Under the pieces are notes generated by a model. The model did no database searches. It saw only the letters and a program-made list of their open reading frames with translations, and had not been told where the DNA came from. A stretch of 52,402 nucleotides of DNA from a virus: positions 1 through 52,402 of the IMG/VR virus record IMGVR_UViG_3300029268_000024; one strand, 5' to 3'. This document shows, piece after piece, positions 1 to 52,402 of this stretch; positions within the stretch are counted from its first letter, which is position 1, and each line of letters opens with the position of its first letter. Made by a program: the position numbers and the translations under genes.

Positions 1-212
1 CACGTAAATGCAGGTATTTCCCTCTGAATTAATCCAAAAACCTCTTCGTGAGTTATACCGTTTTTTTGACCCCATGTAGCAGAAATTTCAGGAGCCAATC
101 TAACACTATCAGATTTAAAATTATCGGTTCTCGTATATCCGAATATAGACCCCTTACCAAACCAATTATCGGAAGGCTTGGGAAAAGAATTACCTATCCT
201 ATATATCTTCAT
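1..212 (-). CDS. Hypothetical protein, N-terminal part (runs off left edge)
   Basis: The reading frame opens with ATG at 212 and stays open for 70 codons to the left edge, so the C-terminus is missing. It begins MKIYRIGNSF, like its two neighbours, which start MKIYRIG and MVKIYRF. Its start overlaps the stop of the 209-670 gene as ATGA, indicating translational coupling in a three-gene run. The visible part is hydrophilic, with no signal peptide or membrane segment. I do not recognise a family. The shared MKIYR start links it to a group of phage proteins that may carry a common N-terminal tag. Confidence 0.65.
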   Translation of the reverse strand, partial: MKIYRIGNSFPKPSDNWFGKGSIFGYTRTDNFKSDSVRLAPEISATWGQKNGITHEEVFGLIQREIPAFT

Positions 213-670
213 CTAATCTGTTCCAAATCAAAAGCATCAAGATTAACTATAATCAACTGTTTCCCACTAGGAATTCCGGGGCCACTATGTTTAATTAAAT
301 ACGCATCTGTATTAGGTATTGTTTTAATATAGTCTTCAACAGAATAAGGAAATCTTTGATAATTACTTCGGTTTACTTCTGGCACAACATAATATTTCAT
401 TTCTTTTTTAAGTTTTGACACATTCTTTTTAATGACCTCAATAATTCCATTAATGTGATATTCAGATGTTAAATCTTCTATATGACATCCGGATTTAGGA
501 TAAGCCATCCAAACATGCCTAGAATCTTTTGTATAATATTCTGACATTCCAAGATTAGTAACAGGAGAAAAATAATAACCCCATCCCGCTTCCCCCGTAG
601 CTTTAGTCAAACTTTCTGAGTTCTCTCCACGAATAAATGCGTTGGTAGCCCCTATCCTGTATATCTTCAC
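209..670 (-). CDS. Hypothetical protein with MKIYR start
   Basis: This encodes a 153-residue soluble protein of unknown function. It starts MKIYRIGATN and has a central segment, GWGYYFSPVTNLGMSEYY, followed by a short hydrophobic strand. That arrangement faintly resembles the core of ADP-ribosyltransferase-like folds (a G-x-YF turn followed by a helix ending in Y), but no catalytic Glu motif could be placed, so this is only a hint. Both ends overlap neighbours by 4 nt (ATGA), so it is co-translated with the NUDIX gene upstream and the partial gene downstream. No membrane or signal sequence is visible. Confidence 0.6.
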   Translation of the reverse strand: MKIYRIGATNAFIRGENSESLTKATGEAGWGYYFSPVTNLGMSEYYTKDSRHVWMAYPKSGCHIEDLTSEYHINGIIEVIKKNVSKLKKEMKYYVVPEVNRSNYQRFPYSVEDYIKTIPNTDAYLIKHSGPGIPSGKQLIIVNLDAFDLEQIR

Positions 671-1176
671 GCTAATTGTCCTTGTGATAAAATTAAATTT
701 TCTATTGCCGATATGACTCCCGGATGAATATCTTCAGGAAGCCGATCCGCATCAAACCATCCCGCCTCCTCATTCTCCCAATTCAATTTCAATTTCTGAT
801 TAATCCATGCTTTTTGTTGAGGACTAACTACAGATAGAAATGTAGTATAATTGAAATTATTATCCGTGGTTGTATGACTTCCCTCTTCCCGATCATGCTT
901 CGGTAAATGCCCCATCTCCTGTTGAACCTCACTATATGCCGAATCTCTTAATTCATCTTCGGAAAACTCAGGAGATTCAACATCGTCATCGTAGTCGGCA
1001 TCCGTTCCCTTCATCGCCCCACCCGGTATACTCCAAATATCAGGATCTTCTACTTCTTGAGAACGCCTTAAAAGAAGAACCGTATTATCGTCAGGGCAAA
1101 AATACATAACACCAGAACCGGCTAAACCCCATCTGGCTTGCTTAATCAGGCTTGTAAAACGATAAATCTTCACCAT
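667..1176 (-). CDS. NUDIX hydrolase-like protein
   Basis: The 169-residue protein has the NUDIX fold signature: a strand ending LLLRRSQ, then WSIPGG at about 48-53, and the helix SAYSEVQQEMGHL at about 79-91. Known NUDIX enzymes hydrolyse nucleoside diphosphates linked to another moiety, using the box GX5EX7REUXEEXGU. Here the helix keeps two acidic positions (E83, E87), but the usual Arg before the first Glu is Ser. About 17 acidic residues are inserted between the GG turn and the helix (roughly 57-74). A late DADRLPEDIHP segment matches the usual C-terminal region of the fold. It is first of a run of three coupled genes. Fold assignment is fairly secure; activity and substrate are not. Confidence 0.8.
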   Translation of the reverse strand: MVKIYRFTSLIKQARWGLAGSGVMYFCPDDNTVLLLRRSQEVEDPDIWSIPGGAMKGTDADYDDDVESPEFSEDELRDSAYSEVQQEMGHLPKHDREEGSHTTTDNNFNYTTFLSVVSPQQKAWINQKLKLNWENEEAGWFDADRLPEDIHPGVISAIENLILSQGQLA

Positions 1177-1216
1177 GTATCATTCAAAAAAATGAAAGAT
1201 AAATCCTGTAAATTGG

Positions 1217-1250
1217 ACCAAAAAGAAGCCCTAGAGAAATCTAGAGCTTC
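1217..1250 (-). terminator. Intrinsic terminator after small membrane protein
   Basis: On the minus strand an 11-bp stem with one mismatch (arms 1225-1235 and 1240-1250) is followed by TTTT at 1224-1221. It lies just beyond the stop of the 42-residue gene at 1270-1398 and closely resembles the terminator at 1526-1560. Confidence 0.75.
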
Positions 1251-1269
1251 TTTATATTCTAAGCTATAC

Positions 1270-1398
1270 TTAATGAACTAAATCTTGAGTTACGTGAAGA
1301 CCCTGAGATCCTACATTAACATTTACCTTAAGAACTACCGCAGCAATAATAACCATTACAATAACAACTATAATCCATACCCATCTTGGCATATTCAT
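1270..1398 (-). CDS. Small single-pass membrane protein (42 aa)
   Basis: A short frame of 42 codons begins at ATG 1398, preceded by a GGGAGG ribosome-binding site 8 nt upstream, and ends in TAA at 1270. The protein starts MNMPRWVW, followed by about 15 hydrophobic residues (IIVVIVMVIIAAVV) and a short polar tail ending DLVH. This is the profile of a tiny bitopic membrane protein. It sits between two terminators directly after the capsid gene, so it appears to be a separate small transcription unit. Function is unknown. In phages such positions may hold holin-like, spanin-like or superinfection-exclusion peptides, but nothing here distinguishes among these. Confidence 0.65.
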   Translation of the reverse strand: MNMPRWVWIIVVIVMVIIAAVVLKVNVNVGSQGLHVTQDLVH

Positions 1399-1525
1399 AA
1401 TATAACCTCCCGCTAGTGTTTAGATACACGATATAGTTCTATAATTTGGTAAAAATAGCCTATGGGGTATAACCCTACCTATGCCAACATCAGTCAACTT
1501 ATCAGCTTGTTCCCTTGTAAATTTA

Positions 1526-1560
1526 CAAAAAAAGAAGCCCTAGATCTCTCTAGGGCTTCC
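1526..1560 (-). terminator. Intrinsic terminator after major capsid gene
   Basis: A perfect 11-bp stem (1534-1544 with 1549-1559, 4-nt loop) is followed on the minus strand by seven T (1533-1527). It is about 24 nt past the capsid stop codon, a strong terminator for the most highly expressed structural gene. Confidence 0.85.
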
Positions 1561-1583
1561 TTACATTCTAAGCTATACTACTA

Positions 1584-2450
1584 TTAGCTACCAGCAGTTA
1601 CAGTAACCTTGGCTACTGCGTAACTGTTGATGATTACGATACCCACTTCTTCGTAGATCACCCAACCTAAGCGTAATTTTTTCGGATCATCAGCAGGAAG
1701 AACGGTGATATCCTGTCTGATTGGGAATGCGCCTACGTACTCAGCAGGGGCGAGTAGGAACACTGTATCCGTTGGGCACTTGGATGATACGTGAATATCA
1801 GCCGTAAATAGATGTCCAAACAAACCAGTTGTCAATACTTCCTTCTGCGTAGCTTCATCGTAAACGGTCTTACCGAAGTTACGAACGTCTGCATATCTCA
1901 AAGCGTGACATACGATCTTACCAACCGTCAAGTCGTGCTGTTCGATGGTAGCAAACGCTTGGTTCAACGCCTGTAGGGTCAACGTACCACCAGTAGAAAC
2001 TACTGTATGGGCCGCATCGACTGCTGCGTTAACTGCGTTGAAGATGTTTAGATCCTCTTCCTTCTGGATCGCTTCCTTAGCCTTGATCTGCGCTCTGTCA
2101 ACGATGTAGAAGCGACGGGCTTTTACTTCGGACAAACGGATTGTCGGGTTGGTTGCAATTTCAAAGGTAGGAACTAGAACTTCTTCACCTTCTGTGATCA
2201 TATCAGGTACAGCACCACGTCTTGAAATAACATGGGCCGTAGCTCTAACGTCTTTTTCGTATCTAGCATAAGCACCCTGAGGAAGTTCGTCTACCATAAG
2301 TAGCTTTCTTCCAACAGCCTGATACTCCAAAGCCCTACGAATAGGTTCAACCATTGCTTGAGCAAGGGCGACTCTACCCTGAGGGGTGTCTAGAGCTTGG
2401 GCGATTAGTGCTTCTCTTTCTGCATTTACTGCTCTTTTATCTATTGCCAT
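1584..2450 (-). CDS. Major capsid protein, HK97-like fold
   Basis: The 288-residue protein has the layout of a compact HK97-type capsid subunit. It has a helical N-arm (about 1-45), a beta-rich E-loop/P-domain stretch containing ISRRGAVP and VLVPTFEI (about 75-100), a long spine helix (about 115-150) and an A-domain with repeated beta segments ending KVTVTAGS. There is no obvious N-terminal delta domain, fitting a separate scaffold. It follows a probable decoration protein and precedes a strong terminator. A good AAGGAG site lies upstream of its ATG. Family membership is inferred from fold pattern and position. The RATxxxISRRGAxP segment recurs in the plus-strand protein at 45346-46620. Confidence 0.8.
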   Translation of the reverse strand: MAIDKRAVNAEREALIAQALDTPQGRVALAQAMVEPIRRALEYQAVGRKLLMVDELPQGAYARYEKDVRATAHVISRRGAVPDMITEGEEVLVPTFEIATNPTIRLSEVKARRFYIVDRAQIKAKEAIQKEEDLNIFNAVNAAVDAAHTVVSTGGTLTLQALNQAFATIEQHDLTVGKIVCHALRYADVRNFGKTVYDEATQKEVLTTGLFGHLFTADIHVSSKCPTDTVFLLAPAEYVGAFPIRQDITVLPADDPKKLRLGWVIYEEVGIVIINSYAVAKVTVTAGS

Positions 2451-2514
2451 TTGTACTATCTCCTTTTAGTTGTTCTATAGGGCATTAGCCTATAAAATGA
2501 ACTGTTTTCTTTAA

Positions 2515-3060
2515 TTATATTGTGAGTTTGATTTCGATATACGTATTGTTATAGGCATTACCAGCAGCCGAAGGTACTTCTCCACCAAGAGCCTGATCGC
2601 CGTTAAGATCGACGCCGGGAACTCCAGACGGATAGATACCAGCCAAACGTGTTAGACGAGCAACCACAATACCCGTATTATAGGTATCGCTTGTTTCTAG
2701 AATACCAGCTACAGCATAGAGTGGGCAGAGGTATGTACCCGCTGCGCCAGCTACGTTTGCCGCAAACTGATCTGTTGCGAACTCACCACCACTGTGATAA
2801 ACTGTCATTTTGCCAGACGCCTTGGTCTCATCGAAGTAATCACTTACACGGTTCTGCCAACCAGCGGCAACACCGGGCATATACGAAGCACTCGTTTTCT
2901 TGGTATCCCCCGCAATTCCGTAAGGAATAGGGTGGGCTGTGGACTGGATTTCAACTTCTCCATCCTCATTAAGAGTAACGATTTGCCCTTCTTTGATTTC
3001 CTGAAGCGCAGCAACAGTTTGTTCAGCAGCTACTACATGGAATTTTTCTACTAAAGCCAT
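2515..3060 (-). CDS. Probable capsid decoration or head-associated protein
   Basis: The 181-residue protein is rich in Ala, Gly, Thr and Val and predicted mostly beta, with no signal peptide or membrane segment. It contains phrases common in capsid-stabilising proteins encoded beside the major capsid gene, such as EIKEGQIVTLNEDGEVEI near 22-39 and a Gly-rich IYPSGVPGVDLNGDQALGG loop. Head decoration proteins bind the mature capsid surface and resist internal pressure. The call rests on composition and on its position 64 nt upstream of the capsid gene. An AAGGAG site precedes the ATG. A minor structural or tail protein remains possible. Confidence 0.55.
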   Translation of the reverse strand: MALVEKFHVVAAEQTVAALQEIKEGQIVTLNEDGEVEIQSTAHPIPYGIAGDTKKTSASYMPGVAAGWQNRVSDYFDETKASGKMTVYHSGGEFATDQFAANVAGAAGTYLCPLYAVAGILETSDTYNTGIVVARLTRLAGIYPSGVPGVDLNGDQALGGEVPSAAGNAYNNTYIEIKLTI

Positions 3061-3172
3061 ATTTAATCTCCTTATTATTTTGTTTAACTGTTCTTTTCCA
3101 CAATTGGCAGGAATTATTCCAACTTGATAAAATCGTTCTCTTATTCTTTGGTTTCAACTTTTATATTTTCGT

Positions 3173-3187
3173 ATTTATACTCTCGAT
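3173..3187 (-). promoter_or_regulatory. Possible T4-late-like TATAAATA box
   Basis: The minus strand reads GAGTATAAATACGAAAAT about 115 nt upstream of the probable decoration gene. TATAAATA is the core of T4-type late promoters. Only one convincing copy was seen in the window, so this may be chance in AT-rich DNA. The 268-nt stretch 3061-3328 otherwise holds only the terminator below. Confidence 0.25.
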
Positions 3188-3272
3188 AAATCTACAGTGC
3201 CTTAAGCCAACTTCAGTATGTGATTCTATAAAAATATAAAAACTCCTTCATTTATTACACTTTTTTTATAGA

Positions 3273-3310
3273 CAAAAAAGAACCCGTAATTTTTGATTAC
3301 GGGTTCTTTT
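3273..3310 (-). terminator. Intrinsic terminator after protease/scaffold gene
   Basis: A perfect 11-bp stem (3280-3290 with 3296-3306, 5-nt loop) has an A tract on one side and a T tract on the other, so it can act in both directions. It lies about 20 nt past the stop of the giant head gene. Confidence 0.9.
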
Positions 3311-3328
3311 GTTTTTCTTTTTTATCAA

Positions 3329-6300
3329 TTACTTTGTATGGTCTGTGAATTGAGATATGATTCTACTAACTAGATCATCTCCCTCTTGGGTCGCTTTAGA
3401 TTCAAGAACAATAGCGGGAACCTGATGTCCCGAAGCTTCTACTGACTTCGCAGGCTCTTTGGAAGCGATTTTAATTGTTCTTTCGGGGAACAAGCTTTCT
3501 GCCATTGTAGGAATCTGATCAATTTCAAATGCTGTTAACGCTTTAACTACTGCATTAAACGTGCTTCTATCTGAAGCGATTCTCTGATTTGCCGCTAACC
3601 AAGCCGTTGTTTTAATGGCTTCGGTTTCTCTGGCCTTAGAGATTCTTTCCAGTTGTTGTTCACGTTTCTGTTGAACGTTCTTGAGCATTTCGCTATTAAT
3701 TCCGGGCATATCTTTTTGAACTTCTTTCTCATGCCCCATATAAGCCGAATCTATGGGAACATCGGGACCTTTTAGTGTCTCGTTGATTAGAGAATCAGCT
3801 TCTCTTTCTTTGCCCATATAGGCTTCGCTTCTAGGAACATCAGGGCCTTTATTCGGCTTATTGATTGCTGAATCGGCTTTGCTTTCTTCTCCCATCTTAG
3901 CATCGGCTCTAGGAACCTTAGCTTCAACATCTTTCTCAACGGTTTCTACTTCTGTCATCTGCTTAGCTTCCTTAACCTGTTTGGCATCTGAAGCGATAAC
4001 TGTACCCTTGATTTCGTTGTTGATAGCAGGCATTCCTTTTTGAACTTCCTGCTCATGTCCCATATATGCGCTATCTACAGCAACATCAGGGAGTTTCAAT
4101 TCTTTATTAATCAAAGAATCAGCTTCTTTTTCTTTACCCATATAGGCATCGGCTCTAGGAACATTAGGTTTAGCGAGTGTCTTATTAATCAAAGAATCTG
4201 CATCCTTTTCGCTCCCCATATAAGCTTCCTTACGAGGGACACCTGCTTCTACGTCCTTTTCGATGTGCTCTATCTTCGTAGGCATACCCGCCATTTTTAA
4301 TGTTGCCATATCCAAAACCTCCTCATTTGTTTTTCTAACTCTCTGACCATTCATTTGCATAGCCTGTTTGACTTCATCCTCGTTGGAAGATGTCTTTATA
4401 TCTTTTTCAGTTGCCGCACTAGTTTCACCTTTGCTAGTTTCTTTGCTAGTTTCACCCTTGCTAGTATCACCTTTGTCGCATTTGCAGAAGTTTAAAGGCT
4501 TCTTGCATTTATCGCAGCATTTTCCAGCTTCTTTAACTACAGGAGCTTCAACTTTAGCTTCTTTGGCGACAGGAGCTTCAACTTTAGCTTCTTTAGCAAC
4601 AGGAGTTTCGGCCTTTACTTCGGGCTTAACTTCCTTGACCAGTTCCAGATCAACCTCTATTTCTTTAGCAGGAGGAAGACTGGAACTAATATCTTTATCT
4701 AGCTCAGCTTCAACTTTTAATCCGGCATCGATAGCCGCTTGTTTCTTTTGCTCTTCTTCGAGATCATATAGGGCTTCGAGTTCTTTTTCTGTCCATCCCT
4801 CGTCCTTACCCTGTTTGATATCTTTTCCGAATGCCTGAGCGTATACGTTTAGCATCCACTTAGAGGCAAAACGCTCTTTGACACAACCACATAGTTCTTC
4901 GGCTTCTTTCGCAGGGAGCTTCTGAACTTGTGTTTGCTCTTCTACGCACTCATCAAACGGATCTTTTTCCATAGAAATAGCAGCAAACTTATTTAAATGA
5001 CGAACCTTTCTGAACCCCAACTTCTGAAGTTCTTTGCAGGCGCATTCAGCTAACATTTTACCCTTGCAAGGTCCGAAAGTAGCTACCGTATTTCCACCAT
5101 ACTGTCTAGCCAATCTTTCAATACAACTCTGCATCGGGAATTTATCAGCCTGTTCCTTAGCCGTCTTCAATAGTTTTTCAACCTTAATGGAAGCAGCAAA
5201 CTTAGAAACTTCTTCTTCGCACCCCTTGCAATTTCCAATATCGGGAGAAATATCCCATGATACTCTTAAGTAACCGATATCAGGATTACTTGCGCTAACC
5301 ATAACGTTCTTTTCTACTTCGGTTCCGCAAGCATCGCACTTAAATTCGGAATGACCATCTTGTTCCTTAGAAGCCTTGCAGTTCTTTTGTCCGCAAGCAG
5401 GGCAAACATGTCCGTGCTTTTTCTTATTTTCTGCAATACGAATAATGGTTCCCTTATCAATTCTCGTCTGAGCGGCAACAGGTAGCGCAGGAACTTCAGG
5501 AGCTTCAGGGGCTTCCGGAGTTTCGGCACCTTCTTCGCCAGAACTCTTGGTAGGTTTAATAATTTTGAATTCCACTATCTTCTTAATTAATGCTTCATAT
5601 TCGGCAGAGCAAGAATTACATTTTCCATGGATATCACCCGCTTCGTTGGAAACATCAACGTCATTACTTCCGCATTCAGGGCAAGTAGATAACATAGGCT
5701 GTTTCTTACCGGCAGTAGGGATATCAATATCTGTCTCATCACCCGGCTTTCCAGTGGTCAATGCCTGAATAGGATCAGCAGCAGGAGCAGGAGATGGAAG
5801 ACCTTGTTCAGATGCTCCCGGTGTAACTCCACCCGCACCTGTCATTGCCCCACCCATAGGAGACTGAGCCGTTTTGGTCATTTTTTTGCTAGAGGCCAAA
5901 GCGGGAGCAGCCATAGAAGCAGGAGCAGCAGAAGCACCGGCAGAAGCACCAGCAGGAGGCATTGTATTACCAAGGCCTTCTCCAGTCATATCTCCTTCGG
6001 GCATGGTTTCAGCACCAGCGGGAGCTTCGGTGCTTCCTACTGGAATATTCGTTGTTCCATCTCCGGTATCAATATTAACTGCGTTTTCTTCCGTATCTGT
6101 CTGAACCGCTATTTGAATTGTATCTCCGCTGATTGTTACATTCGTGATTGAAGCTAGTTTCAAATTCTGAGATGCTAACGCTCCTTTTGTGAAAGCTACA
6201 ATATCCTTACGAAAAGAAGGATTGTCTTTCTGGCATCCCAGCTCCTTAAAATTTGTTTCAATTACCGTATCAGAATTCTTGAGAGCCTGTTTGTTAAGAA

Positions 6301-8977
6301 TTTTTTCCCAGTTTTTTCTTTCAGTCTCACGAATCATTTTCTCATCTTTCTCAACCGTAGCTAAAATTTGAGATCGCTCGGAATCCCTTGCTACCTTCTC
6401 GTCAACCTTGGGCTTCAAAGCTTCTCTCAAAGCCGCCTTCCTATTGACAACTGCTTTCTCTACGCTAGCAGATTCGGCCAACTTAGCTTCGATCTTAGCT
6501 GTAACGCTAGCAATACCGTCTTGTCCTTCCGATACAACATCTATAGCATCAATAAGAACATCTGGATTGATAGTTTTATCAGAAGCAATTTTCCTTAAGC
6601 CATCCACGATCTGTTGAGCAATTTCTTTCTTTCCCGTACTAGCAACCTTGAGATTTTTATTAGACCAGAAAGCAACTCTCTTGGCATAATCAATATCTTC
6701 GCCGCTCTTAGAATCTTCCATAATTGAAACCGCCAAACTATAACGATTCTTGGTAGAGTCCACTAGAGAGGCCGCTACTTCGCAAGCTTCCTGAGGAGTA
6801 CAACCAGAAGAAATAACCGTATTAGCCATTACATCAACGGCAGCATTCATATGATCAGATGCGCTCTTAAACAAGGCAGGATTTCTATCTGCAACTCTAG
6901 CCCAAGGAGCCTGTACATTATCAAGCTGTCTTTCTGTAATTTGATCTTTCTCTCCATCCGTTCTTTGTGCGTCTAGCTGTTTCTGAGTAATTACGTGTTT
7001 CTCATCTTCGGTTCTATTATCACCCTTCATCTGGGCTTCCTGAACAACATCAGGAGTATTATCGGTTCTAGGATTCAGTTTGAGTTCGGTATCGTTCAAT
7101 TGTTTTTCTGTGATATAATCTTTTTCGCCCTTACGCTTTTCGTCCAACTGTTTTTGCGTAACGACATTCTTTTCGTCTCCGGTTCTGCTGTGATAGAGAC
7201 CCTTCTGCTCTAACTGTTTTTCCTGAACAACATCTGGAGTTGCGTTTACACTACTTGCCCCAGCTTGCTTATTAATGTCTGTCATTATACTTTCTCCTTC
7301 TTTTTGGTTATTAAATTTTGTAGCAAATGTTTCCAATAACTTAACTGCTGCATCTTTAGGCGATTCCTTAATTAGCTCTCGTTGTTCCTCCGATAAATCA
7401 TCATACGTCCATACAAAAGAAATATCGGGCTTTTCCTTTTTCTCAGCCACGATAATAAAAGAATCATCCCTTTGTTTTACAGAAAGGCGATTCTCGTTAT
7501 TCTGTATAGATGGCACTTGTTTAATATACTTAGAAAACTCTTGTTTTTCCTGCCACAAGTTTGATAAAACTTCAGTGGCTAGCTTAATCTGCTCAATTTT
7601 CTCAGAAATAGTGCGTCTTTTTCCCATCTCTAGTTCTCCTGTTTTTTCTAATTTTTCACGTAAAGTTGCCGATTTTCTGACAAGTTCAGATCCCGTATTA
7701 ATTCTTATGTCCTCGGATACCTGTTTTGGCTCTAACACAAAATCAGCTATTCTCTGAATTGATCTACTATCTACCACATCAGAAAGTTTCGGTTTTGCAG
7801 GGGTAGTAATTGGAGTTCTAGGTGCTGAAACCAGAGGCTTAGTAGGTGAGCCGGATATTTTTCCTGCACCCAAATTTCCAGTCATACTAGCGGGATTCAC
7901 AGAAGGGGCTCCTCCAATAGGTGCGTTTGCAATAGGGGCACCAGCAGCAGGGGCACCGGGAGCAGCAGCCGCAGGAGCACCTTCTTCTGCATTACCAATT
8001 GTTCCGGGAACCTCACCTTGAACGTTTCCATATCCAGCACCGATAAGTTCTTCTAGCCATGTTTGTAGTTGAGACATTATATCTACTAGATCGCTTGAAA
8101 ATTCCATCTCAACCTGTTTCCTGTTTTTGATTAGGTTGATGGCGATACCTTCCAATGTTTCCAATACTTGTTGAATCTGATCTAATTCTTCCTGACTAGC
8201 TTTCTTTTCAATGGCTGAAGTTTTGATAAACATCAATTCGTTTTCCATCTTAGCAACTTTACTCAGATAGACATCGTTACTCACAATTCCATCAATTCTG
8301 CAAGTAGGACAAGCAGGATCTACTACCGCACTTAGCTCAATAAACTTAAGACCATAATTATATTCAAATACGATCTGATCTTTGAAATCCTTCATCTCGC
8401 CAGTAATTACGTTTCTGGCTCTACCTGTAAATTTTCTACCTTTTCTATTACGGATATGGGTGCAATAATCTTCTGTTTTTTCGGCTCTATTTCCGCAAAT
8501 ATTACAAACGGAATATTCTACGCTACATCCCATCGAAACGCCGGTCACATATTCTTCTTCAATACTTCTGCAAATATGAGGATAGGCATCTCGATCAACA
8601 AAAGCTAAAGTATAAACTGTTTTTTCTTCTGGAACCCATTCGGCATAAATAACCTTACCACGGGCATTTTCCACGTTTTGATTATCATGATTGGTAAAAA
8701 ATGGAACCCCCTCAAATGTTTTGTAGGCCTTGGAAAGTTCTTCTAGAGAAAAATAATCACCATTAGAATTGGAGACATCAGCTTCAATAGCTTTGGCTCT
8801 AAAGAATAGGGCATTGGGGTGCTTGGAAATTTCCGATTTTACTACTCGGTCTTGTTCCGTCCCCGGTTCTATAATAAATTTCCCAGCAGCGGTACGGACA
8901 ATTTTTCCGCTTGCTTCTTGTTCAAAAGTTAACGGATTAATATTAAGAAACGTAAACGAAGCTATTTTTGCTAACAT
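3329..8977 (-). CDS. Prohead protease / scaffold polyprotein with internal starts
   Basis: This is an 1882-residue protein. The N-terminal 230 residues resemble prohead maturation proteases: EADVSNSNGDYF (about 66-76), a candidate catalytic His97 in NHDN, and candidate Ser148 in GVSMG, as in T4 gp21-like enzymes. Cys pairs (158/161, 172 with H174, 223/226) suggest bound zinc. The rest looks like scaffold or core: coiled-coil and Ala/Pro-rich stretches, QKQL/TEKQL repeats (about 583-688), zinc ribbons near 1097 and 1190, a Cys cluster near 1482, and two super-units of YMGxExxADSLIN repeats (about 1580-1780). Good ribosome-binding sites precede in-frame ATGs at 7627, 7285 and 4309, suggesting nested products as in lambda C/Nu3. 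Its start overlaps the previous stop (TAATG). Confidence 0.75.
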   Translation of the reverse strand: MLAKIASFTFLNINPLTFEQEASGKIVRTAAGKFIIEPGTEQDRVVKSEISKHPNALFFRAKAIEADVSNSNGDYFSLEELSKAYKTFEGVPFFTNHDNQNVENARGKVIYAEWVPEEKTVYTLAFVDRDAYPHICRSIEEEYVTGVSMGCSVEYSVCNICGNRAEKTEDYCTHIRNRKGRKFTGRARNVITGEMKDFKDQIVFEYNYGLKFIELSAVVDPACPTCRIDGIVSNDVYLSKVAKMENELMFIKTSAIEKKASQEELDQIQQVLETLEGIAINLIKNRKQVEMEFSSDLVDIMSQLQTWLEELIGAGYGNVQGEVPGTIGNAEEGAPAAAAPGAPAAGAPIANAPIGGAPSVNPASMTGNLGAGKISGSPTKPLVSAPRTPITTPAKPKLSDVVDSRSIQRIADFVLEPKQVSEDIRINTGSELVRKSATLREKLEKTGELEMGKRRTISEKIEQIKLATEVLSNLWQEKQEFSKYIKQVPSIQNNENRLSVKQRDDSFIIVAEKKEKPDISFVWTYDDLSEEQRELIKESPKDAAVKLLETFATKFNNQKEGESIMTDINKQAGASSVNATPDVVQEKQLEQKGLYHSRTGDEKNVVTQKQLDEKRKGEKDYITEKQLNDTELKLNPRTDNTPDVVQEAQMKGDNRTEDEKHVITQKQLDAQRTDGEKDQITERQLDNVQAPWARVADRNPALFKSASDHMNAAVDVMANTVISSGCTPQEACEVAASLVDSTKNRYSLAVSIMEDSKSGEDIDYAKRVAFWSNKNLKVASTGKKEIAQQIVDGLRKIASDKTINPDVLIDAIDVVSEGQDGIASVTAKIEAKLAESASVEKAVVNRKAALREALKPKVDEKVARDSERSQILATVEKDEKMIRETERKNWEKILNKQALKNSDTVIETNFKELGCQKDNPSFRKDIVAFTKGALASQNLKLASITNVTISGDTIQIAVQTDTEENAVNIDTGDGTTNIPVGSTEAPAGAETMPEGDMTGEGLGNTMPPAGASAGASAAPASMAAPALASSKKMTKTAQSPMGGAMTGAGGVTPGASEQGLPSPAPAADPIQALTTGKPGDETDIDIPTAGKKQPMLSTCPECGSNDVDVSNEAGDIHGKCNSCSAEYEALIKKIVEFKIIKPTKSSGEEGAETPEAPEAPEVPALPVAAQTRIDKGTIIRIAENKKKHGHVCPACGQKNCKASKEQDGHSEFKCDACGTEVEKNVMVSASNPDIGYLRVSWDISPDIGNCKGCEEEVSKFAASIKVEKLLKTAKEQADKFPMQSCIERLARQYGGNTVATFGPCKGKMLAECACKELQKLGFRKVRHLNKFAAISMEKDPFDECVEEQTQVQKLPAKEAEELCGCVKERFASKWMLNVYAQAFGKDIKQGKDEGWTEKELEALYDLEEEQKKQAAIDAGLKVEAELDKDISSSLPPAKEIEVDLELVKEVKPEVKAETPVAKEAKVEAPVAKEAKVEAPVVKEAGKCCDKCKKPLNFCKCDKGDTSKGETSKETSKGETSAATEKDIKTSSNEDEVKQAMQMNGQRVRKTNEEVLDMATLKMAGMPTKIEHIEKDVEAGVPRKEAYMGSEKDADSLINKTLAKPNVPRADAYMGKEKEADSLINKELKLPDVAVDSAYMGHEQEVQKGMPAINNEIKGTVIASDAKQVKEAKQMTEVETVEKDVEAKVPRADAKMGEESKADSAINKPNKGPDVPRSEAYMGKEREADSLINETLKGPDVPIDSAYMGHEKEVQKDMPGINSEMLKNVQQKREQQLERISKARETEAIKTTAWLAANQRIASDRSTFNAVVKALTAFEIDQIPTMAESLFPERTIKIASKEPAKSVEASGHQVPAIVLESKATQEGDDLVSRIISQFTDHTK

Positions 8978-10848
8978 TATTTTATCCTCTCTTGATATTT
9001 TCTAATAACCTTATGAACACTTTCGGAAGCTTCCAATTTACCCTCTTCGTCTAATTCTTTCGCAATATGGACAAGCGATAAAAGGGCATTGGTCATAACT
9101 TTTTTTATCCTACTTCTATTAACATCTGTACCCTCTGCTTCTTCGGTTACAGGTAAAGGTTTCGGAACTTTTTTACTCGGAGTAGTTTTTGGAGGAACTA
9201 AAACATCTGGCACTAATGGTTTTTGAGGTGGCACTTTCTTTTGTCCCGGTATAACCTCTTCCCCCATTCCTTTTTCCTCTACTACTCCTTCATCCTCAAC
9301 ACTTTCTTCTGTAGGTACTTCTATATCTTCCTCCGAAATTCCTTCTAACTGTTCACTTCTTTGTTGTCTCCATTCCGTCAACTGTGTCCTAGTAATATTG
9401 GGAGTACCTTCGGGGAGAGAAAAGGTAGGTATAACAAAAGAAAGCTGTGCGCCTTCTGGTTTCTTACTTCTGGTTGATTTTGAAGGCTTTGCGGGTTTTC
9501 CTTTAGGTTCAAAACTAATCATTTTAGCCCTTGTATTAGGATCAATAAATTCAGGTGGAACTTCTGCAAAAAACAGAGAACTCATAAACATACAGGTTTC
9601 AGGATCATCAAATCCTTCTTCTTTTTTACTTCTATTTTCAAATAATTGCTCGATTTCCTTACTCGTTTCGCCCAATAATTCACTATCGGATTTTCTTCTG
9701 CTAAACCTTCCTCTCGCATCTTTAACACTTCTAGTTCTGTTTATTTCATTAAGCCAGTAATTAACAATTTGCGGAGTGAATTGCCCCTTTGCCTTAAGAG
9801 ACTTTATTCGGTCTTGAGATCTCTTTAAATTTAAAAACTCGGATAGTTTTACGGGGTCAGATATTTTAGAAGTAACCATGGCTTCTAATATTTCTTTTCT
9901 TAAATCCAGAACGGAAAACTGGATAGGTCTGGTTTTAAGGGCATCGGTTCTTTGAGATCCAATGGTAGGCTTTTTCATTACATAAAAATCAGGAATAACT
10001 TTTATCTGTTCCGCAGCAGGGCCACCCATTTGTTTGGCTTTCAATTGAATGTCCTTAAAAATTTCAAATACTTTACCCACAAAAGCTTCATCGGTTTGCA
10101 GCATTTTGACGGCTTCAATTTCAGGTATTCCACTTTCTTTTGCAACCCTTCTAATAGAATCTTTTAGGGCGGCATCCATATTCCCCTCTTTACTAGCCTT
10201 GATTAACATTTTATAAATACCTTTTGCATTGGGGAAGAAATAACTTCCTTTGCCAAAAATGGGAGCCTCTTGATATAGTTTTTTTCCTTCGGGGGTATTA
10301 GGATCTGCCGACTTATATTCTGTATGTTTTTTTGACCATTGTTTTGTACCACGCCGTTCCTTCATTTCACTTAATGCCACAACTTTAAAGTCATCTGGAC
10401 CCAAGATACTAGAAAAATCAGAAAAATTTTTATTTAACATATCATGAAAAGCTCTAGTAGTTTCATCTGGATTTGCTTTTTGAAATCGTCTTATAAAATA
10501 CGCATACTTATTTTGTTGATCAGAAGGTTTGCTTCCGACATAAGGGCCAATGAAATTCATATAAGCACCATAACCCGGATGATAACCCACAAAAACAAAG
10601 AAAATATTCTTCATTTGTTCGTTGGTTACTCCGTATCGATGCCTGAAAACTTCTTCATATTTTTGTTTTTCATGAGTTACTTCGTTTAAAACACCCTCTA
10701 ATGAAGGCGTAGTTTTGACAGTATTATTCCAGTCTTGATTTTGACCATTAACAATTTCATCGTATTTCCACCATTGCCATCCGGTTTGACGATAAACCTG
10801 CCAGTCCCATCCAATAGCTTCTTTTTTAAGATTATATATTGTGCTCAT
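8977..10848 (-). CDS. Head-region protein of unknown function (623 aa)
   Basis: I recognise no family. The N-terminal 450 residues are globular and helix-rich, with several Trp/Tyr-rich turns such as WQVYRQTGWQWWKY near 16-29. A long Glu/Pro/Lys-rich disordered linker follows (about 450-570, with repeated KPxxP and VPP). The last about 45 residues form a compact amphipathic helical unit (ALLSLVHIAKELDEEGKL) that looks like a small docking module. It lies directly upstream of the protease/scaffold gene, sharing TAATG, and downstream of tagged small proteins, so a virion or head-assembly role is likely from context. No membrane segment or signal peptide is visible. Confidence 0.6.
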   Translation of the reverse strand: MSTIYNLKKEAIGWDWQVYRQTGWQWWKYDEIVNGQNQDWNNTVKTTPSLEGVLNEVTHEKQKYEEVFRHRYGVTNEQMKNIFFVFVGYHPGYGAYMNFIGPYVGSKPSDQQNKYAYFIRRFQKANPDETTRAFHDMLNKNFSDFSSILGPDDFKVVALSEMKERRGTKQWSKKHTEYKSADPNTPEGKKLYQEAPIFGKGSYFFPNAKGIYKMLIKASKEGNMDAALKDSIRRVAKESGIPEIEAVKMLQTDEAFVGKVFEIFKDIQLKAKQMGGPAAEQIKVIPDFYVMKKPTIGSQRTDALKTRPIQFSVLDLRKEILEAMVTSKISDPVKLSEFLNLKRSQDRIKSLKAKGQFTPQIVNYWLNEINRTRSVKDARGRFSRRKSDSELLGETSKEIEQLFENRSKKEEGFDDPETCMFMSSLFFAEVPPEFIDPNTRAKMISFEPKGKPAKPSKSTRSKKPEGAQLSFVIPTFSLPEGTPNITRTQLTEWRQQRSEQLEGISEEDIEVPTEESVEDEGVVEEKGMGEEVIPGQKKVPPQKPLVPDVLVPPKTTPSKKVPKPLPVTEEAEGTDVNRSRIKKVMTNALLSLVHIAKELDEEGKLEASESVHKVIRKYQERIK

Positions 10849-10851
10849 GAA

Positions 10852-11274
10852 CTAATCCTTTTCTTCTTTCTTATCCTCTTCATTATGTTCACGCCATACA
10901 TTGACTTTGGCCCCTATTCCCATTAACTGTTTAGAAGTATAAGGTTTAAGTGCTTTTGGAGGATTAACACCCCATGTCTCTCTCGCATATTCTGCAGCAG
11001 AAGACATACTATCAAAATACTTACCGCCTGCCGAATAAGTAGCAGGAAGTTTTCTTACACCGGCGAAAAACTTAGCTCTAGGCTCATGAACTTTCGCAGG
11101 GCCAATAATACAATAATATCTATCACCATCCGGAGCCCCACCTTCAAATCTAAAATAACTACCGGGACCAATAACATCTTCAAACATTCTTTTGAGAAAA
11201 GAAGTTTTTTCCGTGTAAACCTCACCCCAATCGATATGTTTTTCAACTAATTTTTCTCTGGAAAATTTATCCAT
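10852..11274 (-). CDS. Hypothetical head-region protein (140 aa)
   Basis: The 140-residue soluble protein has mixed alpha/beta character and a charged C-terminus (EHNEEDKKEEKD). A Gly-rich beta section, YFRFEGGAPDGDRYYCIIG, lies at about 41-59, and a helix with SMSSAAEYARETWG near 88-101 could bind a ligand or a partner. No known motif was identified. It starts 3 nt after the stop of the tagged protein at 11278 and ends 3 nt before the 623-residue gene, so all are presumably co-transcribed in the head module. Confidence 0.55.
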   Translation of the reverse strand: MDKFSREKLVEKHIDWGEVYTEKTSFLKRMFEDVIGPGSYFRFEGGAPDGDRYYCIIGPAKVHEPRAKFFAGVRKLPATYSAGGKYFDSMSSAAEYARETWGVNPPKALKPYTSKQLMGIGAKVNVWREHNEEDKKEEKD

Positions 11275-11277
11275 TAT

Positions 11278-11589
11278 TTATACTGCAATGGCTTGTCCGC
11301 CAGTTTCTTTAGCAGATAACCAATCGTTTACAGCTTTATTAATTTGGTCTGGTGACATACCCGGTACTTCCCTCATCAGAAGATTGACTATTTCTTTTCT
11401 AATCGAAGGGCGACTATATTTATTAAAACGACCCATGCTTCCGCTACCCGTTTGATACCAATTTTCAAGCTTACTTACCACATCTTGCCCCATTTGTCCC
11501 ATAGGCGATGGATTAACATCTGCTGTTTTCGTCCACCCAGCTTTCTTTCCCATCTCTTCCCACTGAGTTTTGCTTAGTTTAATTTTCAT
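11278..11589 (-). CDS. Small tagged protein (MKIKLSKTQWEEMGKKAGW family)
   Basis: The 103-residue protein opens with the tag MKIKLSKTQWEEMGKKAGW followed by TKTA. The following sequence is unrelated to that of the other tagged proteins: a Gly/Ser linker and a small helical domain (PSIRKEIVNLLMREVPG, then a helix ending NDWLSAKE). The tag is identical in protein and DNA to that of the next gene. The tag plus variable body recalls T4 internal proteins, whose N-terminal capsid-targeting sequence is removed by the prohead protease; applying that here is inference. An AAGGAG site precedes the ATG. Body function is unknown. Confidence 0.6.
   Translation of the reverse strand: MKIKLSKTQWEEMGKKAGWTKTADVNPSPMGQMGQDVVSKLENWYQTGSGSMGRFNKYSRPSIRKEIVNLLMREVPGMSPDQINKAVNDWLSAKETGGQAIAV
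11532..11589 (-). repeat. 58-bp identical repeat encoding the N-terminal tag (copy 1)
   Basis: The first 58 nt of this gene are identical to 11856-11913. Diverged copies begin the genes at 16936-17265 and 23675-24169. Identity stops where the tag ends, so only the tag segment is duplicated or conserved. Confidence 0.85.
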
Positions 11590-11613
11590 GTTCTCCTTAT
11601 ATTTTTAAACCAC

Positions 11614-11913
11614 TTAGAAGTTTTCAACAACTTCCATGCCAGTTAATCTAGCATTTAATCTGGCATAAATATCTTTAATAAACGGCCCAAAAGCATCCCT
11701 TATTTCATCGGGAGAGGCTTTCCAAACATAAGGTACGTTTTCTAGGCGTCTAACAAGATCTTCGAGCATTTTATCCGGAGTTCCCCAATCTGGAATAATG
11801 TCCTCAATATTTTGTTTTAATGGTGGGATATTGCGATCAGTTTGTCCTGTGCGACTCCACCCAGCTTTCTTTCCCATCTCTTCCCACTGAGTTTTGCTTA
11901 GTTTAATTTTCAT
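11614..11913 (-). CDS. Small tagged protein (MKIKLSKTQWEEMGKKAGW family)
   Basis: The 99-residue protein has the same first 19 residues as its downstream neighbour and then diverges at once (SRTGQTDRN). The body is a predicted all-helical domain with alternating charge (DKMLEDLVRRLENVPYVW, then PDEIRDAFGPFIKDIYARL). No enzymatic motif is present. It is first after the portal gene and its terminator. A strong AAGGAG lies 6 nt before the ATG. By analogy it is a candidate internal or capsid-targeted protein; this rests on the shared tag and position in the head module only. Confidence 0.6.
   Translation of the reverse strand: MKIKLSKTQWEEMGKKAGWSRTGQTDRNIPPLKQNIEDIIPDWGTPDKMLEDLVRRLENVPYVWKASPDEIRDAFGPFIKDIYARLNARLTGMEVVENF
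11856..11913 (-). repeat. 58-bp identical repeat encoding the N-terminal tag (copy 2)
   Basis: Second exact copy of the tag-coding segment also present at 11532-11589. The identity includes the third codon positions. Confidence 0.85.
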
Positions 11914-11931
11914 AAATTCTCCTTAATATCA

Positions 11932-11970
11932 ACAAAAAAATAGCCACTACTATTTTCTATAGTAATGGCT
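11932..11970 (-). terminator. Intrinsic terminator after portal gene
   Basis: A hairpin (11942-11970, stem with one mismatch) is followed on the minus strand by seven or more T (11940-11934). It separates the portal gene from the tagged small-protein genes. Confidence 0.85.
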
Positions 11971-11993
11971 GAAAAACCTTTAATGAAACGCAA

Positions 11994-14900
11994 TTATTGA
12001 GGTTGAACATTTGGAGCTTCGGGCGTATCAAATGTTTTCTGGTCTTGAGCCTGTCCCGCCTGCTGCTGCAAAGATAATTTCTTCCTCATAATACTTTGAA
12101 TAACAGTACGAATTACCTGTTCCAGTTTATTATCTATCTCTACATCGGTAAACCTGAGAATCGTCCATCCTTGCTGAGCTAACTTCATATCCCTTTCTTT
12201 GTCATGAGTAATCTGTTTGCCCGAACTATGGAATATTTCACCATCAGCTTCAATACCTATTTTGATATCCGGTATCCCGAAATCAATAGAATACTCTTCA
12301 GCACCTACCCTAACCCTATATTGCGGAATTATGGTGCTCTCTATCAAACCTTCCTGTTGAGCCTTCATAAGTCGTGGAATAAGAGCCCTTTCGCATTTGG
12401 TAAAAATAACACGCCCCTTTTCATCTCTGGTTTGCCCCTGAGCATCTTTACCACCCACCCCATGAACTTCCTGCTGTTGGAAAATTTTCTTCTGCTCTGC
12501 TGCTAATCTCTCACGAGTTTTCTTCTTCAAAACTCTACCACCAAATTGATTGGGATCAGCAACTTCGGCAGTCATACTAGAAGCCTTTGCCATCGGAGGC
12601 CCACCTACTCCACCACCCACAGGAGAAGGCCCACCTCCCGGCGCACCTCCCGCACCACCCATCTCTCCCGGAGCCCCAATAGGCGGTGCTCCACCTCCAC
12701 CTAAAGGAGGTAATCCCCCGCCACCACCTCCACCACCCCCACCAAATCCACCACCTGCTGCTCCACCCTGTTGCTGACCAAATCCTTGTCCCAAAGCCAT
12801 CATTTGTAGCGCATCATATCTCTTTCTTTCTATTTCCTGATCGGGGTCTAAGTCGAAAGATTCCAATAACGTTTGAGCACTAATAACACCCTTATCATAT
12901 AACTGAATCATGAAGGTTCTATATTGCTGCTGATCACGCAGATGCATCGAACCCCACTTAATCTTTGGAATCAAATATTCTTCTTCGCCTGTTTCGGGAT
13001 TCTTATCTATAAACCCCTGTCTCTTGGATTCGGGAAGATAAATAGATTGCTCGATCCATTGGGAAATTTCCTGTCTGAAAGTTTCCAATCTCTGAATCAT
13101 GGCTTCAATACCTACAGCGGCGGAACTGAAGTTAGGCCCTTCACCGTTGAGAAGCGCATTATTAATCATCATACCGTCAAGAACTTCCTGATTAATAAAT
13201 TCAAATTCATTAGACAAAGTTAATACTCTTCCCGCAGCACCTACAAAGTCTAACTCGAAAGCATGATGGGTAATAATAGTTAAATTAGGATCTTGTGCGG
13301 TCATTGCCAATTGTGCCTGAACATCGGCTATATCGGCAGGACCAGCGGGACGTTCATCGCTACCTACTTTAACAATCTTAATAGGAACAATTAATCTTTC
13401 GGCTACAATCCACTGAGCCACCATTAATTTTGTTTTGTAAGAAAGAATCGGGAACAATCTTCTTACCATTCCAATACCGTACTTCGTATATCCACACTCC
13501 CCATATTTTAAATGGGTTACATTGCGATTATCTAAACGAATAGGTTGTCCCGAAGAAATAAGCTTAATCACTTCGGGAGATAATCTTTCGTAACCCGGAG
13601 TCTTTCTTTGAACCATATTAATCAATTCTTCATCAGGTCTAAGAGCAATAATGGCATCGGGATTAACCGGAGAAGTATAAACCTCAACATAGTCGGGATT
13701 CAATATAACCATTCTTCTTATCGTTCCGCCCTCATGATCGCAAATTTCATCTCCCAATTTTCCCGAACCTTGACAATGAGGACATTCTATCTCTAAAAAT
13801 GGGAAACAATCTCCAAGCAAATGAACCTCATGGCTGATCAATCTGCACCACTTGGGAAGCTTGAGACGTTTTTTAAATCTATCAAAATAAAGTTTAACAT
13901 CCCGGTTTCTACATTCGTGCTCCCAATCGCTCATCGGAAAATCGGAATAGAAATCAATGGCAGAAGCTACTTTGGGTTCATTAGAATTATGAACAACACA
14001 TCCATTAATGCAATATGTATGATTATTTTCTATTTCAAGATCGTAAACTTTTCCACAGTAATGTTTGTGTTGAATGTCGATAATTTTTCGATACATTTTG
14101 TTTTTTAATGCAATATATTCTCTAATTTTATGATGATGTGCCGGAGTTATATGGCTATACTTTTCACAAATACCATTGAGTTTTTCACAAGCCATCCTCC
14201 CTATTCTTATATTGCAGCTTGGAGATTCGTTTAAGATGTTCGTTTTACATATTCTGGTTTTTTGAGTGCTCCAACTAACCGAATGAGACAAATTAAGTTT
14301 TGTACAAATTACTCTTAACTGAGACGCCAAAGGTTGAGAAGATATCCTTATTTGATCTCCGAAAGTATTGGAAACACATCCGTCTCCATCCGAAATTCCA
14401 GCTATAAAGTTTAACAATTGTGATTCAGAAGCATTATTTATAAACTCGGAACATAGTTTTTTGCCAAGACAGCCATCACCAATAATAGAATAAAACAATT
14501 TTGCAATTACCACATTATGTAAAACAATATCGTAGCACTTGCCATGTCCATTTTTGTATTCTTTTGTTTTAAATCCTAATTCATCTTCAATAATTTTTCT
14601 TGCTTTTTCCCCAATCGTATTTTTCTCGTCATTAGACAATGTTATGCGTATACCCTTAGGATATTTTCTTTCATTTTTATAGTTGTACCAGTAATATGAT
14701 CCATCTGCCGCAAAAAGACCAAGAAGCCAACATACCCTATCCGAAAACATATCCGGCATAAATTTACTAGTTGGTTTTAATTCAGGAGAGATAACGCAAT
14801 CACCAATTTTGATATTTCCCACTTCGTTCCATGACTCAGTAATATCAACCTTACCAAACTTTTTAATCCTTTCTTGCTTGCGTCTTTCTGAATGAACTGT

Positions 14901-15455
14901 TTGATAGGATTTTTCCCACTCTTCTTTTTTAACAACTTTTATTTCATGCGAATTTGTAATGGAAATCTTGGTATTGCTTCCGCCAATCTTTAATTCCGAA
15001 ATATCTTCATCAATATCACGAGTATGAACCCTCATAACCCTTTGTATATTACCGTTTTCATCAATAATTCTATCTCCAACAACAATATCGCATATTTTCT
15101 TCTCTGTCCCATCCGACATAAGTACTTGGTTATCAGGGGTTAAGCAATAAAAAAATCTACTCCATTGATATTCTTCGAGCCTCTTACTTGGGATTTGCCA
15201 ATTGATCGGGGTATGAACCGGAGAAAAGAATGCAGGCTGACCGTAAACTACTCCTGCACTAGAAGCAAAGCGTGACATTCCAGAACCCCAAGAGCCCGTA
15301 TTTACAGCAGCAGTAGGGGAATAATTATGTCGGGGAACTCTTTTATAATCCGGATGTTCTTCAATGATTTGCTTACTTATTTTACTGGGATCACGGCTAC
15401 GTAGTGCTTGAAAAGTCCTAGCTAGATCAGATGTTTGAATTACGGGCTCAGCCAT
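11994..15455 (-). CDS. Portal protein with intein and C-terminal DUF559-like nuclease domain
   Basis: The 1153-residue precursor contains a portal split by a 387-residue intein (residues 104-490). Mature portal sequence resumes at SNEPKVASAIDFYSDF and includes a zinc-knuckle-like set (C558, C561, C572, H574), a beta-rich wing (about 580-740) and the helical stem/crown (about 745-885). Portal rings nucleate capsid assembly and pass DNA during packaging. After a Gly/Pro-rich linker (about 895-955) comes a restriction-endonuclease-like domain (about 1015-1125), with D1058 (IDFG), E1069 and D1071 in IEADG, H1076 and an RFTDVEI strand, as in DUF559/Vsr-like proteins. This appended nuclease is unusual. 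Start: ATG with a GGAG site; a sigma70-like promoter lies just upstream. Confidence 0.85.
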   Translation of the reverse strand: MAEPVIQTSDLARTFQALRSRDPSKISKQIIEEHPDYKRVPRHNYSPTAAVNTGSWGSGMSRFASSAGVVYGQPAFFSPVHTPINWQIPSKRLEEYQWSRFFYCLTPDNQVLMSDGTEKKICDIVVGDRIIDENGNIQRVMRVHTRDIDEDISELKIGGSNTKISITNSHEIKVVKKEEWEKSYQTVHSERRKQERIKKFGKVDITESWNEVGNIKIGDCVISPELKPTSKFMPDMFSDRVCWLLGLFAADGSYYWYNYKNERKYPKGIRITLSNDEKNTIGEKARKIIEDELGFKTKEYKNGHGKCYDIVLHNVVIAKLFYSIIGDGCLGKKLCSEFINNASESQLLNFIAGISDGDGCVSNTFGDQIRISSQPLASQLRVICTKLNLSHSVSWSTQKTRICKTNILNESPSCNIRIGRMACEKLNGICEKYSHITPAHHHKIREYIALKNKMYRKIIDIQHKHYCGKVYDLEIENNHTYCINGCVVHNSNEPKVASAIDFYSDFPMSDWEHECRNRDVKLYFDRFKKRLKLPKWCRLISHEVHLLGDCFPFLEIECPHCQGSGKLGDEICDHEGGTIRRMVILNPDYVEVYTSPVNPDAIIALRPDEELINMVQRKTPGYERLSPEVIKLISSGQPIRLDNRNVTHLKYGECGYTKYGIGMVRRLFPILSYKTKLMVAQWIVAERLIVPIKIVKVGSDERPAGPADIADVQAQLAMTAQDPNLTIITHHAFELDFVGAAGRVLTLSNEFEFINQEVLDGMMINNALLNGEGPNFSSAAVGIEAMIQRLETFRQEISQWIEQSIYLPESKRQGFIDKNPETGEEEYLIPKIKWGSMHLRDQQQYRTFMIQLYDKGVISAQTLLESFDLDPDQEIERKRYDALQMMALGQGFGQQQGGAAGGGFGGGGGGGGGGLPPLGGGGAPPIGAPGEMGGAGGAPGGGPSPVGGGVGGPPMAKASSMTAEVADPNQFGGRVLKKKTRERLAAEQKKIFQQQEVHGVGGKDAQGQTRDEKGRVIFTKCERALIPRLMKAQQEGLIESTIIPQYRVRVGAEEYSIDFGIPDIKIGIEADGEIFHSSGKQITHDKERDMKLAQQGWTILRFTDVEIDNKLEQVIRTVIQSIMRKKLSLQQQAGQAQDQKTFDTPEAPNVQPQ
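13986..15146 (-). mobile_element. Portal intein with LAGLIDADG homing endonuclease
   Basis: The insertion starts with Cys (CLTPDNQVLMSDGT, block A) and has a block B-like ITNSHEI. It contains two LAGLIDADG-type helices, LLGLFAADGS and FIAGISDGDG (blocks C and E). It ends YDLEIENNHTYCINGCVVHN with the penultimate His and final Asn, followed by Ser as the first C-extein residue. The two DOD helices with acidic residues suggest an active homing enzyme. Splicing would join RFFY to SNEPKVAS. Both boundaries were checked at codon level. Confidence 0.92.
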
Positions 15456-15478
15456 TTTACACTCCTATACATACACCC

Positions 15479-15507
15479 ATTATACAAGAAAGTGAAATTA
15501 TTGTAAA
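15479..15507 (-). promoter_or_regulatory. Sigma70-like promoter for portal gene
   Basis: On the minus strand TTTACA (15507-15502) is followed after 17 nt by TATAAT (15484-15479), inside the end of the upstream 475-residue gene and 24 nt before the portal ATG. It matches the TGTATAAT form found at other unit starts in the window. Confidence 0.75.
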
Positions 15508-16925
15508 GGAGTTTCCGCTGTAACTGGTGTAGCGTCAGTTATATTAAATCCCTGTTCTTCTGGTGATTGTAAAGCGGCTCCTGCTTTTGGACCCGCAACT
15601 TGTTCAACGGCTTCTTTAACCCCTTTAATTTGATCGTCCTCCAACCCTAAATCAATGGCGGCAGAACGAAACTCATCCGATACTCTTGCAGGTGTATTAG
15701 TATCTGAAAACATAAATTTTTCGTTGGCTACTCCGATTGCCGTAGAACTTTTAGCTACCACAAATCCGTCTCCATCAAATCGAAATTCCGTACCTCCGGG
15801 AACATTGACTACCTGTTTAGTATCGGCACTTATAACTTGGGCTCCATCCTTGGGTATAGTAACATTCTTCCCAACAAGATTTTGCGGATCTCTTAAAAGC
15901 TGTCCTATAGTAACCAATCCATCAGTATTATCGGCCTGAGTAACATGATAAGCAACTTTCTGATGTTTTTTAACCATATCCTGACCGAACTTATCAATCT
16001 GCGCAACCCCCAGAACCGAAGCTTCATAATGATCAGCAACCGCATTCAGCATGGTCTTATAATCAATTCCTGCTTCTCTCATTTCCAATGTGTCTTTCAG
16101 GATGTTATAGACTCTATCATCCTTTCTTTCGGGATCAAGTGTAGAAGCAATCTTTACTATTCTTTCAAATCCGGTAGAGGCAGCAACTTCCAGATCGTAA
16201 GTTTCATTACCCCTAGCTTCCTCTAAACGTCTTTCGGTAGAATATTGATGTGGTCTTGGTTTACGGGTTCTTTCCCCATTAGCTAGTTCCATTGAATTTC
16301 CACCAAATCTATCGGTATCGGGAACAGCGGGAGTACCGGCAGTTGGAAATCTATGGAATCGGTCATTGATATAACCGCCTACAACTTTACCATCTTTATC
16401 TTGATAGTCGGCATAAAATTTATCCATGATATACATACGCCAGAGAGCTTCTCCGCTATAGACTCTGGTAGGATCTTCGTCAAATGAAATAGCATCGGTA
16501 TAGTAATGGGTAAAATTGAAGAACTTATTTCTATCGGTTCTCCAAGGTGTCCCCTCATTGAACCCATCTACAATACGGTTCCACTTATTACGCATACCTC
16601 TGACCCATCCATTTCTTTGTCTGGATTGGGAAGGCATATCTTGAGCTTGTTTTTGCATTTTTACCCCTTCTGATTTATCTGTCTTTTTGTTCAAATTACC
16701 CGCTAATCTATGACTCGCTAGAATTCCCAGAAGAGCTTTTGGAGCCTCTTCGTTTTCAGGATGTTCAATTATTGCTTTACACGTTTCTGAAATGCTATCT
16801 TCTTGAGGAACCGTATTGGATGCTTTTTGAATAATATCCATTAACTCCTTAGTGGCAAGAGCAGCGGTTCCTTTAGAAGCAACCCATCTTTTAATATCTT
16901 CTGCGTTTTGCCAATAAGCGGCCAT
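15498..16925 (-). CDS. Hypothetical structural-region protein (475 aa)
   Basis: The 475-residue protein has no family I recognise. The first about 90 residues are helical (KELMDIIQKASNTV). A basic, aromatic segment follows (about 100-190, with WRTDRNKFFNFTHYYTDA), then an Arg-rich stretch (KPRPHQYSTERRLEEARG). A C-terminal beta domain holds VGKNVTIPKDGAQVISAD and GGTEFRFDGDGFVVAK (about 335-385), resembling small SH3-like barrels. It lies immediately upstream of the portal and downstream of a tagged small protein. Context suggests a head-neck or scaffolding partner. No signal peptide, membrane segment or catalytic motif is visible. Confidence 0.55.
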   Translation of the reverse strand: MAAYWQNAEDIKRWVASKGTAALATKELMDIIQKASNTVPQEDSISETCKAIIEHPENEEAPKALLGILASHRLAGNLNKKTDKSEGVKMQKQAQDMPSQSRQRNGWVRGMRNKWNRIVDGFNEGTPWRTDRNKFFNFTHYYTDAISFDEDPTRVYSGEALWRMYIMDKFYADYQDKDGKVVGGYINDRFHRFPTAGTPAVPDTDRFGGNSMELANGERTRKPRPHQYSTERRLEEARGNETYDLEVAASTGFERIVKIASTLDPERKDDRVYNILKDTLEMREAGIDYKTMLNAVADHYEASVLGVAQIDKFGQDMVKKHQKVAYHVTQADNTDGLVTIGQLLRDPQNLVGKNVTIPKDGAQVISADTKQVVNVPGGTEFRFDGDGFVVAKSSTAIGVANEKFMFSDTNTPARVSDEFRSAAIDLGLEDDQIKGVKEAVEQVAGPKAGAALQSPEEQGFNITDATPVTAETPLQ

Positions 16926-16935
16926 GTTTTACTCC

Positions 16936-17265
16936 TTAAACTGTTGGTTGAGTTGTGGCTGCGGGTTGAGCCGGTTGTTCCTTCTTTCCATCATATATAT
17001 CTGCCCTGTCACGCATTTTTTTAATAGTATTAGATATCCACCCTGAATCCATTCCCTGAATCCACCTTATCATAAAAGCTTCCCCGCCCCTACGACTATT
17101 AAATATTTCTACCATATTTGCAATGCCATCTTTTAAATCCTCTATTCCTTTCTTCACAATAGGATCTTCATAAATACTGGAAGGCTGTGGAACCCTTAAG
17201 CTAGTAACCCATCCAGCTTTCTTTCCCATCTCTTCCCATTGAGATTTGCTTAGTTTAATCTTCAT
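16936..17265 (-). CDS. Small tagged protein (MKIKLSKSQWEEMGKKAGW family)
   Basis: The 109-residue protein begins with the family tag, differing at one position (Ser for Thr at residue 8) from the two copies near 11.5 kb. The body is helical (DPIVKKGIEDLKDGIANMVE, then IRWIQGMDSGWISNTIKKMR) with a Pro/Ala/Thr-rich tail. No known domain was found. It sits 9 nt after the stop of the 339-residue gene and 10 nt before the 475-residue gene. The tag is about 90% identical in DNA to the other copies while the body shows no similarity, so selection on the N-terminus, or its exchange, seems likely. Confidence 0.6.
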   Translation of the reverse strand: MKIKLSKSQWEEMGKKAGWVTSLRVPQPSSIYEDPIVKKGIEDLKDGIANMVEIFNSRRGGEAFMIRWIQGMDSGWISNTIKKMRDRADIYDGKKEQPAQPAATTQPTV

Positions 17266-17274
17266 TTCTACTTC

Positions 17275-18294
17275 TTATTTCTTTAAGAGGGTTTCTATTT
17301 CGGCACCGAAATCATCCGAAATAGAACGACTAGCTGCTTTATTAGCTTTTTGCCAATCTACCTGTTCCTTGGGCCTCTGAATAGATTTCTTGTATTCCGC
17401 ATTCTTTTCAGATATCATTTCGCCAGCCGTTTTTTCAGGAATACTATCAATATCAAACTTCCCATAAACTCCACTAGATGCAGAAGGAGAACCAAGTCCC
17501 GGCTGAGCATTCATAACCTCTGTTGGGAAAACTAATCCTTTAGCTACAATATCATTCTGCTCCATGGCCTTAATCTGATCTTTTTCCCATTCTTTGTGGC
17601 TAGCTACCTTGGCCGCTTCTTTCTCCGCTTTCTCTCTTCTTAATCTTTGTCCTGAATCTTCGGTTGTGCTTTCCGCCAGTTTCTCAATTACATCAGGGGC
17701 CATAATGCTATTTTGATTCTTGGGAAGACTTGAAAGCGAATTCATAAAATAATCTTCTCCACCACGAATAGGAACAATTCCAGAATTCATTGTTGGTTCC
17801 AAGGCAAGTTTCCCTTCCGCTGTTACTTGCTGCCAATTTGCTTTCTTGATATGATCGGTATTAGATCTTGATTCAATATGGAACGGATCGCCCATAACAT
17901 TCTTTAAGGCTTCGGTTGCAGGATCTTCTTGAACAGCCGTTTGAGCGGAGGCCGTTTTAACTACCGGAGAGCTTTTTGATTCTACGGAAATGGAAGGATC
18001 AAATACTTTGAACTTTTCCAATTCCATTCCGCTAGCCAAAGCAAATTCCTTAAGATGGCTAACTACTGTTTTATCCCAAGCAGAGTTGTAATGATAAATC
18101 TTACCGTTAGAAGCGCATTCCTCTATTCTATCACATTCTTTAGCCAAAACTTCTTCTGTTACATCGGTAGAAAGATTAACTTCAGCTTCGGATTGGATAG
18201 AGGATTTTTCTTCAGGAGCCCCAGAATTCTTAGTATCCTCTACAGCATACCAAGTAGGTGCTATTTTTTCATCTGCCACTTTAAATATCTTCAT
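17275..18294 (-). CDS. Hypothetical protein, MKIFKVAD start, disordered
   Basis: The 339-residue protein is rich in Glu, Lys, Ser and Ala and largely of low predicted structure. It starts MKIFKVADEK, related in pattern to MKIIRLAQ and MKIYRIG starts elsewhere in the window. A compact part near 50-100 (NGKIYHYNSAWDKTVVSHLK) may be folded. A coiled segment, RLRREKAEKEAAKVASHKEW, lies near 218-237. KTA and KIA-like motifs recur, including VVKTASAQ. Context is the head module between Pth2 and the tagged protein; a scaffold, core or internal virion role is plausible but unproven. The ATG has an AAGGA site. Confidence 0.5.
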   Translation of the reverse strand: MKIFKVADEKIAPTWYAVEDTKNSGAPEEKSSIQSEAEVNLSTDVTEEVLAKECDRIEECASNGKIYHYNSAWDKTVVSHLKEFALASGMELEKFKVFDPSISVESKSSPVVKTASAQTAVQEDPATEALKNVMGDPFHIESRSNTDHIKKANWQQVTAEGKLALEPTMNSGIVPIRGGEDYFMNSLSSLPKNQNSIMAPDVIEKLAESTTEDSGQRLRREKAEKEAAKVASHKEWEKDQIKAMEQNDIVAKGLVFPTEVMNAQPGLGSPSASSGVYGKFDIDSIPEKTAGEMISEKNAEYKKSIQRPKEQVDWQKANKAASRSISDDFGAEIETLLKK

Positions 18295-18387
18295 ATCATA
18301 TCCTTATTTATTGATTCTGTTACAACTCTACAATTCTTTCCATATATTTGCGTATTATCCTTCTATATTCCTTCTTTTTTTAAACAA

Positions 18388-18423
18388 CAAAAAAACCCGC
18401 ATTAAATTGCTTCAATGCAGGTT
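18388..18423 (-). terminator. Intrinsic terminator after pth2
   Basis: A hairpin (18395-18422, stem about 9 bp with one mismatch) is followed on the minus strand by seven T. It lies between the Pth2 stop and the 339-residue gene. Confidence 0.85.
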
Positions 18424-18444
18424 TCCTCAAATTATGTCTATCAA

Positions 18445-18873
18445 TTACAGCAGCGGTAATTCTCCAGTTATCTTATCTATCTCATCGGAATAAGCAGGCC
18501 CAATAGCACAACAGGTTCTAGTTTTTACCCCTTTAAACTCCGTAAGTCCGGCATCCTCTATTAAAGCAACAGGAAGATTGGCATCCTTGGCTTTCTGATA
18601 AACGTCCATAAGTTCTTCTTCGGACTTGACATAGACGCATATCTTTGTAAAAAGACCACTAATCCAATCTTGTTCTGCCTGAGAAAGATTTTGAATTATA
18701 TAACTAGTAGGAGGAGTATAAAAATAACCTTTATCCAATAATACCTTCATAGAAGCATGGCAACATTGGGCTATTAATTTGCCTTGCCTTAAACCCATAG
18801 TCCCGCCTTTACCATCAGGATATTTGGTTCTAGCAACAATGACTTGTTTAACTGGTCTTACTTCATCAGGCAT
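18445..18873 (-). CDS. pth2: Peptidyl-tRNA hydrolase, Pth2 family
   Basis: The 142-residue protein matches the Pth2 fold throughout. It has a first strand KQVIVART, the helix start GLRQGKLIAQCCHASM with the conserved Lys32 and His39, and the C-terminal signature DAGLTEFKGVKTRTCCAIGP ending ITGELPLL. Pth2 enzymes release tRNA from peptidyl-tRNA that has dropped off the ribosome. They are universal in archaea and eukaryotes, and are found in some large phages. The start overlaps the upstream 75-residue gene by 16 nt. Several Cys are unusual for the family (C37, C38 and the TCCAIG pair). Length is normal for a minimal Pth2. Call is secure. Confidence 0.93.
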   Translation of the reverse strand: MPDEVRPVKQVIVARTKYPDGKGGTMGLRQGKLIAQCCHASMKVLLDKGYFYTPPTSYIIQNLSQAEQDWISGLFTKICVYVKSEEELMDVYQKAKDANLPVALIEDAGLTEFKGVKTRTCCAIGPAYSDEIDKITGELPLL

Positions 18874-19085
18874 TTTATGGGGAACCTTTCTTCAACTAAT
18901 TCTCTACTCGAATACCTGTTTGCGTATCTATACATTTTTGAGTAGCAATAAGGATATCTAATTGTATCTAGAGAACGACAGTAAGCAATCCTTTCTTCAA
19001 ATATTCTAGTTTTTATAGTGAATAAAACTAGAAGGCGATTTTTGGGATCACTCTTACGAGTAACTATTGAACCTTTTTGAATCAT
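18858..19085 (-). CDS. Small duplicated protein, copy A (75 aa)
   Basis: The 75-residue protein starts MIQKGSIVTRKSDPKNRL and ends LVEERFPIKCLMK. It is a paralogue of the adjacent 76-residue protein, with near-identical ends and a divergent middle (about 25-60). The N-terminal GSIVTRKSDP followed by a hydrophobic strand, and a central AYCRSLD strand, resemble small SH3/KOW-like beta-barrel proteins such as the DUF2158 type. That is a pattern guess. It overlaps pth2 by 16 nt and lies 3 nt after copy B, so the genes are probably co-translated. Function unknown. Confidence 0.6.
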   Translation of the reverse strand: MIQKGSIVTRKSDPKNRLLVLFTIKTRIFEERIAYCRSLDTIRYPYCYSKMYRYANRYSSRELVEERFPIKCLMK

Positions 19086-19088
19086 TTG

Positions 19089-19319
19089 TCACTTCATCAG
19101 GCATTTTATGGGAAACCTTTCTTCAACTAATTCACAATATGGATCGTATGGGAAAACTCTATCTAGATATGCCCTATTGAGATATCTACAAAAGGCTATT
19201 TTATGTACTTCTTTGCCGTTGATAAAAACATTTCTAGGAAAAGCATATCCTGTTTTAATCACAATAAGGCGACTCTTAGGATCATACTTATGAGTAACCA
19301 TTGAGCCTTTTTGAATCAC
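19089..19319 (-). CDS. Small duplicated protein, copy B (76 aa)
   Basis: The 76-residue paralogue of the preceding entry starts MIQKGSMVTHKYDPKSRL from a GTG codon that overlaps the AAA-ATPase stop as GTGA. The last 13 residues equal those of copy A. The final codons still contain, out of frame, the sequence ATGCCTGATGAAGT that forms the start of pth2 after copy A. So the duplication unit reached into the pth2 start. Central residues 25-62 differ strongly between copies, suggesting relaxed or diversifying selection. Confidence 0.6.
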   Translation of the reverse strand: MIQKGSMVTHKYDPKSRLIVIKTGYAFPRNVFINGKEVHKIAFCRYLNRAYLDRVFPYDPYCELVEERFPIKCLMK

Positions 19320-21352
19320 TTACATTCCTTAAAACCTTTGGCATTCTTGAAATCATCAGGATTATATTGTCCTTCTAATCCTTCAACTTTCTTTTCTTCC
19401 TTTTTAACGCCTCTTCTATTGAGAATAACGTATCGATCACCCAAGGCTAACTCCCCAGTAGTTTCATCTCTCATTGATCCCTGACTTTGTTCCAAAACTT
19501 CCACAAAGTTTTTAGAATCCCAAAGAAGTCCTTCCTGCCCTAGTTTCTTATAGTAATCGTGAGCCGCCATTTCAGAGATGAGCATTTCTACATCTCGAAC
19601 CGTAAATCCTTTCATGGTGCAAAGTTCTGAAATATTATCCAAGTCCAAAGAATCAATAGCTCTTTGAAGTTCTTCGGGTTTCTTAAATCCAAGAACTTTA
19701 ACTCCACGATTATCCATTCTTCTAGCAGTAGTTTTGAGAGTGGTCTTCATACTCTCAGCATCAAAGTTATCAATATCAATTACCAAGTCTGCTCTTCCTG
19801 AACGAAGCAAAGGCCCAGTAATATTCTCCTTATGATTGGTTGTTAATACCACGAAGATATTTTTTTTAGCAAATAGTTTTTCTTCTTGGGCATTCTGCAA
19901 CCATCCCATAAATTCTGATTCAACCTGTTTGTGGGCTTCGTGCATACCTTGACCCGTATCATTAGTAGCACCAATACCTCTATCATATTCATCTACTCGA
20001 ACAATGACATGAGAGGTTCCCATAATAGATTTAATAGCTTCTCTTGCCTGTCTTGGCCCTTCTCCTACCCACATACTATGAACGGCATTAATATTAAAAT
20101 CCCATACGTCGAAATCCAATAATCCTGCCAAATGAATTGGAAATGCGCTTTTCCCAACGCCGCCCTTACCATGTAGGACAAATACGTGCGGCATTCGGTT
20201 ATGAACACATTCAATTTGGTCTAGAAGTTCGCTTTCGTCTTGACCGCTTTTGACGGTTTGTTCAACCAAAGAACGAAGTCTTTTAACCTCATTGAAATCC
20301 CGCATGAGTTTTTGAACATCGAAAGTAAAATTACTAGATTCAGGGCAAATATAATCTTCCCAAGGCCTAGGTGTAAGCTGAGTTAAACCAAAGCCCTTTT
20401 CCATAAAACTACGATTGATAGCTTGTCTTAGCAATCGCATCACCCTCATACAGTCAATCTTTTTGGATTGCGGAGGATTCTCGGAACGTGAAATAGCAGC
20501 AGCCAGAGCATCTCCTGCCTCAGTATAAGTCAAGCCTGTCAATTTTCTTGAAATCTGTTCCTTCTGCCCCTTAGACAATCGGACATCGTATTTCCCATTC
20601 CTATATAGATCAACGAAACTGTCGATAATGTGGGTAGCTTCAAACTCATCTACCGGATTAATTTCAACGGTTCTAACCTTAAATGGAAGATCTAATTTCT
20701 TATTCGTTATGAGTAGCAAACGACAACCCTTTTTTGTGGTAGGATTGCGGAAGTTATCAAAAATATAAAGTGCTCTTGGATCAACTTCGCCGGGTTTTTC
20801 CTTGCAAAAATCCAAGCTATAGTCAACATTTTTAATCACCAAAAGCTTATCCTTGAATTGGGCCTTTAGAACCTCCCTACGATTAACAAAACCATCGGGC
20901 TTCCTTTTTCTTTTGCCTGTTTGCGGATCGGTTTTAAATACAGGTATTCCAAGTCCTTGATCGTCATCTTCAACTTCAAAACGGCCATAAATCAATTCAT
21001 CAATAAATTGAGTGCTATGACCTTTGCCGGGGGAGCCTTTTTGCAATTCAACAGCATCTATATCAATCGTATTATTGTATAAATCCTGCATTTTGAAACA
21101 ATCTTTAAGAAAGCCATCAACAAGGCAAGGGTCTTCGTGATTGACAACGAAATTGGTTATCCCCGTAAGAGAAAGCTTAATGGCTATAACCAGTTCTTCC
21201 TTAAGTTTCTGAAAGGTTACGCTCTGTTGAACTAAAGACTTGAAATTAATGTCGCTTGCACTATTGCCCTTATCCTGATCCTGAGGAATAGGGTTTGATA
21301 CAGGGGCAGAAACGTTATCTTGTCCCGTAATCGTAGTATTTGTATTTGCCAT
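19316..21352 (-). CDS. Ycf46-like AAA+ ATPase
   Basis: With the start at ATG 21352, which has an AGGGGA site 7 nt upstream, the protein has 678 residues; an earlier in-frame start at 21379 lacks such a site. The C-terminal AAA+ module has Walker A LHGKGGVGKS (about 393-402), Walker B VIVRVDEYDRG (D454, E455), sensor-1 LTTNH and an arginine-finger region LLRSGRADL. The N-terminal half looks like a degenerate AAA module: RLLLITNKKLDLPF, then KLTGLTYTEAGDALAAA, matching the GLTxxEaxxA signature of Ycf46-type ATPases. Ycf46-like, DUF1257 and DUF2997 genes tend to occur together, and the latter two lie 6-9 kb upstream here. Substrate unknown. A TTGAAA/TATAAT promoter precedes it. Confidence 0.82.
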   Translation of the reverse strand: MANTNTTITGQDNVSAPVSNPIPQDQDKGNSASDINFKSLVQQSVTFQKLKEELVIAIKLSLTGITNFVVNHEDPCLVDGFLKDCFKMQDLYNNTIDIDAVELQKGSPGKGHSTQFIDELIYGRFEVEDDDQGLGIPVFKTDPQTGKRKRKPDGFVNRREVLKAQFKDKLLVIKNVDYSLDFCKEKPGEVDPRALYIFDNFRNPTTKKGCRLLLITNKKLDLPFKVRTVEINPVDEFEATHIIDSFVDLYRNGKYDVRLSKGQKEQISRKLTGLTYTEAGDALAAAISRSENPPQSKKIDCMRVMRLLRQAINRSFMEKGFGLTQLTPRPWEDYICPESSNFTFDVQKLMRDFNEVKRLRSLVEQTVKSGQDESELLDQIECVHNRMPHVFVLHGKGGVGKSAFPIHLAGLLDFDVWDFNINAVHSMWVGEGPRQAREAIKSIMGTSHVIVRVDEYDRGIGATNDTGQGMHEAHKQVESEFMGWLQNAQEEKLFAKKNIFVVLTTNHKENITGPLLRSGRADLVIDIDNFDAESMKTTLKTTARRMDNRGVKVLGFKKPEELQRAIDSLDLDNISELCTMKGFTVRDVEMLISEMAAHDYYKKLGQEGLLWDSKNFVEVLEQSQGSMRDETTGELALGDRYVILNRRGVKKEEKKVEGLEGQYNPDDFKNAKGFKECK

Positions 21353-21383
21353 TATGTTTCCCCTTTGTTTAGAATTCAAAGAT

Positions 21384-21411
21384 ATTATACATCAATTAAG
21401 AATGATTTCAA
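21384..21411 (-). promoter_or_regulatory. Sigma70-like promoter for AAA+ ATPase unit
   Basis: Minus strand TTGAAA (21411-21406), 16-nt spacer and TATAAT (21389-21384), with TG immediately before TATAAT. It lies between the terminator at 21423-21464 and the ATPase ATG at 21352. Confidence 0.75.
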
Positions 21412-21422
21412 GTATTTTCGGC

Positions 21423-21464
21423 AAAAAAAAGAAAAGAATCGGGCTTTTGACTCGATTCTTTTCT
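21423..21464 (-). terminator. Intrinsic terminator after repeat-rich 292-aa gene
   Basis: A long hairpin (21430-21464, 12-bp stem AGAAAAGAATCG) is followed on the minus strand by eight T. It begins 18 nt past the stop at 21482. Confidence 0.85.
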
Positions 21465-21481
21465 AGATCTCTATGATTTAC

Positions 21482-22360
21482 TTACTTATTGTCAGCAAAC
21501 CAAATCTTGCAATATTCCGGATCGTACTTTAGTTTCTCTTTCCAGAATGTCATCAATTTGGTACGAGTGCTAGGGCTGAGCTTGCTAGTCTTAACCATAT
21601 CGTCAATTGAAGCTTCCTTATTCAGGTCGCTCTTGATAGAAGCAGCGCAAGCACCACAACTATCTCCCAAGCTGGTTTGGATAATATCTTCGCCACCAAC
21701 ATCGGGCTTTTCGCCTTCTAGTTCAACTTCAAACTCCGCTTCTTCTGGGACTCCTCCAATTCCGCCAACTCCACCATCAACAGGAATTTCGGGTGCAGGG
21801 CCAGCTTCGGGAGCCATAGGAGCTTCTATTGCACCAGAGGTTTCTCCAACAGCGGCCTTGACTTCTTCAACCGCCTGTTCAACCTTTCCCATTGCCTTAT
21901 CAACTTTCTCAACAATATCCTTGGACTTTTCAACTTTTTCCATTAGGACTTCTACGGCCTTACTTACGCCGATATCTCCGCTTGTTCCGATATCTTTGCT
22001 TGAGCCGATATCTTTGCTTGAGCCGATATCTTTGCTTGAACCGATATCTTTGCTTGAACCGATATCTTTGCTTGAGCCTGCTGAAGTTCCGCTAGTTTCT
22101 CCGCTTACTTCTGCTGAGGTTCCTGCTGAGGTTTCTGCTGAAGCTCCGCTAGTTTCGCCTTTGCTTACTTCGCTTTTGCTAGCTCCTGCCGATGTTTCAT
22201 CTTTGCTAAATTGAGCAAGAACTGTTTTGGCTGCTTCATAAAGAGCATCCTTATCGGTTTTCTGTTCCTTGGGTTCGGTAGAAGCGGTTTTGACCATTTC
22301 TACGCTTTCCTTGGGACTCCAATCAAAATCTAATTTACCTACGGGTGTTATAACTGCCAT
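21482..22360 (-). CDS. Low-complexity repeat protein with SSKDIG array (292 aa)
   Basis: The 292-residue protein begins MAVITPVGKLDFDW and includes EMVKTAST. Residues about 58-135 are almost entirely Ser, Gly, Thr, Ala, Glu and Lys, with SKGETSG-type units and five copies of GSSKDI followed by GTSGDI. A coiled coil follows (VLMEKVEKSKDIVEKVDKAM), then a Pro/Gly/Ala linker. A small C-terminal domain has SLGDSCGACAASIKSDL and a helix ending WFADNK. The SKGETS motif also occurs in the giant scaffold protein. No enzyme motif is seen. A virion, core or scaffold-associated role fits the composition, but this is inference. Start has an AAGGAG site. Confidence 0.55.
   Translation of the reverse strand: MAVITPVGKLDFDWSPKESVEMVKTASTEPKEQKTDKDALYEAAKTVLAQFSKDETSAGASKSEVSKGETSGASAETSAGTSAEVSGETSGTSAGSSKDIGSSKDIGSSKDIGSSKDIGSSKDIGTSGDIGVSKAVEVLMEKVEKSKDIVEKVDKAMGKVEQAVEEVKAAVGETSGAIEAPMAPEAGPAPEIPVDGGVGGIGGVPEEAEFEVELEGEKPDVGGEDIIQTSLGDSCGACAASIKSDLNKEASIDDMVKTSKLSPSTRTKLMTFWKEKLKYDPEYCKIWFADNK
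21971..22078 (-). repeat. Six tandem 18-bp units encoding SSKDIG
   Basis: Six consecutive 18-bp units of the form gatatctttgcttgagcc (one or two bases vary; the unit at 21971 is more diverged) encode the hexapeptide repeats of the 292-residue protein. The near identity at third codon positions points to recent expansion by slippage or unequal exchange. Confidence 0.9.
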
Positions 22361-22466
22361 TTTCGTTCTCCTTTTTTACTTGTTAGTTTTGTTACATTAC
22401 CTTGGCTGTAACGATCCAAAAAACTCTTATATCTTAATACAAATCTCTAGGCTTCTTTTCCTTCAA

Positions 22467-22688
22467 TTATTTTTGTGTACCTGCATATTTCAGAGACCAA
22501 TTTCCTCCTGCTAGAGTTTGATATTCCTCCATACATCCGAAGATAGCTGCTTGAGGCTGCATACCACCATCTACTTTTGACTTATAACAATTCATCCATG
22601 ACCGGGACATCGTTTGCGACAATCCTTTCCCATCCTCATAATATGCTTTCTTTAAAAATCTCTTTAAATTGAACACTGCTTTTTTCAT
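22467..22688 (-). CDS. Small hypothetical protein (73 aa)
   Basis: The 73-residue protein starts MKKAVFNLKRFLKKAYYEDG and has a compact Cys-containing body (SWMNCYKSKVDGGMQPQAA, IFGCMEEYQTLAGG). The spacing suggests a small helical fold, perhaps with a disulfide. The basic N-terminal helix is amphipathic. No family recognised. It lies 44 nt after the DUF192-domain gene and precedes the SSKDIG repeat gene. Confidence 0.5.
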   Translation of the reverse strand: MKKAVFNLKRFLKKAYYEDGKGLSQTMSRSWMNCYKSKVDGGMQPQAAIFGCMEEYQTLAGGNWSLKYAGTQK

Positions 22689-22732
22689 ATGACACCTACT
22701 TCTTATTGTAAAACCAAATTTCCTTCAATCAT

Positions 22733-23671
22733 TTATATTTTTCTACGTGGCATTCCTATACCTTTATTCTCTGGGGTTTTGGGTTTTCCTTTAATCGCTT
22801 TGGGTTTCTGAGACAAATCGCCCTCTAATATTTCCAAGCTCATAATTCCGCTAAAAAGCCAATTTTTAATAGTGTTTCCGGGGATATCATAACCTTTCCC
22901 TCTTATAGTCGGGGAAACATCAAAACCAACAAAATATTCTCCGTTGAGTCCATTTCTGATAGGATAACCTTCTCTTGGGACAGGATACAATTTTCTTGGA
23001 GGAAGACTTTTGCCGCTTTCACTTACATAAATTATTTCTAGAGGCAACTTATTCTGATCCGCATACTTTATTTTCTCCCTCGAATTCATGAGCAATTTAA
23101 CATCAGGCGGGACTTGTTCGGGAGTTTGTGGGGCTGCTTCTTCGGGCATTGGTTGAGTTTCTTCTGGCGGGATAGGTGGTTGTCCTTCGGGTTGACCTTC
23201 GGGTTGCCCTAATGGAGGAACATCTTTCGTTCTACCTTTGGGCCTGTCTTTTGGCTTATCCTTTAATTTGTGCTTGATTTTATCTTCGCCTTTAGGTTTT
23301 TCTACTTTTGCTTCCCTGATTGTATTACCAAATCGAGTATCAATTCCTTCGCCTGCAATTACATCTCCAACCTTGATACTATTTTTCTTAAACCAACCGT
23401 GATTGACTTCTAAGGCCATTCGACAATAATAATTGCTATCAACGGTTCTGGTGCTCCTAGGATACATCTCTTCTATTTGAAGTATGGTTCCATCATCATC
23501 TACAAAAGCTATATCTAATGGAATATAGGTGTCTTTCATCCAGAAGCGAAGTCCTTGAGGGTATGGAAATTTAAAAAGCATCCCTTCGTTTTCGGATAGG
23601 ACTTTTCTTTTCATCAAGCCTGTTTCTCTTTTTGAAGGAGTATCGGCTATTTCTATAAGTAAGTGTTTCAT
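22733..23671 (-). CDS. DUF192-domain protein with Pro-rich linker and C-terminal beta domain
   Basis: Residues 1-110 match the DUF192 (COG1430) pattern: TPSKRETGLMKRK, then EGMLFKFP, FWMKDTYIPLDIAFVD and the closing VNHGWFKKNSIKVGD. DUF192 proteins are small beta proteins of uncertain role, often exported, but no signal peptide is present here. A Lys/Pro then Gln/Pro-rich linker (about 120-195, GQPEGQPEGQPP) joins a second domain (about 205-285) with KLPLEIIYVSESGK and GEYFVGFDVS. This has a strand order reminiscent of WYL-type barrels, a weak similarity. It starts 3 nt after the stop of a tagged protein. The fusion is unusual; virion location is possible from context. Confidence 0.7.
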   Translation of the reverse strand: MKHLLIEIADTPSKRETGLMKRKVLSENEGMLFKFPYPQGLRFWMKDTYIPLDIAFVDDDGTILQIEEMYPRSTRTVDSNYYCRMALEVNHGWFKKNSIKVGDVIAGEGIDTRFGNTIREAKVEKPKGEDKIKHKLKDKPKDRPKGRTKDVPPLGQPEGQPEGQPPIPPEETQPMPEEAAPQTPEQVPPDVKLLMNSREKIKYADQNKLPLEIIYVSESGKSLPPRKLYPVPREGYPIRNGLNGEYFVGFDVSPTIRGKGYDIPGNTIKNWLFSGIMSLEILEGDLSQKPKAIKGKPKTPENKGIGMPRRKI

Positions 23672-23674
23672 GAA

Positions 23675-24169
23675 TTAATATTGAGGCGTTTGTCTATCTG
23701 GGCCATATTTATCGGAATGTCCTAGGGCTTGGTCATCGAACATTCCCATATCTCTTTGTTCAATGGCTTTTTCCTCATCATACATTTCATTACTCTGTCT
23801 GATAGCATCCCAAAAAGCTTCTGCATTTGGGAAAACTATTTTTGCAAGCTCTTCGGCTGTCATTTTTTGTCCACTTCTCACATTGGAAGCAGAAAAATTA
23901 CCCGCTGCAAACAGTTGAACATAATATTTCAAACCATTTCCATATAATGATCTTAAAGAAGTTAACAAATCTTGGTCGTTCAAAGTTCCATCATTGTAAG
24001 TTACGAGCCATGCGTTACTATTTTTTAAAGCGTCATAGTCTAAGGGCTCAATAAACTCAAATGAATCAAAATCTATAATTGCATCTCTAGAGCCAACCAG
24101 TGCAGTTTTCATCCATCCAGCTTGCTTCCCCATACTTTCCCACTGAGATTTACTGATTTTTATCTTCAT
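23675..24169 (-). CDS. Tagged protein (MKIKISKSQWESMGKQAGW family, 164 aa)
   Basis: The 164-residue protein has a diverged form of the shared tag, followed by MKTA, then a body distinct from the other family members. The body shows an alpha/beta pattern: SRDAIIDFDSFEFIEPL, then NAWLVTYNDGTLND and a helix LLTSLRSLYGNGLKYYV. An acidic, Gln-rich tail ends DRQTPQY. It is translationally coupled to the 117-residue gene (ATGA overlap). It shows that the tag occurs well away from the portal-capsid region, among accessory genes. No catalytic motif is recognised. Confidence 0.6.
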   Translation of the reverse strand: MKIKISKSQWESMGKQAGWMKTALVGSRDAIIDFDSFEFIEPLDYDALKNSNAWLVTYNDGTLNDQDLLTSLRSLYGNGLKYYVQLFAAGNFSASNVRSGQKMTAEELAKIVFPNAEAFWDAIRQSNEMYDEEKAIEQRDMGMFDDQALGHSDKYGPDRQTPQY

Positions 24170-24519
24170 ACGTTAATTTCCTCCACCTCAAAATCTTCTT
24201 GCCAAGGAATTCCGCTGACATCCAATCCTTCTACCAATTCCTTCGCTACCACTAAATCCTCACAATGAAAAGTTAAAACTCTTGATCCCGCCCTATTACT
24301 CATTGTTACACCATTAGGAACTTCTAGTATAGCCTCTCCATTCTTAACCATATTGTATTGGTTATGGCTAAGAACCGCAGAAACATAAACTTCGCCTTCG
24401 TTATTTATCTTTTCCTGTTCCATTTCTTCCTTTGTCATTTTTTTTGTTTTTAAAGAAATACTAACAGGCATCGAATCCAACCGCCCCTGTTTACTTGATA
24501 TATTGATAAGTTTTGCCAT
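24166..24519 (-). CDS. Hypothetical protein (117 aa)
   Basis: The 117-residue soluble protein begins MAKLINISSKQGRLDSMPV. It has alternating beta segments (EGEVYVSAVLSHNQYNMV, EAILEVPNGVTMSN, SRVLTFHCEDLVVAKEL), suggesting a small beta-rich domain. No recognised family, signal peptide or metal motif. It is coupled to the tagged gene downstream (ATGA) and follows the 157-residue gene by 1 nt. Confidence 0.5.
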   Translation of the reverse strand: MAKLINISSKQGRLDSMPVSISLKTKKMTKEEMEQEKINNEGEVYVSAVLSHNQYNMVKNGEAILEVPNGVTMSNRAGSRVLTFHCEDLVVAKELVEGLDVSGIPWQEDFEVEEINV

Positions 24520-24520
24520 A

Positions 24521-24994
24521 TTAAGAGGTCTTTAAATTCAACAAGTGGGAATCGGCTGCAAATTTAGGAATTCTATACCCCGTTTTTCCTCTCTTATCAT
24601 TACTAGCTAGGATATCAGAATAACTCTTTTGTTTCTTTTCACCAAGAAACTTATTGTTTTCTGCTAGCGCCATCGTACTGACAACAACTTTTCCTTTGGG
24701 CGTCATTTTTACTTCATCTATCTTTCCTGTTAATAGGCCTTTGGTTTTTAGTCGCATAACATCGCTACTGGTTATTTCAAGTTCGGGTGTTATTTTAAAT
24801 GTATCTTTACCGATTTGATCCGCTTTAAGCCAAATCTTCATTAAGACACCCGCATCATTGTCAGAAGCCGTAATAATTTCTTTAGATGATTCTTTTTCTA
24901 TTTCCGGAAGATAAGTTGCAAGAAAAGAAATATCAATAACCGAATCTCTTTTGTCATAAACCGATCTCCCCGCTGGATTTATAGGAACTGGCAT
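24521..24994 (-). CDS. Hypothetical protein with winged-helix-like segment (157 aa)
   Basis: The 157-residue protein starts MPVPINPAGRSVYDKRDSVI. Residues about 72-110 (ITSSDVMRLKTKGLLTG, then VKMTPKGKVVVSTM) follow the recognition-helix plus wing pattern of MarR-like or generic winged-helix domains, so nucleic-acid binding is possible. The C-terminus is basic (NDKRGKTGYRIPK). It lies 8 nt after the metallopeptidase/nucleotidyltransferase-like gene. The winged-helix reading is by eye and unconfirmed. Confidence 0.5.
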   Translation of the reverse strand: MPVPINPAGRSVYDKRDSVIDISFLATYLPEIEKESSKEIITASDNDAGVLMKIWLKADQIGKDTFKITPELEITSSDVMRLKTKGLLTGKIDEVKMTPKGKVVVSTMALAENNKFLGEKKQKSYSDILASNDKRGKTGYRIPKFAADSHLLNLKTS

Positions 24995-25002
24995 AACCCT
25001 CC

Positions 25003-27516
25003 TTATTTCACATCTTTTATCTTTTCTATTCGATACTGTTCAAAAAGTGCATCTGCCTCTTTACTTCCTTCAACTCTTACACTTTCCCTTGCAAAAATTA
25101 GCTGAGATCTAGTAAGCTTGCCACCAAATAACAACTCGGCATTTATTAAAATAGCCTTTTGTAAATCTTCCGATAGCTCCATATCATAGCGCAGTTTCAA
25201 TTTAAGGGCTCTAAGCATGATAATTGGATTCTCTTTAATAGAAACATTAGGATCTATAAATGTTTCAACTTTGTTATCTTCCATAGCCTTACCCGCAACC
25301 TTGAACGGATCTTCAACTTTATTTGTAGCAATATTAAACGCAAACATATTAATAGTAAAATCACGATTAGCCAAATCTATCAGCAATGGAGAATCGCAAC
25401 GAACCCCTTTCTTCCTAATCTCATTCATCATATCGTGTAAATCGTTTTTACCAGAAAAGTCAACTCGAATTCCCTTATGAACAAAAGAAAATACAAAGCT
25501 CTTATTGGCAAGAACATGGGCCGCATTTAGTTTTTTAGCTACCAATTGTCCTACTTTAAGGGATTTGTCTGCTGAGTTAGAAGTAAAATCCAATTGTTCA
25601 ACATCTGGCTGATCATTTCCCATCATTCTTTCTCTGGAATAAACACCGACTATGTAAATATCATCTATACCCGTAGATTTACAAACCTCCTTGGCCGCAT
25701 TTACAATTTCGCTTACCGCATTCATTCTAACATAACTGGTTCCCAATAGATCTTCTGCCATATCGGAAACTTCGCTTGACAAATCTTTGTTTTGGAATCT
25801 AGCTTCTGCACGACTAACAGACTCTTCCTCTACATCGACATCAAAGATCCAAATGGCATATATTTTTTCTCCATTTTCGGTCTCCCCAAACCTAAAGCCC
25901 TTAAATTTAATTCCATCTATGCCAAGAACCTTCTTAACTATGGGAACAATATCTTCTGTAACTATCAATCGTGTTGCCCTGATATTACCGCTTAAAATTT
26001 TATCCTTGATGGTTGCCAAAATATTTAGAATTTCTACCAGACTGGGATCTAATGTTCCCGCAAATCTTTTAGCAGGATGGGTATTAACCAAATCCTGAGT
26101 CATATCGTCCCATAATTGCGGTTTAAATCTAGGTTCAATCCATCGATAATAAAATCCCTTCAAATCATAGGTTGGATTATATCTTGGCTGTTTACTTACC
26201 CAATCATCATCTCTGGCAAAATCTTCATCCCTATCTTCCCATGCCATAACCCTATCACCAAGACCGGGTATTGTTGATCCATCAGAAATAGAAAGATTGT
26301 TATACCACCCAAATAAAGTAGCCGTTTTTATAAAGTTATTAGAGGCTTTTTTTTCTGTCCTTTTCGGCTCTGATTTCTTATAAGGTAATAAAAGTGGTTG
26401 TGGCCTTGTCTCTTCTAAAAGCGTTTCTAGAGCTTTATATCCACGATCATCTTTGTGATCTCTTTGTAGCAATTCCTCATGAATTAAATGTGGATCGGGT
26501 TTGGTGTCTCCAGCAAATTGTTTTCTTAGTTGTTCCTCGATAGTATTATGCTCTTGAGAAAGTCCTTTTGCTAAAGGTGCCATAAATTCTCGACTCAATC
26601 TTTTTTCTATGGGAGTACCTTGATGCCTCTGAAATAACATGGCCCAATCTCCCATAGCATCACTCTGATTAGCTGACCCTTTCCCCGATCTACCATCCAA
26701 ATCTGATCCTCTAGGCTTTCCATCGGTAAAATTAGAAGGGAGATAACTTGTATATTGGGCTCTTTTATACCAGTTGTTTCCATCGGCGTGTCTGGTTTGA
26801 CCTGTAAATTGAATAGGAGCAAAAGTATCTCCCAATCCTTTACCCTCAAGTTCCTGTTTATATTTCGTGTTTACTTGATCAATAGCCCATGCTGCAAATT
26901 TATTCTCTTCTCCTTGGGCTCCACCTTCATCGGCTCCTTTGGAATGTGCAGCTTCATGAATAATAGTAGCAGCAACACTTAAAACAGCTAACATTTGCCA
27001 TAAAAGTTCTGGATCGGCAACAGTTCCACCATTATTTTTTGCATCGTTTTGGATTTGGTTTGCGTTTTCCGTTGCTGCCGCCAAAGAAGCATTCATATTA
27101 ACGCCAAGAACGTGACCACCGGAAGACTCAATTTGATCCCATAGGTTTTTAATCTCTTTCTGAATTTCCTCGTTAGATTTGTTATCTTTTACGGGATAAG
27201 CGGTAAGCATTCCATTTTCATCAACCACTTTGTATCCTCTTTGTTGCTCTAGCATTTTTCTAAGTACTTCGGTTCTTTGGGCTCTTTCCAATTTGGGAAT
27301 ATAAACGCCATAAGAGCCGCTTTTAGAGTAGTTAAAAATATAGTTAATATCCTGAAGAGCCCCTCCGGGATAGGATTGTGCCAACTGAATAGCATCATTT
27401 GCTCGATTAAAAGCCGATTGAATCTCTGAAGTATTGAGTGAGGGAGTATTAAGTTTCTCAACATTGCCGGTAAAATACCCATCAAAATCCTGCTGTGCTA
27501 GTCTAATAATCTTCAT
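25003..27516 (-). CDS. HExxH metallopeptidase-like / class II nucleotidyltransferase-like fusion
   Basis: The 837-residue protein starts MKIIRLAQQ. A zinc-peptidase motif, HEAAH at 187-191, lies in a hydrophobic helix (VAATIIHEAAHSKGAD), with Glu candidates for a third ligand near 203-204. The C-terminal part (about 595-790) resembles the head of class II tRNA nucleotidyltransferases/poly(A) polymerases: VGVYSRERMMG (in place of GGxVRDxLLG), DVEQLDF (in place of DxD), HKGIRVDFSG, the diagnostic LANRDFTINMFAFN, VEDPFKVAGK, and NPIIMLRALKLKLRY. The catalytic motifs depart from consensus, so activity is uncertain. The middle (about 260-590) is unassigned. This combination is not one I know. It is the last gene before the DUF2997 unit's terminator. 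Confidence 0.65.
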   Translation of the reverse strand: MKIIRLAQQDFDGYFTGNVEKLNTPSLNTSEIQSAFNRANDAIQLAQSYPGGALQDINYIFNYSKSGSYGVYIPKLERAQRTEVLRKMLEQQRGYKVVDENGMLTAYPVKDNKSNEEIQKEIKNLWDQIESSGGHVLGVNMNASLAAATENANQIQNDAKNNGGTVADPELLWQMLAVLSVAATIIHEAAHSKGADEGGAQGEENKFAAWAIDQVNTKYKQELEGKGLGDTFAPIQFTGQTRHADGNNWYKRAQYTSYLPSNFTDGKPRGSDLDGRSGKGSANQSDAMGDWAMLFQRHQGTPIEKRLSREFMAPLAKGLSQEHNTIEEQLRKQFAGDTKPDPHLIHEELLQRDHKDDRGYKALETLLEETRPQPLLLPYKKSEPKRTEKKASNNFIKTATLFGWYNNLSISDGSTIPGLGDRVMAWEDRDEDFARDDDWVSKQPRYNPTYDLKGFYYRWIEPRFKPQLWDDMTQDLVNTHPAKRFAGTLDPSLVEILNILATIKDKILSGNIRATRLIVTEDIVPIVKKVLGIDGIKFKGFRFGETENGEKIYAIWIFDVDVEEESVSRAEARFQNKDLSSEVSDMAEDLLGTSYVRMNAVSEIVNAAKEVCKSTGIDDIYIVGVYSRERMMGNDQPDVEQLDFTSNSADKSLKVGQLVAKKLNAAHVLANKSFVFSFVHKGIRVDFSGKNDLHDMMNEIRKKGVRCDSPLLIDLANRDFTINMFAFNIATNKVEDPFKVAGKAMEDNKVETFIDPNVSIKENPIIMLRALKLKLRYDMELSEDLQKAILINAELLFGGKLTRSQLIFARESVRVEGSKEADALFEQYRIEKIKDVK

Positions 27517-27560
27517 ACTATATGTTTCGCTGTAAATCCTTAAAACCCTTGAACAAAAAC

Positions 27561-27596
27561 AAAAAAGGCAATGCGAGAAAACGCATTGCCTTTTTC
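27561..27596 (-). terminator. Intrinsic terminator after DUF2997 gene
   Basis: A 9-bp GC-rich core stem (27567-27575 with 27582-27590) extended by A/T pairs; the minus strand continues into a T run. It may act in both directions. Confidence 0.85.
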
Positions 27597-27620
27597 AAAA
27601 AAATGGTTATAAAACAAAGA

Positions 27621-27938
27621 TTAGACACCAAATCCGCCAGCGTCTACTTTTTTACCTTGTTTTTTCCCGCCACCACCATCGTCATCATCGTCCCCATACG
27701 GATGATACTTTTGAGGCTTTTGACGATCAACTTTCTCTTCAAAAAATTCCTTTGTTTTTCCAGAATCTTCAGGTTTTACTAATTGTCCAAATTCGGGAAT
27801 CTCTGCTTCAAGGAGATCTTTGATGATATCTTCGTCCAAATCATCTGAGCAACTAGCACCCCCTTCATGACTTAGGACTCTGGCATCATAAGCTCCGGTT
27901 TTCTTATTCACAGTAATTCTAACAATAACATCACCCAT
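27621..27938 (-). CDS. DUF2997-like protein
   Basis: The 105-residue protein begins MGDVIVRITVNKKTGAYDAR, followed by a GGASCSDDLDEDIIKDLLEA segment. This matches the small DUF2997 pattern: a strand pair with a modified Gly turn, a Gly-x-x-Cys motif and a helix. The C-terminal half is an acidic, Asp/Gly-rich extension (YGDDDDDGGGGKK), absent from minimal members. It follows the DUF1257 gene by 14 nt, and DUF1257, DUF2997 and a Ycf46-like ATPase are commonly found together. Biochemical role is unknown. A terminator follows. Confidence 0.7.
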   Translation of the reverse strand: MGDVIVRITVNKKTGAYDARVLSHEGGASCSDDLDEDIIKDLLEAEIPEFGQLVKPEDSGKTKEFFEEKVDRQKPQKYHPYGDDDDDGGGGKKQGKKVDAGGFGV

Positions 27939-27952
27939 CGTAGCCTCCTTCT

Positions 27953-28387
27953 TTAGGTATGCAACAATTCTTTTGCCTTATCCGAATCGACTCTTATATC
28001 AGTAACCATCTCATCGCCATCGTCTTCATTACGAATAATTTCATATCCCCGAAGCTTGGCAATAGCAATAGCTTTCATTCGCATCACTTCACTGGTTAAC
28101 TTGGTTTTGAGCGAGTCAATACTATAATCTCCTCCAAGACTCCAAGAACCATCGGCTTCTTTAACGATCCCAATATCACTATAAAGATTGGCAATACCGC
28201 CTTTACTTCCGGGAATTACCAATTGATATTTTTGACTAACGGGGCCACCATGAAAAGCAGCCGTAAGATTCCCTGTATCATCAATTACGATATGCTTTTC
28301 CCAAGCAGGCATAATGTTAATAAGGGCTTTCTTGAGAATATTCAGACTACATTTGAGATCTAATTTACCTGTCTGCCAATGACTCAT
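27953..28387 (-). CDS. DUF1257 (Ycf35-like) protein
   Basis: The 144-residue protein starts MSHWQTGKLDLKCSLNILKK, the hallmark opening of DUF1257/Ycf35 (MSH, then a conserved helix). It continues with IANLYSDIGIVKEADGSW and a helix leading to AIAKLRGYEIIRNEDD, again as in the family. Ycf35 is encoded in algal plastids and cyanobacteria and is widespread in phages; its molecular role is not established. Its pairing here with a DUF2997-like gene and, at 19-21 kb, a Ycf46-like ATPase reproduces the usual trio. It has its own TATAAT promoter and an AAGGAG site. Confidence 0.85.
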   Translation of the reverse strand: MSHWQTGKLDLKCSLNILKKALINIMPAWEKHIVIDDTGNLTAAFHGGPVSQKYQLVIPGSKGGIANLYSDIGIVKEADGSWSLGGDYSIDSLKTKLTSEVMRMKAIAIAKLRGYEIIRNEDDGDEMVTDIRVDSDKAKELLHT

Positions 28388-28409
28388 TTTTTTCTCCTTG
28401 TTTGCGACT

Positions 28410-29459
28410 TTATAATCTTACATTGTTTATTATACAAAATTTTTGAATGTATGATGCTGGCAATCCGATATTTAATCCATAGTCTCCGCTTTTCGTTACA
28501 ATGGCAGTTAACATTCCAACAACCTTACTATTGTTGGTTTTCACAATAGGGCCACCGCTATTACCTGAAAAAACCGCCGAATCTACAAACATATACTTGG
28601 CCGCTCCTTCTCTAGGATAGATGGTTCTATTGATTGATCCCACATTACCAAATGAAACATTATTTTCAAATCCTAACGGGCTTCCTATCGTCATTACATC
28701 GTCTCCCGCATCCACAGTTAAATCCAATTCAAATGGAACCGCATCAACCTCTGCCTTCAAAATGGCAACATCCAGAACTGTATCTGCGGCAAAAATCTTA
28801 GCAGGATATTTATTGCCTGCCTGTAATAGATTTACGGTAATTGTATTAGAATATGAAAATAAATCAAGAACTTTTTCTTTAATTCCAACGACATGCGCAC
28901 AAGTGATAAAAATTCCATTACCAACACAAAAAGCGGAACCAATTTCTCTTGTCCCCTCAGTTAAACTAATAGTTTCTACTTTAAATGTCTTTTGGATGGA
29001 ACCAGTAACCAATTCCACTTTATCAATGGGTTGAGCTTGGGCCTGCTTGGTTCTTGCCATCCATTTAGATTTTATACCCTTCTCTTTAAGTTTTCTTTTA
29101 TGTTGTTGCGCCAATTCAAAAGAAGGAAATACCCTAGTTCCACCGGGGGATCTAACTGTCCATTCTTCTTGAACGCTGTTGTGGGGCGACATCATATTGT
29201 TCATGATATCAAGATCACGCTCTTGTCTTTTGTATCTATCCCCTTCGTCCTTATAAGAAGTAAGAGTATCGTCTCCCCATCCATCGCTCCAGTCTCCTCC
29301 ACCACTAGGAATCTTATATTGTTTATCCCCTTGTAAAATATCTTGAATAGTGATTACATTATTAAAGGGAACCACTGACTTTGGGGTAACGGGTGAAAGG
29401 CCTGTTCCGGGGGCTAGGATCTCAGGCATGAAAGTTCTGGCTTGAATGATTTTGCTCAT
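28410..29459 (-). CDS. Trypsin-like (DegP/S1C type) serine protease
   Basis: The 349-residue protein has a complete chymotrypsin-fold triad: His189 in FITCAHVVG, Asp230 in ADTVLDVAIL, and Ser301 in FSGNSGGPIV. It also carries IGSPLGFENNVSFGNVGS, typical of DegP/HtrA-type peptidases. There is no PDZ domain and no signal peptide. The N-terminal 145 residues form a separate region with a helical basic stretch (ELAQQHKRKLKEKGIKSKWM). It probably acts in the host cytoplasm or virion. It is preceded by the 267-residue gene on the same strand. The start is assigned to the first ATG; the ribosome-binding site is weak. Confidence 0.88.
   Translation of the reverse strand: MSKIIQARTFMPEILAPGTGLSPVTPKSVVPFNNVITIQDILQGDKQYKIPSGGGDWSDGWGDDTLTSYKDEGDRYKRQERDLDIMNNMMSPHNSVQEEWTVRSPGGTRVFPSFELAQQHKRKLKEKGIKSKWMARTKQAQAQPIDKVELVTGSIQKTFKVETISLTEGTREIGSAFCVGNGIFITCAHVVGIKEKVLDLFSYSNTITVNLLQAGNKYPAKIFAADTVLDVAILKAEVDAVPFELDLTVDAGDDVMTIGSPLGFENNVSFGNVGSINRTIYPREGAAKYMFVDSAVFSGNSGGPIVKTNNSKVVGMLTAIVTKSGDYGLNIGLPASYIQKFCIINNVRL
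28429..28434 (-). promoter_or_regulatory. TGTATAAT promoter for DUF1257/DUF2997 unit
   Basis: The minus strand reads TTTTGTATAATAAAC about 42 nt upstream of the DUF1257 ATG, inside the end of the protease gene. No convincing -35 box was seen. Confidence 0.55.
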
Positions 29460-29500
29460 ATCATAACATTATTTCAAGATATTGAGCGAAAAATCCTTTT

Positions 29501-30304
29501 TTATATCTCTAAATCGTCATCGCCTTCTTCGTTCTCTTCTTCGTCAAGGAAAGCATCTGCGCTCTTATCTTCGGATTGATCTAGTGGAATAAATTTTTCA
29601 GCCTTTTTAATAGCTTCGGCTTCGGGTAGAATGGAATTTTTCATAGCAATTTTTGTAGCTTTTCTATCACCCGTAGCAACAACCGCTTCTCCACCAGTTT
29701 TTTCAGAAGCATCTAATTTAGACTGATCTTCAACAACCTCTTCCCTCTCTCTATCGGCCTTTTCTTCGGCCTCTATATCTTTCAAGGCCTGTAAAGATGC
29801 TTGGGTTGCATCGCTATCAGGCATATCACCCGTAACAGATTTAACCATATGTCCATCCACAGGGCCACCCGATGTCATAACGACTACCTTCCCCTCCATT
29901 TCCTCTGGATTTGAACCCGATGAAACTTTAACAGGGGCTAATTTCTTAATGGGGGTAACAGCCGTTTTGATAGGCTTTTTGGCAGGCTTTGCTTTGTTTT
30001 TAGAACCTTTGGGTCTCCCTCCCTTAAAGGTTTTAGGTTTATCTTCTACAGGTGTTGGATTAGGAGTAGTTGTGGGGGATGGAATGACAGGCTGAGTCTT
30101 GGGAACAATAATTGGATTAGAAATAATCACAGGCTCTTCTCTAATTATCTCAATTAATCCAGCGTTACTAAGAGAATTGACTTCTCTAATTTGTGCGTCG
30201 TTTTTAAGGTCAATACTTCTGGCTTCTATATTGCCCCTTAAAACAATACCCAAAGTGTTAAACGAAATGGTTGATGCCGTAAGGCCTTTAATAGTTACTC
30301 TCAT
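29501..30304 (-). CDS. Disordered basic/acidic protein with AT-hook-like motif (267 aa)
   Basis: The 267-residue protein has a small N-terminal beta domain (MRVTIKGLTASTISFN to about 55). Then come a Pro/Thr-rich linker, a Lys-rich stretch containing the AT-hook-like core GGRPKGSKNK (about 95-104), and a long acidic tail ending EEGDDDLEI. The AT-hook pattern suggests minor-groove DNA binding. The combination of a basic hook and acidic tail also occurs in phage scaffolding or head-tail accessory proteins. No catalytic motif. It has its own TTAGAA/TATAAT promoter and AAGGAG site. Function unproven. Confidence 0.55.
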   Translation of the reverse strand: MRVTIKGLTASTISFNTLGIVLRGNIEARSIDLKNDAQIREVNSLSNAGLIEIIREEPVIISNPIIVPKTQPVIPSPTTTPNPTPVEDKPKTFKGGRPKGSKNKAKPAKKPIKTAVTPIKKLAPVKVSSGSNPEEMEGKVVVMTSGGPVDGHMVKSVTGDMPDSDATQASLQALKDIEAEEKADREREEVVEDQSKLDASEKTGGEAVVATGDRKATKIAMKNSILPEAEAIKKAEKFIPLDQSEDKSADAFLDEEENEEGDDDLEI

Positions 30305-30323
30305 GGTTCTCTCCTTTTTTCAT

Positions 30324-30351
30324 ATTATACAACAACGTATGGAATTTCTAA
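30324..30351 (-). promoter_or_regulatory. Sigma70-like promoter for AT-hook protein gene
   Basis: Minus strand TTAGAA (30351-30346), 16 nt, then TATAAT (30329-30324) with TG directly before it, 20 nt upstream of the ATG at 30304. The -35 box overlaps the stop codon of the -1-frame extension ending at 30348. Confidence 0.65.
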
Positions 30352-30560
30352 GAGCTTTCTATAGCATCAAGAGTTATATGGTGCCTCGAAAGTTCTTTTT
30401 TAATATTAGCCATAAAACGAATACGTTCGGCATTATTAAAATGGGCAATAGAAATAAGGTCTTGAATTTCCCGGTTAGCGGCTTCTAGATTGTCTTCGTC
30501 TTTATGAAAAACTTCTAAAAAAGACTGCGTAGCCTTATTAACCCTATCGAGATCTAATTT
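30348..30560 (-). CDS. Start-less ORF, probable -1 frame extension of the 446-aa protein
   Basis: The reading frame KLDLDRVNKATQSFLEVFHK and onward stays open for 70 codons to TAG at 30348. It has clear coding character: an amphipathic helical protein ending ITLDAIESS. Upstream in this frame there is no ATG, GTG or TTG before the TGA at 30603-30605, so it cannot start by itself except at a late internal ATG. It abuts the 446-residue gene at a run of ten A (30567-30558 on the minus strand), just before that gene's TAG. A -1 slip in the A run would join the two frames. Programmed frameshifting, transcriptional slippage or a one-base sequencing error in the run would all explain it. Confidence 0.65.
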   Translation of the reverse strand, partial: KLDLDRVNKATQSFLEVFHKDEDNLEAANREIQDLISIAHFNNAERIRFMANIKKELSRHHITLDAIESS

Positions 30561-31894
30561 TTTTTTTCGTCTTCGCTTTGGCCCAAGACGGTAATTGAAA
30601 AATCAGTACTTGCCATGGTGGGTGCTTCCGGTGCCGTTGTAGGAGCGGGAGTAGGAGCCATTTGAGCCGCTTGGGGCAGAGGTTGAACTTTGCGTGGGCG
30701 ACCTTTTTTGGCAGGCATAGCATCCAATTCTTCTTCGCTCATAATGGGTTTAGTTCCCACAAAGCTAACCTGACCATCTAACAGCTTCGAAAAATCTAGG
30801 GCATCAGGCTGAACCGTTACTTTTTGGCTAGCAAGCTGTGGTTGAGATTCCAAGAAATCGATAAGATCTTTGTTAAGAGTTTCATCATCCATTTCTTTAA
30901 TAGCCTCTACATCAACACTAACGGTTCCAATAAAAAGCTTATCGTTCCCAACTTCTGCTTCTTGAACATCGTCTAAAGAAAATACTTCAGATGCGTTTTC
31001 TTGCGGTTTTAAATATTCTTCGCCAATTAATCTAGCCGACACCCATCCATTCTTGATGGTAAAATTATCAGGAGAAAAATCAGTATCTTCTAGGTGGGGC
31101 ATGCGTTGAACCGCCACATTATAAGCCTGTTCTTTAACAGCATTCTCGTCTGCCGTAGTTTCGCCCAATTCAAAAGAAAGATACAGTCCTTTCGTTCCCG
31201 CTACATCAATCGGTTTTTCTTTTATCTCTAGGAACGGTACTGGCTCCTTGTCTTCAGCCATAGGGTCAGGACCTATTTTGGATTTGCCGAACCAATCACG
31301 TGACTGAGTAGGATCAATAATTTGTGCTTCTTCGGCAATGTCAGGAGCAAGACCCTCTTCTTCCGACATCGTTTCTGGAATTCTGGCAAATGAAGAAGAT
31401 GGATCTGAAAAATCCAGTTCCTCTTCTGCTTCGGGATCAACTATTTTTGGACGATGGGATCTAGCTGTAATAGTTTTTTTTTCAGACATCGCTTCTTTCG
31501 CTGGCAATAGGTTCTCCCACCATTTCTGCTGTTTTGCCTTTGTTTCCCCAGCCATCTCATACTTCTCATCTTCTGTTTTTTTACCCGACAATCTTTTTTC
31601 TTCTAGCTTGTTGATTTTACCCTCATAGGTATCTGAATTGCGGTATTTAATATCTAGTTCGGATGTTGAAGTATTAAGATTTCTTTCTATAATCTTATCA
31701 GCAGATCCAGTTCTTTTTTCTTCCAGAAGTTTTTCCATAACCACGGGCTCGTTTTCAACCCTATCTTTGTTGAGTTGAACTTCTGTAATTTGAAATTGAT
31801 CTTCGCCGGTTCGGTCTTCTTCTAGACGAACATTAATGTGCTTATCGTCTAGATTGTCCTTTTTAGCTGTTTTTGACAAATTAAATTTACTCAT
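30554..31894 (-). CDS. Repeat protein after terminase gene (446 aa), possibly frameshift-extended
   Basis: The start at ATG 31894 is chosen because an AGGAG site lies 6 nt upstream; the earlier TTG at 31912 would include that site. The N-terminal about 130 residues contain diverged repeats such as FQITEVQLNKDR, VVMEKLLEEKR and DKIIERNL. These resemble the VTQKQLDEKR and ITEKQLND repeats of the giant protease/scaffold protein. The middle is acidic. The C-terminal half has small alpha/beta segments and a Pro/Ala-rich end with GRPRKVQPLP. The zero-frame stop TAG follows an A10 run, after which a start-less frame continues (30348-30560). Role: candidate scaffold or core component, by similarity only. 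Confidence 0.6.
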   Translation of the reverse strand: MSKFNLSKTAKKDNLDDKHINVRLEEDRTGEDQFQITEVQLNKDRVENEPVVMEKLLEEKRTGSADKIIERNLNTSTSELDIKYRNSDTYEGKINKLEEKRLSGKKTEDEKYEMAGETKAKQQKWWENLLPAKEAMSEKKTITARSHRPKIVDPEAEEELDFSDPSSSFARIPETMSEEEGLAPDIAEEAQIIDPTQSRDWFGKSKIGPDPMAEDKEPVPFLEIKEKPIDVAGTKGLYLSFELGETTADENAVKEQAYNVAVQRMPHLEDTDFSPDNFTIKNGWVSARLIGEEYLKPQENASEVFSLDDVQEAEVGNDKLFIGTVSVDVEAIKEMDDETLNKDLIDFLESQPQLASQKVTVQPDALDFSKLLDGQVSFVGTKPIMSEEELDAMPAKKGRPRKVQPLPQAAQMAPTPAPTTAPEAPTMASTDFSITVLGQSEDEKKN

Positions 31895-31977
31895 CTTTTT
31901 CTCCTGTTTCAATCTACGCCAAACGTGAATATCTTATGTTATATTTTCTGAATTTAAGGTTTAAAATCCTTCTTATA

Positions 31978-33768
31978 TTAATATGACCATCCTGTTCTTA
32001 CCACTACCGGCTGCGGAAGGCCCATCCTAAATGTCTCATTGGCCGATGAAACCGCTCCTGAGAGACAATCTGCTAAGTCATCTGTATCCACATCACCATG
32101 TTTATCAGGGACAATAGAAAACCCCCTTGAAAGTTCCTTAAATCTTAATGCCTTGAGTTCTGCAATTAAAAGAGCCGATTCGCCACCATCATTGTATAAG
32201 TAGATCTCTGGCTCCGGTTGATAGGCCATCATCATTTTAAGATTCTGATAAATTTTCTGTTTAACCACTCTATTAAAACTCATTTGAACTGCATTGATAC
32301 CATGACTCTTAAGCAATTGAACGCTGGAGGTAGAATGATAATCGTCAAAGGTAACTGTCATAGGGTGGAATCTTGCACAAATACTTATAATATCTTGGTC
32401 AATTTGATGATATAGCAACCCTGTGCCGGGAACAGGTCTCCAAATCCATACTCCCGCCAGAAAACATCGATTCCTTTTCTTCCCTAAATAATTTGTATAT
32501 CTTTGTTTGGCCACTAAAACAGCCCCATAATTATTACCGCCTTTAGATGGATCAACATGAAGATAATAACTGAATCCGGGTTGTGGCCGAGTATGTTTTG
32601 CCAAATCGCCCCGCAAACATCTAACAATTAACCCTTCGTCAAAGAAATTACCATAGCTACCGCCTTCCGCCCATTGTGCTCCATATTCAACAGCAAACGT
32701 ATCAATGTTAGATTTTCTATCGCTGATAAATTCATCATTATTATATGGAAGACCGGGATTTGTTTTCCACGTAGGGAGATGGAAAGACAAAATTCTAGGA
32801 TCGCTTTCAGCCTGCTTATAGATTTCATAAAAGATTCCGTTGCGAGTATTGGGCGATGAAATTTCCACCAATCGTCCTTCGCCAAATTGATAAAAATGCG
32901 ATAAGGATGGTTTCAAACGATTATAAAAATATTTTCCAGTAACCTTCCCTGTTTCATCATAAAAGGCTAACTCGTCAAAAAGAATCAAAATGGCATTAAA
33001 TCCTGCTAACGAATCTGGATTACTATGTCCACAAAGAACTAAAATAGAACCGGGAACTTCCAAAGTAGCACCTTTTGATTTTTTTTCAAGATCTTTTTTG
33101 GTATAAAGTCTAATTTCAGAAGTCGTTTCTTTTGCAATACGTCCCCTGAAAAATGGCGAATTTCTTATTCTAGCCTGAATCATTCCAAATAATCTTTCTG
33201 CCTGTTTTTGAGAAAGAGCCACATTAATGATCGCTATTTCATCATCGCTAGGAAGTTTGTAATACGAATGTGGGTCTCCATTATTAATGACCAAAAGCTT
33301 ATAAACTTCGTAGGCCGTTATTACAGACGAGATAATCGTTTTACTGGCTCTTCTACCCAGAACCAATTGCAACTCATTAAAATTGGGTGGTTTTTCGCCC
33401 TCAGAAATCTTTTCTTTAGCCATTATTTTCTTGACGACATCCTTCATATTGGTTTTATAAGTTATCTCGTCCAGCGTTTCTTCTTTCTGACATTCATAAA
33501 GCCATTCCCATTCCTCTTGAGAAAGGGTTAGGTTTTCGTTTCCCCTCGATCCCATGTAGAAACACTTTAAGATAACTCGCTGAGACATCCACAAATTAAA
33601 TCCGTTATTGGGAAGATTAAGAAACCTAGGATCATTACAAAAAGTAATAATATCAACCATCTTGTACAAATCATCATCTTTTCTTAAGCTAGGATTATCG
33701 TTTTCTATTTGCCGTATAGCTGTTGATAAAGGACTTGATGCTTTCCTGTCTTCTGTTTTCTTTCTCAC
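31978..33768 (-). CDS. terL: Terminase large subunit
   Basis: The 596-residue protein has the two-domain plan of TerL, the ATP-driven DNA packaging motor and nuclease. The ATPase has Walker A LVLGRRASKT (about 136-144), Walker B ILILFDELAF (D265, E266) and a coupling motif EISSPNTRNG. The C-terminal RNase-H-like nuclease has YYLHVDPSKG (D406), VTFDDYHS and DVDTDDLADCL. These acidic residues match the three metal-binding positions of the family. It overlaps the upstream beta-propeller gene by 4 nt. Length is typical and no intein is present. No small terminase subunit was identified in the window. Confidence 0.93.
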   Translation of the reverse strand: MRKKTEDRKASSPLSTAIRQIENDNPSLRKDDDLYKMVDIITFCNDPRFLNLPNNGFNLWMSQRVILKCFYMGSRGNENLTLSQEEWEWLYECQKEETLDEITYKTNMKDVVKKIMAKEKISEGEKPPNFNELQLVLGRRASKTIISSVITAYEVYKLLVINNGDPHSYYKLPSDDEIAIINVALSQKQAERLFGMIQARIRNSPFFRGRIAKETTSEIRLYTKKDLEKKSKGATLEVPGSILVLCGHSNPDSLAGFNAILILFDELAFYDETGKVTGKYFYNRLKPSLSHFYQFGEGRLVEISSPNTRNGIFYEIYKQAESDPRILSFHLPTWKTNPGLPYNNDEFISDRKSNIDTFAVEYGAQWAEGGSYGNFFDEGLIVRCLRGDLAKHTRPQPGFSYYLHVDPSKGGNNYGAVLVAKQRYTNYLGKKRNRCFLAGVWIWRPVPGTGLLYHQIDQDIISICARFHPMTVTFDDYHSTSSVQLLKSHGINAVQMSFNRVVKQKIYQNLKMMMAYQPEPEIYLYNDGGESALLIAELKALRFKELSRGFSIVPDKHGDVDTDDLADCLSGAVSSANETFRMGLPQPVVVRTGWSY

Positions 33769-34613
33769 TTGACCACCTCTAAAATAAGTAATCCATTCTT
33801 GCCCTCTGTTAAATCAATAATGTTTTCAGACTCATAAACAATCATGCCATTTTTATTTGATATGGGGAAAGATTTAATAGAGTTCCCATCTAACACATAA
33901 ATAATATTATCTTGCAAAGTCATCCTCCTAGGTTGTACATCCTTTCTAGATGGATTCCCACAAAATAATGAAACCCCCTTACTACTTATTCTTCTAATGC
34001 AAAAATTTTCAAAATCAGCAACAAAAACATCGTTGTTGAATGTCATGATATCTGATGGACTATTAAGAGAGCATTCCGCTAAAGAATTAGACACCGAATA
34101 CCTACCTCTTCCATCTCCTATTAAAATTGATACCCTAGAATCCGAATAAGCTAAACATCGATGAATGTCGGGTGCTGTCCAAATAATACCATAGGGACTT
34201 CTAAAAGCTATCTTGGCATCTCCGCTTGGCACTACCTTCGAAAAAAGAACCCCCATAACCTTTTCATCTTCGCCTTTGAGTAAATTAGAACCAACCGATA
34301 AATTCTCCAAAACTCTTATTTTAATACCGCACTTCTCCAAAACATAAAGTTGTCGGGTAAAGGGATTATAGGCCAAAGCACATGGATCATCAAAATGAGA
34401 TTCGTAAAACTCCTGACGTTTTATCCCTTCTTCTCCCCTCCAAGGAACCACTGGATTTCCTTCTGGCGGTATTAAGCCTATACATTGATCATATACGAAA
34501 AGAATTCCCAATCCGTCAATATAACAAAAGTCTCTGATGGTAGGGGATTCTATTTCTACTATCGGTGTTGTTTTTTTAACTCCGGTAGGCTTTTCTATGA
34601 TTCTATACCTCAT
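33765..34613 (-). CDS. Beta-propeller (NHL-like) protein
   Basis: The 282-residue protein consists of successive four-stranded units typical of NHL-type propellers: DPCALAYNPFTRQLYVLE, SPYGIIWTAPDIHRCLAY, SPSDIMTFNNDVFVADFENF, RMTLQDNIIYVLDG. About six blades would fill its length. No signal peptide or enzymatic motif is present; NHL propellers usually bind proteins or carbohydrates. It overlaps both terL (4 nt) and the upstream solenoid gene (11 nt), so the three are translationally linked. Such a protein next to TerL is not standard. A virion, receptor or packaging-cofactor role is open. Confidence 0.65.
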   Translation of the reverse strand: MRYRIIEKPTGVKKTTPIVEIESPTIRDFCYIDGLGILFVYDQCIGLIPPEGNPVVPWRGEEGIKRQEFYESHFDDPCALAYNPFTRQLYVLEKCGIKIRVLENLSVGSNLLKGEDEKVMGVLFSKVVPSGDAKIAFRSPYGIIWTAPDIHRCLAYSDSRVSILIGDGRGRYSVSNSLAECSLNSPSDIMTFNNDVFVADFENFCIRRISSKGVSLFCGNPSRKDVQPRRMTLQDNIIYVLDGNSIKSFPISNKNGMIVYESENIIDLTEGKNGLLILEVVK

Positions 34614-37125
34614 TCACTATTTCCACTTGGTCTCTAGATAGCCAAACTCTTTTTCTGCCAAAATCTATATAAAGTTCAAAACCAATACCGTTAGGGATCT
34701 CATATATTTCTTGCACCATTCCAACCTTATTCAATAAACTTACAATCTTGTTATCAATACATCTAACCCTTGCCGGTTGAGATTTTAAAAACTCCATTTC
34801 GTCGTTCACAGCAGACATCTTTACTATCGAATCTTTAGCGTTGGCAAAAACCCATGTTGGATCTTCTCCTCCGAAAGATAATTCGATGGGCCTTTCTTTA
34901 ACATTAGCCACATCCCATCCCTTCATTTTACACTTAGATGGAAATTGATTGGGCATATCGGGAAGGGAAGAAATTTTAGGAGATATCAAAACCCCAAGTT
35001 CCTTCAAAAAGATATGTCCCAAAGATTCTACTATCGGTTTCCAATAACGCTGATAAAAATGAACAGAGCTTAATGGATACAAACTGGATAAATCTCCATC
35101 GGGAAAAATATCACTTACATTTAAACTATCATCCATTTCAATTCTTAGAATAGCCTTTTCGTCATCTTCTACTCGAACTATCTTAATGGCTTTGTTTTTA
35201 GGATCGCTCTTGTAAATTACATCTGGATGATGTTTGGCAACAGCAGAACAGGCTTGCTCCCCATAATGATCCATGATTTCCGAAACATCCTGCTCAGAAA
35301 ATGGATCTTCTTCTTTGGTAAACGATGCGGTAGCTTGTATTGGAGCAGGAGGCGCAACAGGTGGTTGAGAGGTTCCTGCTTCAGGCCCTATAGGAGGTGG
35401 TTGAGAGGTTCCTGCCAACATCCCACTCAATTCGTTAGGTTGGGCCTCCATTTCTTTTTTCTCTTTTTCTTTTTTGGCCTTATCTTTTGAGAGCATTTCG
35501 GGAAAATGTTCATTGGCGATTCCTCTGAACTTATTAATAATGGCATCGACTTTATCTTTGTATTCGTCTTTTTTAATGTTCTCTTTAAACGTTAATAGTT
35601 CGCCCACTATTTTTTTGATTTGTTCATAAACCATTTTTCTTTCTTTGGGGAGGTTGTCTTCAATTCCCTTGCATTGTTGGCCTATACTAACCATCACGTT
35701 TTCATATTGTTCGATTAATTGGGCCTCTGGGGTTTCGTCTATAGGAACCGGTTTGATAAAGTCTTCGGCTGCTTCTTTTTTCATAAACCACTTTTTTGCG
35801 GAAACCAATCCTTTTAGTTGCTCAAGGCTGTCATCTTTTTGTTCTGGTATTTCTTCTATTTTGTGCTTTAATGGATCTTCTGTTGCTATTTTACCATTAT
35901 CTTTCATCCATTTTATTTTTGCATCTATGGGGCAATTTGGATTTTGTGCCGCATTTTCAGAAATATTATATGCCGAATTTTGAAGAAAAACATTTTCTTC
36001 TTCTTCTTCTTTATTTCTTACTCTTTCCAGCACTTCTACCAACACTTCTGGTGGGCAATTTGGATTCGCTGCCGCATTTTGAGAAATCCAATCATCATTT
36101 CCCCTTCTTAAAATTTCCGCTAACATTTCTGGTGGACAATTTGGATTTCGTACTGCGTAATAAGCAACATTATCATGTCTTAGTCTCAAAATTTCCGTTA
36201 ACATTTCAGGTGGACAATTTTTATTTTGTGCTGCCAAATCAGAAACCCAATCGTTTTTTCCTCTTCTCAAAATTTCCGCTAACATTTCTGGCGGACAATT
36301 TTTATTTCCTGCCGCATTTTGAGAAACAGGATCATCCTTTCCCTCTCTTAGTATTTCTGTTAATATTTTTGGATCTTTGGTACTGTATGCTATATCACTT
36401 GTATATAAATCTTTGTCCCTTGCCGCTTTATACATTTTGAAATTTTTCCCTACCAGTTCTTTCAATTTCCTTAAATCTTCATCATCTTTTTGTTCTGCTA
36501 CTTCTTCTATGATGTGCCTAGTAGGATCTTCTTTGTCTATTCTCCCAGTATCTCTCATCCATTTTATTTTAGCATCTATAGGACAATTTTGATTTTTTGC
36601 TGCCTGCCAAGAAACATTATTGTATTTTCCTCTTTTCAAAACTTCTGCTAATATTTCTGGTGGACAATTTGTATTTCTTGCCGCAGCCCAAGAAACATTA
36701 TCGTTACTTCCTCTTCTTAAAATTTCTATTAGCATTTCAGGTGGACAACTTGGATTTTGCGCTGCTGCTTGAGAAACATCATCATCATTTCCTCTTTTCA
36801 AAACCTCTTCTAATATTTCTGGCGGACAATTTGGATTCGCTGCTGCATTTTTAGAAGACCAATCCTCATTTCCCCTTCTTAAAATTTCTGTTAATATTTT
36901 TGGATCTGTGGTTTCTTCTGACAACCAATAATTTTCGGCAACAGCAAAAGTTTCTAGTTTATACTTATCCCTTTCTTTAAATAGTTTTTTAGCATCCCGA
37001 TAAGCTTTCCAAGCATATTCGTAAGTTGGACGGACAAAATCAACAGAAGCATGATGTTGAAGAGAAGAGAAGCCTCCCACTTCAAATGAATATCTACCAT
37101 TTACATTGTAGAGTTTAAGATGCAT
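34603..37125 (-). CDS. LRV-type alpha-solenoid repeat protein (840 aa)
   Basis: The start at ATG 37125 is preferred over an upstream GTG at 37143, which overlaps the TATAAT box. Residues about 65-420 hold roughly ten repeats of the form NPNCPPEMLAEILRRG-NDDWVSQNAA, matching the leucine-rich-repeat-variant (LRV) pattern. They form two tandem super-units, each closed by NCPIDAKIKWM and a charged EQKDD segment. A coiled-coil region (about 470-570) and a Pro-rich linker follow, then a C-terminal alpha/beta domain (about 610-840) ending WLSRDQVEIVNEV. LRV solenoids bind proteins or nucleic acid. The partner is unknown. It starts the TerL transcription unit. Confidence 0.75.
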   Translation of the reverse strand: MHLKLYNVNGRYSFEVGGFSSLQHHASVDFVRPTYEYAWKAYRDAKKLFKERDKYKLETFAVAENYWLSEETTDPKILTEILRRGNEDWSSKNAAANPNCPPEILEEVLKRGNDDDVSQAAAQNPSCPPEMLIEILRRGSNDNVSWAAARNTNCPPEILAEVLKRGKYNNVSWQAAKNQNCPIDAKIKWMRDTGRIDKEDPTRHIIEEVAEQKDDEDLRKLKELVGKNFKMYKAARDKDLYTSDIAYSTKDPKILTEILREGKDDPVSQNAAGNKNCPPEMLAEILRRGKNDWVSDLAAQNKNCPPEMLTEILRLRHDNVAYYAVRNPNCPPEMLAEILRRGNDDWISQNAAANPNCPPEVLVEVLERVRNKEEEEENVFLQNSAYNISENAAQNPNCPIDAKIKWMKDNGKIATEDPLKHKIEEIPEQKDDSLEQLKGLVSAKKWFMKKEAAEDFIKPVPIDETPEAQLIEQYENVMVSIGQQCKGIEDNLPKERKMVYEQIKKIVGELLTFKENIKKDEYKDKVDAIINKFRGIANEHFPEMLSKDKAKKEKEKKEMEAQPNELSGMLAGTSQPPPIGPEAGTSQPPVAPPAPIQATASFTKEEDPFSEQDVSEIMDHYGEQACSAVAKHHPDVIYKSDPKNKAIKIVRVEDDEKAILRIEMDDSLNVSDIFPDGDLSSLYPLSSVHFYQRYWKPIVESLGHIFLKELGVLISPKISSLPDMPNQFPSKCKMKGWDVANVKERPIELSFGGEDPTWVFANAKDSIVKMSAVNDEMEFLKSQPARVRCIDNKIVSLLNKVGMVQEIYEIPNGIGFELYIDFGRKRVWLSRDQVEIVNEV

Positions 37126-37134
37126 ATCACCAAT

Positions 37135-37140
37135 ATTATA
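37135..37140 (-). promoter_or_regulatory. TGTATAAT promoter for solenoid-propeller-terL unit
   Basis: The minus strand has TTGTGTATAATATTGG 9 nt before the preferred ATG at 37125 and 14 nt after the RNR terminator. Such a short leader implies a very short or near-leaderless mRNA if transcription starts at the usual distance. The -35 region is not obvious. Confidence 0.5.
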
Positions 37141-37153
37141 CACAATATTCCTA

Positions 37154-37192
37154 TAAAAAAAGCCTGTCTATTCTTTCTCAATAGACAGGCTT
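37154..37192 (-). terminator. Intrinsic terminator after RNR
   Basis: A 13-bp hairpin (37160-37192, AAGCCTGTCTATT arms) followed on the minus strand by seven T, ending the RNR unit. Confidence 0.92.
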
Positions 37193-37215
37193 CAATCCTT
37201 TGATTATCGTTATTA

Positions 37216-38919
37216 TTAACTACAAACAGAATAGGAGCAGGAAGAGCAGGAAACACAACCGTCATGATAAATGAGTTCGCAACCGCATTGTGGACAAACT
37301 CTACCCGTTACCTTTTGTCCGTCCTTAATATATTTCTTCAAAACCCTAATAATAGCCGAAGGAAGAGAAAATACATCATCACTACCTTTTTGCAATTGTT
37401 CAACCACAAAGATAATAGGGATACCATGACGAAGCATCAAGGACAAGGATCTAAACAAAACTTTTTCTGTCGGAGTAAATTGCTGGGAGAAATCTTCTAT
37501 GTATATGTCGCCAATTTCCAGCGCATACTTTCCTCTTGAAATTTTAGTAATTTTCCCCAAGATATGTTTGTGTTCTATTTTGAGCCTAAGTCCATTCATT
37601 TTTCCGCCGAATATTTCATAGGGGGTTCCATTTTGCAGTCCAACAGCCACTATATATTTTTCCTTATTAACAACAATGGAATATATTTCGGCGTCCAAAG
37701 TTTCTTGCCTTTTGGGGGCTTGTGCGGTTTGAAGGACAATATCTTCTTCGGAAATATTCAGTTCCTTTAATTCATCTTTGGAAAAGTTTTGAGGATGGAT
37801 AGTTACACCCTCTCCTCTTAAACCTACTGCTAAATCTTTAAAGGGAACAAAAGAGATTATCCCATACATTTTTTTATCTGGGAAAACAGAAATGCTCTTG
37901 ATCTCTTTTTCGTGAGCCGCAACGATAAAATTATAAACATCTTTCCATGTGGAATCTTCAGGCAGCATGTAAGTAACGGAGATGGAAGAATCAATCCATG
38001 TCATAATTTTTGCCATTAATTCCAGTTTATCCATTGGGTCTATTTCTGTTGCGCTTTTAAAACTAAGACCAATTTTATCTTTGTTCTCTTCGATATATTT
38101 ACTGATAACTTTACCTTTAGTTCCGCACCAGTCGTCTTCTATCGTATCGCTCTTCATGGGAATTTCATATCCTTTCTCTTTAAACTTTTCTCTAACTATT
38201 CGTGGAACATTAAAATAATAGTTATATCTTCCCTTCATTCTCGTTCGTTTCCAATAGTATATACCGAAAGGCGGCTCTACCCCATAACTCATAACCAAAT
38301 CTCTAAACATTAAAGATAGTGTTCCGGTAGGAGCCAAAGTAATTACGGTAATATTTCTAAGCGTATCAAACTCCAGTCCCAATTTTTCCATACGCTTGAT
38401 AAAAGGAGATTGCCTGAGCTTTTCTTTGTTAAAAAGGGTAAAAGATCCTTTCTCTTTTCCAAGGGCGATTGAAGACTCATAAAGATGATAAGTAAATCGC
38501 TGAGTAAATTTTCCAATCAGATCTTGCGATTCTTTGCTTCCGTATGACACATTCGCTTTAAATAGCCATCCAGAAATATTGGTCATTCCAGCACCTGTTC
38601 TCCTGAGTTTTTCTATGGCAACTTTTTCATGCGGGGTAGCAAACGTTTCATATCGTATTTCGCACTCGTTTACATTATCTAAAAATCTATTAATAGAATG
38701 CGCAATAATTTTTAATTCTGAATCGAACTGATCGGGGTTAGTAGAAAACCTACCGCAATTCATTGAAGACAAAATACAAACGCTCTCACGGGAAAGATAC
38801 TGCTCAGAATTTTTAACAACTATTCCATCATTAACTATAAAATTATGATTATCGGAAACCTCAATATCGTATAATGGTTTAGTTTCTGAGTTTATCTTTA
38901 TTTTTATAAGCTTACCCAT
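37216..38919 (-). CDS. nrdJ: Class II ribonucleotide reductase, C-terminal half, with IntC at its N-terminus
   Basis: The 567-residue protein begins with a 37-residue C-intein and then continues as RNR from SEQYLSRESVCIL. RNR features include the reductive-pair Cys in VCILSSMNC, the phosphate-binding loop LAPTGTLS, the barrel core, and a C-terminal zinc-type tail (VCPQCGCELIYHDGC, then CSSCSYSVCS) found in adenosylcobalamin-dependent NrdJ. RNR makes deoxyribonucleotides for phage replication. After trans-splicing it would join the N-half to rebuild the active-site motif NACSEQ, with its N-x-C-x-E residues. It overlaps the nuclease gene by 8 nt. A strong terminator follows. Confidence 0.92.
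   Translation of the reverse strand: MGKLIKIKINSETKPLYDIEVSDNHNFIVNDGIVVKNSEQYLSRESVCILSSMNCGRFSTNPDQFDSELKIIAHSINRFLDNVNECEIRYETFATPHEKVAIEKLRRTGAGMTNISGWLFKANVSYGSKESQDLIGKFTQRFTYHLYESSIALGKEKGSFTLFNKEKLRQSPFIKRMEKLGLEFDTLRNITVITLAPTGTLSLMFRDLVMSYGVEPPFGIYYWKRTRMKGRYNYYFNVPRIVREKFKEKGYEIPMKSDTIEDDWCGTKGKVISKYIEENKDKIGLSFKSATEIDPMDKLELMAKIMTWIDSSISVTYMLPEDSTWKDVYNFIVAAHEKEIKSISVFPDKKMYGIISFVPFKDLAVGLRGEGVTIHPQNFSKDELKELNISEEDIVLQTAQAPKRQETLDAEIYSIVVNKEKYIVAVGLQNGTPYEIFGGKMNGLRLKIEHKHILGKITKISRGKYALEIGDIYIEDFSQQFTPTEKVLFRSLSLMLRHGIPIIFVVEQLQKGSDDVFSLPSAIIRVLKKYIKDGQKVTGRVCPQCGCELIYHDGCVSCSSCSYSVCS
38809..38919 (-). mobile_element. Split intein C-fragment (IntC, NrdJ type)
   Basis: Thirty-seven residues, starting MGKLIKIKINSE and ending NDGIVVKN, precede Ser38 of the RNR. 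They contain the block F pattern YDIEVSDNHNFIVNDG and terminal Asn. The penultimate residue is Lys instead of the usual His (codon AAA), which is unusual and may affect the Asn cyclisation step. Confidence 0.88.
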
Positions 38920-39907
38920 TTTTAATTTCTCCTATCAAGTTATTAATCGAACCAAAATATTTGCCTATAACATCTACGGACATGGAAAAATTTTTTGGGA
39001 TAATTCCATCTATTTTTGCTTTTTGAATTTTGGTTTGTAAATTACTTTCGTCTATATTAGAGCCCCAAATTTTTTTTGCATAATTTAACATTTTTGTTTT
39101 ATAAGATTTTTTACCATCGCCCCTATATTTCATTATTCCAATTTCCCAATTGTATTTTTGAGAGCATCCGCCAGTACACGTCTTTTTTTTGCCAAGCTTT
39201 CTGTCAACGAAAACGCCCCCGCAACAAACACATTTTTTATTAATGAATGGATTAATATCGTTTATTCTTTGATCTCTTATTGTTTTTTCCGCTCGTCTTA
39301 ATTTTCTATATTTTTCTTTGGTTTCTAACGCAGCATCGGAACTCCAAAAACTTTTTATCGAACTAGAATGTTTTCGTTTAACGTCGGGATCTTGCATGTA
39401 TTCTTTTGTTCTTTTTCCTATAAGCCTTTTTGTTTTTTTACTATGTTTCATTCCCCACATAGGATTATTTTCCCCAGAAACAGATAGCCGATCATACGTT
39501 TTTTCAAAGTTTTCTATCCATTCTTTTATTTTGTTTTCTAAAACTAAATCCTTGGAAATTTTTCTAAATTCCCACACAACTTCGTATTTTATCTTAATGC
39601 CTTTAAAGAATTCGCTAAAAAAATTTATGTAATTCATAGCCTTCTTTTTTGTGTCTTTTACCTCTATTATTTTGGTAAGATTTTTATAAGTATCATCATA
39701 AATAAAAAAATCAGGCTTATACATTCTTCCAGATATATCAAAGGTTGATTTCTCTGTCAAAAAATGAACCCCATTTGAATCTAAGTAATTTGCATAAATA
39801 AACTCTTTTGTTGATCTAAGAAACATCCTTTTCCCATCTTTATTAATATACCATCCACAATATCCCTGTCCATTTTTATATCCACATCTTTTAACTTTAC
39901 CGCCCAT
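38912..39907 (-). CDS. Free-standing homing-type nuclease between RNR halves
   Basis: The 331-residue protein lies between the split-intein halves of nrdJ. Its N-terminal domain has RSTKEFIYANYLD, YKPDFFIYDD (P65-D66) and KIIEVKD (E82, K84), the PD-(D/E)xK nuclease signature. A NUMOD3-like DNA-binding segment follows (GENNPMWGMKHSKKTKRLIG, about 145-164), as in modular homing endonucleases. Further on are a Cys cluster (KKCVCCGG, then TCTGGCSQK) suggesting zinc, and a basic C-terminus. A nuclease gene between split-intein halves fits the known 'fractured gene' arrangement. It probably mobilises the locus. It overlaps the IntC start by 8 nt and has a Gly-rich ribosome-binding site. Confidence 0.82.
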   Translation of the reverse strand: MGGKVKRCGYKNGQGYCGWYINKDGKRMFLRSTKEFIYANYLDSNGVHFLTEKSTFDISGRMYKPDFFIYDDTYKNLTKIIEVKDTKKKAMNYINFFSEFFKGIKIKYEVVWEFRKISKDLVLENKIKEWIENFEKTYDRLSVSGENNPMWGMKHSKKTKRLIGKRTKEYMQDPDVKRKHSSSIKSFWSSDAALETKEKYRKLRRAEKTIRDQRINDINPFINKKCVCCGGVFVDRKLGKKKTCTGGCSQKYNWEIGIMKYRGDGKKSYKTKMLNYAKKIWGSNIDESNLQTKIQKAKIDGIIPKNFSMSVDVIGKYFGSINNLIGEIKNG

Positions 39908-39970
39908 AATGATTTCCCCCCCAAATATAGTCCGCCAATAAGATAGTTCTATGTTTTTGCGAATAATCCT

Positions 39971-41350
39971 TTATGTAAAAATCATTATGTCATCGTCTTC
40001 GGTTAAGCTTGATGCAGCAACGTATCCTCTATTTCTTGTTGCGATAGGATGATCGGCAGAACATTCTATTTTATACATTTTATCGTTTTCTTCTATTTCA
40101 AGTTCTACGGTCTTATCGTTTCTTTGTTGCCATACGTTAACAATCGGCTTCATTTCGTAATTGTCTTCCTTAACATTGTAAGATAGGGCCATTAAATCGG
40201 TAAAACCAGAAGTGTATAGTGTATACATTTCTTTAATAGTTTTCCAACCCTTATTAGTTAATATTTTTGATTCGCCAACAATACAGCAAGCATTAGTCCC
40301 AATAATTCTACTATCATACTCATCTTTAGAATCATAAACATAATCAGAATTTGAATACTTTCTTGCGATATCAATATTTTGTATACCGGGCTCAGCATTT
40401 GCAAACATATTTTTAGCAATGAGTTCCATTAGCTGTTTGGCCCGAACGGTTTTTTTAATAAGCTCTTTCTTGTGGTCTTTATGGGCTAAATAATACCATC
40501 CTTTTTCATCTTTTTTACATTCCATCGTTGTAGAATGGACATCCACATAAACCTTCTGTCCTGTTTTTGTTTCTGGAATTTCAAAACAAAGATCCCAGTC
40601 CTTATCGTCTTTAACCGCCTTATAAAAATCATCCGTGCATTGAACCGATATGTTTGCGTTTTGTATTTTTGTTCTATCTGACTTAACTTTTATGAACTCT
40701 TCAACATCTGGATGCTTACAGGATAGGGAAAATAACAAGGCTGGAATTCTGCCTTTTTGCCCAACAAAATAGCCAATCTGATCTATAAATTGCATCCAAT
40801 GAATAGAGCCTGTAGATTCTCTAGCGGAGTTTTGAACCACAGCACCATTGGGACGCAAGCGAGAAAAATCAACCCCTACACCCTGTCTATAAGCGGCTGA
40901 TTTTGCAACGGTATAAGCGGTATTTTTAATAATGGCTTCCAGCGAATCCCATTCTTCGCCTTCGAGACCAACACCTAAAGAGACCGTATTACAATTCGCC
41001 AAACTTATTTTTCTACCGCTTCCAGCACCTTGCATGATGCTCCCCGCAGGATGCCACCAATCATTGAAAATTTCATGGAACCATCTATCTGACCAGTACT
41101 CTCTTAGCTTATCCGTTTTTTCCACAGAAGCGACATAATCACAAACTCTTTTTATCGCTTGAACGTAAGTTTCGTCTGGCTTATTGATCAAAGAATATTT
41201 AGATTTAAACGCATCTATACTAAATTGATTGCCGCCAAAATAATCCTCGGTAGTTAAGTTTTTAACATCTTCAAACTTAGTGGGAGTTCCGCCGCCAGCA
41301 ACCTCTTCTTGATTTTCTAATTGTTTTGTTATATGAGTTGTAGTTGACAC
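39971..41350 (-). CDS. nrdJ: Class II ribonucleotide reductase, N-terminal half, with IntN at its C-terminus
   Basis: The 459-residue protein comprises RNR residues 1-355 and a 104-residue N-intein. RNR features are the cone and barrel start, Cys120 in LANCNTVSLG (the first of the reductive Cys pair), GVDFSRLRPNG, and the end IIGTNAC just before the splice site. Cys355 is expected to be the thiyl-radical Cys of the N-x-C-x-E motif, completed only after splicing. No ATP-cone is evident. Dependence on adenosylcobalamin is inferred from class II-like sequence and tail. It is the first gene of the fractured locus. Confidence 0.92.
   Translation of the reverse strand: MSTTTHITKQLENQEEVAGGGTPTKFEDVKNLTTEDYFGGNQFSIDAFKSKYSLINKPDETYVQAIKRVCDYVASVEKTDKLREYWSDRWFHEIFNDWWHPAGSIMQGAGSGRKISLANCNTVSLGVGLEGEEWDSLEAIIKNTAYTVAKSAAYRQGVGVDFSRLRPNGAVVQNSARESTGSIHWMQFIDQIGYFVGQKGRIPALLFSLSCKHPDVEEFIKVKSDRTKIQNANISVQCTDDFYKAVKDDKDWDLCFEIPETKTGQKVYVDVHSTTMECKKDEKGWYYLAHKDHKKELIKKTVRAKQLMELIAKNMFANAEPGIQNIDIARKYSNSDYVYDSKDEYDSRIIGTNACCIVGESKILTNKGWKTIKEMYTLYTSGFTDLMALSYNVKEDNYEMKPIVNVWQQRNDKTVELEIEENDKMYKIECSADHPIATRNRGYVAASSLTEDDDIMIFT
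39974..40285 (-). mobile_element. Split intein N-fragment (IntN, NrdJ type)
   Basis: The fragment begins CIVGESKILTNKGWKTIKE (block A, Cys1), includes block B with IECSADHPIATRNRGYV (the TxxH-like His), and ends DDDIMIFT at the stop. The insertion point, NAC before and SEQ after, corresponds to that of the known NrdJ-1 split intein, and length (104 residues) agrees. Confidence 0.9.
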
Positions 41351-41382
41351 GTTAATACCTCTTGTTAATCTTGTTAATTTTT

Positions 41383-42540
41383 TTAGCTGTTATGTTTTTC
41401 AACCATTATATCAATTACGAATTTGTCCGCAACATCCTTCAAAAATTTTTTCAGACGCATTTTGAATTGCGCTAAGTCATTGATATCAGCATAACATAGG
41501 TCGATAATTTTTTTACCCTCAATAACCAGATCGTCGCTTAAATGATCTTTTTCCTCTCTATCTATTTTTAAAATGGCATCTTCCACTTCATCAATCGCAT
41601 AAAATCTCCAAGGCTCTCTGGTCATCATGGGATCGGTTTTCATTTTTCTAAGGTCATAAATGCTTGACCTTTTTCCAAAATCTTTAAGCATTCGATAGCT
41701 ATGTGTTGTCGAAAAAATCTGACTATTTGGAAAACATTTTCTCATGGATTCTATTAAAGAAATGTGTCGCTTCAATTCTACATGCATTTCAATGTTGTCC
41801 ACTGCAATGACTTGCGGCTCAAACTCAATATTCAAAAGCGTAGAAAAAGACTTGATGATTTTCTTTTCGCCATCACTACATTCCTTATGATGAATGATTT
41901 CCCTAGGCTTATGAACCCAGAAACCCAAAACATATTTCTCCATCATTTTTGCTTGAGCAGGATCTTCGCTGGCTTGAAAAATATCAGTTATTTCTTCCAC
42001 TTCATACCCTGTAACTGCCCCAAATAAATCCTTGAATATAGGCCATTTTTCCCTGATTAATTGAAATTGGTTAAGCTCTTGATCAAATCGTGTTAAATAA
42101 CAAAGACGATATACAATAAGCTTTATTTTCTCCGGATGATCTTTGACGAAACCATTCTTATTGATCTGAATACTATAATCGCCTATCGAAGAATGAATGT
42201 CTGCTTCAATCAAAAAATCATCTTCGCCATATACTCCTGATAGGGTTTTGCCGGTATGTCGAACTGCTTTCCCCAACATTGTTTTTAAACGCTCGGCATC
42301 ATATCCCTCAAAGCGAGTAAAAATAGTTTGAATACAATTAAGGGCTGTGGATTTACCGGCACCGTTAGGCCCCATAAAGCAAATGAAATTTTTTGGGATA
42401 TGGTTGTCCGTAAAATCAAAAGTATAATCTTCAAACGCCTTGAGATTCTTAATTCGAAGATTTTTTATTTTGATTACCGGAACTTCTTCAAGAGTAAAAT
42501 CAGGAAGATCTACCCCTGAATATATTTGCGAGTCTGCCAT
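41383..42540 (-). CDS. ABC-type ATPase (RecF/SMC/OLD-like) with altered Walker B
   Basis: The 385-residue protein uses ATG 42540, which has GGTGGA upstream; an earlier GTG at 42549 lacks it. It has Walker A FMGPNGAGKST (about 55-65), an ABC signature KECSDGEKK (about 220-227) and an H-loop TTHS near 278-281. The segment between signature and H-loop follows the AAA_21/OLD pattern. Walker B reads VIAVDNIEMHVE: the catalytic Glu is Asn249. Such proteins act in DNA repair, recombination or defence. No nuclease (Toprim) domain is attached. Neighbours are small proteins upstream and RNR downstream. ATP binding is likely, hydrolysis doubtful. Confidence 0.82.
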   Translation of the reverse strand: MADSQIYSGVDLPDFTLEEVPVIKIKNLRIKNLKAFEDYTFDFTDNHIPKNFICFMGPNGAGKSTALNCIQTIFTRFEGYDAERLKTMLGKAVRHTGKTLSGVYGEDDFLIEADIHSSIGDYSIQINKNGFVKDHPEKIKLIVYRLCYLTRFDQELNQFQLIREKWPIFKDLFGAVTGYEVEEITDIFQASEDPAQAKMMEKYVLGFWVHKPREIIHHKECSDGEKKIIKSFSTLLNIEFEPQVIAVDNIEMHVELKRHISLIESMRKCFPNSQIFSTTHSYRMLKDFGKRSSIYDLRKMKTDPMMTREPWRFYAIDEVEDAILKIDREEKDHLSDDLVIEGKKIIDLCYADINDLAQFKMRLKKFLKDVADKFVIDIMVEKHNS

Positions 42541-42703
42541 AAGTTCCACCCACTACTTGTTTGACTTTTCCCAAATCAAACGTTTTCATTCTATTTTCGT
42601 ATTCTGGTTTCGGAGGTTTACTTTCTTTATTTTCCACGTTGATTTTTGCGCCGGGTGGAATATAGACTAATACCTTCTCTTCTTTCTCTATTTCTTCTGT
42701 CAT
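42500..42703 (-). CDS. Small hypothetical protein (67 aa)
   Basis: The 67-residue, highly charged protein (MTEEIEKEEKVLVYIPPG, then KPPKPEYENRMKTFDLGK) has no recognisable domain and looks largely extended. It overlaps the ATPase gene by 41 nt at its 3' end and is coupled to the 144-residue gene by ATGA. The overlap with the ATPase supports a shared unit. It might be an ATPase partner, but nothing proves this. Confidence 0.5.
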   Translation of the reverse strand: MTEEIEKEEKVLVYIPPGAKINVENKESKPPKPEYENRMKTFDLGKVKQVVGGTYGRLANIFRGRSS

Positions 42704-43134
42704 ATGTATTTGAAATTCTCTGTCAAAATATTTCGCAACAAACTGATATGAAATGTAAAGATGAATTTCCCTTGCTTACTTTCCATCCCAATATGACCAT
42801 GCTCTTCTTCAGAAATCGCAGTCATGTAATCGTTAACATCCAACTCTTTCAACTTATCGGCAAAAACGGATATGTTCTCCCGCAAGATAAGTTCTCCCAA
42901 GGCGTCAATGATGAAATAAGAAAAAATTTCATTGATATACATAGAGTAATCCGTATCCGTAAGTCCCATATCCTTAGCCCTAACAGAAAAAGTTATGAAT
43001 CCATTATCATCCCATTCTCCTATCTCTCGAATAGAAGGAGCCGCACGAACCAGCAAGGATAAAAGCTTCCTGTATTTGGAAGTCTTACTAACAGAAATTT
43101 TTTCCTGTACATCTTTCAATGAAGTTTCTCCCAT
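42700..43134 (-). CDS. Hypothetical protein (144 aa)
   Basis: The 144-residue protein is alpha/beta: a helical N-terminus (LKDVQEKISVSKTSKYRKLL), beta hairpins near GEWDDNGFITFSVRA, and the C-terminal strands KQGKFIFTFHISLL. No known motif. It is first of a minus-strand unit of three genes ending with the ABC-type ATPase. An AGGAGG site precedes the ATG, and a TGTATAAT box lies further upstream. Confidence 0.5.
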   Translation of the reverse strand: MGETSLKDVQEKISVSKTSKYRKLLSLLVRAAPSIREIGEWDDNGFITFSVRAKDMGLTDTDYSMYINEIFSYFIIDALGELILRENISVFADKLKELDVNDYMTAISEEEHGHIGMESKQGKFIFTFHISLLRNILTENFKYI

Positions 43135-43161
43135 AATCCCTCCTAGCTATTGTTTTTTGAC

Positions 43162-43167
43162 ATTATA
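43162..43167 (-). promoter_or_regulatory. TGTATAAT promoter for ATPase unit
   Basis: The minus strand reads CTGTATAATGTC 27 nt upstream of the ATG at 43134. It lies in the divergent region shared with the plus-strand M15 peptidase gene. No clear -35 box. Confidence 0.55.
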
Positions 43168-43250
43168 CAGCAGGAGTTTGAATTCTTATATCGTTTTTAT
43201 TATCCACAAAGGTATCTTTCAACGTTTTACGAAATAAATCCTTGAAAAAC

Positions 43251-43952
43251 ATGCACAATTGGTATAAATTAGCTAAACTAGAGCAACACCTAAGAGCCGA
43301 AGCAGGTTTTAAACAGGATTTAACCAAAATCCTGTCCACTTCTGTTCTCAGTGCTTTAATGCTCATCTTTGAAGTAGGAGCCATCAATAGAAAAACCATT
43401 GACGAAGTGGCCAAAAAATCTAATCTTAACGATCAAGAAAAGAGACAACTAGAGCAAATTGTCCAAAATCCAGCCCTTATGAATAAAACCCAAGAATTTC
43501 TATACCCTCAACAAAATCAAGAAAATCCAACATCCCCTCAACAATCTACGCAGGTCTCTACAGCTTCTATAATTAACGTAGGAAAAGAATTAATTGATAG
43601 AGGGTTCAAGGTAGGCTATCATCCTAATTTTTCTTATACAGAAGGTTTTGACGAGGAAGGTAAACAACGTGTAGGTGGACATTCCAAAAACAGTTACCAT
43701 TACCGAAATCAAGCTTTTGACATTAGCGGAGCAAGTTCTGAGTCCATGAAAACTTTATTTGACGAATTATATTCCAAAAGAAGCGAATTAGGATTGACAG
43801 AACTTATTTATGACCATCGAGGACATTGGTTTTCTAAAACAGATAAACTTAGTTATAAACCTTTTGGTGGACATGGAAATCATATCCATGTAGCTTTTAA
43901 TACTCCGGGGATTATTAAAGAGTATCAAGAAAACGAAGTTGCTAGATTGTAA
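43251..43952 (+). CDS. M15-type zinc peptidase (putative endolysin or DD-carboxypeptidase)
   Basis: The start at ATG 43251 gives 233 residues (an upstream TTG at 43242 would add three). The C-terminal domain carries zinc ligands in the M15/Hedgehog arrangement: NSYHYRNQAFDIS (H150, D157) and GGHGNHIHVAFN (H211, H213). M15 enzymes cleave peptidoglycan cross-links or D-Ala-D-Ala; in phages they often act in lysis. A hydrophobic helix (about 24-45, STSVLSALMLIFEVG) and a Gln-rich linker precede it, so the protein may be membrane-anchored or signal-arrest-like. It opens the plus-strand cassette. No good ribosome-binding site was seen. Confidence 0.82.
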   Translation: MHNWYKLAKLEQHLRAEAGFKQDLTKILSTSVLSALMLIFEVGAINRKTIDEVAKKSNLNDQEKRQLEQIVQNPALMNKTQEFLYPQQNQENPTSPQQSTQVSTASIINVGKELIDRGFKVGYHPNFSYTEGFDEEGKQRVGGHSKNSYHYRNQAFDISGASSESMKTLFDELYSKRSELGLTELIYDHRGHWFSKTDKLSYKPFGGHGNHIHVAFNTPGIIKEYQENEVARL

Positions 43953-44312
43953 TAAAAATCTAAAAATTTTCCCTATTGAATAAATTATGATATTATTAGT
44001 GGTCCAGTTGAGTATTATGATAGGACCTACCGAACACCTTCCGTTAACAACTGGTTTGCAGCAGGTTATAGACATTTTCCACTAAAATTATTCAGTAATA
44101 ATTACTCAGAGACAAAGCGTTTTTGGCTGTTTTTGGCAAAAGTTTGAGTAAAAATTACTGCCCTAAAAACGGTAAAAATCGGGTCTAAAAAAATATTTTT
44201 CTTTTTTGAAGGAAACTTTCTAAAACATTTGTATAATATCGGCGTAACTATAAAATGTAGTTGCCCCTGCCTCATAGGGTTTATGAGAGAGCGAGTAAGT
44301 AAAGGAGAAAGT
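43953..44312 (+). promoter_or_regulatory. 360-nt non-coding region with inverted repeat and promoter
   Basis: No gene is seen here. It contains an imperfect 16-nt inverted repeat (44093-44108 with 44145-44160, 14 of 16 paired) around a 36-nt loop rich in repeated TTTTTGGC. Further on is a TGTATAAT box at 44231-44237 and a 70-nt leader before the ATG at 44313. The layout suggests a regulated promoter, a terminator for the peptidase gene or an origin-like element. Confidence 0.5.
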
Positions 44313-45287
44313 ATGTCAAACAAAACTCAGTCCAGTACCGTCATTCCAACTAGTTCAAATCAATCCGAACCTGATACTTGGGAAAACCGCATTAAGCAAG
44401 CAGCAGTTTTTCTAGGATCAACATCAGATGAGGTTGAAACTATCCTCAAAGAATATGGGGTAGAAAAACTTCCTGCCGGAACACAAATGCTCAGCGACGA
44501 AAAGATAACTCCATTCGGGGATCTTCGTGCAGCATTTTGTGAAAAGCATGGAGTCCCTGTTCCTAAACTTCGTATGGCTATGACCTACCTTAGAGGACCA
44601 ACCAGTAGCGGCAAAACCGATACCATTGATCCTGTAATGTATGATCTACAACAGAAGTACGGCATTAAAACCCGATTAGAAGATTTGGGAATTGCCGAAC
44701 TTCTTCCTTATTATAATCCTAAAAAGCAAAACAGAATCTTCAAAGTCCTTCAGGATATGTTTGGAGATAAAGCCGTTATTGCTTTTAAGCCCGATAGTAA
44801 GGAAATAGCTATAGAGGAAACATCCAACTATATCACTGACGTTCAAGATGGTCTTCCCGAAGAAGATGCTATTGATGTTGATGGAGAGTTGGTTAAGTTA
44901 TTCCCTATTGGTAGAATGCCCGACGAAGTAGTTGATGAAGATCCTCTATTTCCGGGACAACCACTCAAAAGAGATCGTTCTATTATTAACAGGATTAATT
45001 GGAGCGGTATCAGTAAAGATGTCAGACAATTCGTTAGACTCCTTGTTGATAGTAAAGAAATTGATCCGAATGATCGTTTGGCCGTTCGTCAACTCATTAA
45101 GATAGACGTTGCGGAAGGGAAATGCCACGTTATACATGGTATAGAAATATTCAAGGATATATTCCCCGAAATCTACATGAAGTATAAAGAACTAAAGAAG
45201 AAGGACGAGTTGCCCAAATTGCAGCTTAGTCTTGACGATGTAAACGGTAAGTTACAAAACCCGTTCAGTGTCAATCGCAGCTACTAA
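44313..45287 (+). CDS. Unknown protein with P-loop-like motif (324 aa)
   Basis: The start at ATG 44313 has AAGGAG 6 nt upstream; the frame extends further up to the promoter but without a good site. The protein has a Walker A-like RGPTSSGKTDT near 103-113, but no clear Walker B, so NTP binding is only possible. An N-terminal helical region (WENRIKQAAVFLGSTSDEVE) resembles small effector-adaptor domains. The middle is acidic; the end is LQNPFSVNRSY. It is followed by a zinc-ribbon protein and a VWA protein on the same strand; the three probably act together. Family not recognised. Confidence 0.6.
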   Translation: MSNKTQSSTVIPTSSNQSEPDTWENRIKQAAVFLGSTSDEVETILKEYGVEKLPAGTQMLSDEKITPFGDLRAAFCEKHGVPVPKLRMAMTYLRGPTSSGKTDTIDPVMYDLQQKYGIKTRLEDLGIAELLPYYNPKKQNRIFKVLQDMFGDKAVIAFKPDSKEIAIEETSNYITDVQDGLPEEDAIDVDGELVKLFPIGRMPDEVVDEDPLFPGQPLKRDRSIINRINWSGISKDVRQFVRLLVDSKEIDPNDRLAVRQLIKIDVAEGKCHVIHGIEIFKDIFPEIYMKYKELKKKDELPKLQLSLDDVNGKLQNPFSVNRSY

Positions 45288-45294
45288 CAATAAC

Positions 45295-45325
45295 GTGCGC
45301 CTTAGATTTAATGTCTAAGGCGCAC
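45295..45325 (+). other. Perfect 12-bp hairpin without U tract
   Basis: GTGCGCCTTAGA (45295-45306) pairs exactly with 45314-45325 around a 7-nt loop. No T run follows on either strand (TAACCTAAAGG), so it is not a classical terminator. It ends 20 nt before the next ATG, next to the AAAGGA site. It may be a processing or stability element or a protein-binding operator. Confidence 0.6.
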
Positions 45326-45345
45326 TAACCTAAAGGAAATATATC

Positions 45346-46620
45346 ATGCCTAAAACACTCAAATTCGATACGCCATGGGATTCTGATTATTGGATGGAAT
45401 CAAATGGATTTTATTGCGGCTTTAATATGCCCAAAGCACTAGCTAGTTCAAAAGATAATAAAGGGGAAGAACTTCAACATAATTTGCCAGAATATAATTG
45501 GAGAAAATCTTATTTGGTTGATGAATACCCTGCTTGCCCTACAACATGGATGAAGAGCGAAGGAAAATTAGCCAGCTATTTTGTCCCCATTAAGGAAGGA
45601 TCGGGTATGTGGTTGGATTTTAACAAGAACCAAAATCATACTCATCATTTGGCCGTTGTAGTTTCTATTCAAGGAGTCAACGCTATTACGGGATTAGCTT
45701 GCGAAAATCCTAATCTAGAACAATATATTGAATATTGTCCTAAACATAATAAAAAGTTTGGCCCCAATAGATTCTGCGAAGAGTGCGGATTCAAATGGCC
45801 CAAGCAAAACTATCTATGTACTACTTCAACTCCGACAGGTTATCTTTGGCTAGATGGATTTCGAGCAGCTAATGGGGCTGTTTGTCAATACATCCTGACT
45901 GAAAAAACTATGAAAGGAGTTGCTTCAAACATTATTGGAAACAAAAGAGTCTATGCTATCGGTATTAGTTTCTTTTTGTCAAAGAATGTTAAACAAATTC
46001 CGGTGAGAGTAAATGATTATCTTGACGCAAATTCGTTTAATGCCCCCGATTTGGTTATGGGAGATTGGAACCGTTGTGCTTACACTGTAGAACCTGTAGG
46101 CGATCAACTATTAGGCGCATCAATAGATATGGACATAGTAATTAATGATAATACCAACAATGCTCCTTCTGCTTCTTTTATTAGCAGTTCAAGTAGTTCT
46201 AGCAGTTCGTCCCCATCCAAGTCTACTCCTATGGATTTTTCCAATAGAGTTAGTGGTAGTTCTTTGGGGGAAGACAGCATTGAAGTAACGCAAAATCAAA
46301 TTAAATCATATGCCAAAGACCCAAGAGCAACATGCAAAAATATATCTAGACGAGGTGCAATTCCCAATGTGACTCCCGTTAGAACCAAAAATATTGAAAT
46401 TGGTGCTGGAGCGAGTATAAGACAAGTTGTTTATGATGATCCTGAACCTCTTGACTTTTGGAGAGAACAACCCGAAGCCATCCTGACGATTAACTATTGT
46501 CTCGAAGAAGAAGCGGGGAAAATTATAGCAAAGGGTAAAATAAGTAAGGCGGGAGATCCAAAAGGTTTTCTCAAAGATGTCCCAACAGGTAATATAGTAA
46601 AAGAAACAGTAACAGCATAA
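45346..46620 (+). CDS. Zinc-ribbon protein associated with VWA gene (424 aa)
   Basis: The 424-residue protein has a zinc-ribbon-like cluster, YCPKHNKKFGPNRFCEECGF (about 129-148), with CxxH and CxxC pairs, inside a large alpha/beta region (1-265). A serine-only linker (about 275-285) leads to a C-terminal part containing DPRATCKNISRRGAIP and NIEIGAGASIRQ, then an LTINYCLEEEAGK strand. Of the 16 residues from Asp to Pro, 12 match the capsid protein's DVRATAHVISRRGAVP. No enzyme is recognised. It precedes the VWA gene by 10 nt, implying a joint complex. Start has AAAGGA upstream. Confidence 0.6.
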   Translation: MPKTLKFDTPWDSDYWMESNGFYCGFNMPKALASSKDNKGEELQHNLPEYNWRKSYLVDEYPACPTTWMKSEGKLASYFVPIKEGSGMWLDFNKNQNHTHHLAVVVSIQGVNAITGLACENPNLEQYIEYCPKHNKKFGPNRFCEECGFKWPKQNYLCTTSTPTGYLWLDGFRAANGAVCQYILTEKTMKGVASNIIGNKRVYAIGISFFLSKNVKQIPVRVNDYLDANSFNAPDLVMGDWNRCAYTVEPVGDQLLGASIDMDIVINDNTNNAPSASFISSSSSSSSSSPSKSTPMDFSNRVSGSSLGEDSIEVTQNQIKSYAKDPRATCKNISRRGAIPNVTPVRTKNIEIGAGASIRQVVYDDPEPLDFWREQPEAILTINYCLEEEAGKIIAKGKISKAGDPKGFLKDVPTGNIVKETVTA

Positions 46621-46630
46621 GGAGAAAAAA

Positions 46631-47404
46631 ATGAGTAAAAAAAATTATACACATATCGGAGTAGTTCTAGATCGGTCAGGTTCAATGTCAAGTATGAAAA
46701 ATGACGTTATTGGTGGTTTCAATAACTTCATCAAGGAACAAAAGAAAGTCGAGGGCGAAGCTACTATGACATTAGCCCAATTTGATACGGAATATGATCT
46801 ATTACAGGACTTCAAGGTTTTAGGAGAAGTTCCTGATTTGACAGATGCTATATTCCAACCTAGAGGAAGTACAGCATTACTAGACGCCATGGGAAAGACC
46901 TTAACCGATGTAAGGGGAAAAGTCAAAGGAATGAACGAAGAAGAAAGACCTGAGAAGGTAATCTTCGTATTCATAACAGATGGAGAAGAAAATGCTTCTC
47001 ACACCTATAGCAAGGATAGGGTTTTCAAAATGATAGAAGATCTTAAAAACGAAGAAGACATAAATTGGGAGTTTGTGTTTATCGGGGCCAATCAGGATGC
47101 TATTCATGAAGGTAGTAATTTGGGAATTAGAGCCAGTGCATCTTTGACCTATGACGCTTCTAGTTTGGGGGCAACTAGAGCCTTCAGTTCTCTATCTAAA
47201 GGAATGACCTCTTATCGTACCGCTGATGCTGCCGCCTGTTACGCATTTTCCGATTCAGACAGGGACGATCAAAAAGACCTTATGGATGACAAAGACAAGG
47301 TTGACAAGGTTGATACATTTGGCAAAGCTATCCCATCCAAGCTAAGCGATTTGTACAGTTTAACTACTGGGAGTTATAGGAAATCCAAAAAAAATAAAAA
47401 ATAA
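46631..47404 (+). CDS. VWA (von Willebrand factor A) domain protein
   Basis: The 257-residue protein has a full MIDAS: DRSGSMSSM (about 14-22), a Thr in PRGSTALLDAMG, and FITDGEENAS. VWA domains use a bound metal ion to grip partner proteins, often with MoxR-type ATPases or as adaptor complexes. The C-terminal part (LGATRAFSSLSKGMTSYR, then ADAAACYAF) is typical of free-standing bacterial and phage VWA proteins. The tail is charged (DDKDKVDKVD). It is co-oriented with the zinc-ribbon protein and followed by a terminator. No membrane segment. Confidence 0.88.
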   Translation: MSKKNYTHIGVVLDRSGSMSSMKNDVIGGFNNFIKEQKKVEGEATMTLAQFDTEYDLLQDFKVLGEVPDLTDAIFQPRGSTALLDAMGKTLTDVRGKVKGMNEEERPEKVIFVFITDGEENASHTYSKDRVFKMIEDLKNEEDINWEFVFIGANQDAIHEGSNLGIRASASLTYDASSLGATRAFSSLSKGMTSYRTADAAACYAFSDSDRDDQKDLMDDKDKVDKVDTFGKAIPSKLSDLYSLTTGSYRKSKKNKK

Positions 47405-47422
47405 ATATAAGTCCTAAAAAGA

Positions 47423-47458
47423 AGAGCCAATTATTAAAAAACAATAATTGGCTCTTTC
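47423..47458 (+). terminator. Intrinsic terminator after VWA gene
   Basis: A 13-bp stem (47423-47456, arms AGAGCCAATTATT) is followed by a short T run and directly by the next promoter. Confidence 0.75.
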
Positions 47459-47460
47459 TG

Positions 47461-47466
47461 TATAAT
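47461..47466 (+). promoter_or_regulatory. TGTATAAT promoter for ClpP-like gene
   Basis: CTGTATAATATAG lies 22 nt upstream of the ATG at 47488, right after the VWA terminator; AAAGGAG sits between. The presence of its own promoter separates the protease from the VWA unit. Confidence 0.6.
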
Positions 47467-47487
47467 ATAGAAAACAAAGGAGCAATC

Positions 47488-48060
47488 ATGGCAGACACCA
47501 AAACTACGGGGAATGTTTTAGATGATAATCGCATCATTTACATGAGTGGTGAGTTTAACGAGGCTACCGCTAAAGATGTCATAACCCACCTAATAACTCT
47601 TGAAAATAAAGATCCTAGTAAAGACATTCTTATGTACATAGATTCTTACGGGGGACAAGTTCATAGTTTTCTAGCCATGCACGATATTATAAAAATGCTT
47701 CGATGTAATGTTGCCACAGTAGCTATCGGGAAAACCATGTCTTGCGGACAAATGTTACTTATTTCAGGAACAAAAGGTAAACGTTTTGTTACCCCCAATG
47801 CCAGAGTTTTAATGCATGAAATTTCTAATGCAACATGGGGAAAGCTAAGCGATTTGGAAGTAGATATTAACGAAACCAAAGAGCTAAGAAAAATATTGGA
47901 AGATATGATTGTTAAATATACCAAAATTAAGAAATCTGAACTTAAAAAAATTATGGTGAGAGACTCTTATTTTTCGGCCCAAGAAGCGTTAAAACTTGGA
48001 GTTGTTGACCACATTATTTATCATCCTAAAGATCTCTATAAAAGAATAAACCTTAGTTAA
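47488..48060 (+). CDS. clpP: ClpP-like serine protease
   Basis: The 190-residue protein aligns with ClpP along its length: YIDSYGGQVHSFLAMHDII, catalytic Ser85 in GKTMSCGQM, His110 in TPNARVLMHE, and Asp159 in MVRDSYFSAQEALKLGVVD. ClpP forms tetradecameric barrels that degrade proteins passed by AAA+ unfoldases. The nucleophile context MSCGQ differs from the usual ASMG, and residues after the His (HEISNATWG) replace the common HQP motif, as in diverged phage members. It ends the plus-strand cassette, convergent with the coiled-coil gene. Whether it uses host ClpX or the phage AAA+ protein is unknown. Confidence 0.9.
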   Translation: MADTKTTGNVLDDNRIIYMSGEFNEATAKDVITHLITLENKDPSKDILMYIDSYGGQVHSFLAMHDIIKMLRCNVATVAIGKTMSCGQMLLISGTKGKRFVTPNARVLMHEISNATWGKLSDLEVDINETKELRKILEDMIVKYTKIKKSELKKIMVRDSYFSAQEALKLGVVDHIIYHPKDLYKRINLS

Positions 48061-48071
48061 TCTTTGTGATA

Positions 48072-48311
48072 TTAAATTTTAAACATATCTAATTTAGCTT
48101 GTACAGCATCTAAAGCCGTTTGCAAAGAAGCTATTTGTGCATCCGCTTTAGTTTGTATGTCATCTATATGAGCTTGATAAGCCGCTTTTTGCTCTTCTAG
48201 TTGTTCTTTGGTAACAACAGTTTTATATTGGGTTGTTATCTCAATACTAGTAGCATCAACTAAAGCTACGCTAATTTCTGGTGCTATATCTATTGGTCTT
48301 ACTATTGGCAT
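48072..48311 (-). CDS. Small coiled-coil protein after fibre gene (79 aa)
   Basis: The 79-residue protein has a short N-terminal beta part (MPIVRPIDIAPEISVALVD) and a C-terminal heptad-rich helix (about 38-78: EEQKAAYQAHIDDIQTKADA and on). It begins after a very strong GAGGAGG site. It lies 16 nt past the end of the LamG protein, suggesting a tail-fibre chaperone or small fibre-associated protein, but only by position. Confidence 0.6.
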   Translation of the reverse strand: MPIVRPIDIAPEISVALVDATSIEITTQYKTVVTKEQLEEQKAAYQAHIDDIQTKADAQIASLQTALDAVQAKLDMFKI

Positions 48312-48327
48312 TTTACTATCCTCCTCT

Positions 48328-49203
48328 TTAACTAATTATTCCATTTTTCTCTGTACCGATATTATCCTCTTCTGTTCCTAAAGTGGTATTGTAAAGTTCC
48401 GTTATTTCGGTTTGGGTTAAAGCACGATTGTAAATACGGAAATCGTCTAAAGTATAACCTACATACCCACCCCATGCTGGAGCACCAATTCGCCAAGGAT
48501 AAGAAGGTATAGGCAAAGACATGCTTGCGTCCCCAGTATAAGAGCCATTAAGATAAAATTTTCTGGCAGACCCATTATCTGTTACTGTAACAAAATTCCA
48601 AACTCCATCAACAACAGGTATATAACCATAAGAGTTATTGCTACCATCATAAGTTTGAACAAGCAAGCCGTTTCCAGTTTGATATACGATGCTTAATTGG
48701 TCAGTTCCGTTTATTCTCATTATGTTCTTTTCGGGAGAAATCCAATTTGCAGCATAAGCCCAAAAAGAAATAGAAAAATTAGTAAGAGAAGGTATCGTTG
48801 CGGTATCTATACGGTCATTAGTCGCTGTAAAACTCAAAGCACCATTTATTTTACCTGCTACTGAATTGTCTAAAGTATGAAATGTAGCTGTTCCGTCATA
48901 GCCTCCGATATTATCATCTACTACATGAGAACTAGCGATACAATCATTCATTTTATAATGAGCAACCAGTCCATTACCCAATCCATAAAGTTGAACAATT
49001 TCGGCGGCGGTTAAAGCACGGTTGTAGATACGGATGTCATCAAGAGAACCTGTAAACTGGTCAGACATATATTGCTTTATCAACCCAAGATACAATCTGT
49101 TAACATTTGCAATATCTGCGAACCAGAAACCTTGCGTTCCCCCAGTAGAAGATAATGTCTCTTGGACACCATTTACCCAAAGTTGATATGCAGAGCCAGT
49201 AGA
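48328..49203 (-). pseudogene. LamG-repeat fibre-like gene, 3' part separated by TnpB element
   Basis: In frame from the edge of the insertion, the sequence STGSAYQLWVNGVQETL continues a LamG strand interrupted by the element. It is followed by FTGSLDDIRIYNRALTAAEI (the end of a LamG domain), then a complete LamG domain ending YTLDDFRIYNRALTQTEI. LamG (concanavalin-like) domains bind sugars and are common in phage tail fibres and adhesins. The only initiator here is a TTG inside the element end, so the fragment is not an independent gene. With the element removed, its frame joins that of the 50585-52282 part. Confidence 0.8.
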
Positions 49204-49212
49204 AATCAACTA

Positions 49213-49235
49213 CCCAGTGACTAAAGATCACTGGG
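49213..49235. repeat. Right-end hairpin of IS605-type element
   Basis: CCCAGTGA and TCACTGGG flank CTAAAGA. The TnpB stop codon lies in the loop. In known TnpB systems this end also forms the 3' part of the guide RNA scaffold. Confidence 0.75.
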
Positions 49236-50411
49236 TTTGAGAGACCTTATCTCACAATTGGCTAGTTGATGTAGCCTGCCCACTAGGTTTAATTTACCGT
49301 CAATAGGCAAACTAAACGAAACGGGGAGTTCTATGCCTTTAACCGCTTTTCTCATGGCATAGCGTTTGGCAATATTAATTGATGCATTCCAATCTGCATC
49401 AAAAACCTTGCCGTCTGCGGTATAATATCTACATCCCTGTCTCTTTCCTCTTTCAACGTCTCTATAGTCATTTTTGGAGGTATAGGCAGGGTCAACTGTT
49501 ACCACTATTTTACCCTGTAGTGGTGCCTTGTAGGTTAGTATTCTTCTTAAATCAAAATATGGAATTTGTGCCTGTTTATTGTTAAATTTCTTACCTCTAT
49601 GGTGTTGTTTAATCCCGCTTAAGTCTTCCATAACAATAACATTAGATTTAGTATTTAAAATTTTATTAGCAATAAGATGTGATTGATTTCTATTTTTATT
49701 GAATTCTTTTTTCTTTAGGCTCTTCAGTTTTCTTTGAGCAGACCTAGAGAAGGTAGACTTACTTTTTGATTGTAGTATTCTCTTGAGATATCTAAGTTTG
49801 CGTTTATCCCTAAGAAATATTTTATCAGTAATAGCTAGCCCTTCTGAGGTAGTAGCAAGTCTTTTAATTCCTAGGTCTACTCCGATGCAAGAATTTTCAA
49901 TAAGCGTGGGAGCCGGAACCTCAAATGATATTGATAACCAAATATCATTATCTCTTAAGAATAATGCAGGGTCGCAAACAGAATACTTGGCAAACATATC
50001 CGAGAATTTGTCATAAGGAGTATAGTTACAGACAATCCTTTTTCCGGTAGTAGTTAACTTAATTCTGTTATTATCGAGAAAGGTATAAATTCGTTTATCA
50101 AGTCTAATGGATAAGTTCTCTTGTTTAGCTGATTCTTCTATTTTCTGGTGATTAGACTGTATGGTTTTATAGGTAGCATAGACGGAATCCTTCGCCCTAA
50201 TGATAACCTGAGACGGACAGTTTGGGAACAGCTTTCTGCATTGATGGTAGTTTTTGTCGTGGAGCAGTTTTTTATCTATCTTCTTTGATTTGAAGGCATA
50301 TTCTGACATATAATTCCATACCTTTTGATGTTCCAAGAGTAAATCAACAAGAGAAGTCTTATCTTCTTGACTCTGAAACTCTAACTTTATATTATACGTC
50401 AAAATGTTCAT
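49221..50411 (-). CDS. tnpB: TnpB (OrfB), RNA-guided nuclease of IS605 type
   Basis: The 396-residue protein has the TnpB plan: N-terminal wedge/REC region, then RuvC-like motifs IGVDLGIKRLATTS (D179), VIVMEDLSGI (E262) and FDADWNASINIAKR (D340). The catalytic triad is intact. The usual zinc ribbon between motifs II and III is missing its CxxC pairs: TSKNDYRDVERGKRQGC has one Cys only. TnpB proteins are guided by RNA made from the element's right end and keep the element at its site; these functions are known for relatives and inferred here. The stop lies in the right-end hairpin. Codon use resembles the neighbours. Confidence 0.9.
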   Translation of the reverse strand: MNILTYNIKLEFQSQEDKTSLVDLLLEHQKVWNYMSEYAFKSKKIDKKLLHDKNYHQCRKLFPNCPSQVIIRAKDSVYATYKTIQSNHQKIEESAKQENLSIRLDKRIYTFLDNNRIKLTTTGKRIVCNYTPYDKFSDMFAKYSVCDPALFLRDNDIWLSISFEVPAPTLIENSCIGVDLGIKRLATTSEGLAITDKIFLRDKRKLRYLKRILQSKSKSTFSRSAQRKLKSLKKKEFNKNRNQSHLIANKILNTKSNVIVMEDLSGIKQHHRGKKFNNKQAQIPYFDLRRILTYKAPLQGKIVVTVDPAYTSKNDYRDVERGKRQGCRYYTADGKVFDADWNASINIAKRYAMRKAVKGIELPVSFSLPIDGKLNLVGRLHQLANCEIRSLKPSDL

Positions 50412-50509
50412 ATTTATGTTCTTCTATAATTATTTAGTGTTTTCCTGCTTATTTCTTTGATTATCTTTCTTCTTGTATTCAGAAAGTAATAATGTATAAT
50501 AGTAGAAAG

Positions 50510-52282
50510 TTAAAGAAAGGAGAGTAGCGGATATAGTAACTCGCTTACCTCCCCGACACTAAAGATGTCGGGGTTTCCGCTCGTGTAATAATGCAAAATG
50601 AAAACCAAGTTAGTCCATACTCCAGTTCCAATCGCAGTTGTGCCGCTTGCCGTTCCAGCACCTCCACTTTGTTGAGAATAGATTTTAAGTGTATTATTTG
50701 AATTAAAACCCAAAACAATCCACGGGTCAGTTACACCAGAACCTTCTACATCTACAATAGTTTGCGTACCAGATGCTCCTCTATTTACCCACATTGAAAC
50801 CGTTCCCTGATTAGTAGCAATAGCCGAAACGTCATCCACCTGAACAACATCCGTACTTCCATTAAAGCTCAAAGCAGTTCCTGTATTAGTAGAAACTCCT
50901 GCTACACTCATATCATCCGTTGTATTAACCGCAGAACTTCCAGTATAACCACTTATATTTTCAGCTACATCATAGTTGGCAGCATTATCATTCATTTTAT
51001 AATGAGCAACTAAGCCGTCACCTAAAGTATTATTTTCATCACATTCAGTTCCGTTGGTTTGGTTATAAAGAGTTTGAATAGCAGCAGGAGATAAGACTTT
51101 ATTGTAGATACGAACATCATCTATGGAACCTGTTACGCTATTCCCGCCACTTGCTCTTTTACCAATTGTTGCAGCCAATCCGGAATCTATATCGCTAGAC
51201 GGAGTAAAAGTGACGATTGTATTTGTTAAAGTTTCTTCGCTACCATCAAGATATAATTTCATGCCCGATATAATTCCTGTTCCATTGTATGTCCATACCA
51301 CATGATGCCACTGGCCGTCTCTCAAGCTCGATGTTGTACTTTCTGCCCATAAAGTATTGCTTGCCCAACTATTATTTAATCCAAATCCCATCCTACCTCC
51401 AGTACCAATTTCAATTTCATAACCTTTATAACCATTGGCGGCATCAAATGTAGAAAAAAGAGTTGAGTCAGATGCACCAGTTAAATTAAACCATAATCCA
51501 ATAGTCCAACTATCTGTTGACGAAAAATCAAATGCAGTACTTCCAACATCCACAAAATCCGTACTTCCATTAAAAGTCAAAGCCTTATCAATTTTACCTG
51601 CTACGGACATGGCGGCTGTGGTATGAGCAAAAGAAGTTCCATGATAAGCACCTGTATTATCTACCACTACATAATCCGCTTTATTATCATTCATTTTATA
51701 ATGAGCAACTAAGCCATCTGATAAATCTATCCATGTATGAGATTCTGTACCATTACCAGCATTATAGAGCAAAATAACATCGGCAGGAGATAAGGCATAG
51801 TTAAAAATACGAACATCATCCATAGAACCATTAAGTGCCCAAGTATCCCAAGCACCCATTCTGATATCTGTAGTATCGGCAATATTAAGACTAGCCCATG
51901 TAGCAGAATCAATATATGTGTTATCAACATACAAAGTTACGAGCCTAGCCGTTGTTACCGTAGCTACTATATGGTGCCACAGATTATCGCTGTAACCACC
52001 TGTGCTTCCTAATTGTGCTCCATAAGTAGAAACTGCTCCGGGGCCTACTATTATGCAACTCCATGATGCCCACGATCCCATTTTGAAGAAGCCATTATTA
52101 GCACCACCATCCACGGTCTTAAACCATGCGGATATGGATAAAGGAGATGTCCCTGTTACGCCATGATAACCTGTTGTGGTAATATAGTCTGAGGCGGTTG
52201 TGGAAGCAATAGCCGTATTGATTCTTCCATCAACTGTTTTAGTATTGGTATTAAAATTTGCCGTACCATTATGTGTACCCAT
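50510..52282 (-). pseudogene. LamG-repeat fibre-like protein, 5' part, interrupted
   Basis: The open frame encodes about two and a half LamG domains, each with LSISAWF- or WTIGLWFNL-type strands, a WHHIVATV or WHHVVWTY strand and the closing DDVRIYNKVLSPAAI. Spacers such as LVAHYKMNDN precede each. True homologous sequence ends at FILHYY near 50585; the last 25 codons are read into the TnpB element. The annotated ATG at 52282 follows a perfect AGGAGG, but LamG-type sequence continues upstream in another frame, so the gene probably starts outside the window. It is a fibre or adhesin candidate; sugar binding is inferred. Confidence 0.78.
50551..50573. repeat. Left-end hairpin of IS605-type element
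   Basis: CCCCGACA and TGTCGGGG flank the same CTAAAGA loop as the right end, 100-140 nt upstream of the TnpB start. Confidence 0.75.
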
Positions 52283-52290
52283 ATAACCTC

Positions 52291-52402
52291 CTAAAAACTA
52301 TCTACCACTATTGTATTGGCGGCATTATCATTCATTTGCCAGTTAGCGACAGTTGGAACTTCTGGATAAGTAGGTGGCGGCTGGTGGGAGGGGGGGTGTT
52401 CG
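52291..52402 (-). CDS. Upstream part of LamG fibre gene, frameshifted (runs off right edge)
   Basis: This frame is open from the right edge to TAG at 52291 and reads a Pro-rich stretch, then VANWQMNDNAANTIVVDSF. It matches the inter-domain spacer LVAHYKMNDNAANY seen before each LamG domain of the adjacent ORF. The next residues expected (GGYMGTHNGTANF) are in the other frame, starting a few bases on. One extra T in the run TTTTT at 52294-52298 would fuse the two. It is a real frameshift, a programmed slip or a sequence error. Confidence 0.65.
   Translation of the reverse strand, partial: EHPPSHQPPPTYPEVPTVANWQMNDNAANTIVVDSF

Follow-up and report, generated by a model that had tools for sequence, protein, structure and literature searches.

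A short N-terminal peptide on unrelated proteins of a phage G-like megaphage, a candidate capsid-targeting leader

Results

Gene content of the locus

The window, by which we mean the whole stretch of 52,402 nucleotides that was analysed (IMG/VR record IMGVR_UViG_3300029268_000024), carries genes for a major capsid protein (MCP), a protease-like fusion protein and a portal, together with four genes that open with a common N-terminal peptide (the tag) and several that open with other leaders. The features of interest are as follows, with an arrow marking a position after K/R-x-A.

209..670, minus strand: 153-residue protein, MKIYRIG leader; ADP-ribosyltransferase-like by eye only
1584..2450, minus strand: MCP, relative of phage G gp27; without clear leader
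3329..8977, minus strand: 1882-residue ORF with a prohead-protease-like N-domain and a long K-x-A-rich tail; candidate processing enzyme and core/scaffold
8300..8821, minus strand: protease-like domain (residues 53–226) with NHDN (His97), VSMG (Ser148) and ELSAVVDPA
8888..8896, minus strand: RTA within KIVRTAAG, the conserved [KR]xA of the arm that precedes the protease domain; putative site of self-cleavage
11533..11589, minus strand: tag copy 1 (MKIKLSKTQWEEMGKKAGW) of ORF 11278–11589; TKTA follows
11857..11913, minus strand: tag copy 2 of ORF 11614–11913, DNA-identical to copy 1; SRTG follows
11994..15455, minus strand: portal protein with intein; SRFA↓SS at 15264–15272 fits K/R-x-A
17209..17265, minus strand: tag copy 3 (MKIKLSKSQWEEMGKKAGW) of ORF 16936–17265; VTSL follows, without K-x-A past GW
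17275..18294, minus strand: 339-residue protein, MKIFKVA leader (MKIxRxA class)
21482..22360, minus strand: 292-residue protein, internal VKTAS (KTA at 22283–22291)
22467..22688, minus strand: 73-residue protein, FNLKRFLKKA leader (FNLKKxA class)
24113..24169, minus strand: tag copy 4 (MKIKISKSQWESMGKQAGW) of ORF 23675–24169; MKTA follows; helix modelled at residues 7–17
25003..27516, minus strand: 837-residue protein (polyA-polymerase-like region), MKIIRLA leader
30554..31912, minus strand: 452-residue protein, MSKFNLSKTA leader from an inner ATG at 31894
43251..43952, plus strand: protein with MHNWYKLA leader (MNWYKxA class)

The MCP is 55% identical to gp27 of Bacillus phage G and 91–97% identical to the MCP of five tag-bearing records, and no clear propeptide was found on it. 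MCP, portal and protease are homologous to those of phage G and stand in the same order, and on these grounds we assign the source of the window to the Bacillus phage G-like megaphages, as a relative that need not belong to the same genus. Gene order from TerL to MCP is common to the window and five relatives (G003, G004, G005, G009 and G014). The slots taken by tagged genes vary between relatives: beside the portal, between the 475- and 339-residue genes, beside DUF192, before the 837-residue gene or just beyond the MCP. Some tagged genes in relatives sit outside the head block altogether, and position within it is therefore not used here as proof of head function.

Several other features of the window were recorded. 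The portal intein comprises a LAGLIDADG domain and a C-terminal MTES_1575/DUF559-type nuclease domain. The ribonucleotide reductase large subunit (37216–41350) is encoded by two ORFs, the second half opening with an apparent C-terminal intein piece; between the halves lies ORF 38912–39907, homing-endonuclease-like by eye, an arrangement suggestive of gene fracture with a split intein. ORF 49221–50411 is TnpB-like by eye and 84% identical to one in G002, possibly in an unrelated part of that record. Two adjoining small ORFs at 18858–19319 form an apparent tandem duplication (MIQKGSxVTxKxDPKxRLxV ... LVEERFPIKCLMK).

Tag copies in the window

The consensus of the window tags is MKIK[LI]SKxQWExMGKxAGW. 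The preliminary description had reported four genes that share such a start and then diverge; all four ORFs (11278, 11614, 16936 and 23675, each on the minus strand) were present with their tag peptides located, and no similarity was found between any two of their bodies past the tag. The 23675 copy reads MKIKISK, which makes position 5 either L or I. The reported identity of two copies over 58 nt was likewise recovered, for 11278 and 11614: it spans the 57-nt tag and one further base, starting at the ATG and with codon 19 as its last codon, while the 60 nt 5′ of the two tags match at 15 positions, which is chance level. Relative to the first copy, the copy starting at 17265 carries three synonymous and one non-synonymous codon differences, and that starting at 24169 carries five and four. 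The predicted GW-KTA boundary held for only half of the copies, being present in 11278 (TKTA) and 23675 (MKTA) and replaced in 11614 (SRTG) and 16936 (VTSL). Starts of the form MKI[YFI][RK], also pointed out previously, occur at 1–212, 209–670, 17275–18294 and 25003–27516; judged by their sequences they belong to a separate leader type and not to the same tag. A Nudix-like protein of the window (667–1176) starts MVKIYRF.

Recurrence of the tag in other phages

A search of the rest of the genome and of related phages had been proposed. In the record it returned exactly four copies (E 1e-9 to 4e-8); beyond it, the tag recurs in uncultivated phages. Other phages were searched with a degenerate DNA pattern for W-x-x-[IM]-G-x-x-[AST]-G-W, and a profile built from 37 tags was run over 18 records. 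Each of the 18 holds one to seven copies, a figure that is not a prevalence because the records were picked for matching the pattern; among 50 further records selected solely as protease-bearing, seven carry the tag. About 55 ORFs in the 18 records are tagged; in nearly every one the tag starts at residue 1, a few having an internal or C-terminal copy instead, and six tagged genes are consecutive in G014 (22255–24396). A long form has an extra first module, MK[IL][VI]KTA[SN]GK-xIK[IM]SKxEWxxIGKKAGWxKKA. Prokaryotic genomes (257 Gb), searched with the same kind of pattern, gave only six unrelated, internal, chance-level matches, and annotated phage isolates gave none, four Erwinia phage matches at E 6 being noise. 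A large class of matches, marked by EWRKIGVESGW inside the protein, was judged to be an unrelated conserved protein and not counted. Because many other phage records carry the tag, a chance origin is excluded: it is a portable front label common to dozens of unrelated proteins in very large, mostly uncultured phages.

Modularity, selection and cargo

After removal of the tag, 55 bodies fell into 49 families. Across all within-genome pairs, pS in the tag is 0.67 and pN 0.22, a ratio of 0.32 (0.15 for the window tags only); in the 18 body codons directly past the tag, pN/pS is 1.00. These values point to purifying selection acting on the tag only, with the peptide kept and the DNA not. An AF2 model of the 164-residue protein shows a confident isolated helix at residues 7–17, which corresponds to the most conserved part of the tag, and a separate, poorly modelled body. 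We accordingly describe the tag, from its sequences, as a peptide-level module placed on unrelated bodies. A promoter or ribosome-binding-site cassette was ruled out by homology that runs from the ATG onward and by near-saturated synonymous sites.

Tagged bodies measure about 30–550 residues, and most lack a recognised family. Those with one include a Zn-ribbon-like protein, a peptidase-like protein and a glucose-6-phosphate dehydrogenase; one C-terminally tagged protein matches GHKL-type ATPases, and a 570-residue tagged protein gave sub-threshold ArdC/SprT-like matches. The phage-encoded glucose-6-phosphate dehydrogenase (L218; G015 122798–123955) bears an N-terminal extension as a weak match to the tag (E 1e-4), its domains beginning at residue 39. 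Several leader-bearing proteins appear ADP-ribosyltransferase-like by eye (YHGTSS, GxYYFSP), an assignment that Pfam does not confirm, and no relatives were found of the tagged body of this kind in G001. In a few cases different phages carry truly orthologous tagged bodies (G005/G007, G015/G016). The small number of bodies common to different phages includes a small Cys motif, CWxGYKxxGxKxxxGKxVPNCV, which lies past the tag in G010 (24159 onward), G011 (44311–44475), G016 (6040–6525) and L226.

A likely prohead-type protease fused to a long tail

The preliminary description spoke of a phage with a prohead protease. A predicted one is indeed encoded, best placed in the N-domain of ORF 3329–8977 and not in the ClpP-like ORF 47488; the latter is head-maturation-protease-like by PHROGs, yet is encoded on the plus strand, away from the head block, and fits less well. 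The N-domain matches PHROG 18299 (head maturation protease) at 2.8e-18 and Pfam S78_2 at sub-threshold level only, and is homologous to phage G gp19, both genes being located between portal and MCP. The family keeps an invariant His (NHDN) and Ser (VSMG) and a conserved ELSxVVxPA. The six best PDB matches of the AF2 model of the protease domain (pLDDT 90) are herpesvirus assemblins, at a distant level of similarity (E 2.7e-3, TM-score ~0.35). Sequence match, conserved residues, the weakly matched assemblin-type fold and gene position together make the N-domain of ORF 3329–8977 the likely prohead protease. In G004, the frame of the protease-fusion gene (1885–8922, L182) leaves the family at VSMG and enters sequence that is intein-like by eye.

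A K/R-x-A motif in leaders, head proteins and the protease arm

The arm preceding the protease domain is poorly conserved apart from [KR]xA[S]. Among 49 dereplicated arms, [KR]xAS is present in 34 against 2.6 expected and [ILVM][KR]xAS in 28 against 0.5 expected (maximum 4 in 500 shuffles); since the arms are homologous, these counts mean that the motif is kept while the segment around it drifts, and do not indicate independent gains. The motif lies mostly 32–39 residues ahead of the NxNGD motif. The arms show no excess of LxE or IxE, and K-x-A is over-represented in the remainder of the fusion protein too.

Many tags close with K-x-A (GWMKKA↓Q), as does their first module (VKTA↓S): among 56 tags, K-x-A lies at most six residues past GW in 32 and inside GKxAGW in 36. 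Three further leader classes end in K-x-A, namely MNWYKxA (32 proteins), MKIxRxA (36) and FNLKKxA (13), counts that are approximate because the gene caller misplaces some starts (e.g. 16936, 25003) and in which a few proteins fall in two classes. Together with the W-GxAGW tag, these classes bring the leader types to at least four. In a family of 140-residue proteins the leaders are variable, ranging from MIKIAA to MSNLVYNLNKVAG, and most have K-x-A or K-x-S adjoining the conserved IKDRxIxW body; portals have [KR]xA ahead of their conserved start. Among 1169 untagged proteins of these phages, hKxA occurs at residues 2–21 in 97 cases against 27.8 expected (3.5-fold) and deeper in the proteins at mostly 0.9–2.1-fold. 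Protease-bearing loci show 3.9–4.9-fold enrichment, largely through inclusion of the proteases themselves; the N-terminal value is 1.0 in 103 unrelated contigs and only 1.3 in phage G and a 548-kb relative, of which phage G has an MKRLxKKA leader class. K/R-x-A is a candidate processing motif that recurs in most tags, in the remaining leader types, in several head proteins and in the arm of the protease.

Discussion

We consider it likely that the tag is a capsid-targeting-like leader, and that tagged cargo would be packaged, trimmed after K/R-x-A and ejected with the DNA. As in T4-type capsid targeting, a short N-terminal peptide is common to otherwise unrelated proteins, and a prohead protease is predicted in the same genome by homology and fold. 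K/R-x-A, found in leaders and protease arm alike, may mark leader removal, at a site that is not uniform. The capsid-targeting logic of the preliminary description is supported and widened by recurrence in many related phages, the tag-only purifying selection, the unrelated bodies, the predicted protease and the candidate K/R-x-A motif, and needs amendment in that the tag is not the sole leader of these phages. Possibly, the short helix (SKxxWxxMG) docks onto the prohead core, for which the long tail of the fusion protein is one candidate, and assembly of the shell encloses the tagged proteins. Cleavage by the protease after K/R-x-A, in the leaders as well as in its own arm and further head proteins, may then release cargo within the head that could leave with the DNA and act early in infection. 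The tendency of the MNWYKxA, MKIxRxA, FNLKKxA and W-GxAGW types to share a K/R-x-A ending would fit such a scheme, and leaders are probably processed after this motif. The main doubt comes from the two of the four window tags that lack K-x-A directly past GW: for some tags, other cut sites (GKKA↓G or elsewhere), or no cut, are possible. Also weighing against the reading are the tagged genes of relatives outside the head block, the presence of the tag in only 7 of the 50 further protease-bearing records, the 1.3-fold enrichment in phage G and the 548-kb relative, the MCP with its lack of a clear propeptide, and the internal or C-terminal tag copies.

The same two exceptional copies would be expected if the tag were an uncleaved peptide docking onto a head component such as scaffold, portal or shell, with K-x-A coincidental in a basic amphipathic motif, and the helix being the best conserved part of the tag also suits this reading. 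It is nevertheless unlikely, as it must contend with K/R-x-A standing far above shuffles in independent leader classes and the protease arm, and with the lack of any such excess in unrelated contigs. Somewhat less probable again is an address for another site in the infected cell (a phage-made compartment, a membrane or a host complex): it accommodates the tagged genes that relatives carry outside the head block, but leaves K/R-x-A in head proteins and the protease arm unexplained. We give very little credence to a mobile or duplicated 5′ cassette copied by recombination with a functionless peptide; the 58-nt identity and the run of six tagged genes in G014 are what it would produce, yet homology is absent upstream of the tag, and retention of the peptide while synonymous sites near saturation, as seen in pN/pS, contradicts it. 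Least credible is a tag forming part of one conserved globular domain, which the preliminary description had held to count against its own reading: the few orthologous bodies conform to it, but the number of unrelated body families, their range of sizes and the separate modelling of tag and body rule it out.

Extending the capsid-targeting reading, we tentatively suggest, at somewhat less than even confidence, that phage G-like megaphages use at least four interchangeable leaders closed by K/R-x-A to load dozens of rapidly replaced, effector-like proteins, which an assemblin-like protease with a giant scaffold-like tail would trim before injection. If true, genome sequence would suffice to predict, by a K/R-x-A-terminated leader, which of the hundreds of uncharacterised proteins in these phages are carried in the virion and injected; these would be candidates for counter-defence and host takeover. 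The leader could also serve to package proteins into very large capsids, and T4-style cargo tagging would have a second form without recognisable sequence relation to the first.

Comparison with known systems

In T4, the internal proteins and Alt carry common short leaders cut by gp21, which itself has a match to its own cleavage motif near its N-terminus (PMC9026906, PMC7411985). The proposed system resembles the T4 capsid-targeting sequence (CTS) of IPI, IPII, IPIII and Alt in having a short N-terminal leader on unrelated mature parts and its own predicted prohead protease, and resembles gp21 in the motif match near the protease N-terminus, as in the arm of ORF 3329–8977. It differs in a longer tag with an invariant W-G-GW core, a K/R-x-A motif and several leader types per phage; the tag consensus contains no LxE/IxE-type motif, and homology to the T4 CTS was not found. 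Some long proteins (G007 16282–18657, G016 6040–6525, G009 33842–36220) bear a tag or leader copy at their C-terminal end or close to it, which recalls the C-terminal processing of T4 Alt.

Herpesvirus assemblins, the best structural match of the protease domain, are likewise fused to a long downstream region and cut after Ala before Ser, although the relation is very distant (~10% identity at the TM-score given above); we know of no comparable cargo tagging with an assemblin. SPN3US and phiKZ are large phages with many head proteins, several bearing N-terminal propeptides, and one morphogenetic protease (PMC7411985, PMC10052503). Their propeptides differ in reaching 111–130 residues with a T4-like motif, and no short tag extends across unrelated proteins.

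Phage G differs in lacking the W-GxAGW tag and in that gp19 is a separate 300-residue protein with no long fused tail; no published cleavage motif for phage G was found in the literature consulted. Virion mass spectrometry of phage G has been published. The likeness lies in its homologous portal (gp14), protease domain (gp19) and MCP (gp27), in their shared order, and in the MKRLxKKA leader class, which with variants is found on several phage G proteins (e.g. 81748–82587, 163172–163849 and 178671–179204), some of the proteins so led having YHGTSS, YHHTSS or FHTTSS motifs. Phage G is cultivated, and offers a testable laboratory system.

What the first reader, a model, noticed from the sequence alone, without database searches (positions are those of the whole stretch)
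11994..15455. Portal protein fused to a DUF559/Vsr-like nuclease domain
After the portal crown and a Gly/Pro-rich linker, residues about 1015-1125 have the IDFG, IEADG and RFTDVEI pattern of PD-(D/E)xK nucleases. A nuclease tethered to the portal ring would sit at the DNA gate; it could trim ends, resolve branched DNA or attack host DNA on injection. I know no standard portal with this domain.
Basis: partly seen in the sequence, partly recalled or inferred. Interest (0 to 1): 0.75.

Follow-up and report, generated by a model that had tools for sequence, protein, structure and literature searches.

The report
Phage portal carrying its own nuclease
In a large family of uncultured (often giant) bacterial viruses, the ring protein through which DNA enters and leaves the virus head carries a DNA-cutting enzyme domain on a flexible tail; it has kept its active-site residues across the family, which suggests that these viruses cut or tidy their DNA right at the packaging gate.

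Summary
The minus-strand ORF at 11994-15455 (1153 aa) is a portal with a C-terminal DUF559/Vsr-like REase domain (residues ~1015-1125; Pfam E 7e-10 and 2e-9). The predicted fold matches a solved DUF559 protein, homing endonuclease I-Bth0305I and Vsr (Z 13.9, 12.6, 10.3).

The domain is a fixed trait, not a local accident: 36 distinct sequences (window included) carry it behind the portal. They form one clade (100/99 support, one change). E1022, D1058, E1069, D1071 and D1089 are invariant, and the nuclease tree follows the portal tree (Mantel r 0.83). The sister group with Bacillus phage G lacks it.

The portal model aligns to T4 gp20 through most of its C-terminal part. About 85 disordered Gly-rich residues follow, so about twelve nucleases should hang inside the head beside the DNA channel (inferred). 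My preferred mechanism is clearing branches, nicks or damaged ends from DNA during packaging, a covalent counterpart of T4 endonuclease VII bound to gp20. An injected effector is the main rival. Activity is untested. Portals fused to other enzymes are known; I found no report of a restriction-fold nuclease on a portal.

The parts
11994..15455 (-). portal-nuclease fusion ORF, 1153 aa, interrupted by an intein
   Evidence: ORF call and translation; family matches
15147..15455 (-). portal N-terminal part, residues 1-103
   Evidence: collinear with the N-termini of intein-free relatives L002, L003, L010
13986..15146 (-). intein, residues 104-490 (C104 ... VHN490, +1 residue S491), with LAGLIDADG homing endonuclease motifs
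   Evidence: Intein_splicing, LAGLIDADG_3 and intein_Cterm matches; uninterrupted insertion site FFYENEPKV in relatives; residue check
12741..13985 (-). portal core, residues 491-905
   Evidence: phrog_16240 portal 1.8e-39; 34% identity to Bacillus phage G portal; portal fold of homolog L010
12543..12800 (-). Gly/Pro-rich disordered linker, residues ~886-971, ending in the subclade-conserved peptide T-A-E-V-A-D-P-x-Q-F-G-G-[KR]-[VI]-L
   Evidence: composition and conserved peptide; pLDDT about 30-40 over the equivalent stretch of L010, residues 500-580
12081..12413 (-). DUF559/Vsr-like REase-fold nuclease domain, residues ~1015-1125; E1022, D1058, E1069, D1071, H1076, D1085, R1088, D1089
   Evidence: Pfam, residue conservation in 36 sequences, AF2 pLDDT about 90 over most of the domain and PDB matches
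3329..8977 (-). head maturation protease with a long C-terminal region, 1882 aa; downstream packaging-module partner of the portal gene
   Evidence: phrog_18299 head maturation protease 2e-16; a homologous ORF lies downstream of the portal in all 11 loci compared
31978..33768 (-). terminase large subunit with a complete set of candidate RNase H-type acidic residues, so the portal nuclease is an extra nuclease, not a replacement
   Evidence: phrog_2 2.1e-29; LHVDPSKGG, VTFDDYHS, DTDDLADC motifs

Best explanation
It is a portal subunit with its own nuclease. After the intein splices itself out, subunits of about 766 residues should form the usual ring (twelve, by analogy with other portals). Each sends a flexible Gly-rich tail from the crown end into the head, with a Vsr/DUF559-fold nuclease at its tip. 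I think the domain cuts structured or damaged DNA (branches, nicks, flaps, ragged ends) that reaches the channel during packaging, so that the motor does not stall. That would be the job T4 does with endonuclease VII held non-covalently on its portal gp20. Shown here: the fusion, its fixation in one clade, conserved catalytic residues, predicted fold, purifying selection, co-inheritance with the portal. Inferred: location inside the head, copy number, catalysis, substrate, timing.
For: Family and fold. Conservation: E1022, D1058, E1069, D1071 and D1089 36/36; Q1045, H1076, D1085, R1088 35/36. One clade, one change, 100/99. Nuclease and portal trees agree: Mantel r 0.83 against a permuted maximum of 0.32, and 18 of 31 splits shared. 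Nuclease dN/dS about 0.07-0.08 in the two pairs with unsaturated dS (L036/L039, L101/L105). L112 has an intein-like insertion inside the IEADG active-site motif, a kind of site that inteins favour in conserved proteins (general knowledge). Geometry: model residues 90-474 align to T4 gp20 residues 70-493, before the disordered linker; stem, wing and crown of gp20 lie inside the capsid and portal-bound gp49 releases branched DNA arrested in packaging (PMC9958956; PMC3485210). No NUMOD-type DNA-binding module was detected on the fused domain, so targeting may come from the tether.
Against: No activity data. Two genomes with the fusion (L033, L040) also encode a RusA resolvase, so a branch-resolving nuclease is not uniquely supplied by the portal; that phage G without the domain has RuvC is one case only. 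Twelve tethered nucleases beside packaged DNA would be dangerous unless specific, gated or cleaved off. To my knowledge DUF559/Vsr enzymes are not known as junction resolvases. Relative L042 has an in-frame TGA between portal and nuclease.
Confidence: 0.45

Rival explanations
1. Virion-carried effector: the nuclease is cut from the portal by the prohead protease, or stays attached, and is delivered with the DNA to attack host or competitor DNA.
For: Enzyme domains fused to portal or MuF domains (PBECR RNase, 2H, InPase, RelA/SpoT) are interpreted as injected effectors (PMC5512222), and more than half of MuF toxins are nucleases (PMC5576092). A head protease gene lies downstream of the portal gene. 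A short conserved peptide (TAE.ADP.QFGG) interrupts the disordered linker in the window's subclade.
Against: Effector domains of that kind are polymorphic and swap between relatives; here one nuclease family is kept in the whole clade and co-inherited. No cleavage site is demonstrated.
Confidence: 0.25
2. Discrimination gate: like its structural relatives PvuRts1I and AbaSI, the domain cuts DNA by modification state, so host or satellite DNA entering the portal is destroyed.
For: Fold matches to PvuRts1I and AbaSI; two members hit the PvuRts1I-like_N family weakly.
Against: The reading domain of those enzymes was not detected in the fusion; nothing is known of this phage's DNA modification.
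Confidence: 0.12
3. Homing-endonuclease origin and still selfish: an EDxHD/Vsr-type homing nuclease that landed at the end of the portal gene.
For: I-Bth0305I is a close structural match; free-standing phage relatives of the domain include ORFs annotated as homing endonucleases; these portal genes are an intein hot spot.
Against: No empty site inside the clade, one gain and no loss, congruent trees, intact catalytic residues, no NUMOD module detected. Homing genes are usually sporadic and decay.
Confidence: 0.08
4. A nuclease fold kept for structure or DNA binding only, without catalysis.
For: No activity shown; nuclease folds reused as binding modules are known in general.
Against: E, D, E and D of the active site are invariant in 36 sequences whose nuclease domains otherwise diverge to about 30-40% identity.
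Confidence: 0.07

Closest known systems
T4 portal gp20 with bound endonuclease VII (gp49)
   Same: a nuclease stationed at the portal; portal core fold matches gp20
   Different: in T4 the nuclease is a separate protein of another fold, bound non-covalently; here it is a REase-fold domain in the same chain
DUF559 (PF04480) / MTES_1575 / Vsr-like REases; PDB 3hrl
   Same: family match above gathering score, same fold (Z 13.9), same D and E-x-D motifs
   Different: known members are stand-alone or fused to other DNA-handling or defence proteins; none found on a portal
EDxHD homing endonuclease I-Bth0305I (3r3p)
   Same: catalytic-domain fold (Z 12.6) and detectable sequence similarity
   Different: no DNA-recognition module detected, no intron, inherited vertically with the portal
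Portal or MuF fused to enzymatic domains (polyvalent proteins, MuF toxins)
   Same: catalytic domain attached to a portal-vertex protein
   Different: published domains named in the text are RNase, 2H, InPase, lysozyme or toxin families; I found no DUF559/Vsr-type domain on a portal there
Bacillus phage G portal gp14
   Same: closest portal of a cultured phage (34% identity), same Gly/Pro-rich C-terminal tail
   Different: ends after the tail; no nuclease in the portal and no DUF559 match in the genome

Membership tests
tailed-phage portal protein | sequence homology to portals | tested here: met
   phrog_16240 1.8e-39; tblastn to phage G portal 2e-67
tailed-phage portal protein | portal fold | tested here: met
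   AF2 of homolog L010: lambda portal Z 19.6, T4 gp20 Z 16.7, SPP1 gp6 Z 16.7
tailed-phage portal protein | dodecameric ring in the virion | not testable with these tools
   needs particles or cryo-EM
DUF559 / Vsr-like REase superfamily | profile match above curated cut-off | tested here: met
   DUF559 37.6 bits against cut-off 20.6; MTES_1575 39.3 against 38.2
DUF559 / Vsr-like REase superfamily | conserved acidic active site | tested here: met
   E1022, D1058, E1069, D1071, D1089 invariant in 36 sequences
DUF559 / Vsr-like REase superfamily | fold | tested here: met
   3hrl Z 13.9 over 94 residues, Vsr 1cw0 Z 10.3 over 107
DUF559 / Vsr-like REase superfamily | metal-dependent DNA cleavage | not testable with these tools
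   needs purified protein
EDxHD homing endonuclease | sporadic distribution with empty sites among close relatives | tested here: not met
   present in every clade member with a readable C-terminus; one change on the tree
EDxHD homing endonuclease | attached DNA-recognition module (e.g. NUMOD) | tested here: inconclusive
   only DUF559 and MTES_1575 (and weak PvuRts1I-like_N) found in the C-terminal region; an unknown module is not excluded
MuF/polyvalent effector fusion | polymorphic swapping of C-terminal catalytic domains | tested here: not met
   same nuclease family throughout the clade
LAGLIDADG intein (residues 104-490) | N- and C-terminal splicing blocks, HN|S junction, LAGLIDADG motifs, uninterrupted homologous site | tested here: met

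The most novel reading that the evidence does not exclude
A DNA-packaging portal with a built-in quality-control nuclease: a whole clade of phages, jumbo phages among them, covalently fixed a debranching or proofreading nuclease to the portal ring, so that every head carries about twelve cutters at the entry channel that clear or reject structured or foreign DNA.
Probability: 0.35. Interest if true: 0.8.

Novelty: new variant of a known kind. Interest (0 to 1): 0.62.

Why it matters
Portals are usually treated as rings without enzymatic activity; a conserved covalent nuclease at the gate would make the portal an enzyme and give a direct handle on how huge, recombining genomes are cleaned up while being packed, a step T4 solves with a recruited resolvase. 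The clade is large (35 distinct sequences besides the window, on contigs up to 476 kb), I found no cultured member, and the domain is compact and testable.

Tried and rejected
Local insertion or misassembly: rejected, 35 relatives share the domain. Replacement of a lost terminase nuclease: rejected as the simple reading, the TerL acidic motifs are present. Filling in for missing resolvases: not supported as a rule; RusA is present in two fused genomes, endonuclease VII and Hjc rang in none (endonuclease VII rang in no control either, so its absence is not shown), T7 endonuclease I in one unfused record only. Stop-codon recoding in L042: its other homologous coding ORFs show no pattern of in-frame TGA, so the single TGA is a point mutation, an assembly error or readthrough, undecided. 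Host identification through genome contigs: two scans found no relative. Literature: no paper held pairs DUF559 with a portal fusion; the jumbo-phage survey PMC7824862 mentions portals and REase folds separately. dN/dS is saturated or nearly so for most pairs; only two pairs are usable without that doubt.

Full report
WHAT IS THERE. The ORF lies on the minus strand of 11994-15455 and encodes 1153 aa. From its N-terminus: a portal segment (1-103), an intein (104-490, then S491), the portal core (491-905), a Gly/Pro-rich linker (to ~971), a basic stretch, the nuclease domain (~1015-1125) and a short tail. Pfam DUF559 and MTES_1575 both pass their gathering scores.

FOLD. AlphaFold2 on the C-terminal 182 residues with 11 sequences gave pLDDT about 90 over most of the nuclease domain. 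Solved structures matched by VIA-align: DUF559 protein 3hrl (Z 13.9, 94 residues, 1.6 A), I-Bth0305I catalytic domain (Z 12.6), Vsr 1cw0 (Z 10.3), then Bax1, AbaSI and PvuRts1I. A full-length model of the intein-free relative L010 gave a portal fold (lambda Z 19.6, T4 gp20 Z 16.7, SPP1 gp6 Z 16.7), a disordered linker (500-580, pLDDT about 33) and the nuclease again at about 90. The model aligns to gp20 up to residue 493 of that protein; stem, wing and crown of gp20 lie inside the head (PMC9958956). The nuclease is therefore expected on the inner side of the gate; this is inference.

DISTRIBUTION. Scans of IMG/VR with the portal core and the nuclease and profile searches gave 61 distinct portal cores. 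The nuclease was recovered behind the portal in 36 sequences including the window: in the same ORF in 35, and after a single in-frame TGA in L042. One more clade member, L110, is cut off by the end of its sequence before that point. In the tree the nuclease-bearing portals are one side of one branch (100/99; one change in all bootstrap trees). The sister groups, including Bacillus phage G, lack the domain; phage G has no DUF559 match anywhere in its 497 kb. The nuclease tree follows the portal tree (Mantel r 0.83, permuted maximum 0.32; 18 of 31 splits shared). In the two pairs with unsaturated synonymous change the nuclease dN/dS is 0.07-0.08. In L112 the ORF changes inside the IEADG motif into a Hint-like sequence that runs to the end of the contig (Intein_splicing E 9e-4, below gathering): most likely an intein in the nuclease active site.

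HOW IT MAY WORK. Precedent one: T4 holds the resolvase gp49 on portal gp20, and gp49 releases branched DNA arrested in packaging (PMC9958956; PMC3485210). Precedent two: portal and MuF proteins carry enzymatic domains read as injected effectors (PMC5512222; PMC5576092). Long vertical retention of one nuclease family, with no swapping, fits a house-keeping packaging role better than an effector. Against a simple 'missing resolvase' story, RusA is present in two fused genomes. The terminase keeps its own nuclease motifs. I put about 0.45 on packaging-linked DNA processing, 0.25 on a virion effector, 0.12 on a discrimination gate, and the rest on homing, structural or unlisted roles. The existence, fold and conservation of the domain I regard as about 0.95 certain.

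NOVELTY. Portal-enzyme fusions and portal-bound nucleases are each known; a REase-fold nuclease fixed to the portal of a whole clade was not found in the literature held nor in 50,697 phage records. Most subscription journals are not in that library. I therefore call it a new variant of a known kind.

Noticed in passing
window 13986-15146 (-): A 387-aa LAGLIDADG intein splits the portal; relatives carry inteins at several other portal sites, and L011 has four in one portal (1841 aa ORF).
   Followed up: partly
L112 about 8160-8547: Intein-like Hint sequence inserted inside the nuclease active-site motif IEADG; contig ends before the insert does.
   Followed up: partly
window 11278-11589, 11614-11913, 16936-17265, 23675-24169 (all -): Four otherwise different small proteins share the N-terminal peptide MKIK[LI]SK[ST]QWE[ES]MGK[KQ]AGW; looks like a capsid-targeting or prohead propeptide, comparable in idea to T4 internal-protein targeting sequences.
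   Followed up: partly
L042 7725-7727: A single in-frame TGA separates portal and nuclease; the downstream frame remains conserved with L040 and L041.
   Followed up: partly
window 12530-12580 (-), and relatives: A short conserved peptide (TAE.ADP.QFGG[KR][VI]L) inside the otherwise low-complexity linker of the window's subclade; possible protease or docking site.
   Followed up: partly
window 3329-8977 (-): Head maturation protease domain at the N-terminus of an unusually long 1882-aa protein.
   Followed up: no
window 34603-37143 (-): 846-aa protein with leucine-rich variant/HEAT-like repeats next to the terminase.
   Followed up: no
L118 5575-8622: Phage G-type portal with a different ~400-aa C-terminal extension that is not the nuclease.
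   Followed up: no
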